Shown: positions 1 to 64,000 of the stretch, one piece after another
How the letters are laid out: every line of letters begins with the position of its first letter
Position numbering within the stretch: the stretch's first letter is position 1
NCBI GenBank assembly: GCA_001404055.1
Contig: CXTY01000039.1
Location: forward strand, 186,001 to 250,000
Source: Roseibium album
GTDB taxonomy: Bacteria > Pseudomonadota > Alphaproteobacteria > Rhizobiales > Stappiaceae
Direction of reading: 5' to 3'
Length of the DNA: 64,000 nt
Notes under the pieces: model-generated
Told to the model about the DNA's origin: nothing
The model's database searches: none
What the model saw: the letters and a program-made list of their open reading frames with translations, nothing else
Position numbers and translations under genes: made by a program

Positions 1-749
1 TGACAAAAAGGGGATTTGCAGAAAGCTCGCAGGCTAGGCGGTTATCGGCATTAAAGCAGTTCTACAAGTTTCTTTATTCTGAAGGCATGCGCGAAGACGA
101 TCCTACACGCACTTTATCAGCTCCTAAGAAACGGAGTTCCTTGCCCAAGGTTCTTTCCATGGACGAAGTGGACACCTTGATAGAGGTCGCGCGCGTGGAA
201 ACGGAAAAACCGCAAAAAAGCGCGGCCGCAGGTTTACGGACACAACGCATGCACACATTGATTGAGGTGCTCTACGCGACCGGATTACGCGTTTCTGAAC
301 TTGTTTCTTTGCCTGTTCAGGCAGCAACGAGAGACGCACGGCTTATCGAAATCAAAGGAAAAGGTGGCAAGGAACGTCTGGTCCCACTCTCTCATGCAGC
401 CCAGGCAGCCATGAAAAATTATGTCGCGCAGAGATCCGCAGAAGGCGCTTATAAAGACAGTCCGTGGCTATTTCCCTCACATGGAGACAGCGGGCATCTG
501 ACACGGCAGCATTTCGCGAGGGAACTAAAAGAACTGGCGACGGCGGCCGGATTAAACGCGTCCAAGATTTCGCCTCACGTTTTGAGGCACGCTTTTGCCT
601 CGCATTTGCTGCAAAATGGTGCGGACCTGCGCGTCGTCCAGCAATTGCTTGGCCACTCCGATATTTCCACGACACAGATCTACACCCATGTTCTGGATGA
701 ACGTCTTCGCGAGTTGGTGGAAAGTGCCCATCCATTGGCGGATAGGTAA
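1..749 (+). CDS. xerD: Site-specific tyrosine recombinase XerD (5' end outside window)
   Basis: Tyrosine recombinase that with XerC resolves chromosome dimers at dif. The reading frame is open from base 3, before the first internal ATG (87), and already encodes the core-binding SAM-like domain ([18 protein letters not shown]), so the gene starts upstream of the window; 248 residues are visible. The catalytic set is present: Arg in TGLRVSEL, the Lys of the [11 protein letters not shown] beta-hairpin, [19 protein letters not shown] with the nucleophilic Tyr. The [15 protein letters not shown] ending and intact N-terminal domain are typical of chromosomal XerC/D rather than phage integrases; XerD is preferred over XerC by overall resemblance only. 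Confidence 0.9.
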
Positions 750-828
750 CTCCTCAGGCCTCTATTGCGCTGCAACAATCTCCATTCTAAACTCCGCCGC
801 CCTAGTTTTCGCACCGGATTAGACATTT

Positions 829-2457
829 ATGCTGCTGCCCGCCAGTGACTACGACACGCTGAAAGCCCGTTTTCGTTGGTCGCTGCCACCTACCTACAAT
901 ATCGCCGAGGCGGTCAGCGACTGCTGGACAATGAAAGACCCGCAGCGGCTTGCAATACGGCAAGTCTTGCAAGACGGGTCCCACGCGGACTGGACTCACG
1001 GCGAACTGAACAGCACTGCGAACCGGCTTGCCAACGCTTTTCGCGCCAAAGGCATTCAGCGCGGCGATAGAATCGCGCTGCTGCTTCCCCAAATCCCGCA
1101 AACGGCCATTGCCCATATTGCGGCCTACAAATTGGGTGCAATTGCCGTTCCTCTGGCCGCACTGTTTGGCACTGAGGCACTCAGCTACAGGCTTCAGGAT
1201 TCCGGAGCCAGGGTTTTGGTGACCGATACTTCCGGGTTAGCGAAACTTTCTGAAATCCGCGACAACATTCCAGATCTTGAACTGGTGATTTCGATCGACG
1301 GAGGGGACACCGGCGTCAGCTCCTTCCAAACCCTGGTCTCGAACGCCTCCGACCGGTTCGAGACATTAAGAACATCGCCTGACGACCCGGCACTTATGAT
1401 TTACACGTCCGGCACAACCGGACAGCCGAAGGGTGTTTTGCATGGCCACAGGGTTTTGCTCGGTCACATGCCCGGTATTGAACTTTCGCAGAATTTTCTG
1501 GGCCAGTCTGATGACCTGCTTTGGACTCCAGCAGATTGGGCCTGGGCCGGAGGGCTGCTGAATGCGCTGTTCCCGTCACTTTCCCTCGGCGTCCCGGTTA
1601 TCTCGCATGCAACTCGAAAATTTGACCCTGAATTTGCTTTTCATCTTCTCGAAAAGCATGGAATTCGAAACGCTTTCATTCCTCCGACCGCGTTGAAAAT
1701 GCTGCGTGCTGTCGAAAATCCGGGAAAGCGATTTACACTTAATTGGCGCAGCGTCGGATCTGCGGGCGAAACACTCGGACAGGAAACCTATGACTGGTTC
1801 GCAGATGAGTTTGGCTTTCCTGTAAATGAGTTTTACGGCCAGACGGAATGCAACGCGGTACTTGGATCTGCCGCAACACTCGGCGTAACCCGGTCAGGCG
1901 CTATCGGAAAACCCACACCGGGGCATGAAGTCGCGGTCATCGACAGCGAAGGAAATCCTCTTCCGGCGGATACGCTTGGTCAGATCGCGATCAAACGGCC
2001 AGATCCGGTCATGTTCCTTGAGTATTGGAAGAAACCCGAAGCGACCGAAGAAAAGTTCATCGGTGACTGGATGACCACGGGTGACCAAGGCGTGGTTGAT
2101 CAGGACGGATATGTGCATTTCATCGGCCGTGATGATGACATCATTACGTCCGCCGGCTACCGCATCGGCCCAGGCGAAATCGAGGACTGCCTGATCAAAC
2201 ATCCGTCTGTCGCGCTGGCAGCCGCTGTTGGCAAGCCGGACCCGCTACGCACGGAAATCGTCAAGGCGTATGTCGTTTTGAGGTCGGAAGAAGATGGCGA
2301 CGACGCGCTGGAAAAAAACATCCGCGACTTCGTAAGAAACCGTCTTTCTGCGCACGAATACCCGCGAGAGATCGAATTTGTGGACTCGCTACCAATGACC
2401 ACGACGGGCAAGGTCATTCGCCGCAGACTGCGCGATCATGCAAGAGCTGAAGTGTAG
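829..2457 (+). CDS. AMP-binding acyl-CoA synthetase (MACS-like)
   Basis: Adenylate-forming enzyme that activates a carboxylic acid to acyl-AMP and then acyl-CoA; 542 residues, normal for the family. Visible motifs are the P-loop-like YTSGTTGQPKG, the A5 motif YGQTECN, the adenylate-binding TGDQG and the hinge/A8 region with GRDDDIITSAGYRIGPGEIE, plus the C-terminal catalytic Lys in TTGKVIRR. It resembles acetyl-/medium-chain acyl-CoA synthetases; the substrate cannot be read from the sequence. It follows xerD by about 80 bases and its 3' end overlaps the convergent gene at 2436 by 22 bases. No strong Shine-Dalgarno precedes the ATG. Confidence 0.88.
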   Translation: MLLPASDYDTLKARFRWSLPPTYNIAEAVSDCWTMKDPQRLAIRQVLQDGSHADWTHGELNSTANRLANAFRAKGIQRGDRIALLLPQIPQTAIAHIAAYKLGAIAVPLAALFGTEALSYRLQDSGARVLVTDTSGLAKLSEIRDNIPDLELVISIDGGDTGVSSFQTLVSNASDRFETLRTSPDDPALMIYTSGTTGQPKGVLHGHRVLLGHMPGIELSQNFLGQSDDLLWTPADWAWAGGLLNALFPSLSLGVPVISHATRKFDPEFAFHLLEKHGIRNAFIPPTALKMLRAVENPGKRFTLNWRSVGSAGETLGQETYDWFADEFGFPVNEFYGQTECNAVLGSAATLGVTRSGAIGKPTPGHEVAVIDSEGNPLPADTLGQIAIKRPDPVMFLEYWKKPEATEEKFIGDWMTTGDQGVVDQDGYVHFIGRDDDIITSAGYRIGPGEIEDCLIKHPSVALAAAVGKPDPLRTEIVKAYVVLRSEEDGDDALEKNIRDFVRNRLSAHEYPREIEFVDSLPMTTTGKVIRRRLRDHARAEV

Positions 2458-3584
2458 GCTCCTATTCGTTTTTTGACGTTGCGACCCAGCTGCCGCAAAG
2501 CCTGTCCCAGAGAAAGGTCGGCCGCACACATTGCCTGCATTACGCCACTCAGGGAGCCTTGGCCGATCAAAAGGGTACCGGTCCGCAGTCTTCCACGCCA
2601 AAGCGGTTCGATCATAGAATGACCGGGAATGGCAAGAGAGTCTGCTTCTTTGAAGTCGGGTTGAGACAGGTTTTCCCGAAGTGACTGAACGGCGATTTGC
2701 GCTCCTGGCGAATAACGCGCGTAATCTTCATCAAAAGCTATTTTCCAGGAATAGATGTTCCCCCCTTCCCGAAATAGCACCAGCGACGCAACCAGCGTGT
2801 CGCCAGCCCAAAGCTGGTCGATACGTACGCCATTCGTCTTTGCCCTGTTTTCAATCGCAGCTTTTGCAAACGCGGATGTTTGCGACCGACTCAGCAACGC
2901 AGTGCCGGAACGGCCTTTCCAGCCCCTTTTTTCCAGTTCCAGAAATGCGTCAAATCCAGCTCGAACGCCCTGTCCCGAGAGCGTTTCAAATTGGACGTCG
3001 CCATGATCCCCCAGACGACGTAACAGACGCCGCATTTCTTTTCGTCTTTTTCCGCTGAACGCCTCTTCCAACTGTGCCTGACCCTGCGGACCGGCACCAT
3101 GTCCTGCACGCTCTGTTTCAGCAGCAATCGATATTTGCGCAAAAGGCACATCAATGAGCCGTTTTGCGGTTTGCGAGTCGAGTGGCAAATAGGGAATTGC
3201 AAGTATTTTGGTTGGGCCTGCAGAAGCTTTCAGGAACAGTTGCACAGCATCCGATCCTGCTTCAGGACGCATCAATGGCGTACCCAAAGGAGCGTATTCC
3301 GTTGCCCAGGTCGCATTGACAGGCAAAACAAGACCAAGCCGTCGGCGCCCGACCGGCGCTGCAATCATCCATTCACCTGAAGCCTTGTTCCGCACAACAA
3401 CCAAACGCACGGCCTGTCCCGGCATATTTTCCAGAAATGGGCGTAGAAATGCAGGAGCGAAAAACGGATTTGGATCAAGGGAGGCTTCGCAAAGTTGCTG
3501 CCAGGCCTCCCCCGCCAGCGTTTCATCCAACGGGTCAACGGAGACAACTTCAAAAGGAGAGGAACTATTTTTGTCGATGGTCAA
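2436..3584 (-). CDS. FemAB/BioF2-like GNAT acetyltransferase domain protein
   Basis: A protein of about 382 residues resembling the BioF2/FemAB-like GNAT group (central segment near EEAFSGKRRKEMRRLLRR, then SLVLFREGGNIYSWKIAFDEDY), which transfers acyl or aminoacyl groups in cell-envelope or polysaccharide assembly. The frame is open to 3701, but the likely start is the TTG at 3584, which has AGGGA about eight bases upstream and overlaps the stop of the flippase gene (3565) by 20 bases, a typical coupled junction. The pairing with a polysaccharide flippase suggests a role in exopolysaccharide or envelope glycan biosynthesis. Substrate unknown. Confidence 0.7.
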   Translation of the reverse strand: MTIDKNSSSPFEVVSVDPLDETLAGEAWQQLCEASLDPNPFFAPAFLRPFLENMPGQAVRLVVVRNKASGEWMIAAPVGRRRLGLVLPVNATWATEYAPLGTPLMRPEAGSDAVQLFLKASAGPTKILAIPYLPLDSQTAKRLIDVPFAQISIAAETERAGHGAGPQGQAQLEEAFSGKRRKEMRRLLRRLGDHGDVQFETLSGQGVRAGFDAFLELEKRGWKGRSGTALLSRSQTSAFAKAAIENRAKTNGVRIDQLWAGDTLVASLVLFREGGNIYSWKIAFDEDYARYSPGAQIAVQSLRENLSQPDFKEADSLAIPGHSMIEPLWRGRLRTGTLLIGQGSLSGVMQAMCAADLSLGQALRQLGRNVKKRIGAYTSALA

Positions 3585-4938
3585 CCGGCAGGTCCCTGGG
3601 CGCAAAAAGTAATGGAAGAACAAATGTCGTGATATTGAGCTTCCGTTTTGCCGCAAGTGCAAGTGCCGTGGCTTCAAATAGAATTGCACAACTGGTCGCA
3701 ATTGCGGCTCCAGCGAGACCCAGAAGCGGAATTAAAATCAGATTTAGCAAGACGTTCAGGACAAAAGTCACCCCATAAATTGCGGCGCAAGTCTTCTGGT
3801 GCCCTGTCATGGTCAGCAAGGCATCAGCAGGCCCAACAGAGGCGCGTGCCAGCACACCGATCATCAAAAGCGCGATCAATTCATAGCCGCTTTCAAATCC
3901 ATTACCAAACAGGCGCAGCAGTAACGGTGCGATCAACAACAACACTGCGCCGGCTGCCAGCGAAGGCCAGAAAGTCCAGTGGGTTGCCTGGCGCACATAG
4001 TTTGCCAGTCCTTTCTGGTCCTGATTATGCGTGAAGCTGGAAAACCGGTGCGCTGAGGCGGCGCGAACTGCAAAATAGACAAAATGAACGAGCGCCAGCG
4101 TTTTGGAGGCCGCAAAATAGACAGCGACCTTGTCGGGGTCCTGGAAAAAGCTGACCATGATAACGTCGGCACTGGTGATCAACTGTAGGAAACCATCCAC
4201 CAGAAGCATCGGCATTGAAATCGCCAGCCACGTCTTCAGCTCAACTCTTTTGGGCCCTTGGGGAATATCGGGTGCAAGCCGCCGTCCCAAATGAAAATAC
4301 TGATAGCCCGCAATCAGACATGTAGCAGCAACAGCAACAAGCGCCGTTGTGGATGCATCGGCATGTCGACCCGTCAAGACCACGGCAACCAACAAGATCA
4401 GAATCGTCAGTGGCCGCCAGATATATGTCGGCAACATGCCCAGAGAAGACCAGTCATAACTTCGCGCGATTCCGTCCTGAACCAGACCAAACGCAAAAAA
4501 CGGCAGCGCCATCAGGGCGATGACGAGCGGCTGTACGTAGTCGGGATCTATCACCGGCCTGAGCAGATAGATGATAACTATCCCCAGAACCGCGATTGCC
4601 GTCCCCATGAGAAAAGCTGCCTGCCTGCTTGTTCGAAGGAACCCTCGAAGCCCCTCCAGATCTCCCGATTGCCGATATTGCGGAATGAACCGGTTTGCGG
4701 AGCTTGAAAAGCCTCCGCAGGCCATCACGCCCAATACGATGACAAATGTCCACGCCACGGAATAAATGCCGTAATCATGCGCACCCATGAGGCGGGCCAG
4801 TATGATTTGGGAAAAATAGGCCAGTGCAGCACCGGCAACCCGCACGGCAAATGTGGTCACCGCCATACGGCCGGCGGCATGTTCACCTGCACCAACTCCA
4901 CGCAGCAGATTAGCAATCTGCTCAGCGCCCTTGCCCAT
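3565..4938 (-). CDS. Oligosaccharide flippase family protein (MATE/Wzx-like)
   Basis: Polytopic membrane protein with about 12 to 14 hydrophobic segments, opening with AVTTFAVRVAGAALAYFSQIILARLMGAHDYGIYS, the typical first-helix signature of polysaccharide exporters (Wzx/MviN superfamily). It probably flips lipid-linked oligosaccharide across the inner membrane. The frame extends to a GTG at 5091, but the first 51 residues are polar and unlike the family, so the ATG at 4938 (457 residues) is preferred; neither start has a convincing ribosome site. It is translationally coupled to the downstream acetyltransferase-like gene. Confidence 0.75.
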   Translation of the reverse strand: MGKGAEQIANLLRGVGAGEHAAGRMAVTTFAVRVAGAALAYFSQIILARLMGAHDYGIYSVAWTFVIVLGVMACGGFSSSANRFIPQYRQSGDLEGLRGFLRTSRQAAFLMGTAIAVLGIVIIYLLRPVIDPDYVQPLVIALMALPFFAFGLVQDGIARSYDWSSLGMLPTYIWRPLTILILLVAVVLTGRHADASTTALVAVAATCLIAGYQYFHLGRRLAPDIPQGPKRVELKTWLAISMPMLLVDGFLQLITSADVIMVSFFQDPDKVAVYFAASKTLALVHFVYFAVRAASAHRFSSFTHNQDQKGLANYVRQATHWTFWPSLAAGAVLLLIAPLLLRLFGNGFESGYELIALLMIGVLARASVGPADALLTMTGHQKTCAAIYGVTFVLNVLLNLILIPLLGLAGAAIATSCAILFEATALALAAKRKLNITTFVLPLLFAPRDLPVDHRQK

Positions 4939-5437
4939 CAACTGTGGCAAGGCAGCACTTTGCAAATGCTTGGTCCATGAAGTCGCAGAGAAACGCACGT
5001 ACGGGGCCCTTGTGATCTTTATTCCGTATTTATGACATGAGTGCCTTAATATTCCGTCGCCGATGTTTCGGCGCATTAAAAGCAGCATCACAGCTGCGTG
5101 AACGCTTGATAGGAAGTTTTGAACTGCGGCCGAAATACAAGTGATTTATGGCTTATTAGCAGGCTGATCGCCTTTCTAGACGCTCTGAAAAATTTGCTTC
5201 GCGGGCGACACAATTTTGCGCTTGACTTCTATTTCCTATTCTACCAAAAATAGGTACATATCGTGAACAAACTCAAACCGAGACGTCAGCGTTTGTATAT
5301 CTGACCGGATTGAGAAACATGATCAACAAGCCTGTTGGCTTTGATGCGGGTTCTGTGGGCTGCCTCCCCTTCGATCCGCAGTTTGGTCCGGCCCCTGCTC
5401 CCGCCGCCTTTTGCAGGGGTCGGACACTTTAATCCGA
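4939..5437. other. Intergenic region with hairpin and possible 37-codon ORF
   Basis: No recognised gene. A possible mini-ORF lies at 5319-5432 on the + strand (ATG after TTGAGAAAC; it begins MINKPVGFDAGS), with nothing to support its expression beyond the ribosome-site-like sequence. A 7-bp stem (5392-5398 with 5413-5419) overlaps its end and could terminate transcripts of the regulator ending at 5438. The stretch upstream of the flippase gene should hold its promoter, but no clear -35/-10 pair was found. Confidence 0.4.
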
Positions 5438-6004
5438 TTAATCCATTGGAAGTCTGGGTGTGAGAAGGTCGAACAGGTCCGGCTGTTGCTGAACACGCGC
5501 AATCAACAACCCACCTTCCAGTTGGGCCAGGACTGCCAGGCTCTGCTTTTCTATCTCACTGGAAGTCCGGCCTTTTCCCCAGTCGCTATTCTGCAGGCTC
5601 ACGTTCAGCCAGTTCGCAGTGCGATTGAAAAATTCCTTCGCTTCCCCGGCAACTTCTGTTGGCAAGCCAGCTGATTCAGCAGCAAGAACCCCACACAAAC
5701 ACATCTGCCCGTCATCAGCCAGCGCATCGGCAAAGGATCCATGCATCTGAGACACCACGTCCATAGCAATTTTCGACGCATCTTGCGGCTCGCCAAGAGC
5801 ATCCATGAAACGGTCTGTGTAACGGCGGGCAACTTTCGCTCCAAGGTCGGCCTTTGTCGGAAAATAGTAATGTACGCTGGAGCTCTTCACACCCACACCT
5901 GCGGCAATTTCCCGAAAACTGAAGCCATTGTAACCACCTTTCCGGATCAGACTTTCAGCCAGGTCCAGAATCTTGACTTGCGTTTCAGCAGCTTCACGGG
6001 TCAT
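5438..6004 (-). CDS. TetR/AcrR family transcriptional regulator
   Basis: A 188-residue TetR repressor. The N-terminal HTH is clear (ILDLAESLIRKGGYNGFSFREIA followed by SSVHYYFPTKADLGAKV), and the C-terminal ligand domain is variable. It is transcribed divergently from the short-chain dehydrogenase at 6120. The 115-base spacer contains two 14-bp palindromes of the same design, so the protein probably represses both itself and the dehydrogenase. The inducer is unknown. Confidence 0.88.
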   Translation of the reverse strand: MTREAAETQVKILDLAESLIRKGGYNGFSFREIAAGVGVKSSSVHYYFPTKADLGAKVARRYTDRFMDALGEPQDASKIAMDVVSQMHGSFADALADDGQMCLCGVLAAESAGLPTEVAGEAKEFFNRTANWLNVSLQNSDWGKGRTSSEIEKQSLAVLAQLEGGLLIARVQQQPDLFDLLTPRLPMD

Positions 6005-6020
6005 TGCGCGGTCCCTTTAC

Positions 6021-6100
6021 CTATCAACTGATAGATAGATCTTGACATCTGGATTCACAACCCCGATATCACGCTCACTAATCTACCTATCAGTAGATAG
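6021..6100. promoter_or_regulatory. Two TetR-type operators between divergent regulator and SDR genes
   Basis: CTATCAACTGATAG at 6021-6034 and CTATCAGTAGATAG at 6087-6100 share CTATC-N4-GATAG and are both inverted repeats. One abuts the regulator start, the other precedes the dehydrogenase ribosome site. A TTGACA at 6042-6047 between them may be the -35 of the rightward promoter. Confidence 0.75.
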
Positions 6101-6119
6101 ACAATTTGGAGATGAAAGA

Positions 6120-6887
6120 ATGACGAACGAGATTGCGATTATCCAGGGCGGTTCATCAGGAATGGGCCTTGCAACTGCGCGGCGCCTCGCCGTACGCGGT
6201 ATTCCCCTAATCATCATCGGGCGGAACACAGAAAAACTGGCAGATGCGAGGAGAGAACTTGAAACCAAGTTCGAAATTTCCGTTGAGACTTGGCAGGCTG
6301 ATGTCACCAATCAAGCGAATGTCAGTTCGCTCATCGAGCGGATCGAGACACTTGGAAAGCCTATAGGTTACCTGGTGAATGCCGCCGGACAGTTCAGCCC
6401 GAAGTCGTTCCTTGAGCATTCCGCGGAGGATTACGATCTCTACCACGCCTTCAACCGTGGCACCTTCCTGCTCACACAGGCCGTCGCTCGAAACATGGCA
6501 GTCGCCGGCAAAGGGTCAATCGTAAATCTGGGATCCATGTGGGCCCACCAGGCGATCAAGGCGACACCCTCGTCAGCCTATTCCATGGCCAAAGCCGGCC
6601 TTCACGCAATGACGCAACACCTGGCAATGGAGTTGGGTGAAACAGGAATAAGGGTGAACGCCGTCGCGCCGGCAGTCGTCGAAACTCCAATCTATGGTGC
6701 CTTCATTCCAGAGGACCAGATTTCCAAGACATTGAAGGAAGGCTTTGATGCCTTTCATCCGATAGGCCGCATTGGAACCGCCGACGACGTTGCCACCACG
6801 ATTGACTTCCTGCTCTCACCTGAAGCCAGTTGGGTCACGGGAGCCATCTGGGATGTCGACGGTGGCGTCATGGCGGGCAGAAACTAG
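6120..6887 (+). CDS. SDR family NAD(P)-dependent oxidoreductase
   Basis: Short-chain dehydrogenase/reductase of 255 residues. The cofactor loop GGSSGMG is at residues 10-16, NAAG at 87-90, and the catalytic Ser139, Tyr154 and Lys158 (YSMAK) are present; the C-terminal [12 protein letters not shown] is typical of the FabG-like classical group. The start at 6120 is chosen because TTGGAG lies eight bases upstream and the protein then begins at the Rossmann strand. It is the likely target of the divergent TetR protein. The substrate cannot be inferred. Confidence 0.87.
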
Positions 6888-6900
6888 AGCAACAATAGAG

Positions 6901-6918
6901 CCACCGGCAAGCCGGTGG
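6901..6918. terminator. Hairpin between convergent genes
   Basis: Perfect 8-bp stem CCACCGGC/GCCGGTGG with a two-base loop, 14 bases after the dehydrogenase stop and just beyond the stop of the convergent YchJ gene. It lacks a clear T-tract, so terminator function is plausible but not certain. Confidence 0.45.
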
Positions 6919-6923
6919 TTCGG

Positions 6924-7322
6924 CTATTGAGAAATGGCCTCAACATAAAACCACTGGCCTTTTTTCTTGCGAAACAGGCTAAGCTCCCGATGCGTTTGAA
7001 GTTTGCCACCGGACAGAAATTTTGCTTCGAACAGCACAGTACCATCGCGATCCTCAGCTTCACCTTTGTCTGTTTCAAGCACAGTCAAACCTGTCCAGTG
7101 GTTTTCCGCCGCCCATTTGGCTGTTCCTGGAGCATCAAACCGATCTTGATACCTGGGCCAGAGAGTTTCTTTCAAATAAGCGATATCTTGCCGGACATAG
7201 GCCGAGTACCTGGATCGCATCAGGGCTTCGGCAGTCTCTGGCTGCGCCTTGCGATCAAGATAATTGCGACAGCATTCTCCAAAGTCTTTCCCGCTGCAGC
7301 AGGGGCATGGGCCATCAGCCAT
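6924..7322 (-). CDS. YchJ family protein with SEC-C metal-binding motif
   Basis: A 132-residue protein of the YchJ/UPF0225 family. It opens with a SEC-C zinc motif (CPCCSGKDFGECC, residues 6-18) and continues with a NTF2-like fold (EALMRSRYSAYVRQDIAYL, then the WTGL, GTVLFEAKF and RELSLF segments). The family's molecular role is not well established. It converges on the dehydrogenase gene and is a single transcription unit. Confidence 0.88.
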   Translation of the reverse strand: MADGPCPCCSGKDFGECCRNYLDRKAQPETAEALMRSRYSAYVRQDIAYLKETLWPRYQDRFDAPGTAKWAAENHWTGLTVLETDKGEAEDRDGTVLFEAKFLSGGKLQTHRELSLFRKKKGQWFYVEAISQ

Positions 7323-7422
7323 CGTGATTCCTGTATTGCTGTAAATCGGTTAGCTGTCTACCACTCGGCACGACACACGGCTATGGTGGTGGGACTTCTA
7401 TTGCTGATTTGGGTCGTTCTTG

Positions 7423-8394
7423 ATGAAACTTGCAACCTTCAACATGGAATCTTTCGGCTTCGACCGGTTTGAACCGGAGGAGCTGAAACCAAGGCTGGAA
7501 GCGCTGCGTCCAAAGATTCTTGAACTTGAAGCTGATATTCTTTGCCTTCAGGAAGTGAATGCCCAAAAAGTGAAAGGCCAGTCGAAACGACAGTTTCCGG
7601 CGCTGGATCTGCTGCTCAGCGACACGCCTTATGCAAGTTTCTTCCGGGCAACCAGCGAACGCGGACGGGGGCTGGGTCCGGACAACAGGCACAATCTCGT
7701 CATTCTGTCGCGCCATCCGATATCGGCTTCTGATTGTCTTTTTCAGCATCATGCGCACCCTCCTCTCTGGCAGCCTAAAACCGCGAACCCGGCTTATGAC
7801 GAGCCACAAAACGTCGTGTTCGAACGCCCGATCCTGATGGCTGAAATTGACATAGGCACACCAAAACCGCTGCACCTTTTCACCGTGCATTTACGCGCGC
7901 CAATCGCAGCCATGATCCGGGGTTCAAAACTGCCTGACCGTTCCTGGAAGAGCATTTCAGCCTGGGCTGAAGGGTATCAGCTGTCCGTTCTGAAGCAAAC
8001 TGCACAGGCGCTGGAATTGCGGCTGGCGGTAGAAGCGCTTTTTGACGAGGATGAAAACGCCCAGATCATCCTGACAGGCGATTTCAATGCTACGGGTGAG
8101 ACTGGCACTTTGCGGCTGTTACGCGCCGACCCGGACGACACCGGATCACCCGATTTTGTGTCACGTAGACTGTACCAACTGGACAGGTCCCTGCCACAGG
8201 ACAAGAGACAGACTGTCATTCACAGAGGGCTGGGTCAGGCGCTTGATCATGTTCTGGCCAGCGCTTCCATGACCGACAGAACCGTTGACATGAAGGTCTT
8301 CAACCATGGCCTGCCTGACGAAGTTTTTGATGCTGAAGACACTGACTATGCAGGTTCTTATCACGCTGCCATGCGTGCCGAGTTCAACATTTAA
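7423..8394 (+). CDS. Endonuclease/exonuclease/phosphatase family protein
   Basis: EEP-fold metal-dependent phosphodiesterase, 323 residues. Motifs are TFNMESF near the start, LCLQEVNA (metal-binding Glu), the LTGDFNA core, and a terminal region with GSYHAAM (catalytic His). It may act on nucleic acid, phosphoinositide-like or other phosphodiester substrates; no signal peptide is visible. The ATG at 7423 directly follows an in-frame TTG at 7420; the ATG is preferred. Confidence 0.82.
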   Translation: MKLATFNMESFGFDRFEPEELKPRLEALRPKILELEADILCLQEVNAQKVKGQSKRQFPALDLLLSDTPYASFFRATSERGRGLGPDNRHNLVILSRHPISASDCLFQHHAHPPLWQPKTANPAYDEPQNVVFERPILMAEIDIGTPKPLHLFTVHLRAPIAAMIRGSKLPDRSWKSISAWAEGYQLSVLKQTAQALELRLAVEALFDEDENAQIILTGDFNATGETGTLRLLRADPDDTGSPDFVSRRLYQLDRSLPQDKRQTVIHRGLGQALDHVLASASMTDRTVDMKVFNHGLPDEVFDAEDTDYAGSYHAAMRAEFNI

Positions 8395-8420
8395 ACCACT
8401 GAAATAATTTCACTTTTAAC

Positions 8421-8786
8421 CTAATTCTTCAGCGAGGCGATATAAGCTGTCAGGTTTGCAATCTCGATTGTCTTCAACGACATGTCAGGCATGGGAGGAT
8501 GGGGATTGATCAGAAAAGTAGCCAGTTTTTCCTGGTTCCATTCTGGATCCCGGGCAATATCGAAAAAACTAGGCGTCGATGCACTCGACGCAGTCCGTTG
8601 ATCTTCTGATACAAGGTGACAGGAAGAACACCATTGCAGAGCAAGATCTTTTCCAAATGCAGGGTCTGCAGCCTGAGCCGCACCTGCTGAACCCAACGCA
8701 AACAGGATGAACAAGGTTCTTGCTAACTGTTTCAGGAGAGCTCCCCTGAACGGTGACAAGTCCCGACAAATGGATGCATTGGCCAT
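8421..8786 (-). CDS. Small periplasmic c-type cytochrome
   Basis: A 121-residue protein with a signal peptide (hydrophobic run LFILFALGSAGAAQA, cleavage near residue 40), one haem-binding CSSCH at residues 53-57 and a distal Met in PPMPDMS. Length and layout fit a class I cytochrome c carrying electrons in the periplasm. The n-region is long (about 22 residues), so the true start may be further in. It converges with the EEP gene and diverges from ggt. Confidence 0.8.
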   Translation of the reverse strand: MANASICRDLSPFRGALLKQLARTLFILFALGSAGAAQAADPAFGKDLALQWCSSCHLVSEDQRTASSASTPSFFDIARDPEWNQEKLATFLINPHPPMPDMSLKTIEIANLTAYIASLKN

Positions 8787-8990
8787 TTACGCCTCCTTCG
8801 TTGACTGCCCGGGCAGGGTACATCTCTCCAATTTCAGCTTCAAGACTGCACGAGCATTGGATTGCTGACCTTGCGTTGAATCAATCACCTGAAATTGACC
8901 TGCAACTATCACGCGCTTTCTATTGCCACGCTCGTGATCCTGCTTCAAACTCCTTCAAAGTGACACCCCCGGAAAATTGAGGAACGCACC

Positions 8991-10724
8991 ATGAGATCAG
9001 TACTGAGTACCATTTCCGCGGCGGTCGCATTCATAACGTTTTCCCTTCAGCCTCTGGGGGCTCAGGAAACACCGATTTACTCCTTCAAGGACAGGTTTCA
9101 TCCTGTTACCGCGCAAAACGGGATGGTTGCGAGCCAGGAGGCTGTGGCAACCCGCGTCGGCGTCAAAATCTTGAAAAAAGGTGGTAATGCCGTCGACGCG
9201 GCCATCGCAACCGGCTTTGCGCTCGCCGTCACGCTGCCGCGCGCCGGCAATCTTGGCGGCGGCGGCTTCATGATGATCCATATGTCAGGCAGCGGCGAAA
9301 CGACAGCGCTTGATTACCGTGAAATGGCTCCTGCAGCTGCATTCAAGGACATGTTTCTTGATGCAGAAGGCAATCCAGACAAACAGAAATCTCGTTTTTC
9401 CGGGCTTGCCATTGGCGTACCTGGCACCGTTGCAGGTTTCGCCGCGGCTTTTGACAAGTATGGAAGCGGAAATCTGACCTGGGCTGAACTGGTTGCTCCA
9501 GCAATCAAGCTTGCCGAAGACGGCATCACCGTAACGCCGAGCCTTTCTGCCGCGCTAATGTCAGCAGCACCACGCCTGACAAAGGACCCGGCGAGTGCTG
9601 CGATATTTTACAAGCAGAGCACTGTGCCATTTTTGCCAGGGGAAATATTGAAGCAGACAGACCTGGCAAGCACCTTACGTCTGATCGCAGAACAAGGCGC
9701 TATGGGCTTTTATGAAGGCAAGGTCGCCGAAAACATCGCTGCTAAAGTGCAGTCGGCGGGTGGCGGCATGACTGTCGAAGACCTGGCATCTTACCAACCC
9801 GTCTGGCGTTCGGCTGTCACTGGCAATTATCGGGGCTATGAAATCGCCTCAATGCCACCTCCCTCGTCAGGCGGCATTCACATCGTTCAAATCCTGAACA
9901 TGCTGGAATCGTACCCTTTGCGCGAGTTTGGTCCGAATTCCGCCGATACAATTCATGTGATGGCAGAAGCCATGCGTAGAGCTTACGCAGACCGGTCAAA
10001 ATTTCTTGGAGACCCGGACTATGTCAGCGTGCCGGCCAAAGGTCTGACCTCGCGAGACTACGCGGCAGAGTTGATTGAAACCATTGTGCTTGAAACTGCC
10101 ACTCCGTCTACTGAAGTAAAACCTGGAGCTCCCGTCCCCTATGAAAGCAATGAGACCACGCATTTTTCCGTCGTCGACAAGGATGGAAACGCGGTCTCCA
10201 ACACTTACACGCTGAACTTTTCCTATGGCGTTGGACTAACGGCAGACGGCACAGGTGTCCTGCTCAACAACGAACTGGACGATTTTTCTGCGAAACCAGG
10301 CATTCCCAACGCCTACGGGTTGATCGGCGGCACAGCAAATGCGGTCGAAGGTGGCAAGCGACCCCTTTCCTCCATGAGCCCTACGCTGGTGTTCAAGGAC
10401 GGAGAATTTCATATGGCAACCGGCTCACCCGGTGGCAGTCGCATCATCACGACGACTTTGCAGATTATCCTGAATGTCGTCGACCACCAGATGAACATTG
10501 CCGAGGCGACTGCCGCAACGCGCATCCATAATCAATGGCTGCCGGATGAAATCAGGGTCGAGGAAGGGCTCTCACCGGACACAATCAACCTTCTGGAAGC
10601 GCGCGGGCATGAGATTAATGTCAAGAATGCGATGGGTTCAACGCAATCGATCATGCGCGTCGATGGCGTTCTGGCAGGTGCGTCAGATCCCCGCCGCCCG
10701 GGTGCCCTGACTGAAGGTTACTGA
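8991..10724 (+). CDS. ggt: Gamma-glutamyltransferase
   Basis: Autoprocessing N-terminal-nucleophile hydrolase that cleaves and transfers the gamma-glutamyl group of glutathione in the periplasm; 577 residues, the usual length. It has a signal peptide (MRSVLSTISAAVAFITF to LGAQ), the large-subunit GGNAVDAAIA and NLGGGGFMM segments, and the cleavage/catalytic threonine at residue 389 in NETTHFSVVD, followed by the small subunit with PLSSMSPT and GSPGGSRI. Start at 8991 is supported by GAGG eight bases upstream. Confidence 0.93.
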   Translation: MRSVLSTISAAVAFITFSLQPLGAQETPIYSFKDRFHPVTAQNGMVASQEAVATRVGVKILKKGGNAVDAAIATGFALAVTLPRAGNLGGGGFMMIHMSGSGETTALDYREMAPAAAFKDMFLDAEGNPDKQKSRFSGLAIGVPGTVAGFAAAFDKYGSGNLTWAELVAPAIKLAEDGITVTPSLSAALMSAAPRLTKDPASAAIFYKQSTVPFLPGEILKQTDLASTLRLIAEQGAMGFYEGKVAENIAAKVQSAGGGMTVEDLASYQPVWRSAVTGNYRGYEIASMPPPSSGGIHIVQILNMLESYPLREFGPNSADTIHVMAEAMRRAYADRSKFLGDPDYVSVPAKGLTSRDYAAELIETIVLETATPSTEVKPGAPVPYESNETTHFSVVDKDGNAVSNTYTLNFSYGVGLTADGTGVLLNNELDDFSAKPGIPNAYGLIGGTANAVEGGKRPLSSMSPTLVFKDGEFHMATGSPGGSRIITTTLQIILNVVDHQMNIAEATAATRIHNQWLPDEIRVEEGLSPDTINLLEARGHEINVKNAMGSTQSIMRVDGVLAGASDPRRPGALTEGY

Positions 10725-11227
10725 GTTTCCGGCGGATAATGCCGGTTCAATGTGCTGGGGCTGTCGAGATCTCGCAGGTGTTGGAAGAAGCTCTCGGCGG
10801 CCACTGCCAGAAAAGATATCAGCAGGACACCAATATAGGTTGAGTGTTCAAGCAATTCCGCACGGTCACCAACAATCACATCAAAGACCGTGAACCCAAG
10901 GAACACCACTATGGATACCGTGATTGCAATGTCTGTCCGGTAGGCAACACCCGGCCGCCCCTGAAACAGACGCACGGCCGCCCATACAAAAAATCCCGCA
11001 GCAATAAACTCAATGAGACCGGCAAAGATCAGTGTCAGCTGAACATAGGTCGGGTCCAGTTGCAATTTGTCGAAATACATCGAGAACTTCTCGACACGGT
11101 GGTTCCCCCACCAGCGAACAAATCCAACGTCCTGGCGCGCAAAAAACTTGTCCAGACCATTGAGAAGCCAAAAGAAAAACCAGAAGGCGATGACAACTGC
11201 TGTGATGGGTTGACGAAGTGCGGCCAT
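10718..11227 (-). CDS. Four-TM hypothetical membrane protein
   Basis: A 169-residue integral membrane protein with four hydrophobic segments (about residues 8-28, 58-85, 99-117 and 128-145). I do not recognise the family; the general size is DoxX-like but diagnostic residues are not evident. Its 3' end overlaps the ggt stop by seven bases on the opposite strand. Confidence 0.6.
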   Translation of the reverse strand: MAALRQPITAVVIAFWFFFWLLNGLDKFFARQDVGFVRWWGNHRVEKFSMYFDKLQLDPTYVQLTLIFAGLIEFIAAGFFVWAAVRLFQGRPGVAYRTDIAITVSIVVFLGFTVFDVIVGDRAELLEHSTYIGVLLISFLAVAAESFFQHLRDLDSPSTLNRHYPPETQ

Positions 11228-11385
11228 GTCGATCTTCTACCGTTTCCAATCCATTGAACGTTCGAAAACTGTAGATGAAATGAATTGAATATTGGTTACA
11301 CCTGACTTATGGCGCCCCAGTTCATTGCCAACTTGGTAAAGTAAAAGATAACCAGCATTACCGCCCCGGACGAGAAGACTGCCGG

Positions 11386-11952
11386 TCAGCTTTCTCGTCG
11401 ACCCGTCTCTTTTTCAGAATTCACAAGGCGTGCAAATCGACGATCGAGTTTCACCCGGTCCTTCACGACCATGTCCGGCCAGACGATTTGCGCACCCACA
11501 TATGCTGCGTATTCAAGCATGGCAATTTCCCGCGCATTTGTAGGGTCAAGCCCATCCTGCTGGTACAGGCCTGCAACGAAATCCGTCCGGATCTCATCCA
11601 CCTGCTGCAAAATTCGTGCGGCCGTCTCATTTGACTGGGCAAATTGCCTGATGGAACGCTCGAGGTTCAAATCGAGGTTATTTGCCAGATCGGACAGCTT
11701 TTGCCCGCGCATATCTTGCTCTTCGCGCAGTGTTTCTTCAGCGACATCAAGCGTGTTCTGTTTTTTCCACGTGGACATCATGGCTTCGATGAATTCGCCG
11801 TGGTCGCTGAAGTGATGATAAAAAGACCCACGTGTACGCTCTGCATTCTTGCAGAGCGCTTCGACGGTAAGACCAGCGGCCCCTTCTGTTGATAGTTGGG
11901 TGAGGCCGAGGGCAAGCCAGTCTTCTTTTTCAAAACGCTTTCGCCGTGTCAT
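11386..11952 (-). CDS. TetR/AcrR family transcriptional regulator
   Basis: A 188-residue TetR protein: MTRRKRFEKEDWLALGLTQL start, HTH with AERTRGSFYHHFSD, then a helical ligand domain. The frame is open upstream to 12342, but the TetR fold begins at the ATG at 11952, which forms an ATGA overlap with the stop of the membrane-protein gene upstream. The two genes form an operon whose promoter region carries a large perfect palindrome (12332-12358), so autoregulation is likely. Confidence 0.87.
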   Translation of the reverse strand: MTRRKRFEKEDWLALGLTQLSTEGAAGLTVEALCKNAERTRGSFYHHFSDHGEFIEAMMSTWKKQNTLDVAEETLREEQDMRGQKLSDLANNLDLNLERSIRQFAQSNETAARILQQVDEIRTDFVAGLYQQDGLDPTNAREIAMLEYAAYVGAQIVWPDMVVKDRVKLDRRFARLVNSEKETGRRES

Positions 11953-12320
11953 ACAACTCCACCAAAAACACCAAGGACGAATATCGGCAAGAACAGCCAG
12001 CCTTGCGGCATATCCTTGTATCGCTGTTTTTTCATTGGAGGAACAACAAGCCCAAGCAGGCAAAATGATGCAGTCAATGCAGTTGCTACCCACGCCAGAT
12101 CCAAACTTTGTGCCCGCATAGCGCCCACGGCAAACAGAACTGAAATCGTCGCCAGCACGATGGTGACAATGTGCCAGCAATAATAAGCCACGTACTTGGG
12201 GACCGGGTGCAGATCGTTTGCTTTCAACAAGGGGCCTGCAATGGCCCGTCCGCCCGCAAAAGTGTGTATCAAGCACACCAAAGCGGACAAAACCGCCGCT
12301 GCAACCAAAAACATATTCAT
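11949..12320 (-). CDS. Four-TM hypothetical membrane protein, co-transcribed with TetR gene
   Basis: A 123-residue protein starting MNMFLVAAAVLS at 12320, chosen because GGAGGT stands six bases upstream; an alternative ATG at 12332 would bury that site. Four hydrophobic stretches are visible, with HTFAGGRAIAGPLL between the first two. Family not recognised. It is first in a two-gene operon with the TetR gene (ATGA overlap), so it is probably the physiological target of that repressor. Confidence 0.75.
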   Translation of the reverse strand: MNMFLVAAAVLSALVCLIHTFAGGRAIAGPLLKANDLHPVPKYVAYYCWHIVTIVLATISVLFAVGAMRAQSLDLAWVATALTASFCLLGLVVPPMKKQRYKDMPQGWLFLPIFVLGVFGGVV

Positions 12321-12331
12321 GAGAACCTCCA

Positions 12332-12358
12332 AAACATACCATGTAGTATGGTATGTTT
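12332..12358. promoter_or_regulatory. Large perfect palindrome, probable TetR operator
   Basis: Arms AAACATACCAT (12332-12342) and ATGGTATGTTT (12348-12358) are exact inverted repeats around GTAGT. The site lies just upstream of the ribosome site of the membrane protein/TetR operon and would block its promoter or early elongation. Confidence 0.8.
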
Positions 12359-12439
12359 ATCTCGTGGACAAATCTGTTCCAATGCGACTTGCCGTCACAT
12401 CAGTTTTCTCAGATCTACGTTGGTCAACAATCAACTGAA

Positions 12440-12486
12440 TTGACACTCTGGAAAGCCAGTGATAGCGCTATTCAAAGCGCTTTGAA
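12440..12486 (+). promoter_or_regulatory. Candidate promoter and LacI-type operator for the thuA operon
   Basis: TTGACA at 12440-12445 is followed by palindromes ATAGCGCTAT (12462-12471) and TTCAAAGCGCTTTGAA (12471-12486). The second has the central CG and AAAGCGCTTT core usual for LacI-family repressor sites. No LacI gene is present nearby. Confidence 0.55.
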
Positions 12487-12539
12487 TTTTCTTTCGAAAA
12501 ACGCGTTTCCTGTCAGGTTTTTCATTTGGGGGAGGCTTT

Positions 12540-13325
12540 ATGCCGATCAGAACAGTGGTTTGGGGTGAAAATGTCCACGAGCAGCACAACAAGATTGTTG
12601 CTGATACCTACCCCAATGGCATGCATCAGTGCATTGCCGACACCTTGAACACCGATGCTGAGATCTCGGCGACCACTGCGACCCTTCAAGAACCCGAGCA
12701 TGGCCTGACAGAAAAGCGTCTTTCTGAAACGGACGTTCTCATCTGGTGGGGACATGCGGCACATGGCGACGTATCCGACGAAGTTGTCGAGCGGGTGTGC
12801 GATGCGGTCTGGTCCGGCATGGGCATGATGTTTCTGCACTCAGCCCATTTCGCCAAACCTTTCAAGCGGCTCATGGGCAGCCCCTGCAATCTCACATGGC
12901 GCGAAGCTGGTGAACGGGAACGGCTTTGGGTGACCAGCCGCAATCACCCCATCACAAAGGGACTGCCTGACAATTTCGAGCTGGAGATGGAAGAAATGTA
13001 CGGCGAACCATTCGGCGTACCCGAACCGCTTGAAACGGTTTTCATCAGCTGGTTTCAGGGAGGCGAGGTTTTCCGGTCCGGACTGACCTACAAGCGCGGC
13101 GCAGGAAACATCTTTTATTTTCGGCCCGGGCACGAAACCTATCCGACTTATTATGACGCCAATGTGCAGACCGTTCTGAAAAACGGGGTCAAATGGGCTT
13201 TCAATCCAATGGTACGTGTTTCCGATCCTAACGCAGCGCCAAATGTACCCGTAGAAGCCGCTCCGGAAAAAATTGAGGAACGGGGACCTAAGCTCCATTC
13301 AGAGGGTGAAGACGGTTTCCGCTGA
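12540..13325 (+). CDS. ThuA domain protein (trehalose-utilisation type)
   Basis: A 261-residue ThuA-like protein with a class-I glutamine-amidotransferase-like fold ([41 protein letters not shown]). ThuA/ThuB pairs act in sugar (trehalose, sucrose, maltitol) catabolism in rhizobia. A Gfo/Idh/MocA oxidoreductase follows 73 bases downstream, as in thuAB. A LacI-type operator upstream fits sugar control. GGGGGAGG precedes the ATG. The substrate is inferred by family only. Confidence 0.85.
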
Positions 13326-13398
13326 TCTCACCCGAACACTGGACCCGGGGCGCAAGGCCACGCCAGCCCGCCATTCTTTCCGTTGACGGAGAATTCTT

Positions 13399-14472
13399 AT
13401 GTCATTTGAAAAAGCACCTGTCCGGATATTGATCCTCGGCACGGGCAACATGGCGCGCACCCATGCGGCTGCATACAGGGAAATTTCCGGCGTAAGCGTT
13501 GTTGCAGGGGTTGATCAACGCCCACAAGTCCTTTCCGGTTTTTGCGACGAATTTGACATTCCGCACGGGTTTGCAAGCCTGGAAGAAGCAATCGCCTGGG
13601 GCGAATTTGATGCCGTTTCCAATGTGACCCCGGATGCGGCCCACCATCCGACAACCTTGAAGTTGCTTGAAGCCGGCAAACACGTCCTTTGTGAAAAACC
13701 GCTGGCAACCAACGCGAAAGACGCCGCTGAAATGGCAAACCTGGCGCGCGCCAAAGGCCTGGTCGGCATGGTCAATCTCAGCTACCGCAATGTTGCTGTC
13801 CTGCAAAAGGCAGCACAGCTCGTCGCAGATGGTGCCATTGGGTCTCTCAGACACTTCGAGGCGACATACCTGCAAAGCTGGCTTACTCAGCCAGCCTGGG
13901 GAGACTGGCACACCGAAAGCCAGTGGCTCTGGCGGTTATCCACCAGCCACGGCTCAAAGGGAGTTCTAGGGGATGTCGGCATTCATATCTTCGACTTCGC
14001 AACTTTTGCCGCAGGGAGCCCGATCAGCGAACTTTCCTGCCGGTTGAAAACTTTCAAAAAAGCCGACGGCGACCAAATAGGTGAATATCCCCTTGATGCT
14101 AACGACAGTTTCACGCTGCAGGCTGAACTGGAAAATGGTGCCCTTGGCACCATCAGCGCCACCCGTTTCGCCTCCGGTCACCTGAACGATCTTCGTCTGA
14201 GACTTTACGGTGACAAGGGCGGGTTGGAAGTCCTGTTTGAAAAGCAGATGGAAAGTTTGCGAATTTGCCGGGATCCGGATTTGAAAGAGGCACATTGGAC
14301 AGATTTGCAGGCGGACCCTGTTCAGAGCGTCTATGAGCGCTTCGTGGCAGCGATCCGCAATGAAGGTCCGGCAGAACCTGACTTTGATCAGGGCAGGCGT
14401 TTGCAAATCGCGCTTGACGCGGCTGAGTCTTCACATCTTGAAAATGGCTGTTTTTTGAAAGTCGCCAACTGA
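13399..14472 (+). CDS. Gfo/Idh/MocA family oxidoreductase (ThuB-like position)
   Basis: NAD(P)-dependent sugar or inositol dehydrogenase, 357 residues. The Rossmann motif GTGNMA is near residue 14, NVTPDAAHHPTT and CEKPLATN (with the conserved Lys) follow, then the C-terminal alpha/beta domain with GDVGIHIFD. It is preceded by GGAG at good spacing, sits in one unit with the ThuA gene, and is followed by a strong terminator. Together they probably oxidise and process a disaccharide-derived ketosugar. Confidence 0.87.
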   Translation: MSFEKAPVRILILGTGNMARTHAAAYREISGVSVVAGVDQRPQVLSGFCDEFDIPHGFASLEEAIAWGEFDAVSNVTPDAAHHPTTLKLLEAGKHVLCEKPLATNAKDAAEMANLARAKGLVGMVNLSYRNVAVLQKAAQLVADGAIGSLRHFEATYLQSWLTQPAWGDWHTESQWLWRLSTSHGSKGVLGDVGIHIFDFATFAAGSPISELSCRLKTFKKADGDQIGEYPLDANDSFTLQAELENGALGTISATRFASGHLNDLRLRLYGDKGGLEVLFEKQMESLRICRDPDLKEAHWTDLQADPVQSVYERFVAAIRNEGPAEPDFDQGRRLQIALDAAESSHLENGCFLKVAN

Positions 14473-14587
14473 CGGGCCAGACCATTTTTTGGCCGAGCTC
14501 CGGCAAGTCTGAAACGGGCTCTGCTGCAAAAATTGGCACCTGCGGCTGAATTGCGGCTGCTAATTTTGTCTGTCGCACTAAACAAAA

Positions 14588-14619
14588 AAACCAGCATTCC
14601 ATTGGAACGCTGGTTTTTT
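14588..14619 (+). terminator. Rho-independent terminator after ThuA/Gfo operon
   Basis: Stem CCAGCATTCC/GGAACGCTGG with one mismatch and a three-base loop, preceded by an A-tract and followed by TTTTTT; it could work in both directions. Confidence 0.85.
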
Positions 14620-15084
14620 GAGCCTCTCGGCTGAAACTGGAGGTACTGTAACCTTCAAGTAACTCGGATCGATGCTGTGATCTGATATTGACTCCGGACG
14701 CGTCTAGGAGACTAGGTTTGACATCCTTCGTCATGTATGCGGCGCAAATCGAACAAAGGTCGAACCCTGACATTCCTCCAACATCGACACCAACGCCAAA
14801 GATCGCACTTTGGATTCGATCAGTTTTTTGACGGTGACAAGAACTCTGCCAGCATCCACGCTGGGCGACCGCATCAACCTCCTCAAATTCCCGCTGGGCT
14901 TGTGCGCGAACGTGGCATGGGTCCACCCTCATTTTTGTGAGGTCGAGAATTCTGCGTTGTGCTTGTCTCTGCAAAAACGAATGATGGCAAGTGCGTTTCT
15001 TGTACTCCTGTAAACTCACTTTTCTTTAACTCCCATAAGTTGTACGTTGCTACAGGGCAGCAAATAACGTGCGGGGCAGGTAAA
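14620..15084. other. Intergenic boundary between chromosome and AT-rich accessory block
   Basis: No gene supported. Several short frames exist on both strands but none has a recognisable domain or ribosome site. Two GTAAC pentamers 11 bases apart (14648 and 14659) recall the repeat pairs at the ends of the mobile element at 18717-28560. Base composition becomes clearly AT-richer from about 15.0 kb. Confidence 0.4.
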
Positions 15085-15303
15085 TTGAAAAGGCATTGGA
15101 TTATTTCTGCGCTTGGCGTCTCCATGCTTGGTGCAGCGCTTTACTTTTCATTCAGAACGCCACCAGGTATCGAAATAAGAGGCACAACAGAAGAAAGTAT
15201 TGCGTTTTATGGCATGATTGCAGCCATCTCTGGAGCTTTGACTGCCTTGTTAGGAATAGTCAAAGAATTGGTTTCTGTTTACAAAGAGAAAATCAAAAAA
15301 TGA
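15085..15303 (+). CDS. Two-TM mini-protein coupled to caspase-like protease
   Basis: A 72-residue protein starting at a TTG (15085). The frame is open upstream to 14959, but that extension is polar and composition-shifted. It has two hydrophobic segments, HWIISALGVSMLGAALYF and FYGMIAAISGALTALLGIV, and a basic C-terminus (VYKEKIKK). Its stop overlaps the ATG of the caspase gene (ATGA at 15300-15303), so the two are translationally coupled. No family recognised; a membrane partner, anchor or effector of the protease is the natural guess. Confidence 0.55.
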   Translation: MKRHWIISALGVSMLGAALYFSFRTPPGIEIRGTTEESIAFYGMIAAISGALTALLGIVKELVSVYKEKIKK

Positions 15304-17351
15304 TCCGAATACTACTTATTGCGATTGTTATTTGTTTTTCGAGCAAAATACACGCGGCTGTGCCGGATTGGATTGTTGATGATCCCGATGTGGAAGGTAT
15401 GTTTGTTGCCGATGTGTTCCCGGGTGAAAGGAACTGGTGGCAAAGGATTCTTATAAAAAATATTTGGCTGCAACGAATTACGGGTGCCACTCCCGATTTT
15501 GAACGCAGTATTGCGATTGTCGTTGGAATTGGTTCGTATGATGATTGGGCTCCACTCAGCGGACCGACAGAAGACGCCAAGAGGATGAGAGCGTTTCTTC
15601 TTAATTCCGAATTTGATGAAGTTTATACGATCACTGATCGAGAAGTGACTCGCAAAAGGATAAATGACCTTATTTCGCATGTTCAATCTCGTTTAAACTA
15701 TAACGGCCGTTTTGTATTCTATTGGTCTGGACATGGAGGACAAACGAACGCAGATAAACCTGAAGGTTTTTTGCCATTATCAAACACTCCAACCGATGGC
15801 ACTGGAACTCGTATAGCCATGCGTGAAATCTACGGTTATGCCGCCGCGGTAAGCGCCAAACACCAATTATTGATACTAGACGCATGTTTTTCAGGGGGGG
15901 TTGTACCTCAAGTAGCTTCGAGTGGGCGCGTGGTAAGCTCACTATCGCAAAAAGTCACCCTTATGCTTACTTCGAGTGCTGAAGATGAATACTCTTACGG
16001 CCAATCGCAAAGTGCGGGGCCTAACGGGTCTGCAGCTGGCGGGTATTTGACAACTGCGTTCCTGAATTCTGTGGGTGCAAATGGTGCCGATAGAATCGCC
16101 GATTTTGATAGAAACGGTTTTGTTACGATGACCGAAGTGCAAAGTTCCGTTCGTAACGAACTCCTCGCTATCTCTGCGGCACAAGCCTTCGAGCAAGACC
16201 CTCGGCTTAGACCCATTGGACCAGGCAAAGGGGATTTCTTTTTTCTATCTCCTCGAACTTGGAAGTCACCTGAAAATAGGCCGAACAGTCGAGGTCTCTC
16301 CGTTCGATTTGGTAATATTGCCGAGCCCAAAGGTCCACAAGAAATCGCCACAGCTCCTGTCGAAGCAAAACCCACGCTCGCGCCTTACTTAATGGATAGT
16401 TTTTCTAATTTGCTTCGAAAGCCCGGAGAAGAGGCAATAGCGATTAGGCCCACTGCCAGCCAATTTCGACTGTCTCGCAACGAACTACTTAGGGAGGAGA
16501 TTGCTGGTGCTGCTGCTTTTGTTGAGGCTGAGATCATCAAATTAGCAATAGATAGGGTGTTGAAAATACTTGATCAAGATAGTTCTTCAGGCCGATACAT
16601 AAGTCCTCCTATCGTAAAAGAAGTACATTTGTATGCCCCAAATAAAGATGAATATTTGGATTCGTGCAGAGACTGGTCTGATTTTCTTCAATTTGCACAA
16701 ACAGCGCATGAAATGATGATGGTTTACAAAACCATTCGATCACGAATGTTTGGTGCGAGTAATGAAGAGTTAATTACCCAATGGGGCGATGGAAAGTTCC
16801 CTCCTGAATCAGGAATTGTTTTGGATGATGGTCACGATTTTAACAATAGGAATGATATCTCTTTAGATTCGTTTTTAAATTCTGGTGTGCTTGAAAGAAA
16901 CTATGAGTTATTCGCCAACGGTTTGGATCAACTTGAACCAATTTGGCAGTGGCGAATCGCAAAGGCTGCTAGTCTATTGCTTGCCTATGAAGCTATTAAT
17001 GGCCCAAATGAAGTAGTTAGCCCTTCGGGAGAAAAGATAACAAGAAATCCTGATTTGTCTAATACGGACAATCCTTTTGGTTGCAAGGGCGGCTCTGACT
17101 ATAACATCGAATTCTCCTTCATGCTTGGTGAAGTCCAAACGTACGCAAGTATATCTTACGAAAAAGATTCAAAGGACAAGTACCAATATCAACAATTCAA
17201 TGACGCGATCCTTGAATTTTGGTCCAGACGGCAGACAAGTGGAACAAGTAAAAAATTGCGCGAATTGTTGATAAATATTGCAAATGACTTCTCAGGAACT
17301 GTCGCAAATTCTTGGGATCTGCGTGAGATGGCATTAAACGAGAACGAATAG
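15300..17351 (+). CDS. Exported caspase-like (peptidase C14) protein
   Basis: A 683-residue protein with a signal peptide (MIRILLIAIVICFSSKIHA) followed by a caspase/metacaspase domain at about residues 68-240: AIVVGIGSYDDW, catalytic His145 in YWSGHGG and catalytic Cys196 in LILDACFSGG. The C-terminal 400 residues are mostly helical without a recognised domain. The start at 15300 gives a clean signal peptide; the longer frame from 15096 shows no such start. Codon use and low GC differ from the flanking chromosome, suggesting transfer. With the mini-protein upstream and an AbiJ-like gene downstream it forms an accessory, possibly defensive, block; substrate and trigger are unknown. Confidence 0.8.
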   Translation: MIRILLIAIVICFSSKIHAAVPDWIVDDPDVEGMFVADVFPGERNWWQRILIKNIWLQRITGATPDFERSIAIVVGIGSYDDWAPLSGPTEDAKRMRAFLLNSEFDEVYTITDREVTRKRINDLISHVQSRLNYNGRFVFYWSGHGGQTNADKPEGFLPLSNTPTDGTGTRIAMREIYGYAAAVSAKHQLLILDACFSGGVVPQVASSGRVVSSLSQKVTLMLTSSAEDEYSYGQSQSAGPNGSAAGGYLTTAFLNSVGANGADRIADFDRNGFVTMTEVQSSVRNELLAISAAQAFEQDPRLRPIGPGKGDFFFLSPRTWKSPENRPNSRGLSVRFGNIAEPKGPQEIATAPVEAKPTLAPYLMDSFSNLLRKPGEEAIAIRPTASQFRLSRNELLREEIAGAAAFVEAEIIKLAIDRVLKILDQDSSSGRYISPPIVKEVHLYAPNKDEYLDSCRDWSDFLQFAQTAHEMMMVYKTIRSRMFGASNEELITQWGDGKFPPESGIVLDDGHDFNNRNDISLDSFLNSGVLERNYELFANGLDQLEPIWQWRIAKAASLLLAYEAINGPNEVVSPSGEKITRNPDLSNTDNPFGCKGGSDYNIEFSFMLGEVQTYASISYEKDSKDKYQYQQFNDAILEFWSRRQTSGTSKKLRELLINIANDFSGTVANSWDLREMALNENE

Positions 17352-17659
17352 ATCCGTTCCAGTCTTCTCAGTGCTGTTTCGTAGGTTACCAACGAGACCC
17401 TTACCGTCTCGATATCGTCACTTTATCTGTCCGTTTGAGTATACTTTTACGAACGGAAGCTACGAGCTTCAGCTTCGCAGGCCTCACACAATCGATAGGG
17501 GGGAGGAGGGGGGTGCCCCTTGCTCATATATGCATATCGAAGCTCAAAGTTTTCTCGGTAAAAATAAGCCGGTTGGGGAAACTGAGACGCGTTCGTGTTG
17601 GTTGTACACCCGCACACTGATATGCCCAAAGGAACAATGGTTTTCGATTGGTAGTAGAT
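17352..17659. other. Intergenic region upstream of AbiJ-like gene
   Basis: Contains a G-rich run near 17498-17516 and should carry the promoter of the AbiJ-like gene; no protein-coding frame or clear regulatory repeat is supported. Confidence 0.4.
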
Positions 17660-18541
17660 ATGATGCAGGACAATGACCCGTGGGAAGACCGCAAGAGTTT
17701 GACGTTCGAACAAGCAGAGGGAGCAGCATCATTACCACAACAACTGCAACTCAAAGAGGTCTCCTCCAAACTCCGGGCTGTGTTGTGGCGTATCGTTCAC
17801 GATAGTCTAAGTCGGCACCGCAAATTCGCGATAAATGCAAGACGCCCACATCTAATTGATCCATGGGACAGAATACTTCGATCGGCACACACTTTTCGCG
17901 ATCACCGCATGATTGACGAGTACGAAGAACACGCAGATACGCAGATCAGCAAGGTAAAACAGATTTTTTCAAATGGAGACTATCTGGAAATCTTCGGGTG
18001 GCTTCAATACGTTTTAAGAAACAACCCGCCACATGGATTTGCCAACGCAATTGACACCGCATTGAACTATTGCCATGCCGCTTACCGCGTCTTTGACCAC
18101 ACAACAATTGTGCCATTCAGCTCCGAAGAAGAATTGCACTCAATAGAAAAAGCCTTTGCAGAATTGGCAACCAAAGAGTTCCAAGGAGCTCGTGCTCACC
18201 TGAAGAAGTCCTTAAGTCTACTTAGCGAAGGAAATAATGCCGATAACATCAGGGAAAGCATTCACGCAGTAGAATCCATAGCGCGCACCCTAGACAATTC
18301 TGGCAAATTCTCGCGCGCACTGGCATGCATCTCAAACAAAACGAATATCCATCGCTCGATGGAAGCGGGGTTTAAGAGCCTTTACGGATACACCAGCGAT
18401 GAAAATGGGATTCGGCATCCGCTTCTTGATGATGATGAGGCATCGGTAGACGAGACGGACGCCCTCTTCATGATTGGTGCGTGTGCCTCTTTCGTCACCT
18501 ATCTCATAAACAAATCGAGAGCTGCTGGTTTGTTAGACTAG
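17660..18541 (+). CDS. AbiJ-NTD4/HEPN-type abortive infection protein
   Basis: About 293 residues. The N-terminal part (LRAVLWRIVHDSLSRHRKF) resembles the AbiJ-NTD4 domain, and the C-terminal half (ESIHAVESIARTL, then LYGYTSDENGIRHPLLD and a final helix with FVTYLINK) matches the HEPN-like C-terminus common in AbiJ-family proteins, which act as RNases or toxins that stop phage-infected cells. The start is one of two adjacent ATGs (17660/17663); a TTG at 17648 is also in frame. It lies just outside the left end of the mobile element, next to the caspase module. Function as phage defence is inferred from family. Confidence 0.75.
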   Translation: MMQDNDPWEDRKSLTFEQAEGAASLPQQLQLKEVSSKLRAVLWRIVHDSLSRHRKFAINARRPHLIDPWDRILRSAHTFRDHRMIDEYEEHADTQISKVKQIFSNGDYLEIFGWLQYVLRNNPPHGFANAIDTALNYCHAAYRVFDHTTIVPFSSEEELHSIEKAFAELATKEFQGARAHLKKSLSLLSEGNNADNIRESIHAVESIARTLDNSGKFSRALACISNKTNIHRSMEAGFKSLYGYTSDENGIRHPLLDDDEASVDETDALFMIGACASFVTYLINKSRAAGLLD

Positions 18542-18584
18542 CTGGGACGCGTGGAACATATGCGGGTGGTCCTACGAGGCCGTA

Positions 18585-18644
18585 GGCCGATGTAGCTCAG
18601 GGGTAGCTAGAGAGCAGAGCTCTCGCTCCCTTGCCAGTTGGGAA
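18585..18644 (+). pseudogene. tRNA-Gly-like 5' half remnant
   Basis: Carries the D-arm sequence GTAGCTCAGGGGTAG found in the intact tRNA-Gly at 28512 and, after an inserted GAGAGC-AGA-GCTCTC hairpin (18610-18624), an anticodon-arm-like TTGCCA. No T-arm or acceptor 3' strand follows. It is on the opposite strand to the intact gene, 72 bases from attL. Not a functional tRNA. Confidence 0.55.
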
Positions 18645-18681
18645 CTGCTATTGTGAACAAAAGAGTTTTATGTGAACGAAA

Positions 18682-18709
18682 AAAGGCCTAGGATTTCTCC
18701 TAAGCCTTT
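18682..18709. terminator. Hairpin left of attL, probable original tRNA-Gly terminator
   Basis: Stem AAAGGC-C-TAGGA/TCCTA-A-GCCTTT with one mismatch and loop TTTC. It lies directly downstream (minus strand) of where the tRNA-Gly 3' end stood before element insertion. Confidence 0.6.
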
Positions 18710-18716
18710 CTAAAAT

Positions 18717-18766
18717 TTGGAGCGGGCGATGGGATTCGAACCCACGACCCCAACCTTGGCAAGGTT
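18717..18766. repeat. attL: 50-bp copy of the tRNA-Gly 3' half
   Basis: Identical over 50 bases to 28511-28560, comprising the tRNA 3' end, T-arm and 3' side of the anticodon arm (minus strand). Identity stops at 18767, where the element's own sequence begins. Confidence 0.93.
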
Positions 18767-18860
18767 CCAAATCCAGCAAAACAGAGCTTTTCACGGCTAG
18801 TGATCCATTGATTTCATTTACTTTTTTCATACCTCGAGCTAACTCGAGCTTTAGGTTTAA

Positions 18861-18881
18861 AGTTACTCGGGAAGTTACTCG
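18861..18881 (+). repeat. Tandem AGTTACTCG repeats at element left end
   Basis: AGTTACTCG occurs at 18861-18869 and 18873-18881, immediately before the integrase start. Similar AAGTTACC pairs lie at the right end (28436). They may be arm-type integrase or excisionase sites, or operator sites of int. Confidence 0.5.
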
Positions 18882-18883
18882 TC

Positions 18884-19957
18884 ATGACCAGAAGCAGCAT
18901 CACACTCACGGAAGCATGGATGGACCGTACCCAGAAAGCGGGCCTCCACTGGTGTAAACAGAATCCTGGACTCGGGTGCCGCGTGGCTAAGTCCGGCAGC
19001 AAGAGTTGGATATTCCAGCGCAGCGGGGGTAACCGGCTGACAATCGGTCGCTGGCCCGAACTCGGGTTGCGGGCTGCCAGAGACCGCGCGGCGGACCTCG
19101 CCCAACGGGGAAGAAGCCAAAGGGCGGCCACACTGCGCGAGGCGCTGGACCTCTGGGCGGAACGCTGCATTCTCAATGGCGGTTCGGACGGAACGGTAGA
19201 AAACCGGCGAATGCAGTTCGAGAAGCATGTGGGCGACTGGATGGACAAGCCTCTCACGTCCATCACACATGCTGGTCTTGTCCGAATGCAAATGCGCGTC
19301 GGCGAGAAGTCAAAACACGCTGCCAACGACATGCTCCGCCATCTGGGCACTGTGTTCCGAACGGCCACGTCCGATCCATGGCCCGGTGCCAGCATCCGTC
19401 CGCTGAAGATTACGGAACCGCCGAAGCGGCGCACCATCGGCGACCCTGCTGCGTGGTGGCAGGAGGTGCAGACGGTCAGTTCTCCCATAATCAGGGCATA
19501 CTGGCAGTTCGTCGCTGTCACCGGCCTGCGGGAAAACGATGCGAAGACAGCCCGCCGCTCCCTTCTCAAGGACGGCTGGCTGCACCTGCCCGAGCCAAAG
19601 GGGGGCAAGTCGCGTGCGTTCGACCTGCCGCTATCCACCTGGGCTCTGGACGCGAGCCGCGACCTGCCCAAGGAGGCTGACTGGATCTTCCCCGGAGGGG
19701 TAGCCGGGGAGCACATTGTAAATCCCAAGCCGCACTCCATCCGACACCTGTGCTCAGAACACGCTCTGCGCCACCACTGGAAGTACGTCGCAGAGATCGA
19801 GGCAGGCTGTCCTTTCCCGATTGTGCAACGACTGTTGAACCATCGTGACAAGCGCGGTGTCACCGACATATACGGTGAGAGGAATATCCCAGACGATGTG
19901 GTCGCAGACTGGGCCCAGCGCATCGCCGACAAGGTCGCGGAAAGAATGGGGCTTTAG
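18884..19957 (+). CDS. int: Tyrosine integrase of the element
   Basis: A 357-residue phage-type integrase that recombines attP with the tRNA-Gly attB. Catalytic residues are visible: Arg216 in VTGLREND, His284 and Arg287 in HSIRH, His320 in LLNHRDKRGVTDIYG with Tyr330. The N-terminal arm-binding region is followed by a SAM-like core-binding domain (about residues 83-165). The gene begins 118 bases from attL, the usual position. Expression probably depends on the AT-poor leader carrying AGTTACTCG repeats. Confidence 0.92.
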   Translation: MTRSSITLTEAWMDRTQKAGLHWCKQNPGLGCRVAKSGSKSWIFQRSGGNRLTIGRWPELGLRAARDRAADLAQRGRSQRAATLREALDLWAERCILNGGSDGTVENRRMQFEKHVGDWMDKPLTSITHAGLVRMQMRVGEKSKHAANDMLRHLGTVFRTATSDPWPGASIRPLKITEPPKRRTIGDPAAWWQEVQTVSSPIIRAYWQFVAVTGLRENDAKTARRSLLKDGWLHLPEPKGGKSRAFDLPLSTWALDASRDLPKEADWIFPGGVAGEHIVNPKPHSIRHLCSEHALRHHWKYVAEIEAGCPFPIVQRLLNHRDKRGVTDIYGERNIPDDVVADWAQRIADKVAERMGL

Positions 19958-20164
19958 TTCGCTGCAGTTTTTGGCTATATTTAGGGCTTAAACACGCATT
20001 GACGGTCCCGTTTCCACATAATGGGACCGGGGCCACGTACCTGCCAGTCAAACGTCGCCCCGAGCAGCGCGCACCCCTTGGCGAAGGGGCTGACGGGGTG
20101 ATCCCGTCGCAAAGTGGCACCTGCACCGTCTCCTAAAAGCCCCGCGAGGGGTTGGAGACGTATT

Positions 20165-20443
20165 GTGCAAACTCAGCTAGACGAAAACATCCGGACGATC
20201 ATCCGCGAGGAGCTGACCAAACTCCTACCCACAGTCACCCAGACTTCCGATCCTGACCAGTTGCTGACTACCGAGGAGGTGGCGCAGCTCACAACGCTGT
20301 CTGTCGGTTACTTTGAAATCGGCCGAAGCAACGGCAACAAGAACCTTCCGCCATACATTCGTGTCGGTCGCCGCATCCTGTATCGGCGAGGCGACATCAT
20401 GAGCTGGCTCGAGAAGCGTCGGAGGGGGACTGGCCATGCATAA
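20165..20443 (+). CDS. AlpA/MerR-like small HTH DNA-binding protein
   Basis: A 92-residue protein with a HTH_17/AlpA-type domain: LLTTEEVAQLTTLSVGYFE, then IRVGRRILYRRGDIMSWLEKRR. Such proteins act as excisionases or regulators of integrase and replication genes in satellites and islands. The GTG at 20165 is preferred (GGAG seven bases upstream) over a GTG at 20114. Its end overlaps the primase start by eight bases. Confidence 0.8.
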   Translation: MQTQLDENIRTIIREELTKLLPTVTQTSDPDQLLTTEEVAQLTTLSVGYFEIGRSNGNKNLPPYIRVGRRILYRRGDIMSWLEKRRRGTGHA

Positions 20444-22748
20444 GGAAACCCCCGTCCCACTGGCAGAGAACGGGGGCTCAGTATCAAATGCAAACGGACC
20501 TGCATTCCAAGGCAACGATACTGGCCCTGCTCCAGAAGTAAACGATGCAGTTAATTTTCTGAAGTGGTTCCGTCCCGAAGGCCCGTGGGTATTAACCGCG
20601 ATCGTGCCGGGCGGACGGATTACCACCACCACATTTCGAGTGGACCAAGAGAAGCTGCTGCGCGATTGGTTATCAGCTCGCGCCGGTCACGAGAATATCT
20701 ATTTCCAGGTCAACAGCACTGGTAAGAAGAACGTTACGCGGAAGACCCGCAAGTCAGACATAGTCGCCGCCGAGTGGTTGCATGTGGATATCGATCCCAC
20801 AGGCGACATCACATCCTTCGACATAGAGCGGAAGCGGATACTAAAGAAACTTCGGGAACACTCCCCTCCGCCGTCCGTGATAGTCGACTCCGGCGGAGGA
20901 TTTCAAGCCTTCTGGAGACTGAGCGAGCCGGTTGAAGTAGATAACCCCTCGGAAGAGGCGTGGGCCGACTTCGAGCGATACAACAGACAGGTGGAAGCAG
21001 ACCTCGGCGGCGACCATTGCCACAACGTGGACCGCATCATGCGCCTCCCGGGTACGATCAATGTGCCGAACAAAAAGAAGCGCGCCAAGGGCCGCGAGCC
21101 AGCCCAGGCCAGGGTGGTGTCCCAGCAGGACCAGACATTCGAGCTGTCGGTGTTCAGCCAGGCCCCTCTGCTGGACGGGGGCGAGGTGGGAGACGTGGGA
21201 CGTCTCCGCGTCCAGATATCCGACAACCTGCCCCGGCTGTCAGAGATCGACGAGCTTGACCAGAACGGCGAGGTGCCACAGCACGTGAAGATGCTGTGCG
21301 TGCAAGGCCTGGACCCGGATAAACCGGGCCGCTACTCGTCGCGCTCGGAGTGCTTCTGGTACGTGGTCTGCGAGCTGGTCCGCTGCAAGATCCCCGACGA
21401 GATCATTGCCTCCGTGATGCTGGACCCAGACTTCCTCATCTCTGGACACGTGCTGGACCAGCGGAACCCGAACGGCTACATGGTCCGACAGCTGCAGCGG
21501 GCTCACGAGTGCGCCAACGCAGAAAATGGGACAGGTCCGCAATGGGACCGCGTGACTAAAGACGGACAGCCACTCCCATCGTTCGGCAACGCCCAAGAGG
21601 CGCTGCGCCACCTGGAAGTTAAGATCTGGCATGACGCGTTCTGCGACCGCGAGATGGTTTGTGGTCACGCGGTGCAGGACTACGAAGGCGTCGCCACAGA
21701 CAAGGCCCTGATGCTGCTTCGGGAGAAGACACGCCAACGGTGGAGTTTCGATCCCGGCAAAGAACACATTCGCGACGCGTTCTGTCTGGTCGCGCTTGAA
21801 AACCGGCACGACCCAGTGGTCGATATGCTGGACAACCTATCTTGGGACGGTCAAGAGCGGCTGGAAACATGGATGACGCGCGCCTGCGGTGTGCCAGACA
21901 CGCCATATGCGCGTGAGGTTGGAAAACTTATGCTTCGGGCGATGTGCCTCCGGGCAAGAACCCCCGGTGTCAAATTCGACCACATGGTAATTCTCGAAGG
22001 TGCGCAGGGCGCGGGCAAGTCCCTGTCTCTCAATATCTTGGCCGGCGAATGGTTTTCCGACGCCGGGCTCTTCTCTACGTCGGGCGACAGGGATCGTGCT
22101 GAGTTGCTTCAAGGAAACTGGATAAACGAGGTCGCAGAACTTGATGGTTTGTCGAAGCGGGATGTCACAGAGGTCAAGAGGTTCATAACGCAGACACATG
22201 ACGAGTACCGCGCGGCATACGCACACAGAAAGGAACGACGAGCCCGCCGCGGAATTCTTGTCGGCACCACGAACGACGACCAGTGGAATCGCGATCCGAC
22301 TGGGGCAAGAAGGTTCCTTCCCGTGCGCTGTGGCACGTTCGACCTGGACTGGCTGCGCGCCAACCGAGATCAGTTGCTAGCCGAGGCGGACACCGTGGAG
22401 AGTACCTCTCTGATACTGCCTGCGTCTGTCTGGGAAGCGGCAACAACAGAGCAAGCGGCGCGCCGTGCTGATCACTCCTGGGATGAATTTCTCGCAGAGA
22501 TGCAGCCGGAGGAACGGTTTGCTGGCAAGGATCGTGCCTCGACGAAATACATCATAGAACAGGTTTTGAAATTATCTTCTGGTGAAATTGCCCGACGGGA
22601 CACTGCCAGACTGCTGAGGGAGCGATTGCGCCATCTGGGCTGGTCGGGGCCAAAGCTGATTGCCTTCAAGGGCAAACGGCGAGCAAAGGGCTATTGGCGA
22701 GAGACCACAGAACCTGACCAGTTCGCCCCGCCAGAACCGCCGTTTTAA
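20436..22748 (+). CDS. AEP primase fused to VapE-like helicase domain
   Basis: A 770-residue replication protein. The N-terminal half resembles RepB-like archaeo-eukaryotic primases: the catalytic HVDIDP (Asp118/Asp120) and HNVDRIMRLPGTINVPNKKK region are present. The C-terminal half is a VirE/VapE P-loop ATPase with Walker A GAQGAGKS at residues 522-529, followed by NEVAELDGLSKRD and the sensor segment GTTNDDQWNRDPTGARRF. It probably initiates element replication at the adjacent repeat cluster. PICIs and P4-like satellites use analogous primase-helicases. Confidence 0.88.
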   Translation: MHKETPVPLAENGGSVSNANGPAFQGNDTGPAPEVNDAVNFLKWFRPEGPWVLTAIVPGGRITTTTFRVDQEKLLRDWLSARAGHENIYFQVNSTGKKNVTRKTRKSDIVAAEWLHVDIDPTGDITSFDIERKRILKKLREHSPPPSVIVDSGGGFQAFWRLSEPVEVDNPSEEAWADFERYNRQVEADLGGDHCHNVDRIMRLPGTINVPNKKKRAKGREPAQARVVSQQDQTFELSVFSQAPLLDGGEVGDVGRLRVQISDNLPRLSEIDELDQNGEVPQHVKMLCVQGLDPDKPGRYSSRSECFWYVVCELVRCKIPDEIIASVMLDPDFLISGHVLDQRNPNGYMVRQLQRAHECANAENGTGPQWDRVTKDGQPLPSFGNAQEALRHLEVKIWHDAFCDREMVCGHAVQDYEGVATDKALMLLREKTRQRWSFDPGKEHIRDAFCLVALENRHDPVVDMLDNLSWDGQERLETWMTRACGVPDTPYAREVGKLMLRAMCLRARTPGVKFDHMVILEGAQGAGKSLSLNILAGEWFSDAGLFSTSGDRDRAELLQGNWINEVAELDGLSKRDVTEVKRFITQTHDEYRAAYAHRKERRARRGILVGTTNDDQWNRDPTGARRFLPVRCGTFDLDWLRANRDQLLAEADTVESTSLILPASVWEAATTEQAARRADHSWDEFLAEMQPEERFAGKDRASTKYIIEQVLKLSSGEIARRDTARLLRERLRHLGWSGPKLIAFKGKRRAKGYWRETTEPDQFAPPEPPF

Positions 22749-23010
22749 GTAACCGCGGGTTACCGTAGACAGCCGTCCGGCCAGAGCCCAAAGAGAAGTC
22801 CCTAGAAGGAAATTGACTTGGTAACCGGTCGAGTAACCTCCCGGTAACCGGTCTGTAACCCTGGAAAATCGAGTAAATTAAAACAGGTAACCGAAGTAAC
22901 TACTCGAGCTTAATTATCCTTCCAAAGAAGCACAGGGGAGTGGCGCACCCCGCCTTTCCGGGCTGTCCCCTCAGTAGGGCTATCTGCGGTTACTTACGTT
23001 ACCCGGTTAC
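22749..23010. repeat. GTAAC/GTTAC repeat cluster, probable replication origin
   Basis: At least eleven GTAAC or GTTAC pentamers fall here (22749, 22759, 22821, 22833, 22844, 22855, 22887, 22896, 22989, 22998, 23006), including the palindrome GTAACCGCGGGTTAC and two copies of GGTAACCGGTC. An AT-rich patch lies at 22870-22920. The position just after the primase-helicase gene matches satellite origins. Confidence 0.6.
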
Positions 23011-23274
23011 TAGTGGTCGGTAATTCGCGAAGAATTTTCCGCGAGTGTTCCCTGACTGCTCGAGTTAATTTTTTCCTGTTCCGGCGGATTACTCCCGTCA
23101 AAAAAGAGCTCTAACCCTGACGAGGTTGAAACTTCGGCCCGAAAGACAAGCAACAACAGGTGCTTATGCCGCAAAGTAACTTTGCAAATAACTTCCGTCT
23201 TCCCGGCGGCCTCCTTGGTCGGGACAGTGAAGCTCCCTGTGTCCTCAGGTCTGTACCATGGGAGCCGCATCACC

Positions 23275-23709
23275 GTGACTAATCCTGCAGTTATTCGAAA
23301 CGAAGGCGGCCATACCCGCAGAATCGGAGACCGAGGTCTAAAGGTGGTGGAACAAATGGCGTCTCAGGGCTGCTCCGAAACGAGCATTGCCAAGACCCTA
23401 CGCATTGCAACGTCCACTTTTCGAGAGATCAAAAAACGCCAACCTGAAGTCATGGAAGCGCTTGAACGCGGCTACAGTAAAATGGAGGATGCCCTCGTAA
23501 GTCGACTTTTTTGTACGGCCATGGGCGAAAGTAAAGGTGCTGTGACAGCCGCAATTTTCCTCCTGAAAGCAAGGCGCGGATACGAAGGCACCAAGACCCC
23601 CGCGCACATCACCATCAACGACAATCGCCAACAAACAATCCAATTGCCAAGCAAGCTGGATATGGAAGAGTACCGTCGCCGATATCTGCCGGAAGCAAGC
23701 GATGCTTGA
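23275..23709 (+). CDS. terS: Terminase small subunit-like protein
   Basis: About 144 residues (175 if begun at 23182). A helix-turn-helix region (VVEQMASQGCSETSIAKTLRIATSTFREI) leads into a helical segment and a C-terminal tail ending MEEYRRRYL, as in small terminases that recognise the packaging site. It overlaps the large terminase start by eight bases, the classic terS-terL order. GTG at 23275 follows GGGAG. It presumably marks the element's own DNA for packaging. Confidence 0.72.
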   Translation: MTNPAVIRNEGGHTRRIGDRGLKVVEQMASQGCSETSIAKTLRIATSTFREIKKRQPEVMEALERGYSKMEDALVSRLFCTAMGESKGAVTAAIFLLKARRGYEGTKTPAHITINDNRQQTIQLPSKLDMEEYRRRYLPEASDA

Positions 23710-25099
23710 AGGAATATCACCATTCCAACAATCTGTCTTACAGGCACCAGAAGCTGTAAATCTCGCGCTACTCGGCGCACGCGGTGGAGGTAAGACAACA
23801 GCCGCCGTTATGCTGGCAGCCGAACACCTAAAAGATTATGGCACCGCCGCCAGCGTCCTCATCGTGCGGCGCACGCTGCGCGCGCTGTCCGACTTTGAAG
23901 ACGAGTTACTACATCTTGTCACAACTGGTTACTCCGGCGGTAGTCATGTCTATAATCGCGCCGAGAAGATCCTGCGCTGGAACGGCGGCACCATCACGAT
24001 GGCAGCCATCGAACGCACTGGCGATTACGATAAGCTTCAGGGAAAAAATTTCACGCTCTTGATCGTGGAAGAAGTGACGCAGTACCCGAGCGAGAAGGTG
24101 TTACGCCTTCTCCGGTCGAACCTCCGCGCGCCAGAAGGTGTACCGACCCGAGTAGTTTACTTGGGCAATCCCGGTGGCCCGCTGCATGGCCGTATCTTCG
24201 AGCGTCACATCCGTGACCGTTGCGATCATTCCACATACGACCTGCCTGTAGACGGTACTGAAGAGGCCGAGACATGGATCACGATCAAGTCCGGTCCAGC
24301 CGACAATCCCTTCATAAATCAACAGGCGTATATCCGCCGCCTCCGCGAGGCCTGTCACGGAGATCCTGTCCGGCTACAACAATGGCTTTTCGGTGACTGG
24401 ACCCGTGGAGAGGGCCTGATGTTTCCAGCTTTCGAGCCTGACATCCACGTCCTCTCTGGTCTTCCTATCATGAACGGCAACAACTTTCGTGCCGTCGGCG
24501 CAATCGACTGGGGAATTTCCTCCCCGAGTGTTGCTTTGATAGGTGGTGTCGCGAAACGACCAATCGCTCTTAGCAGAAGCCAAATCGCACCAAGAGATTC
24601 TGTTGTGATCTGGGACGAGACCACGGACGCAATCTTCGGCGGCGACACGTTGAACAGCTCGTCAGAGTGGCCGCCGGACAGACTGGCAGAACGGTTCGCC
24701 AACACCTGTGCAAACCATGGCATTCACAGGCCGTCCATCGTTGTGGATTCGGCTCGAGGTCTACAGGGCGACACCGTCATCGGCTTAGTCCGTGGCACAG
24801 GTCAGTTCTGGAACGTTGCACTACCTAAGAAAGGTCGCCGGGCAGAAGGCTGGGCAGACGTCAATTCTCGACTCCTCGCGACAAAGGAACGCGACTCATC
24901 CCGTCCACACCTCTACGTAAGCGACCGCTGCCTATATTTGCTGGCAACACTGCCAAACGCGGTACGAGACGAGCGTGACCCCGACGACTGGGCCGACACT
25001 CCCGTCTGCCCTGATCACGGCGGAGACGCCCTCCGCTACTTGCTGGCGGAGGCTCGCTTACAGCCCGCCCGCTTCACCCCCTCTCTTGGCATTTGTTGA
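23702..25099 (+). CDS. terL: Terminase large subunit (complete)
   Basis: A 465-residue packaging motor. The ATPase domain has Walker A GARGGGKT (25-32) and Walker B LLIVEEV (119-125); the RNase H-like nuclease keeps its acidic residues: Asp269 in AIDWG, Asp349 in VVDSA and Asp442 in GGDALRY. The linker contains DNPFINQQAYIRRLREA and QWLFGDW, typical of TerL. Nothing suggests decay. A full TerL in an element with no portal or capsid genes implies docking on a helper phage portal. Confidence 0.88.
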   Translation: MLEGISPFQQSVLQAPEAVNLALLGARGGGKTTAAVMLAAEHLKDYGTAASVLIVRRTLRALSDFEDELLHLVTTGYSGGSHVYNRAEKILRWNGGTITMAAIERTGDYDKLQGKNFTLLIVEEVTQYPSEKVLRLLRSNLRAPEGVPTRVVYLGNPGGPLHGRIFERHIRDRCDHSTYDLPVDGTEEAETWITIKSGPADNPFINQQAYIRRLREACHGDPVRLQQWLFGDWTRGEGLMFPAFEPDIHVLSGLPIMNGNNFRAVGAIDWGISSPSVALIGGVAKRPIALSRSQIAPRDSVVIWDETTDAIFGGDTLNSSSEWPPDRLAERFANTCANHGIHRPSIVVDSARGLQGDTVIGLVRGTGQFWNVALPKKGRRAEGWADVNSRLLATKERDSSRPHLYVSDRCLYLLATLPNAVRDERDPDDWADTPVCPDHGGDALRYLLAEARLQPARFTPSLGIC

Positions 25100-25113
25100 A
25101 GAAGGAGAAATTA

Positions 25114-25824
25114 ATGTCTGCCTCGCCACTTGATCAAGTAATCAGCGCTAGAAACGCTGCCAAGAAAAACCCGCACCCTGACCCGGTGACGGCGGCGCGC
25201 CAAAAGCAACGCGCTGTTCCAGTTTGTCCGCTAGATATTTCTCCCGAGGCTATAATGGGCGATGTGGTAGCGCTGGAAGGCGCGCGCAATGCGATGAAAA
25301 CCGTGAGGGATTGTTGGAACGCAATCCGAGAGGCGGCCATCGAGACCGAGGACGTGCGCAAGCTTGCTAAGGACGGGACGCGCCTAACTGAACGTGCAAC
25401 CATGGCTGTCGACGCCGCCAGAGGTCGACTGGAAGACGCCGAGAAGGCCCTTGAACAACAAATTCAGCAACGTGTCACGGTGCCAGTTGCGCCGCATCTC
25501 CAGAGCGAAATCCGAGCCGCTGTTCACGGACGCGACGATATAACCTTGCTAGTTAGGAACGAGCCCGCCGTTGCTTCGGCTATCCTGTCTGCACCCGCTT
25601 TCCTTTCGGGTTTGGATTCAAAGAAGCAAGACAGTCTGCGAAACATCGCGATCCAGTCCCATGCAAAAGAAGAGATGGCAAGACTTAAACAAGTCCGCCG
25701 CGCCAAAAATCAAGTCGACAGAGCAGGCGGCATGGTACTGACTAAACTGGATACCAAAGTCGCTAAATGGGCACAAGAAGAGCCCGGTGCTGTCACTCGC
25801 ATGCGGAACATGGCCAATGCATAA
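25114..25824 (+). CDS. Unknown helical protein following terminase
   Basis: 236 residues from an ATG preceded by GAAGGAG. Predicted mainly helical with a likely coiled coil (about residues 75-125, LEDAEKALEQQIQQ), Lys/Arg-rich at both ends. I do not recognise a family. The place directly after terL is where phages carry portal or scaffold genes, but neither length nor composition matches a portal. It may act in packaging or in redirecting helper capsid assembly; this is inference. Confidence 0.6.
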   Translation: MSASPLDQVISARNAAKKNPHPDPVTAARQKQRAVPVCPLDISPEAIMGDVVALEGARNAMKTVRDCWNAIREAAIETEDVRKLAKDGTRLTERATMAVDAARGRLEDAEKALEQQIQQRVTVPVAPHLQSEIRAAVHGRDDITLLVRNEPAVASAILSAPAFLSGLDSKKQDSLRNIAIQSHAKEEMARLKQVRRAKNQVDRAGGMVLTKLDTKVAKWAQEEPGAVTRMRNMANA

Positions 25825-25987
25825 TTTTCGTAGAGACAAACCTTTCATAGCGTGGCTAACACAAAAACAATCGCGTTTGCGAACAGAAAGGCAAATTCAA
25901 TATTTTGAACGCCGAAAGGTTGCCGAGCCTGCAAGTGCCGCTGAATTCGACGCAGAGATAGCAATCTTACAGGATAGATTCAGATGA
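25817..25987 (+). CDS. Small basic protein of unknown function
   Basis: A 56-residue Arg/Lys-rich protein (MHNFRRDKPFIAWLTQKQ start) beginning inside the last codons of the preceding gene and ending in an ATGA overlap with the next, so it sits in a tightly coupled operon. No family recognised; charge suggests nucleic-acid or protein binding. Confidence 0.5.
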   Translation: MHNFRRDKPFIAWLTQKQSRLRTERQIQYFERRKVAEPASAAEFDAEIAILQDRFR

Positions 25988-26316
25988 CTGACGAAGAATT
26001 TTTACAAGCTGCCAAAGCCAATTTGTCATCGAAAACAATCGCCGCCGCTGTGGCCTGCGCTTCAGCACAAATGGCGTTACCGCACAGAATTACGCCAAGA
26101 GAAGTATCTAAGATAGCAGACGCGCTTGGCGCACCACGCAGTCCAGTCCTAGCCCTTACGGGATGGATCTTTGCGAAGGCGGACAGGCCCAACCGCAGAG
26201 TGTTTTTTGACGTGCTTTGTCCAAAGATGAGCCGACACGAGGCTCGATGGCCAACAGACCGGGAAACGTTGTTCGCACTGGGCATCTGCCGGACGACAAG
26301 TACGCAATTGATGTGA
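25984..26316 (+). CDS. Small unknown protein, coupled
   Basis: 110 residues, ATGA-coupled to the gene before it. An alpha-helical N-terminus (EEFLQAAKANLSSKTIAAAVACASAQMALP) and a possible HTH-like ITPREVSKIADALGAPRS segment are visible. No family recognised. It ends the conserved-looking replication/packaging block; the cargo cassette starts 134 bases later. Confidence 0.55.
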   Translation: MTDEEFLQAAKANLSSKTIAAAVACASAQMALPHRITPREVSKIADALGAPRSPVLALTGWIFAKADRPNRRVFFDVLCPKMSRHEARWPTDRETLFALGICRTTSTQLM

Positions 26317-26450
26317 TTACTATCCTGACCTGAGATCCACAATCGATGCAAGTATTGATTGCCGAATCAGGTTGTGTGATGTTCGTTTCGCTACTTTTTG
26401 CAATGAAACAGGCCAAGCACGGCCGCTCGCCATAGACGGACGAACATCAG

Positions 26451-27491
26451 ATGCTGGACAAAACCGCGCCCGACGAGGCCCAAATCGACACACTTTTTGA
26501 AGTACTCCAAAACCAAACCACGTTGGAAAATGTTCGAGGAATGCTTCGCGACAAAGGTTTGCCTCACTCTGCTTCAAGTTGGCACGCAATGTTCGAAAGG
26601 CGCCTCCAACCTGGCCTTAAAAACGGAAAAATCGAAGTAGAAGAAATAGTTCAGCTAATTAGTGAATCCGAAGAACACGGCCACAAACATGTACTGTTCT
26701 TTCAATACGACCTCGATAGACTCCATGAATTAGAACACCTTTTTGACTCAGCGCAGGTCGAAAAGTGGGCAAAAAGTAAGCAATTTCCAGGAGCAGGTGA
26801 CTATGTGTTTGAAGCGTATCCCGACAAGCCCACGGTCACGGAAGTAAGAGTTGGTGACGGCGCCACTGGAGGCGCATTTGTTCTGAAGACTGCACAAACT
26901 CTCAAACGAAAGAGACCGGCAGAGCGCAAACAAATCGATGGAGTGTGGTTCTGGGTCGCAAATGAAGTTTCTTACCGCGCAGTCGATGTTTTGAAGGTTC
27001 ATGACAATGGCCTGATAGAGATCAGAGTACATACTCGAAGTGACAACATTTCCTACTCCGGTGCTGCACTTTCCGCTTTAAACATCGTCCATGGACTGTT
27101 TAACACTGCGGCGCTTCCCGAGCTTTCTTTGAAGTCAGTAAAGGTCTTCCTATCTGCCCCCAAGAACAAAGACGAAGTGTCAGAAAATTTTGAGGTTTAC
27201 GAAGCAAACTTCAAAAATGATCAGGGTGACCGAATGCAGTCATCTTCGCTGCAGGATCGCGGAGGCATTCTCTCGTCGAAGGTGATGCCGGAAGTGATCG
27301 ACCAGTTTTCAGATAGCGAACACGATCCGTATTGCGAGCGAGTCCGTGTGTCCTATAAGATGGGTGACGTTAAGAAGATAAACATAATCCTGACAGAGAA
27401 TGCCAACGAGATCATAACTACATCCAATCTATCGCGTGATGAGTATGAAGAAGTTCTCGGCGCTCTTTTGAAGATCCACGAGGCTGAATAA
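26451..27491 (+). CDS. Cargo gene A: unknown 346-residue protein
   Basis: First of three overlapping genes next to attR. An N-terminal helical region (about residues 1-60) is followed by a mixed alpha/beta body with FFQYDLDRLHELEHLF, VWFWVANEVSYRAVDVL and a C-terminal beta-rich part ending in a helix (SRDEYEEVLGALLKIHEAE). No enzyme motif recognised and no membrane segment. TAATG junction with gene B shows coupling. The composition is more AT-rich than the terminase genes, consistent with exchangeable cargo. A sensor or effector role in defence or helper interference is inferred only from position. Confidence 0.6.
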   Translation: MLDKTAPDEAQIDTLFEVLQNQTTLENVRGMLRDKGLPHSASSWHAMFERRLQPGLKNGKIEVEEIVQLISESEEHGHKHVLFFQYDLDRLHELEHLFDSAQVEKWAKSKQFPGAGDYVFEAYPDKPTVTEVRVGDGATGGAFVLKTAQTLKRKRPAERKQIDGVWFWVANEVSYRAVDVLKVHDNGLIEIRVHTRSDNISYSGAALSALNIVHGLFNTAALPELSLKSVKVFLSAPKNKDEVSENFEVYEANFKNDQGDRMQSSSLQDRGGILSSKVMPEVIDQFSDSEHDPYCERVRVSYKMGDVKKINIILTENANEIITTSNLSRDEYEEVLGALLKIHEAE

Positions 27492-27844
27492 TGCCGCATG
27501 TACCCAACCCTGCCGAATGGCAGGGGCGTTTGGACTACGAAGTGCATAAGCTGCAAGATGCTGCTTCGTATCGCGAAGTTACCTACAATCGTCTTAAAGA
27601 GCTTGTAGCGCCTCCGAATGACGTGGACCTGTTAAAAGCAGTGTCTCGAATGATATCGACCGGCCAAATCAGTGTGATTTACCGCGTCATTTCGCCTGTT
27701 ACAAATGCCGCAATCGGTCAATATCCGAGCCCGCTTGAAGTCCCGCGTGAAATGGTGGATGAGAGCACCGGACACCATCTGGACATCGACCCCGTCCAAA
27801 ACGTAGAAACCGTTTACGTTTCAGAGGGTCAAGTTGAGCACTGA
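27491..27844 (+). CDS. Cargo gene B: small unknown protein
   Basis: 117 residues, starting at the last base of gene A's stop. The first 70 residues look winged-helix-like (YNRLKELVAPPNDVDLLKAVSRMISTGQISVIYRVI), the remainder is acidic and likely beta-rich. No family recognised. It could be a regulator or bridging subunit of a three-component complex. Confidence 0.58.
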   Translation: MPHVPNPAEWQGRLDYEVHKLQDAASYREVTYNRLKELVAPPNDVDLLKAVSRMISTGQISVIYRVISPVTNAAIGQYPSPLEVPREMVDESTGHHLDIDPVQNVETVYVSEGQVEH

Positions 27845-28409
27845 ACCAGAACTAGAGACCTGGGAAATCGAGGCGGATTCCACCTTTGAGGAGGTCAGGC
27901 ATCTGGACCGCGATCACCAGCTTCGCATCCTAGATTCAAAATCGAAAGAGGTTCAAGACGACGCTATTCGAACAGCTTTTTTGTTTCGTGTGTTCAATCT
28001 TATCAAGGAGAACGAAAATTCAAGTTCTCCTCCAAAGTCAATTGTCGAGAAAACCTTCGCGCCAGACGGTGCTGCCTTCGTCGCATTCGTCCTTACATTT
28101 CTAGTTTTCTGGTGGGAGTTTGGTGTTCGCTTCCTATACTCCATTTGCATAGCGTTTGGTGTTGCGCTCTTGATTCGTTTCCTTTTCAGGATGTTCGACA
28201 GAAATTTCCTTTTTCGACGACTCTTTCAAATGTGGACGGCAAGTGGCATCGTGCTATTAGTGGCTCCACCTATTTCCGTTCTTCTCGAAACAGCTATCGG
28301 GACCGTGTCGTGGGGTGGCCCGCCAAGTATCCCTGTCATCTCAGTTTGGGCTGTCGGTTTCCTAGTTTCTGCGCCGCTTGCTTATTTGGAATCACGCGAC
28401 GCGAACTGA
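27834..28409 (+). CDS. Cargo gene C: four-TM membrane protein
   Basis: 191 residues from a TTG start inside gene B (11-base overlap), with GAGGG upstream. A soluble, acidic N-terminal domain (1-80) is followed by four hydrophobic segments (near 83-101, 104-122, 134-155, 165-182). Soluble sensor domains plus multi-TM pores are a common effector design in abortive defence systems. No specific family recognised. A terminator hairpin follows. Confidence 0.6.
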   Translation: MSTEPELETWEIEADSTFEEVRHLDRDHQLRILDSKSKEVQDDAIRTAFLFRVFNLIKENENSSSPPKSIVEKTFAPDGAAFVAFVLTFLVFWWEFGVRFLYSICIAFGVALLIRFLFRMFDRNFLFRRLFQMWTASGIVLLVAPPISVLLETAIGTVSWGGPPSIPVISVWAVGFLVSAPLAYLESRDAN

Positions 28410-28435
28410 ACTCTATACAGATGAAGCAGTCTTCG

Positions 28436-28454
28436 AAGTTACCTGGAAGTTACC
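28436..28454 (+). repeat. Tandem AAGTTACC repeats at element right end
   Basis: AAGTTACC at 28436-28443 and 28447-28454, matching in core and spacing the pair at the left end (18861-18881) and sharing GTTAC with the putative origin. Confidence 0.5.
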
Positions 28455-28458
28455 CAAG

Positions 28459-28485
28459 AAAAAAGCCGCCCGAAGGCGACTTTTT
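28459..28485. terminator. Bidirectional terminator at element right end
   Basis: A-tract, stem GCCGCC/GGCGAC region with loop CGAA, then TTTTT. On the + strand it ends the cargo operon; on the minus strand it lies just past the tRNA-Gly 3' end and can replace the original tRNA terminator displaced to 18682. Confidence 0.75.
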
Positions 28486-28510
28486 CAACTCACTGTTTCC
28501 AGATGAGAAA

Positions 28511-28560
28511 TTGGAGCGGGCGATGGGATTCGAACCCACGACCCCAACCTTGGCAAGGTT
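28511..28560. repeat. attR: 50-bp repeat inside the intact tRNA-Gly gene
   Basis: Exact copy of 18717-18766. It supplies the 3' half of the tRNA so that the gene at 28512-28586 remains whole after integration. Confidence 0.93.
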
Positions 28561-28586
28561 GTGCTCTACCCCTGAGCTACGCCCGC
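28512..28586 (-). tRNA. tRNA-Gly (GCC)
   Basis: 75 bases including an encoded CCA. Acceptor stem GCGGGCG/CGCCCGC, D-arm GCTC-AGGGGTA-GAGC, anticodon arm CAACC-TTGCCAA-GGTTG with anticodon GCC, and T-arm containing GGTTCGAATCC. Serves as integration target of the element on its 3' side. Confidence 0.96.
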
Positions 28587-28827
28587 ATATGTTCCAAGCA
28601 TGCCGACCGAAGCCGCCTCTGCGTTGGTGGCGCAGTATATGAACTAAGCCGAGACGGATTGCAACAAGGAAATTACAGAAAAAAATTACGCAGCTTATCT
28701 GTGGATTTTTCATAGGAATACCCTCGATAAATCGCGGAATTCAGCGGCTTTTCTAGTCACTTTTACCTTGTGGCATGATCCCAAATCGGGCTAGACAGCT
28801 CGAAAGCTCGGAAATCCTGGAAAAAAC

Positions 28828-29349
28828 ATGCCGGCAACCCGCGACAATCTTATGGCCCTTTTCAAGGATCTCGGCATCGAGGTCTCTACTGTTGATCATG
28901 ACCCGGTTTTCACGGTTGCCGAATCCGGTGACCTGCATGAAAGAATTCCAGGTGGCCACACCAAAAATCTCTTTTTGAAAGACAAAAAGGGCCGTCTGTT
29001 TTTGATTGTCGCGCTCCATGATGCCGAAATCGACTTGAAGAAGGTCCACCAGATTATCGGCGCACAAGGGCGTGTCTCATTTGGGAACGCGGTTCTGCTG
29101 ATGGAAGTACTCGGAGTTGAACCCGGTTCTGTCACGCCATTTTCTCTTGTCAATGACAGGGACGCACACCGCGTGACGCCGATATTTGACGCAGCGATGA
29201 TGCAGCACGAAACTCTCAATTATCACCCGCTGAAAAACGACGCCACGACGTCAATCTCTTCGGAAGACCTGCTGAAATTTGCGAGTGCCTGCGGCCACGA
29301 CCACCAGGTTTTGTCTGTCAGCGAGCAGGCTAAGGCGGCCGGATTGTAA
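28828..29349 (+). CDS. YbaK/prolyl-tRNA editing domain protein
   Basis: A 173-residue free-standing aminoacyl-tRNA deacylase related to ProX/PrdX, which hydrolyses mischarged Ala- or Cys-tRNA(Pro). Family signs are GGHTKNLFLKDKKGRLFL, with the catalytic-site Lys, and GVEPGSVTPFSLVND. Length is normal. A lone gene between tRNA-Gly and the thioredoxin gene, with its ribosome site not strong. Confidence 0.87.
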   Translation: MPATRDNLMALFKDLGIEVSTVDHDPVFTVAESGDLHERIPGGHTKNLFLKDKKGRLFLIVALHDAEIDLKKVHQIIGAQGRVSFGNAVLLMEVLGVEPGSVTPFSLVNDRDAHRVTPIFDAAMMQHETLNYHPLKNDATTSISSEDLLKFASACGHDHQVLSVSEQAKAAGL

Positions 29350-29476
29350 TTAAGACAGCCAGTAGTTTGAATTTCGGGTGTCATAGCTCCATGTTATGAA
29401 CCAACTCAACCCGTCGACGGTTATAACAAAAGGTCTGGTAGCCACGCGCTCAGGCCGAACATCATGAGGACGACAA

Positions 29477-30493
29477 ATGAGCAACGGCGACTACAGCATC
29501 GGCGGCCAGGTTGGTGGCGGATTTGGCGCCAGCATGGGCGATAGCTATGGCGGTCAGGGCGGCGGTCAGGGCGGCGGATTTGGCGGTAACGGCGGCAATG
29601 GTGGCGGTGCGGACACCCCGGCAGGCGATTTGGTTTTTGATGTCACCACGCAGACATTCATGGCAGATGTCATGGAAGCTTCGCGCCAGCAGCCTGTACT
29701 GGTGGATTTCTGGGCGCCCTGGTGCGGCCCTTGCAAGCAGCTTACACCCATCATTGAAGCTGCAGTGAAAGCTGCTGGTGGCACTGTCAAACTGGCCAAG
29801 ATGAACATTGAAGATCATCCGGAAATCGCCGGACAGATGGGCATTCAGTCCATCCCCGCGGTTGTTGCCTTCAAGGATGGGCAGCCAGTTGATGGTTTCA
29901 TGGGTGCGCAGCATGAAGGTGAGGTCAAGGCCTTCATTGAAAAGCTGGGCGGGCCTGCACCTGTCAATCAGATCGATTCGATTCTTGAGCAGGCAGATGA
30001 ACTTCTTGTAGCGAAGGATTTCGCTCAGGCAGCGCAGCTTTTTGGTGCTGTCATGCAAAAAGAGCCGGATAACGTGAAAGCAATTTGCGGATTGGCGCAT
30101 TGTTATCTTGGTGCTGACGACCTGGACCGCGCAAAACAGGCACTTGAACTCGTGCCGGAAGATAAGCGTTCCGAAGAAGTCTACACATCGGCAAAAGCAG
30201 CAGTCGATCTTGCTGAACAGGCTGCGGCGCTGGGCGACCTGGCGGAATTTCTTGAACGTATCGAACGCGATCCGTCTGATCTTCAGGCGCGGTTTGACCT
30301 TGCCTTGGGCCTGAACGGCAACGGTGACAAGAACGGAGCCGTGGATCAGCTCATCGAAATTGTCCGACAGGATCGTGAGTGGAATGAAGACGGTGCACGT
30401 AAGCAATTGCTGCAGTTTTTCGAAGCCTGGGGCTTCAAGGATCCTGCGAGTGCCTACGGTCGGCGCAAGCTGTCGGCAGTTCTGTTCGCTTGA
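29477..30493 (+). CDS. Thioredoxin-domain co-chaperone, YbbN/CnoX-like
   Basis: 338 residues: a glycine-rich N-terminal segment (about 9-45), a thioredoxin domain with WCGPCK (Cys83, Cys86), and C-terminal TPR-like repeats with the final Trx_20-type segment. YbbN/CnoX proteins hold oxidatively stressed clients and pass them to chaperones. The active-site Cys pair is kept, as in many alphaproteobacteria and unlike E. coli YbbN. A LON-domain protein follows, a frequent alphaproteobacterial pairing. Confidence 0.88.
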   Translation: MSNGDYSIGGQVGGGFGASMGDSYGGQGGGQGGGFGGNGGNGGGADTPAGDLVFDVTTQTFMADVMEASRQQPVLVDFWAPWCGPCKQLTPIIEAAVKAAGGTVKLAKMNIEDHPEIAGQMGIQSIPAVVAFKDGQPVDGFMGAQHEGEVKAFIEKLGGPAPVNQIDSILEQADELLVAKDFAQAAQLFGAVMQKEPDNVKAICGLAHCYLGADDLDRAKQALELVPEDKRSEEVYTSAKAAVDLAEQAAALGDLAEFLERIERDPSDLQARFDLALGLNGNGDKNGAVDQLIEIVRQDREWNEDGARKQLLQFFEAWGFKDPASAYGRRKLSAVLFA

Positions 30494-30573
30494 CGGCAGT
30501 CGATTCTGACACACATTACCGGGAAGAGCCCTGTTGACGGCATTGTACTGAAACAACAAAAGAAGACGCGGAG

Positions 30574-31251
30574 ATGCAGGCAGGAAATGCCATTTATGAG
30601 ACAATAGCGGATCTACCGCCGGTCTTGCCTGTCTTCCCCTTGTCTGGAGCTCTTCTCCTGCCCAGAACTCAATTGCCGTTGAATGTCTTTGAGCAGCGCT
30701 ACATCGACCTGGTTGACGCCGCCCTCTCGGGCAATCGGCTTATTGGCATGATTCAGCCTTCGCCGGACCGAAACTCGGACAATCCGAAAAAGCCGGTGCT
30801 GGCAAGTGTGGGTTGCGTAGGCCGTCTCACCAGTCTTCAGGAAACCGGAGACGGCCGATATCTGATCACGCTTCAGGGCATTACCCGTTTTGCGCTTGGT
30901 GAAGAACTGACGCCTTACACGGAATTTCGGCAAGTCGAATGCGATTTTGCCGCCTTTGCACACGATCTGAAATGTGGCGAAGGTGAAGAGGACGTTGATC
31001 GGAACGGGCTTTTGAAAACGTTGCGAGGCTATCTGGACGCAAACAATCTCGAAGCCGATTGGCAAAGTGTTTCAGAAGCCGAAACCGAGGTGCTGGTCAA
31101 TGCTCTTTGCATGATGTGCCCTTATGGACCTCAGGAGAAGCAGGCGTTGCTGGAAGCAAGGGACTTGAGAACCCGGGCGGAAACACTTATTGCCATTACC
31201 GAAATGGATCTCGCGAATTCCCAGAATGAAGGCGGATCGACGCTGCAGTGA
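30574..31251 (+). CDS. LON substrate-binding (N-terminal) domain protein
   Basis: 225 residues containing only the LON N-domain ([53 protein letters not shown]) and a helical tail; no AAA or protease domain. Such stand-alone proteins are conserved next to the YbbN-like thioredoxin and a Trm112-like gene in alphaproteobacteria, hinting at a shared protein quality-control role. Confidence 0.88.
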
Positions 31252-31309
31252 CCCTCCGATTGCCAAGGGACCGAACCACCCGCAGGCACCGAAAATCAAG
31301 AGCCAAACG

Positions 31310-31501
31310 ATGAATGAAACCACCGAACGCCCGGTCGACCGGAAACTTCTGGAACTCCTTGTCTGCCCGGTGACAAAATCCACACTCGAATACGACGCTG
31401 AGGCACAGGAACTGATTTCCAGATCCGCCAAACTTGCGTACCCGATCCGCAATGGAATCCCGATCATGCTGCCTGATGAGGCACGGAAGCTGGAAGACTG
31501 A
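31310..31501 (+). CDS. Trm112-like zinc-ribbon protein
   Basis: A 63-residue protein of the Trm112/YcaR family ([30 protein letters not shown]). Family members stabilise methyltransferases; the usual second CxxC is missing here, as in many bacterial members. The ATG at 31310 gives the canonical N-terminus. It probably ends the ybbN-LON unit. Confidence 0.85.
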
Positions 31502-31580
31502 TCGCGATTGTGTTGTTCGCATAAATAAAACCCGGGCCAGACGACCCGAGCTTTTAATCAAAACAGTATTGCGTAAGCCG

Positions 31581-31877
31581 TCAGATCCCTCTGAACATGG
31601 GCATCAGATTGATGATGATGATCTGGCGAATAAAAATGATACCGAGCAAAAGAACGACAGGCGAAATGTCGATACCGCCGAGATCAGGCATGAACCTGCG
31701 GATCGGACGCAAGGCAGGCTCCGTCAGATTGTACAGAACCCTGCCAATCGAATTGATGAACTGATTACTCGAGTTGACGATATTAAAGGCGAAGAGCCAG
31801 GAGAAAATCGCACTGGCGATGATCACATAAGTGTAAAGCTCCAGCGCGATGAGGATGACATTGAAAAGTGCGGTCAT
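31581..31877 (-). CDS. YggT family membrane protein
   Basis: 98 residues, two hydrophobic regions around [30 protein letters not shown], the diagnostic YggT core. The family is linked to cell division/envelope and cation tolerance; the exact role is unsettled. Converges on the Trm112-like gene. Confidence 0.9.
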
Positions 31878-32108
31878 AGTCTGGTCCGTTGCCGTTCGAA
31901 TTCAATCTTAGTCTTCATGTAGCTTCCCGGTCGCCCGGCCGCAAGATAGCACGCGATTTAACGCCAAATTGTTGTGTCTGCAGAATAGGCCACAGGCCTT
32001 GCGATGCTTAAATGCAACAGTCAGACAAAACCCGAAATCCTTAGGCTTTGAGTAAGGCTGCTTCGTGTTATCTTGCCACCAACAGATTCCATCATGGATG
32101 TAGACTTT

Positions 32109-32912
32109 ATGTACAAATTGTTGTCACGTGCCGCGCTCGCCCTTTCGCTGAGCGCCGTGTCTGGAGCCGCTCTGGCACAAAGCGGCGAATTGTCCGAACA
32201 GGACGCCGGTCGTCAATTTGTGATCGATCTCGGGATCGGCGCAATTGCGAAACCAAAATACGAAGCTGCAGATTCCTATCTGATCTACCCGTTTCCGATT
32301 GTTTCCGTAGGCAAGTTCTACCTGCCTGGTCTGGGACAAGTGGTTGATGGGCGGCGTAAGAGCGGCGTCTTCTTCTATCCGTCCTTCAGTTTCATTGGCG
32401 AACGAAAAGCCAGCGACAGCACGGATCTTACCGGCACCAAAACCGTCGACTGGGCTGTTGAACTCGGCCTTGGTGGTGGATTGCGCGGCAAACATTGGCG
32501 CGCTTTTGCTGAGCTGCGTCAGGGTTTCAATGGACACACCGGCCAGGTCGGCCAACTCGGTCTCGATGGAATCATCTATCCAGCTGCCAAATGGGAAGTC
32601 AGCTTTGGTCCGCGTGCTGACTTTGCATCAGAAGATTACATGGACACCTATTTTGGTGTGTCAGCTTCGGAAGCAGGCAACAGTGGCGGTCGCTTGACGG
32701 CCTATAGCCCAAGCGCCGGCTTCAAAAGCGTCGGCCTTTCAGGCCGCGCCAGCTATGACTGGAACGATGATGTCCGTTTGCACCTTCAAGGCGGTTATGA
32801 CCGGCTGATTGGCGATGCAGCAGACAGCCCGATCGCCAGCGGCGGTAGCAAAGACCAGTTCAGCCTTGGCGTCGGCCTCAGCTATCGCTTCGCATTCGAT
32901 CTGTTCGACTGA
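32109..32912 (+). CDS. MipA/OmpV family outer membrane protein
   Basis: About 267 residues with a signal peptide (ALALSLSAVSGAALAQ) and a beta-barrel typical of MipA/OmpV: GIGAIAKPKYEAADSY near the N-terminus and terminal aromatic GLSYRFAFDLF. MipA-type proteins are outer-membrane barrels associated with murein enzymes or solute adaptation. ATG at 32109 is preferred over 32094. Confidence 0.85.
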   Translation: MYKLLSRAALALSLSAVSGAALAQSGELSEQDAGRQFVIDLGIGAIAKPKYEAADSYLIYPFPIVSVGKFYLPGLGQVVDGRRKSGVFFYPSFSFIGERKASDSTDLTGTKTVDWAVELGLGGGLRGKHWRAFAELRQGFNGHTGQVGQLGLDGIIYPAAKWEVSFGPRADFASEDYMDTYFGVSASEAGNSGGRLTAYSPSAGFKSVGLSGRASYDWNDDVRLHLQGGYDRLIGDAADSPIASGGSKDQFSLGVGLSYRFAFDLFD

Positions 32913-32972
32913 TCAAAAAAGGAGGCGACCAACCTCCGCAGACTGCTAACAAGTTCTGTTGCAAATGCTGCC

Positions 32973-33129
32973 GTCCCGGCCTCTGAGCCGGGACCTGCTT
33001 TAGCTTGTTGAATTCACTACCATCTTGAAAACACTCTTGAACACGCCCAAGGGTCCCGGATCTACGTTTCACTGCGTCCGGGACGGCGCTTGAGTGTAAG
33101 ACAACAAGCTGAGGAGGCCGGAGCCTCCT
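32973..33129. repeat. Palindromic intergenic repeats (REP-like)
   Basis: GTCCCGGC-CTCTGA-GCCGGGAC (32973-32994) and an 8-bp GTCCCGGA/TCCGGGAC stem (33053-33084), followed by AGGAGGC-CGGA-GCCTCCT (33112-33129). The first two resemble the cluster at 48921-49520; the last may terminate the pentapeptide gene. Confidence 0.65.
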
Positions 33130-33169
33130 TAGATCATTACAGAATACGGTCGTAATGCAGATCAGGTGC

Positions 33170-34000
33170 TCAGTAAGAGCACTTGATTAGTTCTATACCT
33201 GCCGGAAGCTTGGTGTTTTCATCGCCGCAGGCACCAAGAACGCGGCTTGGATCAAGGTTGTAAGACGCTGACAGATCAGCACCGGCCAGACGCGTCCTGC
33301 GCAGTAGAGCGCCTTCGAAATTTACACCTGTCAGATTGGCCCCGGACAAATCGGAGCTGACAAGCCGCACTCCGGTAAAATCAGCGCCGGAAAAGTCTGC
33401 TCCTTGCGCCCTGATCCTGTCCAGTTTGCCTTGCCGTATTCTGGCATCTTGAAAGTTGGCACCAGTCAGGTCGACGCGCTCAAGATTGATCTCATCCATT
33501 TTCGCGCCCTTGAAGGAGGCACCTTCGGCGACGGATCGGATCAGGGTAACGTTTCTGAGGTCGGCATCATCAAAAATTGCACCACTGACATTACTTGCGT
33601 TCATGTCGGCATCTCTGAGATCAACGCCTTTCAGAATTGCGTTGTTTAGATTGGCTTTTTCGAGATCAACAGATCGCATGGTCGCATCAGTAAAGTCGCT
33701 GCCTGAAAAATCAGCGCGTTCAGCTTCCGCACGCCGAAAATCTGCATCACGAAAATTCGCGTTGCGCAAAACAGCTTCCTTCAGGTCCACTTCCCGAAGA
33801 TTGGTCCGTTCGAAATTTGCGTTCTCCAGCGTCAAGGCCCGCAATTCTGCCAGCCGTAGATCACAGCGAGGGCACCCACCCTTTTCCTTGATCTCAGCCA
33901 TGCGTTCAGCGTCACTGCCTGCCTGAACGCTGCCCGAGACTGCCAGAAGTGTCATCACGCCCAAGCAACTTGCCAAAAGCCGGCTAACCCTATTGCTCAT
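33170..34000 (-). CDS. Exported pentapeptide repeat protein
   Basis: 276 residues: signal peptide (LLASCLGVMTLLAVSGSVQA), a CPRC motif, then about 35 tandem A(D/N)LXX repeats forming a right-handed beta-helix, and a Cys pair near the C-terminus (ACGDENTKL to IKCSY). Periplasmic or surface location is likely; pentapeptide helices act as protein-binding scaffolds. Partner unknown. Confidence 0.85.
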   Translation of the reverse strand: MSNRVSRLLASCLGVMTLLAVSGSVQAGSDAERMAEIKEKGGCPRCDLRLAELRALTLENANFERTNLREVDLKEAVLRNANFRDADFRRAEAERADFSGSDFTDATMRSVDLEKANLNNAILKGVDLRDADMNASNVSGAIFDDADLRNVTLIRSVAEGASFKGAKMDEINLERVDLTGANFQDARIRQGKLDRIRAQGADFSGADFTGVRLVSSDLSGANLTGVNFEGALLRRTRLAGADLSASYNLDPSRVLGACGDENTKLPAGIELIKCSY

Positions 34001-34455
34001 CGCATATCCCTTTTTCCTAACTCACTTAAAAATAGGCATTCAAAACGGCAGTTTAAGGACCATTGCGTGGTGGAATGTCCAAATAACGCGAAAAGATTAG
34101 GAGATCTGGAGGAAGAAGTGCAGTCAAAATCGCAAATTCTGTGAGTTTTACGAAAAACTGCGGATTCTAGTGGGAGGAAAGAAGCAGGCGGGGTCGCAGG
34201 TGCCCGCCTCTTTCATCCACAAAAGCGCTGACGACGCAAAACCTAACAATCAGCGTGCCTATTCAATCGCAAAAGCCTTGCCAAGTCGTTTTCGCAGCGA
34301 TCTTTCAAGATCTGGGATCATACGAAAGGCAGGGCACAACATACTGATTTTATTTAGACTCTATTCACCATTCGTGCATTGCATTCTGCGAGGCCAACTG
34401 CAAACATGGCTAAGAGAGTGTTAATGAACCGCATCTGACATCGGGTCCTGAAACA
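34001..34455. other. Intergenic region between patatin and pentapeptide genes
   Basis: No gene supported. A stem AGGCGGG/CCCGCCT (34186-34192, 34203-34209) may terminate the leftward patatin transcript. The first 100 bases should contain the promoter of the pentapeptide protein gene, but no clear consensus is visible. Confidence 0.4.
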
Positions 34456-35493
34456 TCAGGAGAATTCACCACGAAGATCAATTGTCGATCGTTTTCCAAT
34501 ATCTTCAAAATGAAGATCAAGCCACGCTTTCGCGGTTTTGCGGCCAAGATCCCGCAACTCGGTCAGGAAGGCCCATTCCGCGTTCATCTTGGAGGAAGCT
34601 TTCAGAGGAACAAGTTCTTCCGCAGAAATCCGGTGCATGTGCACCTTCATGTAATCCTCGCGTGAAAGCTTCCCTTCCTCGATCAGCCGCGTAACGAAAT
34701 CGATTGCCCTGAGTTCCCGGTGCAATGTCGAATTGAAGGTGATTTCGTTCATGCGGTTGACGATCTCCCGGGCGCTGCGCGGGACTTCCCTGCGCTCCAC
34801 CGGATTGATCTGGATGAGAACAACGTCTGGTGTTTCTGTTTCATAGAAAAGCGGATAAAGAGGCGGATTGCCCATATATCCGCCATCCCAATAGGGCTCA
34901 CCCTCAATTTCCACAGCCTGGTTGAGCTGCGGAAGGCAGGCCGAAGCCATGACTGCATCCAGGGTCACTTCCTGTTGGCTAAAGACCCGGATTTTTCCTG
35001 TGAAGACATTGGTGGCTGCAATGAACAATTTGACGCTGGAACATTTATGAACGCTATCGAAGTCGACGACACTTTTTACCACATCCCGCAGCGGATCGAC
35101 GTTGAGCGGATTGAATTCATAGGGCGAAGCAAACCGCGAAAGAACGTCAAAGTAGAGGTAGCTCGGCGAATGGTCGAGGTTCCATTGACCAAGAAGCACA
35201 TCTAGCGGAGACCGCTGGATCGGACTGAACCGGGCCTGGTCGCTGACAGCACGCCAGAAGGCCTCTAGAGCATCGCGGGCGCCCCTGTCGCCACCGGCCT
35301 CCAGACCGCTTGCCAGAACCACGGCATTCATCGCCCCGGCGGAGGTTCCGGTGATTGCATCGATGGAAAACCTGTTGTCTTCCAGAAACCAGTCAAGCAC
35401 ACCCCAGGTAAAGGCGCCGTGGGCACCCCCACCCTGCAGGGCCAGATTGATTTTCTTGGGCGCGGCCACGGAACCTGCCTTTCGGTCTTTCAC
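34456..35493 (-). CDS. Patatin-like phospholipase family protein
   Basis: 345 residues, serine acylhydrolase with oxyanion loop GGGAHG (21-26), nucleophile Ser51 in GTSAG and catalytic Asp in the DGGYMGNPP segment. Patatin proteins of this type are found beside 3-hydroxybutyrate dehydrogenase in alphaproteobacteria, as here (19-base gap, same strand), so a role in polyhydroxyalkanoate or lipid turnover is likely. Cytoplasmic; no signal peptide. Confidence 0.88.
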   Translation of the reverse strand: MKDRKAGSVAAPKKINLALQGGGAHGAFTWGVLDWFLEDNRFSIDAITGTSAGAMNAVVLASGLEAGGDRGARDALEAFWRAVSDQARFSPIQRSPLDVLLGQWNLDHSPSYLYFDVLSRFASPYEFNPLNVDPLRDVVKSVVDFDSVHKCSSVKLFIAATNVFTGKIRVFSQQEVTLDAVMASACLPQLNQAVEIEGEPYWDGGYMGNPPLYPLFYETETPDVVLIQINPVERREVPRSAREIVNRMNEITFNSTLHRELRAIDFVTRLIEEGKLSREDYMKVHMHRISAEELVPLKASSKMNAEWAFLTELRDLGRKTAKAWLDLHFEDIGKRSTIDLRGEFS

Positions 35494-35512
35494 TCGCAGA
35501 ATTTAGGGGCGA

Positions 35513-36295
35513 TTATTGCGCGGTCCAGCCACCATCGATCGGCAGAATTGACCCTGTGATGGAAGAGGCAGTATCTGAGCACAGGAACACAGCATATCCG
35601 GCGACTTGCTCAATCGTGACGAATTTCTTGGTTGGCTGAGCCTTCAGCATAACGTCCTTCTTGACCTCCTCTTCGGTCATATTGCGCGCTTTCATCGTGT
35701 CGGGGATCTGGGCTTGCACCAGCGGCGTCCAGACATAGCCCGGGCAGATCGCGTTCACTGTGATGCCCTGTTCGGCAACTTCCAGCGCAACTGTCTTGGT
35801 CAGCCCGGCGATACCGTGTTTTGCGGCCACATAGGCGGCCTTGTAGGGCGAGGCAACCAAGGCATGGGCGGACGCAGTGTTGATGACCCGGCCCCAACCC
35901 CGTTCCTTCATACCCGGAAGCGCTGCTCGAATTGCGTGGAACGCGGACGTCAGATTGATGGCAATGATGGCGTCCCATTTTTCGATCGGGAACTCATCAA
36001 CGGGAGAGACGTGCTGAATACCGGCGTTGTTCACCAGGACGTCTACCGACCCGAATTCCTTCTCCGCATCCGCGATCATGCCTGCGATCTCGTCACCATT
36101 GAGCATGTTTGCCGCTGAATAGGTGCATCGGACATCGAAATCGGCTTCGATCGCAGCCCGCGTCTTTTCAATCTCTTCCGCGTCACCCAGACCATTGATG
36201 ACGATATTGGCGCCTTGTTCGGCGAATGCGCGGGCACAGCCCAGTCCGATACCGGAGGTCGAACCGGTGACAACGGCGGTTTTCTTGGCAAGCAT
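35513..36295 (-). CDS. bdhA: 3-hydroxybutyrate dehydrogenase
   Basis: 260-residue SDR enzyme oxidising D-3-hydroxybutyrate to acetoacetate. TGSTSGIG (10-17), NNAG (89-92), Ser142, Tyr155 and Lys159 are present, and IQHVSPVDEFP and CPGYVWTPLVQAQIPD are hallmarks of BdhA rather than generic SDRs. It is upstream of the patatin gene in one unit. Confidence 0.92.
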   Translation of the reverse strand: MLAKKTAVVTGSTSGIGLGCARAFAEQGANIVINGLGDAEEIEKTRAAIEADFDVRCTYSAANMLNGDEIAGMIADAEKEFGSVDVLVNNAGIQHVSPVDEFPIEKWDAIIAINLTSAFHAIRAALPGMKERGWGRVINTASAHALVASPYKAAYVAAKHGIAGLTKTVALEVAEQGITVNAICPGYVWTPLVQAQIPDTMKARNMTEEEVKKDVMLKAQPTKKFVTIEQVAGYAVFLCSDTASSITGSILPIDGGWTAQ

Positions 36296-36405
36296 TCCGG
36301 ATCTCCTGGAAACTGATCAAAATTCTTGCACAACCTTTGACCAGTTTTCACCGCACTGCAACATAAAGATTTGTTAAAGTGATCCGTCAGTCATGTTTTT
36401 GCGAT

Positions 36406-37293
36406 TCAGCGCCGTTTCATTCGCCTCACGCTGGCGAGCGCCCTGCTTGCCCGGTCTCTGGAAAGGGCTTTTTGTTGTTCCGCTTGAATGTAATCCTTTG
36501 CCTTCAAGCCAAGCCGTTGAGCAAATCGCTCGCGGATAAGCCCATAGAAAGTCGCATGCAAGCTGGCGAACCCCCAGACCAGGATCAACATGGTTCCCAT
36601 GGGAAAGATTGCAGACCTGATCTGCTGCCAAAGCTCGTTGGCTGGCATGAGTCCATCACTGACGCTCAAAAGAAAAGCCCAGATACCGACGAGCACAGCG
36701 GCAAGAAGGCTCATGACTAACGCGGAAAAGGACATAGCCCAGCCAAGGCCTGAGGTCGCCTTCCAGCTTTCCTTCAAGGTCAAAGGATCATCAACTGCGG
36801 ATGCGGGCAGGACAACGGAAAATTTCTGAACCACCATCAATGCTATGAACGGCGCCAGGAACAGAAGAAGCAATCCGGCACCAGCCGTCACAGCAGCCAG
36901 CAGTAGTGAGACGATCAATAGAGGGAGCAGGGAAAGGCCGCCGATCAGGCCCAGGACAATCTGATTGACCAGAACCTTGACGGTGCGCCCGCCAAAAACA
37001 ATCGGGAAGTCACGCGCATCAATCAGGATCCGGCGCACATAGGCAATTGCAATCCCGAACCCCACAATCAGATTGGCAATCGCAGCGAACGCTCGCAAGG
37101 CACCTTCGTCCGGGGCTGCAACCGGTTCGGTCAGATAGGAAACGGTCTTGAAGCCACCCTCTGGCATCAACGCCGAGCTGATTGCGAAATTCACCGCCAC
37201 AAGCAGGAGAATATAGGCCCAGCCGGTTTTCAGCAGTGTCCCGACATTGTGCTGCGCCAGCGACAGCGACCGCTCCAGAACGGTAATGAACAT
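36406..37293 (-). CDS. Multi-TM hypothetical membrane protein
   Basis: 295 residues with five or six hydrophobic segments and a basic C-terminal tail (ALASVRRMKRR). The layout, including a DPLTLKESWKAT turn before the fourth segment, resembles the next gene and GPDPase_memb-like families; function unknown. It lies 43 bases after its paralog-like neighbour at 37337. Confidence 0.6.
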   Translation of the reverse strand: MFITVLERSLSLAQHNVGTLLKTGWAYILLLVAVNFAISSALMPEGGFKTVSYLTEPVAAPDEGALRAFAAIANLIVGFGIAIAYVRRILIDARDFPIVFGGRTVKVLVNQIVLGLIGGLSLLPLLIVSLLLAAVTAGAGLLLLFLAPFIALMVVQKFSVVLPASAVDDPLTLKESWKATSGLGWAMSFSALVMSLLAAVLVGIWAFLLSVSDGLMPANELWQQIRSAIFPMGTMLILVWGFASLHATFYGLIRERFAQRLGLKAKDYIQAEQQKALSRDRASRALASVRRMKRR

Positions 37294-37336
37294 GCCTTGC
37301 TCCCGGTATTCAACTTCAACCCGGAAGGTAGGGCTT

Positions 37337-38110
37337 TTATTGAAAAACGCTAGGGTCGGGATTGCTTCCCTGTCGTTCCATCGCCACTCGGTATCCTGCC
37401 GTCAGCACGGAGATACCCAATACGGTCACAATGATCTGCACCAGCAAGTTCAGGATCATCACCTTGATCTGAAGCAGAAGCAGCGGAAGACCGGACGCTG
37501 CAAGCCCGACTACAAATTCAAGCAGCGCGCCGCCAAGCACAAAAGGCAGTGAGAGCAGGAACGTGGCAAGAAACAGTTGCCAGCCCATGCCTTCACTCAT
37601 CGCGTAAGCCTCACCAAGATTGATTGGGCGCTCCACGGCAGTAGCCGGAAGTATGAGCGATAATCTGAAGAACGCCGGAATGGAAAAAATGAACACCAAA
37701 ATGGCAACGACTGCGCTTACAGCGGGCACACCTACCAGGGTGTGTATCAGCAGCACAGCGAACCAGACAGCCATCAGGATCACAGCAAGAAGAAGCATCT
37801 TGAGAACAAATCTGAGCTCCAGGCTGCCAAATTTCAGATGAATGATACCGGGGCGTTCACCCAGCAGACCAAATCGGTGCCATGCAACGCTGATACTGGC
37901 TGAAGCGACCATAGAAAAAACCATCACAACAAGGGCAAACATGGCCACCGCGCTTGGGTTTTCAGCTTGCTGGTCGCCGCTCCCAATCGTGAACTGCAAC
38001 AGCAGCATCAGCAGGAATTGAAGTACGAACCATGTACCGGCAGCGCGGAAAACCGTTTCCAGATTCCCAAAAACAAGAGACACCGAATCCGTCAACAACC
38101 GTTTCAACAT
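37337..38110 (-). CDS. Multi-TM hypothetical membrane protein
   Basis: 257 residues with about six hydrophobic segments; RPINLGEAYAMSEGMGWQLF corresponds to DPLTLKESWKATSGLGWAMS in the downstream gene, suggesting an old duplication. Function unknown. First gene of a two-gene leftward unit, divergent from ispG. Confidence 0.6.
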   Translation of the reverse strand: MLKRLLTDSVSLVFGNLETVFRAAGTWFVLQFLLMLLLQFTIGSGDQQAENPSAVAMFALVVMVFSMVASASISVAWHRFGLLGERPGIIHLKFGSLELRFVLKMLLLAVILMAVWFAVLLIHTLVGVPAVSAVVAILVFIFSIPAFFRLSLILPATAVERPINLGEAYAMSEGMGWQLFLATFLLSLPFVLGGALLEFVVGLAASGLPLLLLQIKVMILNLLVQIIVTVLGISVLTAGYRVAMERQGSNPDPSVFQ

Positions 38111-38319
38111 GTATTCGCCCCAACGTTCTTAAAGAAAACTCATCCTGCTTCAATTGGCTGCGCTTGTAATTGGGAAAATTTCTGATTGCAATCCAGGCTC
38201 AATTCCACTGCCAGACCCGGCTTTTGAGGAGCCGCGTTGCCCTTTTTCGGCGCAGCGCCTAATCATGCGCTGGAAACTCGAACCGAAATCCCTCATATGA
38301 GGGGCAGGTTCAAGGACGT

Positions 38320-39609
38320 ATGACGCTCACAATCCAGTTGGTTCCTGTCATGATTGATGATTTCGCAAAAGCCCTGCCCCGCCGCAAATCCATTGGCGTG
38401 CCGGTCGGTAACGTCATGGTTGGTGGTGATGCCCCCGTCATCGTGCAGTCAATGACCAACACGGACACCGCCGACGCAGATGCGACGGTTGCCCAGGTCG
38501 CAGCCCTTGCGCGCGCAGGGTCAGAACTCGTGCGCATTACCGTCGACAGACCGGAAGCGGCGGAACAAGTTCCCCGGATCAAGGAGCGGCTTGCGCGTAT
38601 CGACGTCAATGTACCGCTTGTCGGAGACTTTCATTATATCGGCCACAAGTTGCTCACCGACTATCCAGATTGCGCAGCAGCGCTCGACAAATACCGGATC
38701 AACCCGGGCAACGTTGGCTTCAAGGCCAAGCGTGACACGCAATTCTCCCAGATCATCGACATCGCCCAGAAGCACGACAAACCGGTTCGTATCGGCGTCA
38801 ATTGGGGCTCGCTTGATCAGGAGCTTCTGACCAAATTGATGGACGAAAACGCGGAAAGCGACACGCCGCTCTCAGCAGCCGCCATCATGCGCGAAGCGAT
38901 CATTCAATCTGGTTTGCTATCCGCAGAGCGAGCAGAAAAGCTCGGCATGGGCCGGGACAAGATCATCCTCTCGGCCAAGGTCAGCCAGGTGCAGGACTTG
39001 ATCGCCGTTTACGCAGACCTTGCACGCCGTTGCGACTACGCCCTGCATCTGGGTCTGACGGAAGCAGGCATGGGCACAAAAGGCATCGTGTCTTCCTCCG
39101 CCTCCATGGGTATTTTGCTGCAACAGGGCATCGGTGACACGATCCGCATTTCGCTGACACCAGAACCCGGCGGTGACCGCACCAGGGAAGTGCAGGTCGC
39201 ACAGGAGCTGCTTCAGGTGATGGGCTTCCGGGCGTTCGTACCGATTGTTGCTGCCTGTCCCGGCTGCGGGCGCACAACCTCGACGGTCTTCCAGGAACTC
39301 GCCAGCGAAATCCAGGACCACATCCGAGACTCCATGCCGGTCTGGCGCGAGCAGTATCCGGGCGTCGAAAACCTCAATGTTGCGGTCATGGGCTGCATCG
39401 TGAACGGGCCGGGAGAATCCAAACATGCCGACATCGGCATTTCGCTGCCTGGCACCGGTGAAACACCATCTGCTCCAATCTTCGTCGATGGTGAAAAGGT
39501 GACCACCTTGCGCGGACCCGGCATTGCCGATGAATTCAAGCAGATGGTTATCGACTATATTGAAAATCGTTTTGGCACCGGTTCCAAATCCTCTTCTGAC
39601 GCCGCCTGA
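38320..39609 (+). CDS. ispG: Flavodoxin-dependent HMBPP synthase (GcpE)
   Basis: Radical-type [4Fe-4S] enzyme of the MEP isoprenoid pathway, converting MEcPP to HMBPP; 429 residues. [18 protein letters not shown] at the N-terminus and the cluster-binding CPGCGRTTS plus [10 protein letters not shown] are unambiguous. ATG at 38320 has AAGGA five bases upstream; a second in-frame ATG is at 38350. Confidence 0.95.
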
Positions 39610-39617
39610 ACCAATTG

Positions 39618-40535
39618 ATGGATTTTCCCAAGATGATGCAGCAGCCCGGGGCACCCGAGCCAAGAAAACAGCCGGTTCTCGTGATCACTTCGCAGGTGGT
39701 TCGCGGTGGCATCAGTGGCCGCGGCCTGACGTTTGCGCTTGAACGCAACGGTCATGATGTCTGGTTTCTGCCGACAATTCTGCTGCCCTGGCATCCAGGC
39801 CATGGAAAGGGCACACGAATTGTTGCGCCGACGCAGGAATTTGCTGCCATCGCAGAGGATCTTGCGAAGTCGGAAAAACTGGGGGAACTGGGCGGCATCA
39901 TCTCCGGGTATCTTGGCGACGCGGAACAGGCCAACGCCATTGCCAGCCTGGTCAAAGCAGTAAAGGCGGCCAATCCGGACGCACCTTACCTATGTGACCC
40001 GGTGATGGGCGACCACATGAGTGCATCTGGCGGCGGCCTTTATGTGCCCAAGACAACGGCAGAAGCCATCCGAGACGAGCTTGTGCCCCTTGCCGATATC
40101 GTCACACCGAATTGCTTTGAGCTCGGCTGGCTGACACGGCGGGACGTGCAAAGCGAATTGCAGGCCCTTTCTGCTGCAAGAGCACTTGGCAATGAGCGCG
40201 TACTGGTCACGTCTTCTCCAGCAATGCGCCGCAACGCAATCGCTAATCTTCTAGCTGGGCCGCGCGGCGCGGTCGCTGCCGAACACGCCATCATTCCGGA
40301 CCCGCCTCACGGCACCGGTGACTTGATTGCTGGTCTATTCCTTTCCAACCTCATGAGCGGACTGGACGACGAGGAAGCGCTGAAACGCGCGTCTGGTTCC
40401 GTCTTCGAACTGGTGGCGCGCAGCGTGAAAAAGGGTGCGGACGAATTGCTCTTTGCAGAAGAGCAACAATCGGTTGTCCGGGCAATGGCGATGGTCACCT
40501 CCCGCCGGGTTCTGGAAACCAAGGTTCGTGCCTGA
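39618..40535 (+). CDS. pdxY: Pyridoxal kinase
   Basis: PfkB/ribokinase-fold kinase phosphorylating pyridoxal, about 305 residues. VVRGGISGRGLTFALERNGHDVWFLPT, DPVMGDH and the ATP-site HGTGDLIAGLF motif (PPHGTGD) are visible. The ATG at 39618 follows ispG by 8 bases, so they are probably co-transcribed. Confidence 0.9.
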   Translation: MDFPKMMQQPGAPEPRKQPVLVITSQVVRGGISGRGLTFALERNGHDVWFLPTILLPWHPGHGKGTRIVAPTQEFAAIAEDLAKSEKLGELGGIISGYLGDAEQANAIASLVKAVKAANPDAPYLCDPVMGDHMSASGGGLYVPKTTAEAIRDELVPLADIVTPNCFELGWLTRRDVQSELQALSAARALGNERVLVTSSPAMRRNAIANLLAGPRGAVAAEHAIIPDPPHGTGDLIAGLFLSNLMSGLDDEEALKRASGSVFELVARSVKKGADELLFAEEQQSVVRAMAMVTSRRVLETKVRA

Positions 40536-40545
40536 AAAAGCCGAC

Positions 40546-41265
40546 ATGTGGGTTGCTGGCGTTGACGGCTGCAGAGCCGGATGGGCAGCTGTTCTGCGTA
40601 ATCTCAAAGAGCCAAGTGACATAAGGCTTGAGATCTTTCCGGATTTTGCAGGTCTACTCGACCACGCGCCGCACCTTTCCATCATTGCCGTCGATATGCC
40701 GATTGGCTTGCCGGATCTGATCCCGACAGGAGGCCGTGGACCTGAAAAAGCCGCACGCAAACATCTCGGCATGAGGCAATCTTCTGTCTTCGCAGTTCCT
40801 TCCCGCGCAGCCGTCTATGAAGACGATTACAGTCAAGCCTGTGAGACAGCGCTCAAAACATCCGAGCCACCCAAGAAGGTCTCAAAACAGTGCTTTCATT
40901 TGTTCCCAAAAATCCGGGAGATAGATGCGCTGATGACACCGGAGCTGGAAATGCGGGTCTATGAAGTTCACCCGGAGCTAGCTTTCTGGCGACTAAACGG
41001 TGAGCGCGAGATGAGCCTGCCGAAGAAAGTCAAAAGTCGCGCCAACCCAAACGGTCTGGACCAGCGGCGAGACCTTCTTGTGTCGCATGGCCTGGATTGT
41101 ACGTTTCTGGAACAAAAACCGCCCAAGGGCTGTGGCCCTGATGACCTCCTGGACGCAGCAGCCAACAATCTTATCGCCGAGCGCATATCAAAAGGCCAGG
41201 CCGAATCGTTTCCATCGACGTACCAACGCGATGACAGAGGACTGCGCATGGCGATCTGGGCTTAA
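40546..41265 (+). CDS. DUF429 family protein
   Basis: 239 residues with the RNase H-like DUF429 core: VAGVDGCRAGW, AVDMPIGLPD, and DDLLDAAANNLIAERI. A nuclease-like fold is likely but activity is unknown. The ATG at 40546 is chosen; a GTG at 40528 would overlap the pdxY stop. Confidence 0.85.
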   Translation: MWVAGVDGCRAGWAAVLRNLKEPSDIRLEIFPDFAGLLDHAPHLSIIAVDMPIGLPDLIPTGGRGPEKAARKHLGMRQSSVFAVPSRAAVYEDDYSQACETALKTSEPPKKVSKQCFHLFPKIREIDALMTPELEMRVYEVHPELAFWRLNGEREMSLPKKVKSRANPNGLDQRRDLLVSHGLDCTFLEQKPPKGCGPDDLLDAAANNLIAERISKGQAESFPSTYQRDDRGLRMAIWA

Positions 41266-41332
41266 TGCTTTTGTAACAAGACGCGCGCAAATTGCCTCAA
41301 AGCACTTTAAACGTGTAATTTCTGGCAGGTTC

Positions 41333-43717
41333 ATGAGTTTTTCTATACGAATTGCAAATGGCAGCGTAGGTGGTGCAATTGCCTTGCGCGATGCAGACGG
41401 TCAAGAACAGTATATACCTGTTTTCTCAGATGCATGGATCAGAACCTTTACCCTCTTTGGGCATTCGTCCTGCTTGCTGGCCTCCGACAGAAATCAACTC
41501 GCACTTCTCGATATCAGTCGTCGGGAGATCACCGCCAGGACGCGCCTTGATGCCAGCGTCGACAAAATTGCCGTCTCTCCCGAAGGCCGAACAGCAATCG
41601 CTTACGGAGCGAGGAGTTTCCTCTTCTTTGTTCTGGAACTGCCGCAGTTGGAGCAAAAAAAGAAATACAATTTGGCTCGGAAAGTCGCCAACGAAACGCA
41701 TGAACTTATCTATTACAACGAGTCAGAGTTTTACCGCGAACACAAAAGGTTTTTTAGCGATTTAAATGACAAAGAATCTGACTATAGAAAAATTTCGCTT
41801 TCACGTGATGCAGATCCTGTCTTTCGCGACGAACGCACCGTAATAGCACCCGTCAGCCATGCCCAAAAAGACCTTCCTTTCACGATTTACTTCCGAACAG
41901 GGCCGGGTGAAAGTCATCTTTGGCGGTATTGGACAGAAGTTGCGGAGCTGGACCTTGCTAATGATCAGATACTGTATAAGCCAATCCGCAATACCGTGGG
42001 TACGGAAACTCACATTCGGTTGCTGAGCCCGGATGGTCGTCATGCCGTTCTGCAATCGCTGGGTCCGGTCGCGACTTCTACGGGCGCCAGAAAAAGCGCC
42101 AATCCGTTTGTTAGGGCTGTGTTCGACCGGCGAAATCGGCTGCAACGGGCCTATGGTCTTGAACTGTGGGACATTGTGAAGGATCAGCCCGAACTCAAAA
42201 ATATGGTTGCCTTTCACCTGTTCGAGAACGACGGGATTTTGCCGATCAACACGGCAAACCCGAGATACAAGGAAGACCATCTCTATGAAGCGGAAATCGA
42301 TCTCATCGTGTCTGGTCTCGTCACGGTTCTGAGCGGCGGGGCTGCAGATTGGCACTCCAGTCATGCTAAGCGACGGGAAGATCGTTTCTTTGCACCACAG
42401 GAAACGGGTGAAAATCCGCCTACAGAAGGCACTCGCTACGCGCTTTGCGGACATCCCATGTTTTTCGGCAAAGTGATGCACAGGTTGCTCGAAGCAAACC
42501 CTAGTTTTCCTTCAGGCATTCCATGGAAAGACCTGACGGACCGGCACAGGGGCTTTTTGTATTACTTCCTCAAAGCCTGGAGCGCTCATTCCAGGATGCC
42601 GACTTTCAATATGATCTGGTCGGACGACGGTCACTCCGTTCTTGCGTTGGGCCAAGACGGAACAGCCCGTGAGATCTCGTTTGCCGAAGGCCCTGGGCCC
42701 GCTTGGCACTTGATGGGTCGGGAGGAAATCACCCGCAAATACGCGGCGTTGAGTAGCACCATTCAGACTAGACAAATCGGGGGTCGTGCCTTTTCCGTTG
42801 ATTTACCGGACAGCAGGATCGAATTCGCGATCCCGGCCAATGTGACATTCGGCAGCTCCAGATTGCACGAAACCGAGGCATCCCACACCGAGCGCATTGG
42901 TGATAAGGAAACAAAACGACTGGAAATTAAAGCGGTCAACCAAATTGTTGCTAAAACCAGGGCCGGTTATGTGACCGCGAAATCAAAATCCGTGTCGGAC
43001 CTGATAGACGGCGTTTGTCGCCTCTCGAAAGAAGTTGAGCAGAGGTTTGAGGAAATTGTCGTAAGCTCGTCCTGGACACCTTCCGTTTATTTCAAGGAAT
43101 CTGAGATCACGGAGACTGATTTCTGCGACAGATTAAGCCGAGATGGATCAGATGCGGCGGTAGAGGCACTGCTGGCGTTGCTCAAGGCCTATCTCAAACA
43201 CAGTTCCAGTAAAAATTTTCCCGCCTTGCATATCGACGGCGAAATTCCGGCACTTGGGCCAACCGCCCTCGCACTGCTCAAGACGGCAACTCCAGTTCCT
43301 GCGGAAGTTCTCACCTTCTTAAGGCTGCGGGAAGTTTACCATGACGTCTGGATTCACATCGAATTTCGCATCTCTTCTCTTCCAACAGAAAGGCTGCTTG
43401 AAAGCGATGTCTGGGCAATATCGTTGACGCTGGCGCTCCAGGATTATGCTCATCTGGGAAACGGTCACGGTCCTGTTGATTTACTTCAGCCAGCGCAGTC
43501 AAAAATGATTAAGTCTGCTTCAACCACTGAGATCAAGGCAATCAGCACCATATTCCTGGAACAGATGAACGCACTCTGGCCCAACTATCCTTGGGAACCT
43601 GGATCCGAAGCTGAGCGATGCGTTCAACGCATCTGCTCCGCATTGGAAAAGAACGGTGGGACAGAGCAGGTCATTGCCCGGAACCTGCGCGCCGCCTTTC
43701 CCCTTCTCGCCGTATGA
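41333..43717 (+). CDS. Large protein of unknown function, possible beta-propeller N-terminus
   Basis: 794 residues from an ATG with GGCAGG upstream; the frame continues above it but the preceding 85 residues shadow DUF429. The N-terminal 350 residues look like irregular WD40/propeller blades (LLASDRNQLALLDISRREI, KIAVSPEGRTAIAYG, and LLSPDGRHAVLQSL). The C-terminal half is helical. No catalytic motif or signal peptide recognised. No close family recalled. Confidence 0.65.
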   Translation: MSFSIRIANGSVGGAIALRDADGQEQYIPVFSDAWIRTFTLFGHSSCLLASDRNQLALLDISRREITARTRLDASVDKIAVSPEGRTAIAYGARSFLFFVLELPQLEQKKKYNLARKVANETHELIYYNESEFYREHKRFFSDLNDKESDYRKISLSRDADPVFRDERTVIAPVSHAQKDLPFTIYFRTGPGESHLWRYWTEVAELDLANDQILYKPIRNTVGTETHIRLLSPDGRHAVLQSLGPVATSTGARKSANPFVRAVFDRRNRLQRAYGLELWDIVKDQPELKNMVAFHLFENDGILPINTANPRYKEDHLYEAEIDLIVSGLVTVLSGGAADWHSSHAKRREDRFFAPQETGENPPTEGTRYALCGHPMFFGKVMHRLLEANPSFPSGIPWKDLTDRHRGFLYYFLKAWSAHSRMPTFNMIWSDDGHSVLALGQDGTAREISFAEGPGPAWHLMGREEITRKYAALSSTIQTRQIGGRAFSVDLPDSRIEFAIPANVTFGSSRLHETEASHTERIGDKETKRLEIKAVNQIVAKTRAGYVTAKSKSVSDLIDGVCRLSKEVEQRFEEIVVSSSWTPSVYFKESEITETDFCDRLSRDGSDAAVEALLALLKAYLKHSSSKNFPALHIDGEIPALGPTALALLKTATPVPAEVLTFLRLREVYHDVWIHIEFRISSLPTERLLESDVWAISLTLALQDYAHLGNGHGPVDLLQPAQSKMIKSASTTEIKAISTIFLEQMNALWPNYPWEPGSEAERCVQRICSALEKNGGTEQVIARNLRAAFPLLAV

Positions 43718-43762
43718 ACAGCGCCGCTACAGTAACGACAGACAACTTTTCAGGTGGAACAA

Positions 43763-44410
43763 CTAGAGCGTATCCATCAAGGATTGTATGTCCGACTTGA
43801 GCGCAGGCCCTCGGACCTGTTCTCCATGACAGGGCAAGATCAGGTCCGGCGTTTCCAGCTCCAGACGATTTCGAATCCAATTTGTGAAGAGGCCAGGATC
43901 TTGTACGCCGTATTTTGGAAAAGTCTTCAAAAACCCAATTTTCGGTCGTTCGTCATCCGTCTTTTTCAGACCGCAAAACGCATCTGTCACAATCCAGGCG
44001 ACCCTGGTGCCATTTTGGACGCGTAGCCAGACTTCACCGGTCTTGAGCCCTTCAGGTTCAATGAGCGTTACTTCGTTGGGCAATTCATCACCAAGCGCCT
44101 CAAGACCGGAGAACTTCTTTGACGTAACTTTTTCAAGCCTGGATCTGGCGGCCTTGGAGCAGACCAGTTGAGCCTTGCCAAAGGTTGACGAATATTCGCC
44201 AATGGCTTTGTTGTGATAGTGGTTTGGCGCTAGCAGGAAATGCACTGGGTTCTTTCCGACAAATTCGGCGCTCAGTTTTTCAACCGGGCTGTAAAGACAG
44301 ATACCACCTGATTGCAAGCTCACCGAAACGCAGCTGAGGTTGCCACGTCTTGCAGCCCAGAGGCCTTCAAACCCTTCAACAGTTTCAAGGCACGAACGAG
44401 ATCCAGTCAT
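43763..44410 (-). CDS. DUF4336/metallo-beta-lactamase-fold-like protein
   Basis: 215 residues with a degenerate MBL-like layout: FLLAPNHYHNKAIGEY early and LPCHGEQVRG near the end, but not the full HxHxDH motif. Resembles DUF4336-type proteins. ATGA overlap with the TetR gene upstream shows it is regulated with it. Function unknown. Confidence 0.65.
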   Translation of the reverse strand: MTGSRSCLETVEGFEGLWAARRGNLSCVSVSLQSGGICLYSPVEKLSAEFVGKNPVHFLLAPNHYHNKAIGEYSSTFGKAQLVCSKAARSRLEKVTSKKFSGLEALGDELPNEVTLIEPEGLKTGEVWLRVQNGTRVAWIVTDAFCGLKKTDDERPKIGFLKTFPKYGVQDPGLFTNWIRNRLELETPDLILPCHGEQVRGPALKSDIQSLMDTL

Positions 44411-45000
44411 TGCAGTTTAAAACTCCTCAGCTGGGTGCATAAAAGATCAACCAATTGCGCCCCGGCATCGTTCCTTTTGCCCACGCGGTTACTCGCGTGA
44501 ACACCCATGACGCCTGAAACCAGACCTTTCGCGACCGATTCAACATCCGTTCCGGGAACCAACAAGCCGTCCTTATTTGCGTTGCTTAGACATGTTGCAA
44601 AGTGTGCTTCCAGGGCTTCCCAATACCTTTTCACCGCAGCTTCCAGACGCGGACTTCCGACCCTGGCATTCTCTATTCCGGTGTTGACGATCAGGCAGCC
44701 AAAGTTGCTGGAAGTCATCGACCCGGTGGTTACAAGGTCTTGCAAAAACGAAATAACTTCTGGAATGCCGCCGCTTTTCATTGGTGACATGGCAGTTGCG
44801 ATTGCCTGTTGTGAATAAAATTCGAGAGCGGCCAGATAAAGACCTTCCTTGCCACCGAATTCGGTCCGTATGGCGTACTGATTAAGCCCGGTCAGTTCTT
44901 CCAGCTCACGGACACCCAACGCCTGATAGCCATGTTGCCAGAACGCGTGCGTTACCCGCTCGACGACTTCTGAAACCAAATAGCTTTTTGGGCGCGCCAC
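44407..45000 (-). CDS. TetR/AcrR family transcriptional regulator
   Basis: About 197 residues, HTH with VTHAFWQHGYQALGVRELEELTGLNQYAIRTEFGGKEGLYLAAL, close to the TetR subgroup with a GCLIVNT segment. The GTG at 45000, preceded by GGAAATGGAA, gives the expected N-terminus; the frame is open to 45111. Upstream of and coupled to the MBL-like gene. No clear operator palindrome seen. Confidence 0.82.
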   Translation of the reverse strand: MARPKSYLVSEVVERVTHAFWQHGYQALGVRELEELTGLNQYAIRTEFGGKEGLYLAALEFYSQQAIATAMSPMKSGGIPEVISFLQDLVTTGSMTSSNFGCLIVNTGIENARVGSPRLEAAVKRYWEALEAHFATCLSNANKDGLLVPGTDVESVAKGLVSGVMGVHASNRVGKRNDAGAQLVDLLCTQLRSFKLQ

Positions 45001-45133
45001 AAATAAAATTCCATTTCCATACGATTGAACTGAAATTATTTCTATACAAGTGAATGGATATGTCAAATGTGGTCCAAACCGCCTTGAATTCGGGCACACT
45101 TCCCTTTTCATCAGAACCTGCTAAAACGCCCCC

Positions 45134-45198
45134 GTTCCCAAAATGGGAACCACCGGTCGCAGCCTACCCGGTGCCAGCGAAAACAAGGGTTTAAATCG
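45134..45198 (+). promoter_or_regulatory. Candidate preQ1-I riboswitch before queC
   Basis: Hairpin CACCGG/CCGGTG (45151-45156, 45168-45173) with a loop containing CAGCCTACC, followed by an A-rich tail GCGAAAACAAGGG that holds the ribosome site of queC. This matches the short stem, C-rich loop and A-rich tail of preQ1-I aptamers. A separate hairpin GTTCCC/GGGAAC (45134-45150) precedes it. Binding of preQ1 would fold the tail onto the loop and hide AAGGG. Confidence 0.6.
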
Positions 45199-45888
45199 TT
45201 GAAAGCACTTGTCATCTGTTCCGGCGGGATGGATTCCGTCACCCTTGCGCACAAAATCGCGCAAGACCATAAGCTTGTCGGCCTGATCTCTTTCGACTAT
45301 GGCCAGCGGCACAAGAAGGAATTGGATTATGCCAAGGCCTGTGCCGAAGAGCTGAATACTGATTTCATTCTGATGGACATCGCGAACATCGGCCGCCAGC
45401 TGACAGGCTCGGCGCTTACCGATGATGTCGATGTGCCCGATGGGCACTATGCCGAAGACAGCATGAAAATAACCGTTGTGCCGAACCGCAACGCGATCAT
45501 GCTGACCATCGCTTATGGCATTGCGGCCTCGCGCGGTGCAGACACCGTCGCAACCGCCGTACACGGTGGCGACCACTTCATCTACCCGGACTGCCGCCCC
45601 GACTTTACCCAGAGCTTTGAGGCCATGCAGCGCCATGCTCTGGATGGCGTGGCGGAGATCAGCCTCTTTACACCCTATGTCCATATCAGCAAGGCCGATA
45701 TCGCAGCCGAGGGCCTGAAGCTTGGCATCGACTATCGCACGACCTGGTCCTGCTACAAGGGGGGTGAAAAGCATTGCGGGCGGTGCGGCACCTGCGTTGA
45801 ACGGCGCGAGGCGTTTCATCTGGCTGGAGGCATCGATCCCACCGATTATGCTGACCCGGAATTCTGGAAGGCGGCCTGCAATGTATAG
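45199..45888 (+). CDS. queC: 7-cyano-7-deazaguanine synthase
   Basis: ATP-dependent conversion of CDG to preQ0; 229 residues. PP-loop SGGMDS (8-13) and the C-terminal zinc cysteines (CYKGGEKHCGRCGTC) are present. The TTG start follows AAGGG by nine bases. First gene of queC-queD-queE-queF. Confidence 0.94.
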   Translation: MKALVICSGGMDSVTLAHKIAQDHKLVGLISFDYGQRHKKELDYAKACAEELNTDFILMDIANIGRQLTGSALTDDVDVPDGHYAEDSMKITVVPNRNAIMLTIAYGIAASRGADTVATAVHGGDHFIYPDCRPDFTQSFEAMQRHALDGVAEISLFTPYVHISKADIAAEGLKLGIDYRTTWSCYKGGEKHCGRCGTCVERREAFHLAGGIDPTDYADPEFWKAACNV

Positions 45889-46267
45889 GATCACCAAAGA
45901 GTTCCATTTCTCCGCCTCGCACCAACTCAAGGGGCTCGGTGACGATCACCCCTGCTCTCGCTTCCATGGCCACAACTATGTTGTCGAAGTAGAGCTGGCA
46001 TCGGAAACCCTCAACAGCATCGGCTTTGTGCGGGACTACAATGAGCTGAAGACGCTGAAAGCCTATATCGACGAAACGCTGGACCACCGCCATCTGAACG
46101 ATGTTCTGGGCGATGACTGTGTGACCGCTGAACGCCTCGCCAAACACTTGTTTGACTGGTGCTGGGCCGAATGGCCCGAGACGGTTGCAGTCCGGATCAA
46201 GGAAACGCCGAAGACCTGCGCGGAGTACCGGCCCCTCTCACAATTAGGTATCGAGGCGCGGCCATGA
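45881..46267 (+). CDS. queD: 6-carboxytetrahydropterin synthase
   Basis: Forms 6-carboxytetrahydropterin from dihydroneopterin triphosphate in preQ0 synthesis; 128 residues. Zn ligands His14, His29 and His31 and catalytic Cys25 ([11 protein letters not shown]) are visible. Overlaps the end of queC by eight bases and queE by ATGA. Confidence 0.93.
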
Positions 46268-46992
46268 CCCAGAACACCATCCGCGTCAACGAGATCTTCG
46301 GACCAACCATTCAGGGCGAAGGTGCCCTGATCGGCCAGCCGACTGTCTTTGTCCGCACCGGCGGCTGCGACTACCGCTGCAGCTGGTGCGACACATTGCA
46401 TGCCGTTGAGAGTGCTTATCGCGACGAATGGCAACCAATGACGCCAGAGGCGATCATGATGCAAGTTGAAATCCTTACCGGAGGCCGGCCGCTCACCGTG
46501 TCGCTTTCCGGTGGCAATCCGGCCATTCAACCGCTGGGTTACCTGATCGAACTCGGCAAAAATGAAGGCTACCGTTTCGCGCTTGAAACCCAAGGCAGTA
46601 TTGCAAGAGACTGGTTCGAGAAACTCGATGTCATGACACTGAGCCCGAAACCCCCTTCCAGCGGTATGGACATGGACTGGCAACGGCTCGCTGACTGTGT
46701 GGAGGCCGCAGGCCATAAAACGAAAACGGTTCTGAAAGTCGTCGTCTTTGACGATCTGGACTACGTTTTCGCCAGGGATGTCGCCTCCCGGTATCCGGAA
46801 TTGCAGCTATTCCTGCAGCCAGGCAACCACACCCCACCGAGCCCCGAAGAAGAAAACAGCACAATCGACATGGCCGGTGTCATGGACCGAATGCGCTGGC
46901 TGGTGGACAAGGTCACCTCCGACCAGCTCTATTCCGCAACCGTTCTTCCCCAATTGCATACCCTGATCTGGGGTAATCTGAGAGGCGTTTAG
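46264..46992 (+). CDS. queE: 7-carboxy-7-deazaguanine synthase
   Basis: Radical SAM enzyme making CDG; 242 residues, CX3CX2C at Cys35, Cys39, Cys42 ([11 protein letters not shown]), with FGPTIQGEG at the N-terminus. ATGA-coupled to queD. Confidence 0.94.
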
Positions 46993-46999
46993 CACTCCC

Positions 47000-47467
47000 A
47001 TGTCCGACAAAAGCATTTACGAAAACCTGACCCAGCTCGGCACGTCCACAGAGTTGCCGGATGATCCGGAAAAGGCCGTGCTGGAAAAAGTGCCGAACCC
47101 GCAGGCCGGCACAAAATACATGGTGCGCCTTGCTGCCCCGGAATTCACATCGCTTTGCCCGATCACAGGCGCACCAGATTTCGCTCATCTAGTCATCGAC
47201 TACGTACCGAAAGATTTTCTGGTAGAAAGCAAGTCGTTGAAACTGTTCCTCGGCTCCTTCCGCAATCACGGCGCTTTCCACGAAGATTGCACCGTCTCCA
47301 TCGGCAAGCGACTGGTTGATCTGCTTGACCCTGAGTGGTTGCGTATTGGCGGTTACTGGTATCCACGCGGCGGCATTCCGATCGACGTCTTCTACCAGAC
47401 CGGCCCGGCCCCGGATGGTGTCTGGATTCCAGAGCAGGGCGTCGCACCGTATCGTGGCCGAGGCTGA
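47000..47467 (+). CDS. queF: NADPH-dependent preQ0 reductase
   Basis: Reduces the nitrile of preQ0 to preQ1; 155 residues, unimodular type. Catalytic Cys53 and Asp60 lie in [12 protein letters not shown]; the QueF motif follows later ([17 protein letters not shown]). Starts 7 bases after queE. The operon thus reaches preQ1, the ligand of the proposed riboswitch. Confidence 0.94.
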
Positions 47468-47763
47468 GGACTGAGAGCTGAGGGCAGCAGAACGGAGAGA
47501 TGCATTTCCTGCCCGTTGCCGTGCTCTGAGGCTCACATAGGCGCGTCGGCTAAAAGTCTATCGTGTCAATTTTCTGCTTCCAAAAACCCTCCTTCACACG
47601 ATATCTAGAGGGCGTTGATCGGGTCGAATCGCGAGAGCGATATTTCTGGTCGCATTAACGTGCATCATCATCTATTGAAGCGGGCAAATTATCCCAACAC
47701 TCTGAGCCGCACCGGTGCAGAGTGTCGGAATTTTGCCCCGGAGCACATTGGGAAAGGGAACAC
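47468..47763. other. Leader region upstream of CbiX gene
   Basis: No gene. Contains the palindrome GCACCGGTGC (47709-47718) 45 bases before the start, which may be an operator. It does not show the conserved boxes of a cobalamin riboswitch. Confidence 0.4.
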
Positions 47764-48870
47764 ATGTCCAAAACGGGCATCATGATCTGCGGCCACGGTA
47801 GCCGCGCCAAATCAGCCGAAGAAGAATTTGCTCTCCTGGCAAAAGGCGTGCGTCAGCGCTATCCCGACACCCCGGTGGAATACGGGTTTCTGGAATATTC
47901 GGCCCCCAACATTCACATGGGCCTGAACGCCCTGCGCGATGCCGGTGTGACGGATATTGTTGCCGTTCCCGGAATGCTCTTTGCGGCTACCCACGCCAAG
48001 AACGACATCCCTTCCGTTCTAACCACCTACCAGGAAAAGAACGAGGGTGTGAGTGTCCATTATGGCCGTGAGCTCGGCCTGCACCCGCAGATGGTCTCCG
48101 CGTTTGAGGCACGTATTCTCGAGGCGCTTGGCGTTGATCATGTGCACGATGGAGACCTCTATGACACGATGCTGGTCGTTGTCGGTCGTGGCACCTCCGA
48201 TACGCTTGCCAATGCGGAAGCAGCACGCCTCACCAGGATCGTGACGGAAAGCCTTGGATTCGGCTGGTCCGAAACCGTCTATTCCGGCGTCACATTCCCA
48301 TCCGTCGGACGTGGCCTGGAGATGGCTCTGAAGCTCGGTTACAAGAAAATCGTCGTTGCGCCGTATTTCCTGTTTTCCGGAAAACTGATCGACCGCATCT
48401 ACAATTACGTCGACTTTGTCGCCAAATCAGCGCCGGATGTGACGTTCTACAAGGCGCATTACCTGTCCGATCAGGATCATGTCATCGACACTTTCGTGGA
48501 ACGGATCGAAGAAGCGAAGTCCGGCACGATTGTCGAAACGCAGGACCTGATGGCCTCGTTCAAGGAGCGTCTGGCCAAAGGCGAGGTGAACGTGCACCAC
48601 CACCACGCCGAATTCCGTGACCCGAAAGACGAGCAGAGTGCCGACGGTCATGATCATTCCCATGATCACGGGCATTCTCACCACGGCCACCATCACCATG
48701 GCGACGCGCATGACCACGGACACAGCCATGGCGTCTACCGACACATCGGCCACCCCAACGGTCCCCGCACCATGATAGACCAGGGCATCTGCGGCTGCTT
48801 CATGAGCCAGTTCCCGCAGGAAGTTGTCGATGAGGAACGGGCACTGCGGGCTGAAGCAAAGTCGGCTTGA
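47764..48870 (+). CDS. cbiX: Sirohydrochlorin cobaltochelatase CbiX with His-rich tail
   Basis: 368 residues, two CbiX-like modules of the class II chelatase fold (CGHGSR with His11; GRGTSD and FLFSGKL in the second part). Inserts cobalt in the cobalamin pathway. From about residue 277 a histidine-rich stretch (VNVHHHHAEF to GHSHGV, about 30 His in 48 residues) and then MIDQGICGCFM with two close cysteines that could help bind a Fe-S cluster, as in long CbiX proteins. The His tail may store cobalt. Confidence 0.88.
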   Translation: MSKTGIMICGHGSRAKSAEEEFALLAKGVRQRYPDTPVEYGFLEYSAPNIHMGLNALRDAGVTDIVAVPGMLFAATHAKNDIPSVLTTYQEKNEGVSVHYGRELGLHPQMVSAFEARILEALGVDHVHDGDLYDTMLVVVGRGTSDTLANAEAARLTRIVTESLGFGWSETVYSGVTFPSVGRGLEMALKLGYKKIVVAPYFLFSGKLIDRIYNYVDFVAKSAPDVTFYKAHYLSDQDHVIDTFVERIEEAKSGTIVETQDLMASFKERLAKGEVNVHHHHAEFRDPKDEQSADGHDHSHDHGHSHHGHHHHGDAHDHGHSHGVYRHIGHPNGPRTMIDQGICGCFMSQFPQEVVDEERALRAEAKSA

Positions 48871-48920
48871 ACCACTCCTGCTGCGATTGACGCAGTCGTT
48901 CCGCCACCCACACCAAGGTC

Positions 48921-49520
48921 ATCCCGGACGAAGCAAAGCGAAGATCCGGGATCCATTCCACCTCGCAGCCTACACCTGACGCCGACCGTTTCAGGCAACG
49001 CTTCACGCAAGACCTGCAATCGCTCTGGAAACGAGTGGATCCCCGATCAAGTCGGGGATGACCCCGGAGAGGTTTTACGTCTCAAGACGTACCAGACGCT
49101 CGCCGAACAACAGCACGTTGCCATCGGGATCAACAGTTTCAATCTCACACATCTGCCAGGGCTGAGCGGCATTTGGCTTGATATCTGAATAGTTGTGCTG
49201 TCCTAACACTCATGGGACAGCAGGGATCGCATATTGGCACCCAAAATTTGCGTTAACCTACCCCTGCCGTTCCGGACTTGATCCGGGATCAGTTCCATTC
49301 GCTCAGGTCCGGGCTCGAGGCCGGGACGGCAAAAATTTTACCTTCCCACACCACTCCACCGTCATTCCAGACAAGTGCAACAACGTTGCACGCCGCTCTG
49401 GAATCCAGAAATATTTCGCGCTTTGGCGCGACCTTCTAGATAGAAATCAGCGCTCGTTTCACTCGCACAGACACGCTGGATTCCGGATCGACGCGCAGCT
49501 TCGCTACACTTGTCCGGAAT
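48921..49520. repeat. Cluster of palindromic intergenic repeats
   Basis: Five hairpin-forming units: 48921-48952 (ATCCCGGA/ATCCGGGAT), 49039-49059 (ATCCCCGA/TCGGGGAT), 49266-49330 (GCCGTTCCGG/CCGGGACGGC), 49364-49404 (ATTCCAGA/TCTGGAAT) and 49480-49520 (ATTCCGGA/TCCGGAAT). They are variants of the same design as those at 32973-33084. Confidence 0.75.
49075..49209 (-). pseudogene. 3' fragment of a VOC/glyoxalase-family gene
   Basis: 44 codons ending in TAA, reading QPWQMCEIETVDPDGNVLLF, the typical C-terminal strand of glyoxalase/bleomycin-resistance proteins, then GERLVRLET. An in-frame stop directly precedes it and no start codon or N-terminal part exists, so it is a decayed remnant between palindromic repeats. 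Confidence 0.6.
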
Positions 49521-49540
49521 GACGAACCTAAAAAATCAAA

Positions 49541-49563
49541 AAAACGGACCCAAAAGGGCCCGT
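49541..49563 (-). terminator. Rho-independent terminator of acnA
   Basis: On the minus strand: stem ACGGGCCC/GGGTCCGT (one G-T pair), loop TTTT, then a T-rich run. Lies 31 bases after the acnA stop. Confidence 0.85.
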
Positions 49564-49593
49564 TCAATCGTTATCCACGGTTCGAAAAGAACC

Positions 49594-52269
49594 TCAGCTC
49601 GTTACCAGGTTCCGCAACACGTATTGCAGGATGCCGCCGGCCTTGATGTACTCCAGCTCGTCTTCTGTATCGACGCGGCACAGGCACTCGATGGTCTTGG
49701 TCGTGCCGTCCACGTAGGTCACTTCCACATCCATCATCTGGCGCGGCTTGATGTCCGCAATGCCTTTGATGGTCACGCGCTCGGTGCCCTTGATGCCGTG
49801 GGACTGCCAGCTTTCACCTTCTTTGAAGGTGAGTGGAATGACGCCCATGCCAACCAGGTTGGAGCGGTGGATACGTTCAAAAGACTGCGTGATGACAGCG
49901 CGAACGCCGAGCAGCTTGGTGCCCTTTGCAGCCCAGTCACGCGAAGACCCGGTGCCGTATTCCTTGCCTGCGAAGACCACAAGCGGCGTACCGGCTTCCT
50001 GGTATTCCATGCAGGCGTCGTAGATCCACTCCTTCTTGCCGTTCTTCATGGTGACGCCGCCTTCAACACCGGGAACCATCTGGTTCTTGATCCTTATGTT
50101 GGCGAAGGTGCCACGCATCATCACCTGATGATTGCCACGCCGCGCGCCGTAGGAGTTGAAATCCTTCGTGGCAACCTGGTGCTCTGCAAGGTATTCACCA
50201 GCCGGGCTGTCAGCCTTGATGTTACCGGCCGGAGAGATGTGGTCGGTCGTGATACTGTCCAGGAAGAGGCCCATGACCGCAGCATCGTTGATATCCTCAA
50301 GCGGTTTCGGTTCCATGGTCATGCCTTCGAAGTAAGGCGGGTTCTGGACGTAGGTCGAGGAGACCGGCCAACCGTAAGTCATGCCGCCTTCCACCTTGAT
50401 CGATTGCCAGTGCTCATCGCCCTTGAAGACGTCGCCATAACGTTCACGGAACATTTCTTCCGTAATCGAGGAGCGGATAAGATCAGTGATCTCTTCCGTC
50501 GTCGGCCAGAGGTCCTTGAGGTAAACCGGGTTCCCATCCTGGTCGTCACCCAGCGAATCTTCGGTGATGTTGACATTCAGGTTGCCGGCAATCGCATAAG
50601 CCACGACCAGCGGCGGGGAAGCCAGATAGTTGGCACGCACATCAGGGTTCACACGGCCTTCGAAGTTCCTGTTGCCGGAAAGAACCGAACAGGCAATCAG
50701 GTCGTTTTCATTGACCGCAGCAGAAATCGCCGGATCAAGCGGACCGGAGTTACCGATACAAGTGGTGCAACCATAACCTGCCAGCGTGAAGCCGAGCCCG
50801 TCGAGGTCATCCTGAACGCCGGCTTTTTCCAGATAATCGGTCACGACCTGAGATCCGGGTGCCAGTGAGGTTTTGACCCAAGGCTTGACCTTCAAACCCT
50901 TTTTCAGAGCGTTTCGTGCAACAAGGCCCGCACCGATCAGAACGGACGGGTTGGACGTGTTGGTGCACGACGTGATCGCTGCGATCACGACATCACCATT
51001 GCCAATGTCATGGTCCTTGCCGCTGACGGCGACGCGTTTGGAAAGCTCGTCAGCCTTCTTGAACTCCTCTGCCATGGTTTTGGCAAAGCCGGTTGCGGCA
51101 TCAGAAAGGTTGATGCGGTCCTGCGGCCGTTTCGGACCGGAGATCGCCGGAACGACGGTGGAAATGTCGAGTTCCAGAGTATCCGTGAATTCAGGTTCTT
51201 CGCTTCCCTGGCGGAACATGCCCTGCGCCCTGGAATATTCCTCAACCAGGGCAACACGGTCCTTGTCACGGCCGGTGGCTTCCAGATATTTCAGCGTGTC
51301 GTTGTCGACCGGGAAGAAACCACAGGTCGCGCCATATTCCGGTGCCATGTTGGCAATGGTTGCCTCGTCTTCCAGAGACAGGCTGTCGAGGCCCGGACCA
51401 AAAAATTCAACGAACTTGCCGACAACGCCCTTCTGGCGCAGCATTTCAACAACGCGCAGGACAAGATCAGTTGCGGTGATGCCGTCGTTCAATTCACCAG
51501 TCAGCTTGAAACCGACGACTTCCGGGATCAGCATGGAGATCGGCTGACCGAGCATGGCAGCTTCCGCCTCGATACCACCAACACCCCAGCCGAGAACGGC
51601 CAGGCCGTTGACCATGGTTGTGTGGCTGTCGGTACCAACAAGGGTATCCGGATAGGCAACGGTTTCGCCGTTCTCTTCCCTGGTCCAGACGGTCTGGGCC
51701 AGATATTCCAGGTTTACCTGGTGGCAGATGCCTGTTCCCGGAGGAACCGCACGGAAATTGTCAAATGCGGACTGGCCCCAGCGCAGGAATTCATAGCGTT
51801 CCTTGTTACGCTCATATTCCAGCTCAACGTTCTTCCTGAATGCGTCCTTTGTGCCGAAATAGTCAATCATGACCGAGTGGTCGATCACGAGGTCAACCGG
51901 CACCAGCGGATTGACCTTCTTCGGGTCACCACCGAGTTTCACCGCAGCATCGCGCATCGCCGCAAGATCAACAACAGCCGGAACACCGGTGAAGTCCTGC
52001 ATCAATACGCGCGCCGGACGGTAGGCAATCTCATGGGACGACTTGCGGGTCTTCAACCATTCAGCACAGGCAAGAATGTCTTCTTTTGTCACCGTGCGCC
52101 CATCTTCAAAGCGCAGCAGGTTTTCCAGAACAACTTTCAGCGAGAACGGCAGCTTGGAAACACCTTCCAGACCGTTTTTCTCTGCTTCGGGAATCGAAAA
52201 ATAGGTGTAGGTCTTGCCGCCGGCCGTCAGCGTCTTCTTACACTTGAAACTGTCGAGGGATTGGGTCAC
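49594..52269 (-). CDS. acnA: Aconitate hydratase A
   Basis: [4Fe-4S] TCA-cycle enzyme, 891 residues. Cluster-binding [11 protein letters not shown] and [25 protein letters not shown] and the fourth-domain [14 protein letters not shown] are all intact. Strong terminator downstream. Divergent from acnB with a 450-base spacer. Confidence 0.96.
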
Positions 52270-52719
52270 GACGTGCGATCTCCTTAAAGGTCCTCAGGCC
52301 GGATCGAATCTGCTCCGGCACCTGGTAAAATCTCTCTAGGCTCCGAATGCCGAGCCAAAATGCTCTGTCATCCGGAGAACTTACGCGGGGATACGATAGA
52401 GAGCCTCTCCCTCATTCGCCGCCGCAAATAAATGCGTCGCCCCTATAGCAATCTTTGGTTCCATTCACCAGACATGACACAACAACCGTGTCGGTATTTG
52501 GGTGAACTGTCACTTCCATATAGAGTAGTGCGCTGGCGTTCGAATTCCTAGCGAACGTAGGTGCGGAAGCCAGAAAAGTTCCTGTATCAAAAATGCAGAA
52601 AGATATTGCATACCATTGTATACTGAATTAAGACCTCGCTCAGCTAGCTTGTCCCGGCTCGCCAGATCCACAGTGCCCCGGTGATCAAGCTTCAACTAAC
52701 ACCAGGACGCCGTCAAATC
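52270..52719. other. Divergent promoter region between acnA and acnB
   Basis: No gene. Must contain the promoters of both aconitases, but I see no unambiguous -35/-10 pair or operator palindrome. Confidence 0.4.
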
Positions 52720-55512
<2,793 letters not shown>

Positions 55513-55519
55513 GCACAAC

Positions 55520-55545
55520 GGCAGCGGCGGCTTTCCGCCGCTGCC
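55520..55545 (+). terminator. Strong hairpin after acnB
   Basis: Perfect 11-bp stem GGCAGCGGCGG/CCGCCGCTGCC, loop CTTT, eight bases after the stop. No T-tract follows, so it may be a transcript-stabilising or weak termination element. Confidence 0.6.
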
Positions 55546-55711
55546 ACGTTATCTGCCGTGAGCGGCATAAGCCTTTGTTCCAGAACATATTCCCGGAACT
55601 CCGCTTCACTGGCTCTCTCAGGTCGAGCGGAAACACGCGAACGATCCTGTAAAGCGCCTCGTCAGCAGCTGTCTATTGCACCTATCTGGCCTTGCCGGTA
55701 AGAAAACGGGT

Positions 55712-56431
55712 ATGCGCCGTCTTTCTCAATTTATTGTAGTTTTGATCCTGATTGCCCCCTTGCCAGAGTTGAAGGCACAGGAGGCCGTGGTTGAACCGCA
55801 TGAAATCAGCGAGAGTGGCCAGGAGTACCTGCGCGCGCTCCGGCTGCGCCGTATCAACACCGATGTCACCTATTATTCTCCGTTAGCCCCTCCGCCAAAA
55901 CTGGACACCAAGCAGCAACTGGAGGAACGTCAGGACCAGTCGACTTCACAAGGTCAGGGGCTGAACCTCAACGCGCGCTGGACTGTCGGATTGTTTGCAG
56001 GTGCGTTGCTGTTGTTGATTGCATTTATTTTTCTACGTTTCGGCGGAGGTCTGGCCGTCTCACTCAAGCGAGATGCCCAGAATCCCGGCCGGGAACGCGC
56101 AATCAAGAAGGGGCAAGCCCCGGTCTGGGCTGAAAAACTCGGCTCACTCGATGAAATTCTGCGCATGCAAGACCGAAGGCATGCGCTAGTCCTGCTGGCG
56201 CAAAAAGCCCTGGCAACGACTGTCGCGGCTAATGGGGTTCTGATGCAGAAAAGCTGGACGGCCCGCGACGCCCTACGGCACATTCCGGACAAACAAAGTC
56301 ATCTCGAGGCTTTACGCTCCCTGGTCCTGTCAAGCGAACGCGTACAGTTCGGCGGGCGTGACGTAACAGAAGACGAATTCCGCAATCATGTCGCCGGCTG
56401 TCGGCAGCTCCTCGGGTCTGGCGTTTCATGA
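55712..56431 (+). CDS. DUF4129 domain membrane protein
   Basis: 239 residues: signal or anchor at the N-terminus (LSQFIVVLILIAPLPEL), one central TM (WTVGLFAGALLLLIAFIFL) and a C-terminal DUF4129 domain with the transglutaminase-associated look (SWTARDALRHIPDKQ). First gene of a six-gene unit with ATGA coupling to the next. Role unknown; such genes accompany MoxR-DUF58 clusters. Confidence 0.8.
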   Translation: MRRLSQFIVVLILIAPLPELKAQEAVVEPHEISESGQEYLRALRLRRINTDVTYYSPLAPPPKLDTKQQLEERQDQSTSQGQGLNLNARWTVGLFAGALLLLIAFIFLRFGGGLAVSLKRDAQNPGRERAIKKGQAPVWAEKLGSLDEILRMQDRRHALVLLAQKALATTVAANGVLMQKSWTARDALRHIPDKQSHLEALRSLVLSSERVQFGGRDVTEDEFRNHVAGCRQLLGSGVS

Positions 56432-57750
56432 GCGACACCGCATCCTCGCCAGACGCACGCGGTCCGCGCGCGGAAACATTGATCATCGCAGCGATCTGCG
56501 TGCTGGTGCTCATTGCCGGGTGGTATGTGCTTTCCCAGCGGCAGCAGACGTTGCGCGCCTCGCCCGCAGGGCTTGACGGACTGCAGGTCTGGCTGTCGTC
56601 CAAGAAAGTCAGCACCCAGAACTTTTCTGGTGGCTGGTTGATGGACCAGAATTCGATAGGTCTTCTGGTGCTCCCCATCTACGACACCGCCCTCGATAAA
56701 GACCGCACGTTGCCAAAAACCAAAGAAGAATTGCTGCAGCAGCAGGATGAATATGACCTCAAGACCTCGGTGATTTTCGAAAAGGCACAAAAGGTACCAA
56801 CACTCGTTGTTCTGCCGAAATGGCGGAGCGGCATGCGTCTGACGGGCCGCGCCCACCCCGTGCTGATAAGTGAAGCAGATGGCTCGGCGTCACCTATGAA
56901 CAAATTGATGAAAGACAACGATACTGAGCTGGTATTTGCAGAAAAACCATTCTCGGAATTCAGCTACCGCTCATCGGAAGGGAAGGAATTGCAGGCCGAA
57001 ATCTATTCCGCACAAATGTTCAAGAGCAAGGACTGCATCCCGATTATTGGCAAAGAGGACGCCATGCTTCTCGCCGATTGCCCGCTTCGCTCAAGTGGGG
57101 ACACATCAGGCGCAAATGTTTATGTGTTGTCCGATCCCGATCTCCTGAACAATCACGGCCTCCGCCTCGGCGACAATGTCAAAATTGCCCTGGACTTTCT
57201 TGGCTCGAAAGCTGACGACCGCAATATCGTGATTGACTACAGCCGGTCCGTCTGGCTACGCGATCCTTCAAGCGAACCGGAGCGCGAGCGAACCTGGGCG
57301 GATCTGTTACGCTTTTTCGAGCAACCTTTCCTGACGCTCTGGATCAGCGCGGGCCTGGTCTTGCTGCTGGCGCTCTGGCGCGCAGCGCTAAGATACGGCC
57401 CGATCCGATCTGATGGCGCAGCACCCGGCGCCAGCAAGTCACTTGCGGTGCGCGCCCGCGCACGCCTCATGCGATTGTCGGGTCAGGACGGGGCTTTGGC
57501 GCGTGAATACGCTGCAGCGCGGATCGCCGCAACAGCAGAAGCACTGTTCGGTGTTGCCCATGCACGCCATTACGCCAGCGAGGGTGAATTCCTAAAATAT
57601 GCGGACCGGCGGCACCCCGCCCAAGCACCCCACCTTCGCGGGATCTTGTCTGAAATCCGCGCGCTTCCTGCGCATCTGCCAGCTCATGAAGCAATCCATC
57701 ATATTGATAAACTGGAACAGGTTTTGGAGCATATCACCCATGACGCTTGA
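56428..57750 (+). CDS. DUF4350 domain protein
   Basis: 440 residues with an N-terminal TM ([17 protein letters not shown]), an extracytoplasmic domain with [14 protein letters not shown] at its start, and a second TM near residue 305-325. Matches the DUF4350 proteins found between DUF4129 and MoxR genes. Overlaps both neighbours. Confidence 0.8.
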
Positions 57751-58696
57751 GGCCCTGCGCGACCGGACCGACGCCCTGAGGGCGGAAATAGGACGAACGG
57801 TCCTTGGTCAAAACGAAACCATCGAACTATTGCTCGTAGCCCTTTTTGCGCGTGGACACGTGCTGCTGGAAGGCCCACCCGGCACGGCAAAAACCCTCCT
57901 CGCACGCAGTTTCGCAGCGGCGCTGGCGCTGGACTTCGGCCGCATCCAGTTCACCCCGGACCTGATGCCTGGCGATGTCCTGGGCACTTCGATCTTCGAT
58001 TTCCGGACCAACGCCTTCGTCCTGACAAAGGGACCGGTGTTCTCGCAGGTCCTGCTGGCTGATGAAATCAACCGGGCACCGCCCAAAACCCAGGCGGCCC
58101 TCCTGCAGGCGATGAGCGAACGTGTGGTCAGCATCGATGGTGCCGATCATTCGCTTGGCAGCGAGTTTATTGTCGTTGCCACCCAGAACCCCATCGAACA
58201 GCAGGGAACCTACCCTCTGCCCGAAGCACAGCTTGACCGATTCCTGTTCAAGCTCGTCATCGACTTCCCGCCGGAAGAAATCGAAATGGCGATCCTGCGC
58301 CAGCATGCCGCTGAACCGCTTGAAGCCGGGCTTGAAACGGCAGGGATTGCAAAAGTATTGGACTCCGCAGCCCTGGCTGAAACCAGGGCACTGGTCGACA
58401 GCATCATCCTGAAGGACGACATCCTCGCCTATATCCTGCGCCTGATCCGGGCAACGCGGGAAAGCTCCGAGATCGCATTTGGTGCCTCCACACGTGCCGC
58501 AGACGCCCTTGCGAGCGCCGCCCGTGCGACTGCAGCAGTCAACGGACGGGATTTCGCAATTCCTGACGATGTCAAAAGGCTCTTCATCCCGACCCTGCGC
58601 CACCGGATCGTACTTGGTCCGGCGGCTGAGATCGAAGGCCGAAGCCCGGAACAGGTTCTGGAAAATATTCTCAATCAGATCGAGGCACCACGCTGA
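57740..58696 (+). CDS. MoxR family AAA ATPase
   Basis: 318 residues; Walker A GPPGTAKT (45-52), Walker [12 protein letters not shown], and the sensor [24 protein letters not shown]. MoxR ATPases act with DUF58 (VWA-like) partners as chaperones in envelope protein maturation. ATG at 57740 overlaps the DUF4350 stop by 11 bases. Confidence 0.93.
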
Positions 58697-58716
58697 TCCG
58701 GCCGTCGAAAAGATTA

Positions 58717-59991
58717 ATGGCGCTTGGCGCCGCCGCGCTTTTCCTTTCGGTGCTCACTGTGGTTGCCGGGGCAACCGTTCGCGAGCTTGCGGTGCTGCCC
58801 TGGATGGTGCTTGTGGTGCTGATCATAATTGATCTGGCACTCTCGTTCCGGCGTCCAAGGGCTCTTGCCTTCGAGACGCCACCTGAGGTCTTCGTTGGTG
58901 AAACAGCCACATTGCGTCTGGAGCTGGAGCGCGCACCAAAGGGCCTGGTTGCAAAACTCGAATGGCCAGTTGGCGTGAGTGGTGATCGCGAAATAGCGTT
59001 TCAACCTGGACTGAACGGCACAGCTACAGCCGAAGTCCGTTGCAGAGCTATACGGCGCGGTCTTTGGCGTTTCGAGCATCTTTGGCTCCTTTGGACCTCA
59101 CGTCTCAAACTGCTCGAATTTGTACCCCGCCTGGACGTTGGGGCAGAAGTTCGCATCGTGCCTAACATCCGGCTTGTGCAATCGGGACAGATCACGACCA
59201 CGGTCCAATCTGCCCTTTATGGCGTCAAAGAGAACCGCGCCATCGGCGAGGGGTCTGAATTTGAGCAGCTGCGCGACTTCGTTCCAGGAATGGACATCAA
59301 GACGGTCGACTGGAAACGGTCCGCTCGTCGTCGCTCGCTGGTGGCCAAGGAGCTGCGCTCGGAACGCAATCACCACGTGATCGTCGCGCTCGACAACGGT
59401 TACCTGATGCGTGAGGAAATTGGTGGACTTCCCAAAATCGATCACGCCGTCACAGCAGCGCTGGCAACCGCCTGGGCTGCCACCATTGGCGGCGACCTGG
59501 TTGGCTATTATTCCTATGATGTGCGGCCTCGAACTTTTTCTGCACCGGCACCTGGTCGCAGTGCATTTGCAAGACTGCGCAACTGGACGGCAGAACTGGC
59601 CTACGTTAGCCGCGAAACGAACCACACATTGGCCTTGACGGAGCTGAACGCCCGAACGCCAAAACGCAGTCTGATCGTCGTCTTCACCGACTTCATTGAC
59701 ACGACATCAGCAGAGCTTTTAATCGAGAACATCGGCATTCTCGCAAAGCGTCACCTTGTGATTTTCGTGGCCATCCGGGACCCGGATCTGGAAATGCTGG
59801 TTGAAACTGCAGCGGGTGATCTCGACGGCGCTGCCACGCTTGTGGCCGCCAATCAGTCCATCCACGAACGTCGCCTGGTGCTCGAACGACTGGCACGAAA
59901 GGGTGTTACCATTGTCGACGCCAAACCAAGCGCCATCACCGCACGGTTGATTTCAACCTACCTTGAAATCAAAGCACGGGAGCTGATCTAG
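58717..59991 (+). CDS. DUF58 domain protein
   Basis: 424 residues: two N-terminal TMs, then the DUF58 core (GSEFEQLRDFVPGMDIKTVDWKRSARRRSLVAKE) and a VWA-like C-terminal half with VVFTDFIDT. Works with MoxR. Start follows the moxR stop by 20 bases. Confidence 0.9.
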   Translation: MALGAAALFLSVLTVVAGATVRELAVLPWMVLVVLIIIDLALSFRRPRALAFETPPEVFVGETATLRLELERAPKGLVAKLEWPVGVSGDREIAFQPGLNGTATAEVRCRAIRRGLWRFEHLWLLWTSRLKLLEFVPRLDVGAEVRIVPNIRLVQSGQITTTVQSALYGVKENRAIGEGSEFEQLRDFVPGMDIKTVDWKRSARRRSLVAKELRSERNHHVIVALDNGYLMREEIGGLPKIDHAVTAALATAWAATIGGDLVGYYSYDVRPRTFSAPAPGRSAFARLRNWTAELAYVSRETNHTLALTELNARTPKRSLIVVFTDFIDTTSAELLIENIGILAKRHLVIFVAIRDPDLEMLVETAAGDLDGAATLVAANQSIHERRLVLERLARKGVTIVDAKPSAITARLISTYLEIKARELI

Positions 59992-59992
59992 A

Positions 59993-61063
59993 ATGTCTCT
60001 CGGCCAATTGGGATCATCTGGACAGAAGAACCAGGCTCAGCCCGGCAGGCACCTCGACCAAGGGATGAACGGTCAGGACCTGATGCGTTCTGCACGGTTT
60101 CGCAAAGAGCGGGAAGCGGACTGGCGCCGGCTGGAAACCCTGTTACTTGCCGCGGAACGCAAGGGTCTGCAACGCATGGGTTTCGCAGATGCGCGGGATC
60201 TGGCTTCGCTCTACCGTCAAGCAACAACATCGCTGGCTATCGCCCGCGAAATCTCGCTCGACAAGGCACTGCTGGGATACCTGGAGGCCTTGACCGCGCG
60301 CGCATATCTTTGTGTTTATGCGCCGCAGGAACGCCTCGGTGGCTTGGTCACCAGGTTCCTCGCACGTAGCGCACCGCAGGCGATGCGACGTTCCTGGGTC
60401 TATGTCCTCTTGGGTTTTCTGTGCATGGGCCTCGGCGTTCTGGCCGGCTACCTGCTCTATTTTGAAAATACCGACTGGTATTATGTCTTCATGCCGTCTG
60501 AACTGGCCGGCGGACGTGGACCAGACGTCACAAATGAGGCCTTACGGTCGGTGATCTATGATCAGGATCCGGACGGTTCGGGGCTTGGCGCTTTCGCGAC
60601 CTATCTCTTTTCGCACAATACCAGGATCGCGATCTTCGTCTTCGGACTTGGCGTCTTTGCCTGCGCGCCGGCAATTCTCCTGACTTTTTATAACGGTCTC
60701 GGTCTGGGGGCATTCTTTGCGCTCCATGTCGAACGAGGTCTGGGGGTGGATCTAGGCGGCTGGCTGTCGATCCACGGTGTGACCGAGCTATCGGCAATCT
60801 GCATCGCATGCGGCGGCGGACTTAAACTCGGAACGGCAGTGCTTTTTCCCGGTGACAGGTCTCGGATCGACGCCCTGCGCCTTGCCGGGCATGATGCGGT
60901 AAAACTTGCACTCGTTGCTGCGCTCATGCTTGTGGCTGCTGCCCTGCTGGAGGGCTTTGGCAGGCAGCTGATCCAGGACATGACCACACGCTATGCCATC
61001 GGCTGGGGCGTCGGTGCGCTCTGGCTTGCCTGGTTTGCACTCGGCGGCAGGAGACGCCGATGA
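59993..61063 (+). CDS. SpoIIM-like (stage II sporulation M family) membrane protein
   Basis: 356 residues; helical N-terminal part (RKEREADWRRLETLLLAAERKG) followed by five TMs; VFGLGVFACAPAILLTFYNGLGLGAFF and HGVTELSAICIACGGGLKLG are typical of SpoIIM/DUF95 proteins in non-sporulating bacteria. Member of the MoxR unit; ATGA overlap with the RDD gene. Confidence 0.88.
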   Translation: MSLGQLGSSGQKNQAQPGRHLDQGMNGQDLMRSARFRKEREADWRRLETLLLAAERKGLQRMGFADARDLASLYRQATTSLAIAREISLDKALLGYLEALTARAYLCVYAPQERLGGLVTRFLARSAPQAMRRSWVYVLLGFLCMGLGVLAGYLLYFENTDWYYVFMPSELAGGRGPDVTNEALRSVIYDQDPDGSGLGAFATYLFSHNTRIAIFVFGLGVFACAPAILLTFYNGLGLGAFFALHVERGLGVDLGGWLSIHGVTELSAICIACGGGLKLGTAVLFPGDRSRIDALRLAGHDAVKLALVAALMLVAAALLEGFGRQLIQDMTTRYAIGWGVGALWLAWFALGGRRRR

Positions 61064-61983
61064 TTTTTTCGCGCTGGCGAAAACGAAGGCAGGAGCGGCC
61101 TTCACCTGACGAGCTGTTGCCTCCTGAAGGCGTTGCCCTGACGCTGCCAATTGCGACCGTTGGCGTCCGGGTTGCTGCTCAGATAACTGACGTTCTCATC
61201 ACGCTCATTGCCGCCATAGCCCTGGTTGTGCTGCTTGCAATGCTCGATGGTACAAATCCGCAGACGATATTCATTATTGGCACCCTGATCTTCTTTCTGA
61301 TCCGCACGCCCTACTACATTCTCGCCGAGCTTGGCTGGAATGGACAGACGCTTGGCAAGCGTCTTATGAAGATCAAGGTCGTATCCCATGATGGCGGTTC
61401 ATTGACGGCGCATTCGCTGGTTCTGAGGAACCTGATGAAAGAAGCGGAGGTTTTCCTCCCGGCGACACTCCTTTTGACACTCGATTCGGCTTCGCCCGTT
61501 GCCTCGATAATTTCCCTTCTTTGGATCGGAGGCGGGCTTTTGGTGCCTTTGATGGATCGCCATCGCCGCCGACTCGGCGACATGATGGCGGGCACACATG
61601 TCATTCATCTTCCGGTTCCACTGCTGCTCAAGGACCTGGCTACCGAAACGCCCGTTATCTCCAAAACGCGCAAGAAATTCATCTTTCTCACTCACCAATT
61701 AGACCACTACGGCGCCTATGAATTGCAGACTCTCGAGACACTGCTTCGCGCTCAAAACGCACCGCCGTCAAACAACGCAGCCAAGCAACGAGACGCAACC
61801 ATCGAGGCAATTGTCGAACGGATCCGCAAGAAGATCGGATATGCTGATCCGGTGCCTTATGGAGACAGGCTTCGGTTCCTGAAAGCGTTTTACAACGCCC
61901 AGCGCGAACACCTTGAGCAGCGTCAACTGTTTGGCGACAGGCGTGAGAACAAACATTATGCGAAGGATGATCAGGAGGCTTAG
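61060..61983 (+). CDS. RDD family membrane protein
   Basis: 307 residues; RDD signature near VRVAAQITDVLITL, three or so TMs, GQTLGKRLMKIKVV and RRRLGDMMAGTHVI motifs, then a soluble C-terminal tail of about 120 residues. Ends the MoxR unit. Confidence 0.87.
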   Translation: MIFSRWRKRRQERPSPDELLPPEGVALTLPIATVGVRVAAQITDVLITLIAAIALVVLLAMLDGTNPQTIFIIGTLIFFLIRTPYYILAELGWNGQTLGKRLMKIKVVSHDGGSLTAHSLVLRNLMKEAEVFLPATLLLTLDSASPVASIISLLWIGGGLLVPLMDRHRRRLGDMMAGTHVIHLPVPLLLKDLATETPVISKTRKKFIFLTHQLDHYGAYELQTLETLLRAQNAPPSNNAAKQRDATIEAIVERIRKKIGYADPVPYGDRLRFLKAFYNAQREHLEQRQLFGDRRENKHYAKDDQEA

Positions 61984-62085
61984 AAGGCTGAGGAATAGAT
62001 ACACGCATAGCTTGAGATCTTGCCTTGAGCAGCCCATGGCTTAAAGTCGCTGTGAGATCGTTGTTTATTTGCGAGTGTTAGAAAA

Positions 62086-63036
62086 TTGACAGATCAGGAT
62101 CACCCGGCTGCGGCCTCGATGGTGGCAGACCAGAGCAGGCCGGTCACCGGATCTGCAGCGCCCCAGCCGAAGCTTCCTCTCGGTGTCGGCTCGATCATCG
62201 GCCAGAGCTTTTCGATCCTGTTCAGAAACTTTTTCCGTGTCCTCATAATCGGTTTCGTGCCGAGCTTTTTTGGCTATCTGATCCCCATAGCGGTACTTGC
62301 CTTGGCAGGTCTTGGAACGACTGACTCACTGGAACAACTGCAGCAACAACCTGCAAATGCCGCGGCTGGTGTTGCAGTTGCTGGCGTTGTAGTGGGGCTT
62401 TTTCAGATTGCGGTCTTTGCATTTGTAGCCGCCCTTCTGGCCCAGTTGGCTTATGACGCAAAACTCAGCCGTCCTGTGAAGCTCAGACGCTATTTAAAGC
62501 CAGCACTTTCAGCCGTGCCTCCGATTGCGATCCTGAGTATTGTCGTTTTCATTATTCTGCTGGCAATAACATTCCCCATCGTCCTCTTGAGCGCACTACT
62601 GGGCCCTCTTGCCATCGTGGTCATACTGGGAATGCCGGCATTGAACCTTTGGATTTTTGCGGTTTTTGCCGTCATGGCACCAGCTATCGTGATTGAACGC
62701 ATCGGATTTCGTGGCCTGGGCAGAAGCGCGGCTCTTACCAAGCAGTACAGATGGCCAATCGTCGGCACTCTTCTTCTGACCGCCATTTGCTATCTGGGCA
62801 TTAACATCATCATTGGTGCCGTCTTCATGCTGCTTGTCGGCTCAATTGCCTTTCTCGGTGACGCTGGCGGTATTGTCAGTGTCATTGCAGGGGGCATCCT
62901 GCCGCTCATTCTCTATGCGCTCATATCCACTATCGGGATCGGCTTGATCGGCATTATCATTGCGCTCATTTACGCGCGCCTGCGGGAGATCAAGGAAGGC
63001 ATCAGCGTCGACCAGATTGCGTCGGTCTTTGAATAG
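62086..63036 (+). CDS. Multi-TM membrane protein, GPDPase_memb-like
   Basis: 316 residues from TTG (62086; ATG at 62119 possible). Six or seven TM segments; LGVGSIIGQSFSILFRNFF opening, ERIGFRGLGRSAALTKQYRWPIVG before the last segments and IYARLREIKEGISVDQIASVFE at the end. Resembles glycerophosphodiester phosphodiesterase membrane-domain proteins; function unknown. Tandem paralog follows at 63234. Confidence 0.7.
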   Translation: MTDQDHPAAASMVADQSRPVTGSAAPQPKLPLGVGSIIGQSFSILFRNFFRVLIIGFVPSFFGYLIPIAVLALAGLGTTDSLEQLQQQPANAAAGVAVAGVVVGLFQIAVFAFVAALLAQLAYDAKLSRPVKLRRYLKPALSAVPPIAILSIVVFIILLAITFPIVLLSALLGPLAIVVILGMPALNLWIFAVFAVMAPAIVIERIGFRGLGRSAALTKQYRWPIVGTLLLTAICYLGINIIIGAVFMLLVGSIAFLGDAGGIVSVIAGGILPLILYALISTIGIGLIGIIIALIYARLREIKEGISVDQIASVFE

Positions 63037-63233
63037 GCGCGCGCAGGTCTAACGTTTTTTGACCGCCGGAGATTACCGCCAGCGTTCCAGTACGGTGCCC
63101 ATAGCTTGAGCAGTCACTGGAAAATACTTATTGTGGCTCCCCATAAACAACAAGTTTCATCCTCTGCTGCACATACACAAGAATTACAAATGACCCATCT
63201 TTGAAAATATTATTGATTTAACGGAGTAGTCGC

Positions 63234-64000
63234 ATGACTGATGCAAGCATCGCGCAGCCCCATACCCCGCTCGGGGTTGGATCAATTATCGGAGAGAGTT
63301 TTTCAATCCTCTTTGGAAAATTCGTGCAGGTCATCGTCCTCGCATTTGTTCCGACACTCATCGGCGTTCTGATATCGGGTCTTGTGAATGGATTTGATGT
63401 CACCCTTGGACAGGCCGAGGCGCAATTTACCAGCGCAGGCGACGTCGTCGGAAACATAGTCGCCTTTGTCATCAATATGGTGGTCTATGCCATAACGACT
63501 GCGCTGTTGGTGCAACTGGCCTATGACGCCAAACTGTCTAGACCAATTCAGTTAGGCCGCTACGTGGGCCCCGCTCTGAATGCCGCGATCCCGCTCGCGA
63601 TTTTAACTATCGTCGTGACGATCCTGCTCACAATCGGCCTGATGCTTTTCATTGTGCCAGGCCTCTGGGTTTATGCAGTCTTCTGTGTTCTTGCACCGGT
63701 AATTGTCATCGAACGCGCAGGTTTCGGCGGCATGGGTCGCAGCAGGGCGCTGACCAAAGAATATCGCTGGCCGATTGTCGGCGCGCTCATTCTGGCATTT
63801 ATTGTCGTCATCATCCTGCAGATCGTTGCCATGCTATTGGTTGCCGTCGTCGCGGCATTCGGTACCCTGGGTATGATTTTAGCGCTCATCCTCATGGTCG
63901 CCATTTCTACGCTTGGTGCCGGCTATCTTAGTATCCTTGTGTCGCTCATCTACGCCCGCCTGCGTGAGATCAAGGAAGGCGTCAGCGTCGACGAAATCGC
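63234..64000 (+). CDS. Tandem paralog of the preceding membrane protein (3' end outside window)
   Basis: Open frame from an ATG with ACGGAG upstream to the window edge, 255 residues visible. LGVGSIIGESFSILFGKF, QLAYDAKLSRPIQL, GGMGRSRALTKEYRWPIVGA and YARLREIKEGVSVDEIA match the neighbour closely, so the two arose by duplication. Only the last few codons should be missing. Confidence 0.75.
   Translation, partial: MTDASIAQPHTPLGVGSIIGESFSILFGKFVQVIVLAFVPTLIGVLISGLVNGFDVTLGQAEAQFTSAGDVVGNIVAFVINMVVYAITTALLVQLAYDAKLSRPIQLGRYVGPALNAAIPLAILTIVVTILLTIGLMLFIVPGLWVYAVFCVLAPVIVIERAGFGGMGRSRALTKEYRWPIVGALILAFIVVIILQIVAMLLVAVVAAFGTLGMILALILMVAISTLGAGYLSILVSLIYARLREIKEGVSVDEI

Follow-up and report, generated by a model that had tools for sequence, protein, structure and literature searches.

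The element and its insertion site

Within the 64,000-nt stretch of the Roseibium album chromosome analysed here (the window) lies an element of 9.8 kb (18,714–28,560) bounded by direct repeats of 53 nt, which are 98% identical and include 50 exact nt. Together with the intact tRNA-Gly gene at the right end, these repeats delimit the element (Table 1). All of its predicted genes stand on the + strand, in the order integrase, HTH_17 protein, RepB-primase/VapE helicase, TerS, TerL, orf6, ORFs of 66 and 110 aa and three cargo ORFs. The first-pass annotation had read much the same content from the letters (att repeats, an integrase, a primase-helicase, terS and a full terL on one strand), and the repeat search and family scans bear this out. 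With att sites and an integrase, and without a full virion set, the element has the make-up of a phage satellite.

Table 1. Features of the element, in window positions
Feature	Position	Strand	Basis or remark
Left att copy, 53 nt	18714..18766		Repeat search
Tyrosine integrase with N-terminal arm domain	18884..19957	+	Family scans
HTH_17 excisionase/regulator-like protein	20114..20443	+	Family scans
RepB-type primase and VapE-like helicase, 770 aa	20436..22748	+	Family scans
Gap before terS, 433 nt	22749..23181		Candidate origin/pac region
terS, 175 aa	23182..23709	+	Start listed as TTG; actual start uncertain
terL, 465 aa	23702..25099	+	Overlaps ends of terS and orf6
orf6, ~240 aa	25093..25824	+	Predicted all-helical; after terL in 6/7 elements
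Small ORF, 66 aa	25787..25987	+	ORF list; overlaps orf6 end
ORF, 110 aa, no family	25984..26316	+	Family scans and PADLOC
Cargo ORF, 346 aa, no family	26451..27491	+	Family scans and PADLOC
Cargo ORF, 117 aa, no family	27491..27844	+	Family scans and PADLOC
Cargo ORF, 191 aa, no family	27834..28409	+	Family scans and PADLOC; hydrophobic stretches by eye
Right att copy, 53 nt, within tRNA-Gly 3' part	28508..28560		Repeat search
tRNA-Gly(GCC), integration target, intact	28512..28586	-	tRNA call

The element is a true insertion. Its right flank is matched by all 45 genomes of the genus searched, and the window was compared with 24 loci of genus genomes, with 1.5 kb of the left side examined. At L089, the best flank match of the 24 loci, sequence like that of the window up to 14,635 directly abuts the tRNA; at four loci (L091, L096, L100 and L101) the flank gene of window 13.4–14.5 kb lies within ~0.6 kb of the tRNA, and at four more (L106, L107, L108 and L110) window sequence of 11.1–12.4 kb is found on the left side of the tRNA. 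At the other 15 loci the 1.5 kb examined gave no further left-flank match outside the tRNA region. A search of the 100 other nearest genomes gave no relative of the window TerL at E 1e-3.

The adjoining stretch 14,636–18,674 is probably a second, separate insertion. It holds a caspase-like gene (15096–17351; PDLC02987, 1e-18) and a PDC-S32 defence candidate (17648–18541; 9e-57), and the 5' region of the tRNA-Gly recurs at 18544–18606 in partial inverted copies.

The packaging genes

TerL of the window is of full length, with the ATPase and RNase H-like nuclease halves of a large terminase and their motif residues. K31, E124, D269, D349 and D442, which from knowledge of the motifs we take to be the catalytic positions, are identical in all 21 aligned TerLs. 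Judged from open frames and conserved motifs, TerS and TerL are an intact DNA-packaging motor. The terS/terL and terL/orf6 overlaps amount to a few bases each, as they might in a translationally coupled unit. In the gap upstream of terS only short repeats were seen (exact 11-mers at 22820 and 22843), and no common pac/origin repeat was seen between the replication gene and terS in the four elements compared.

A family of related elements

Scans of genome and viral contigs with the single TerL protein gave no match, but relatives did turn up in searches across the order and the class and with alignment queries. In the order search a TerL match was obtained in 14 of 397 genomes (own included): elements of the type described here occur in the own genome, in G152 and, twice, in G433; five (G136, G337, G128, G198 and G247) have TerLs that fall among the 38 other TerLs of the tree described below, and the weaker matches (G154, G353, G346, G188, G167 and G438) were kept outside the tree. 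The class search gave a TerL match at 1e-30 in seven of 385 genomes (own included), among which G585 and G702 carry such elements and the other four again fall among these 38. In the phylum search (398 genomes) the own genome was the sole match at 1e-50. IMG/VR encodes TerL relatives at 39 loci.

For the tree, 63 TerLs were collected; L059 (379 aa) was dropped for length, and L063 and L065 were left out as partial ORFs. Seven TerLs (window, L020, L021, L022, L074, L038 and L085) form clade A (support 97/89), nested in a clade of 24 rows (100/100) apart from the 38 other TerLs. Two viral contigs are of clade-A type, L038 itself and the fragment L065, the latter judged by similarity, and pattern-based scans of 2.9 million viral contigs yielded for clade A these two only. 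With so few contigs, and a terminal repeat in neither, evidence from the virion side is almost nil.

Besides the window, clade A thus comprises six elements, which share integrase, replication gene, terS and terL. Five of them have both att ends and are spread over four bacterial genomes; one is an IMG/VR contig. The six elements with both ends (window included) lie at tRNA-Gly, Lys, Pro, Pro, Thr and Ser, with end spacings of 9,794–12,701 nt: L020 at tRNA-Lys (9,820 nt), L021 and L022 at tRNA-Pro (11,709 and 12,701 nt), L074 at tRNA-Thr (10,401 nt; repeat of 108 nt at 84%) and L085 at tRNA-Ser (~11.7 kb by a 14-nt repeat). The contig L038 is 10.3 kb long, and no repeats were found in it. L021 and L022 (G433:C24) flank one tRNA-Pro gene, one repeat covering its 3' part and the other its 5' part.

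In all seven elements the terL, integrase, replication and terS frames contain no stop. The TerS proteins are linked by blastp, and the integrases likewise. Among the replication proteins, the pairs that align over their full length are L038 with the window (43%) and L020 with L085 (39%); the replication protein of L022, called from position and pooled hits, matches none of the others at 1e-3. With terS-terL in common and replication genes that differ, the packaging core has been kept while replication genes were exchanged. We conclude that the clade-A elements are a real, recurrent family of which the window element is an intact member.

By inspection and family scans, the cargo beside the distal att differs between elements: L021 carries a type II methyltransferase and restriction enzyme, L038 an OLD/AriA-like ATPase, and PADLOC gave no match for the window cargo or for L074:8311–9594. 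The distal genes are best read as exchangeable cargo, apparently defence-like in part. Three of eight elements scanned, the window not among them, have a small ORF with the zinc-ribbon-like pattern CxRC...C..C downstream of terL (L020:8719–9093, L038:7735–7977 and L085:8529–8822).

The defence-like cargo of L021 and L038 bears on a different use of the motor, in which TerS and TerL would serve interference, blocking or misdirecting phage packaging while the element spreads by other means. Satellites often impair their helper, which also speaks for this possibility. We nevertheless regard it as distinctly improbable, considering that the nuclease and the ATPase positions are both conserved across the clade, that the elements bring genes for their own integration and replication, and that their sizes span a narrow range.

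orf6

A homologue of orf6 directly follows terL in six of the seven clade-A elements, window included. Leave-one-out HMMs recovered each of the six members and L075 at 1e-20 or better; in L085 there was no match, and a 259-aa, unrelated-looking ORF takes the position. L075 (G450, 8123–16477) is an 8.3-kb element at tRNA-Lys that encodes orf6 along with an integrase, HTH and an AAA-type protein (by eye); family HMMs detected no terS or terL in it, and orf6 is therefore not strictly tied to an own motor. A 164-aa ORF of L075 matches phrog_9747, a family of unknown function. Among the 385 class genomes orf6 was found in the own genome, G585 and G450, and weakly in G606 (2e-6) and G564 (9e-5), in which family HMMs found no element. 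Elsewhere, the orf6 HMM clearly matches two contigs (L042 and L039) of clade B, the sister TerL clade.

A structure search with orf6 gave no convincing fold match, and tblastn found nothing in phages (query L074) or plasmids (query window); nor did orf6 match the scaffold of sister-clade elements. Because it stands behind terL and persists in the family, we suggest that orf6 is a candidate procapsid- or portal-facing factor.

Virion genes and the helper

The first-pass annotation had reported no portal, capsid, tail or lysis gene, and family scans and PHROGs likewise named no such family for the ten window proteins scanned or the pooled window ORFs. For the window element and its relatives, we pooled ORFs of at least 75 aa within the att bounds, passing over those that lay more than half within integrase, terL or, except in L022 and L075, replication genes. 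Of 200 ORFs listed, 16 were left out (six terS, seven HTH-gene ORFs, the L075 AAA protein, the L038 ATPase and one wrong-frame L022 ORF). No portal, capsid, protease or tail family was named by PHROGs in the remaining 184 ORFs of seven elements (six of clade A and L075; L085 and L065 stood outside the pools, and the ORFs of L085 were read by eye for virion genes). The sole pool match to a 'virion structural protein' family is L020:8343–8726 (127 aa; phrog_21641, 5e-6). The unassigned cargo ORFs of the window could hide a virion part.

The earlier reading of the element as a satellite therefore survives the search for structural genes in related copies (none named in the five relatives scanned, with the single L020 match; L085 read by eye), and where broken terL or primase frames might have told against it, these are open in the window and six relatives.

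Within its own genome the window TerL is the only Terminase_6N, and no match to the HK97-type capsid family PF05065 or to the portal families PF04860 and PF13264 was found. Judged from the absence of these three families, it is unlikely that a helper prophage or a gene transfer agent resides in the genome. Since neither a second Terminase_6N nor a capsid or portal of the tested families is present, the helper is probably external to the host genome.

The sister TerL clade and alternative readings

In clade B, of which many members are seen as partial contigs, virion genes do occur. L033 (IMG/VR, 1–9839; 47-nt terminal repeat) encodes terS and terL together with an integrase, HTH, replication genes, a scaffold and a major capsid; neither a portal nor a tail gene was recognized there (three proteins scanned, the rest by eye), and no orf6 by HMM. 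Of four terS/terL contigs, three of them with an integrase, L036 and L039 carry a neck protein (neck1), L039 a tail assembly protein as well, and L043 and L035 tape measures. In L030, L031 and L045 a likely portal gene, identified by eye and mutually similar by tblastn, lies downstream of terL, and we therefore rejected the notion of clade B as satellite-only. Given single virion genes in some contigs and likely portals in others, the clade contains satellite-like elements and probably phages.

These findings bear on the possibility that the window element is itself a capsid-forming satellite of the cf-PICI kind, with a capsid or portal, in orf6 or a cargo ORF, too diverged to be recognized. 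Satellites with TerS and TerL that are described in the excerpted text of PMC10690885 carry their own capsid set. The sister element L033 has scaffold and capsid beside terS and terL at 9.8 kb, and the window ORFs of 110, 346, 117 and 191 aa without family, like the L020 match, leave room for such a gene. Against this, among genes without a known role only orf6 recurs (6/7), and its predicted structure is all-helical (pLDDT 83), a fold unlike that of the HK97 shell or portal; the cargo differs between elements, and the 184 ORFs yielded no capsid, portal or protease family. We consider this reading unlikely.

A deletion-derived, decaying prophage would also account for the phage-like order integrase–replication–terS–terL, and the likely portals downstream of terL in L030, L031 and L045 (by eye) also speak for it. 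However, the same reduced set with open frames is found in all six elements whose two ends lie at tRNAs (two of the elements at one tRNA-Pro), and a lone deletion accounts neither for the orf6 they have in common nor for the supported TerL clade. Such an origin appears to us very improbable indeed.

A proposed model for packaging by the element

We suggest that the window element belongs to a family of tRNA-integrated satellites which use a motor of their own to package their DNA into helper procapsids, and we give this reading a probability of about 0.72. The packaging step, the helper and the function of orf6 are inferred from sequence. On infection by a helper phage, the integrase and the HTH protein would excise the element, which the primase-helicase would then replicate. 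TerS would select the element's own pac site, and the element TerL would dock on the helper portal and fill helper procapsids, the helper supplying shell, portal, tail and lysis. In this process orf6, encoded directly behind TerL, would be the likeliest candidate for fitting the motor to the foreign procapsid or for redirecting procapsid assembly.

More tentatively, it is possible, though we hold it doubtful, that these elements are a separate satellite class imposing its own motor on foreign procapsids, with a TerL lineage that evolved apart from known phages and orf6 as an adaptor to helper portals or procapsid assembly. If so, sister elements with a lone neck protein, tape measure or capsid would be other points on a modular spectrum of particle piracy.

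Comparison with known systems

We found no description of a capsid-less satellite with its own TerS-TerL in the part of the satellite literature covered, which is incomplete and thus weak evidence of novelty. Classical PICIs and SaPIs are small, site-integrated elements with an integrase, a replication gene and often terS, and they use the helper's large subunit; P4-like satellites, of ~11 kb, have an integrase, an AlpA-like/HTH regulator, a primase-helicase and the late genes psu/sid/delta. The window element resembles the former in its small size, site-specific integration, integrase, replication gene and terS but has its own full TerL, and it resembles the latter in integrase, HTH regulator, primase-helicase and size but encodes both TerS and TerL; among the names of its Pfam and PHROG hits none is psu, sid or delta. 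Both the use of TerS by PICIs and the packaging of P4 DNA by the P2 terminase are described in the excerpted text of PMC10690885.

According to the same excerpts, cf-PICIs have their own TerS and TerL, major capsid, protease, portal, connectors and HNH (PMC10690885). The element shares the two terminase subunits with them, whereas the remaining components were not recognized in it. The Streptomyces satellites MulchRoom and MiniFlayer likewise have their own small and large terminase; they are described there as having a scaffold, a portal and a major capsid while lacking an obvious replicase (PMC10690885), whereas in our element those virion genes were not recognized and a replication gene is present. 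AH14b of Pseudomonas sp. ANT_H14 is, like the element, an integrated satellite with its own primase and no full virion set; its packing in helper capsids is described, and its authors report no identifiable terminase gene (PMC4936722), while the element has terminase genes. The Wolbachia plasmid pWALBA1, according to excerpts of PMC9560607, is not a phage either and, like our element, combines a helicase with a TerL-like gene; it is plasmid-like and carries in addition a portal and a putative coat protein. L033-type elements are close in integrase, HTH, replication genes, terS, terL and a size of 9.8 kb, and differ in their scaffold and major capsid and in that orf6 was not found there by HMM; from a tailed prophage the element differs in having no recognized portal, capsid or tail module.

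In the sources covered, satellites achieve packaging either by redirecting the motor of the helper, as P4 and PICIs do, or by bringing a complete head of their own, as cf-PICIs do. If our reading is right, an own motor with a borrowed shell would be a middle state between the two and would make the specificity of terminase for portal and procapsid directly testable. Finally, terS-terL-orf6 without a portal would offer a searchable signature for satellites that finders based on capsid or portal could miss.
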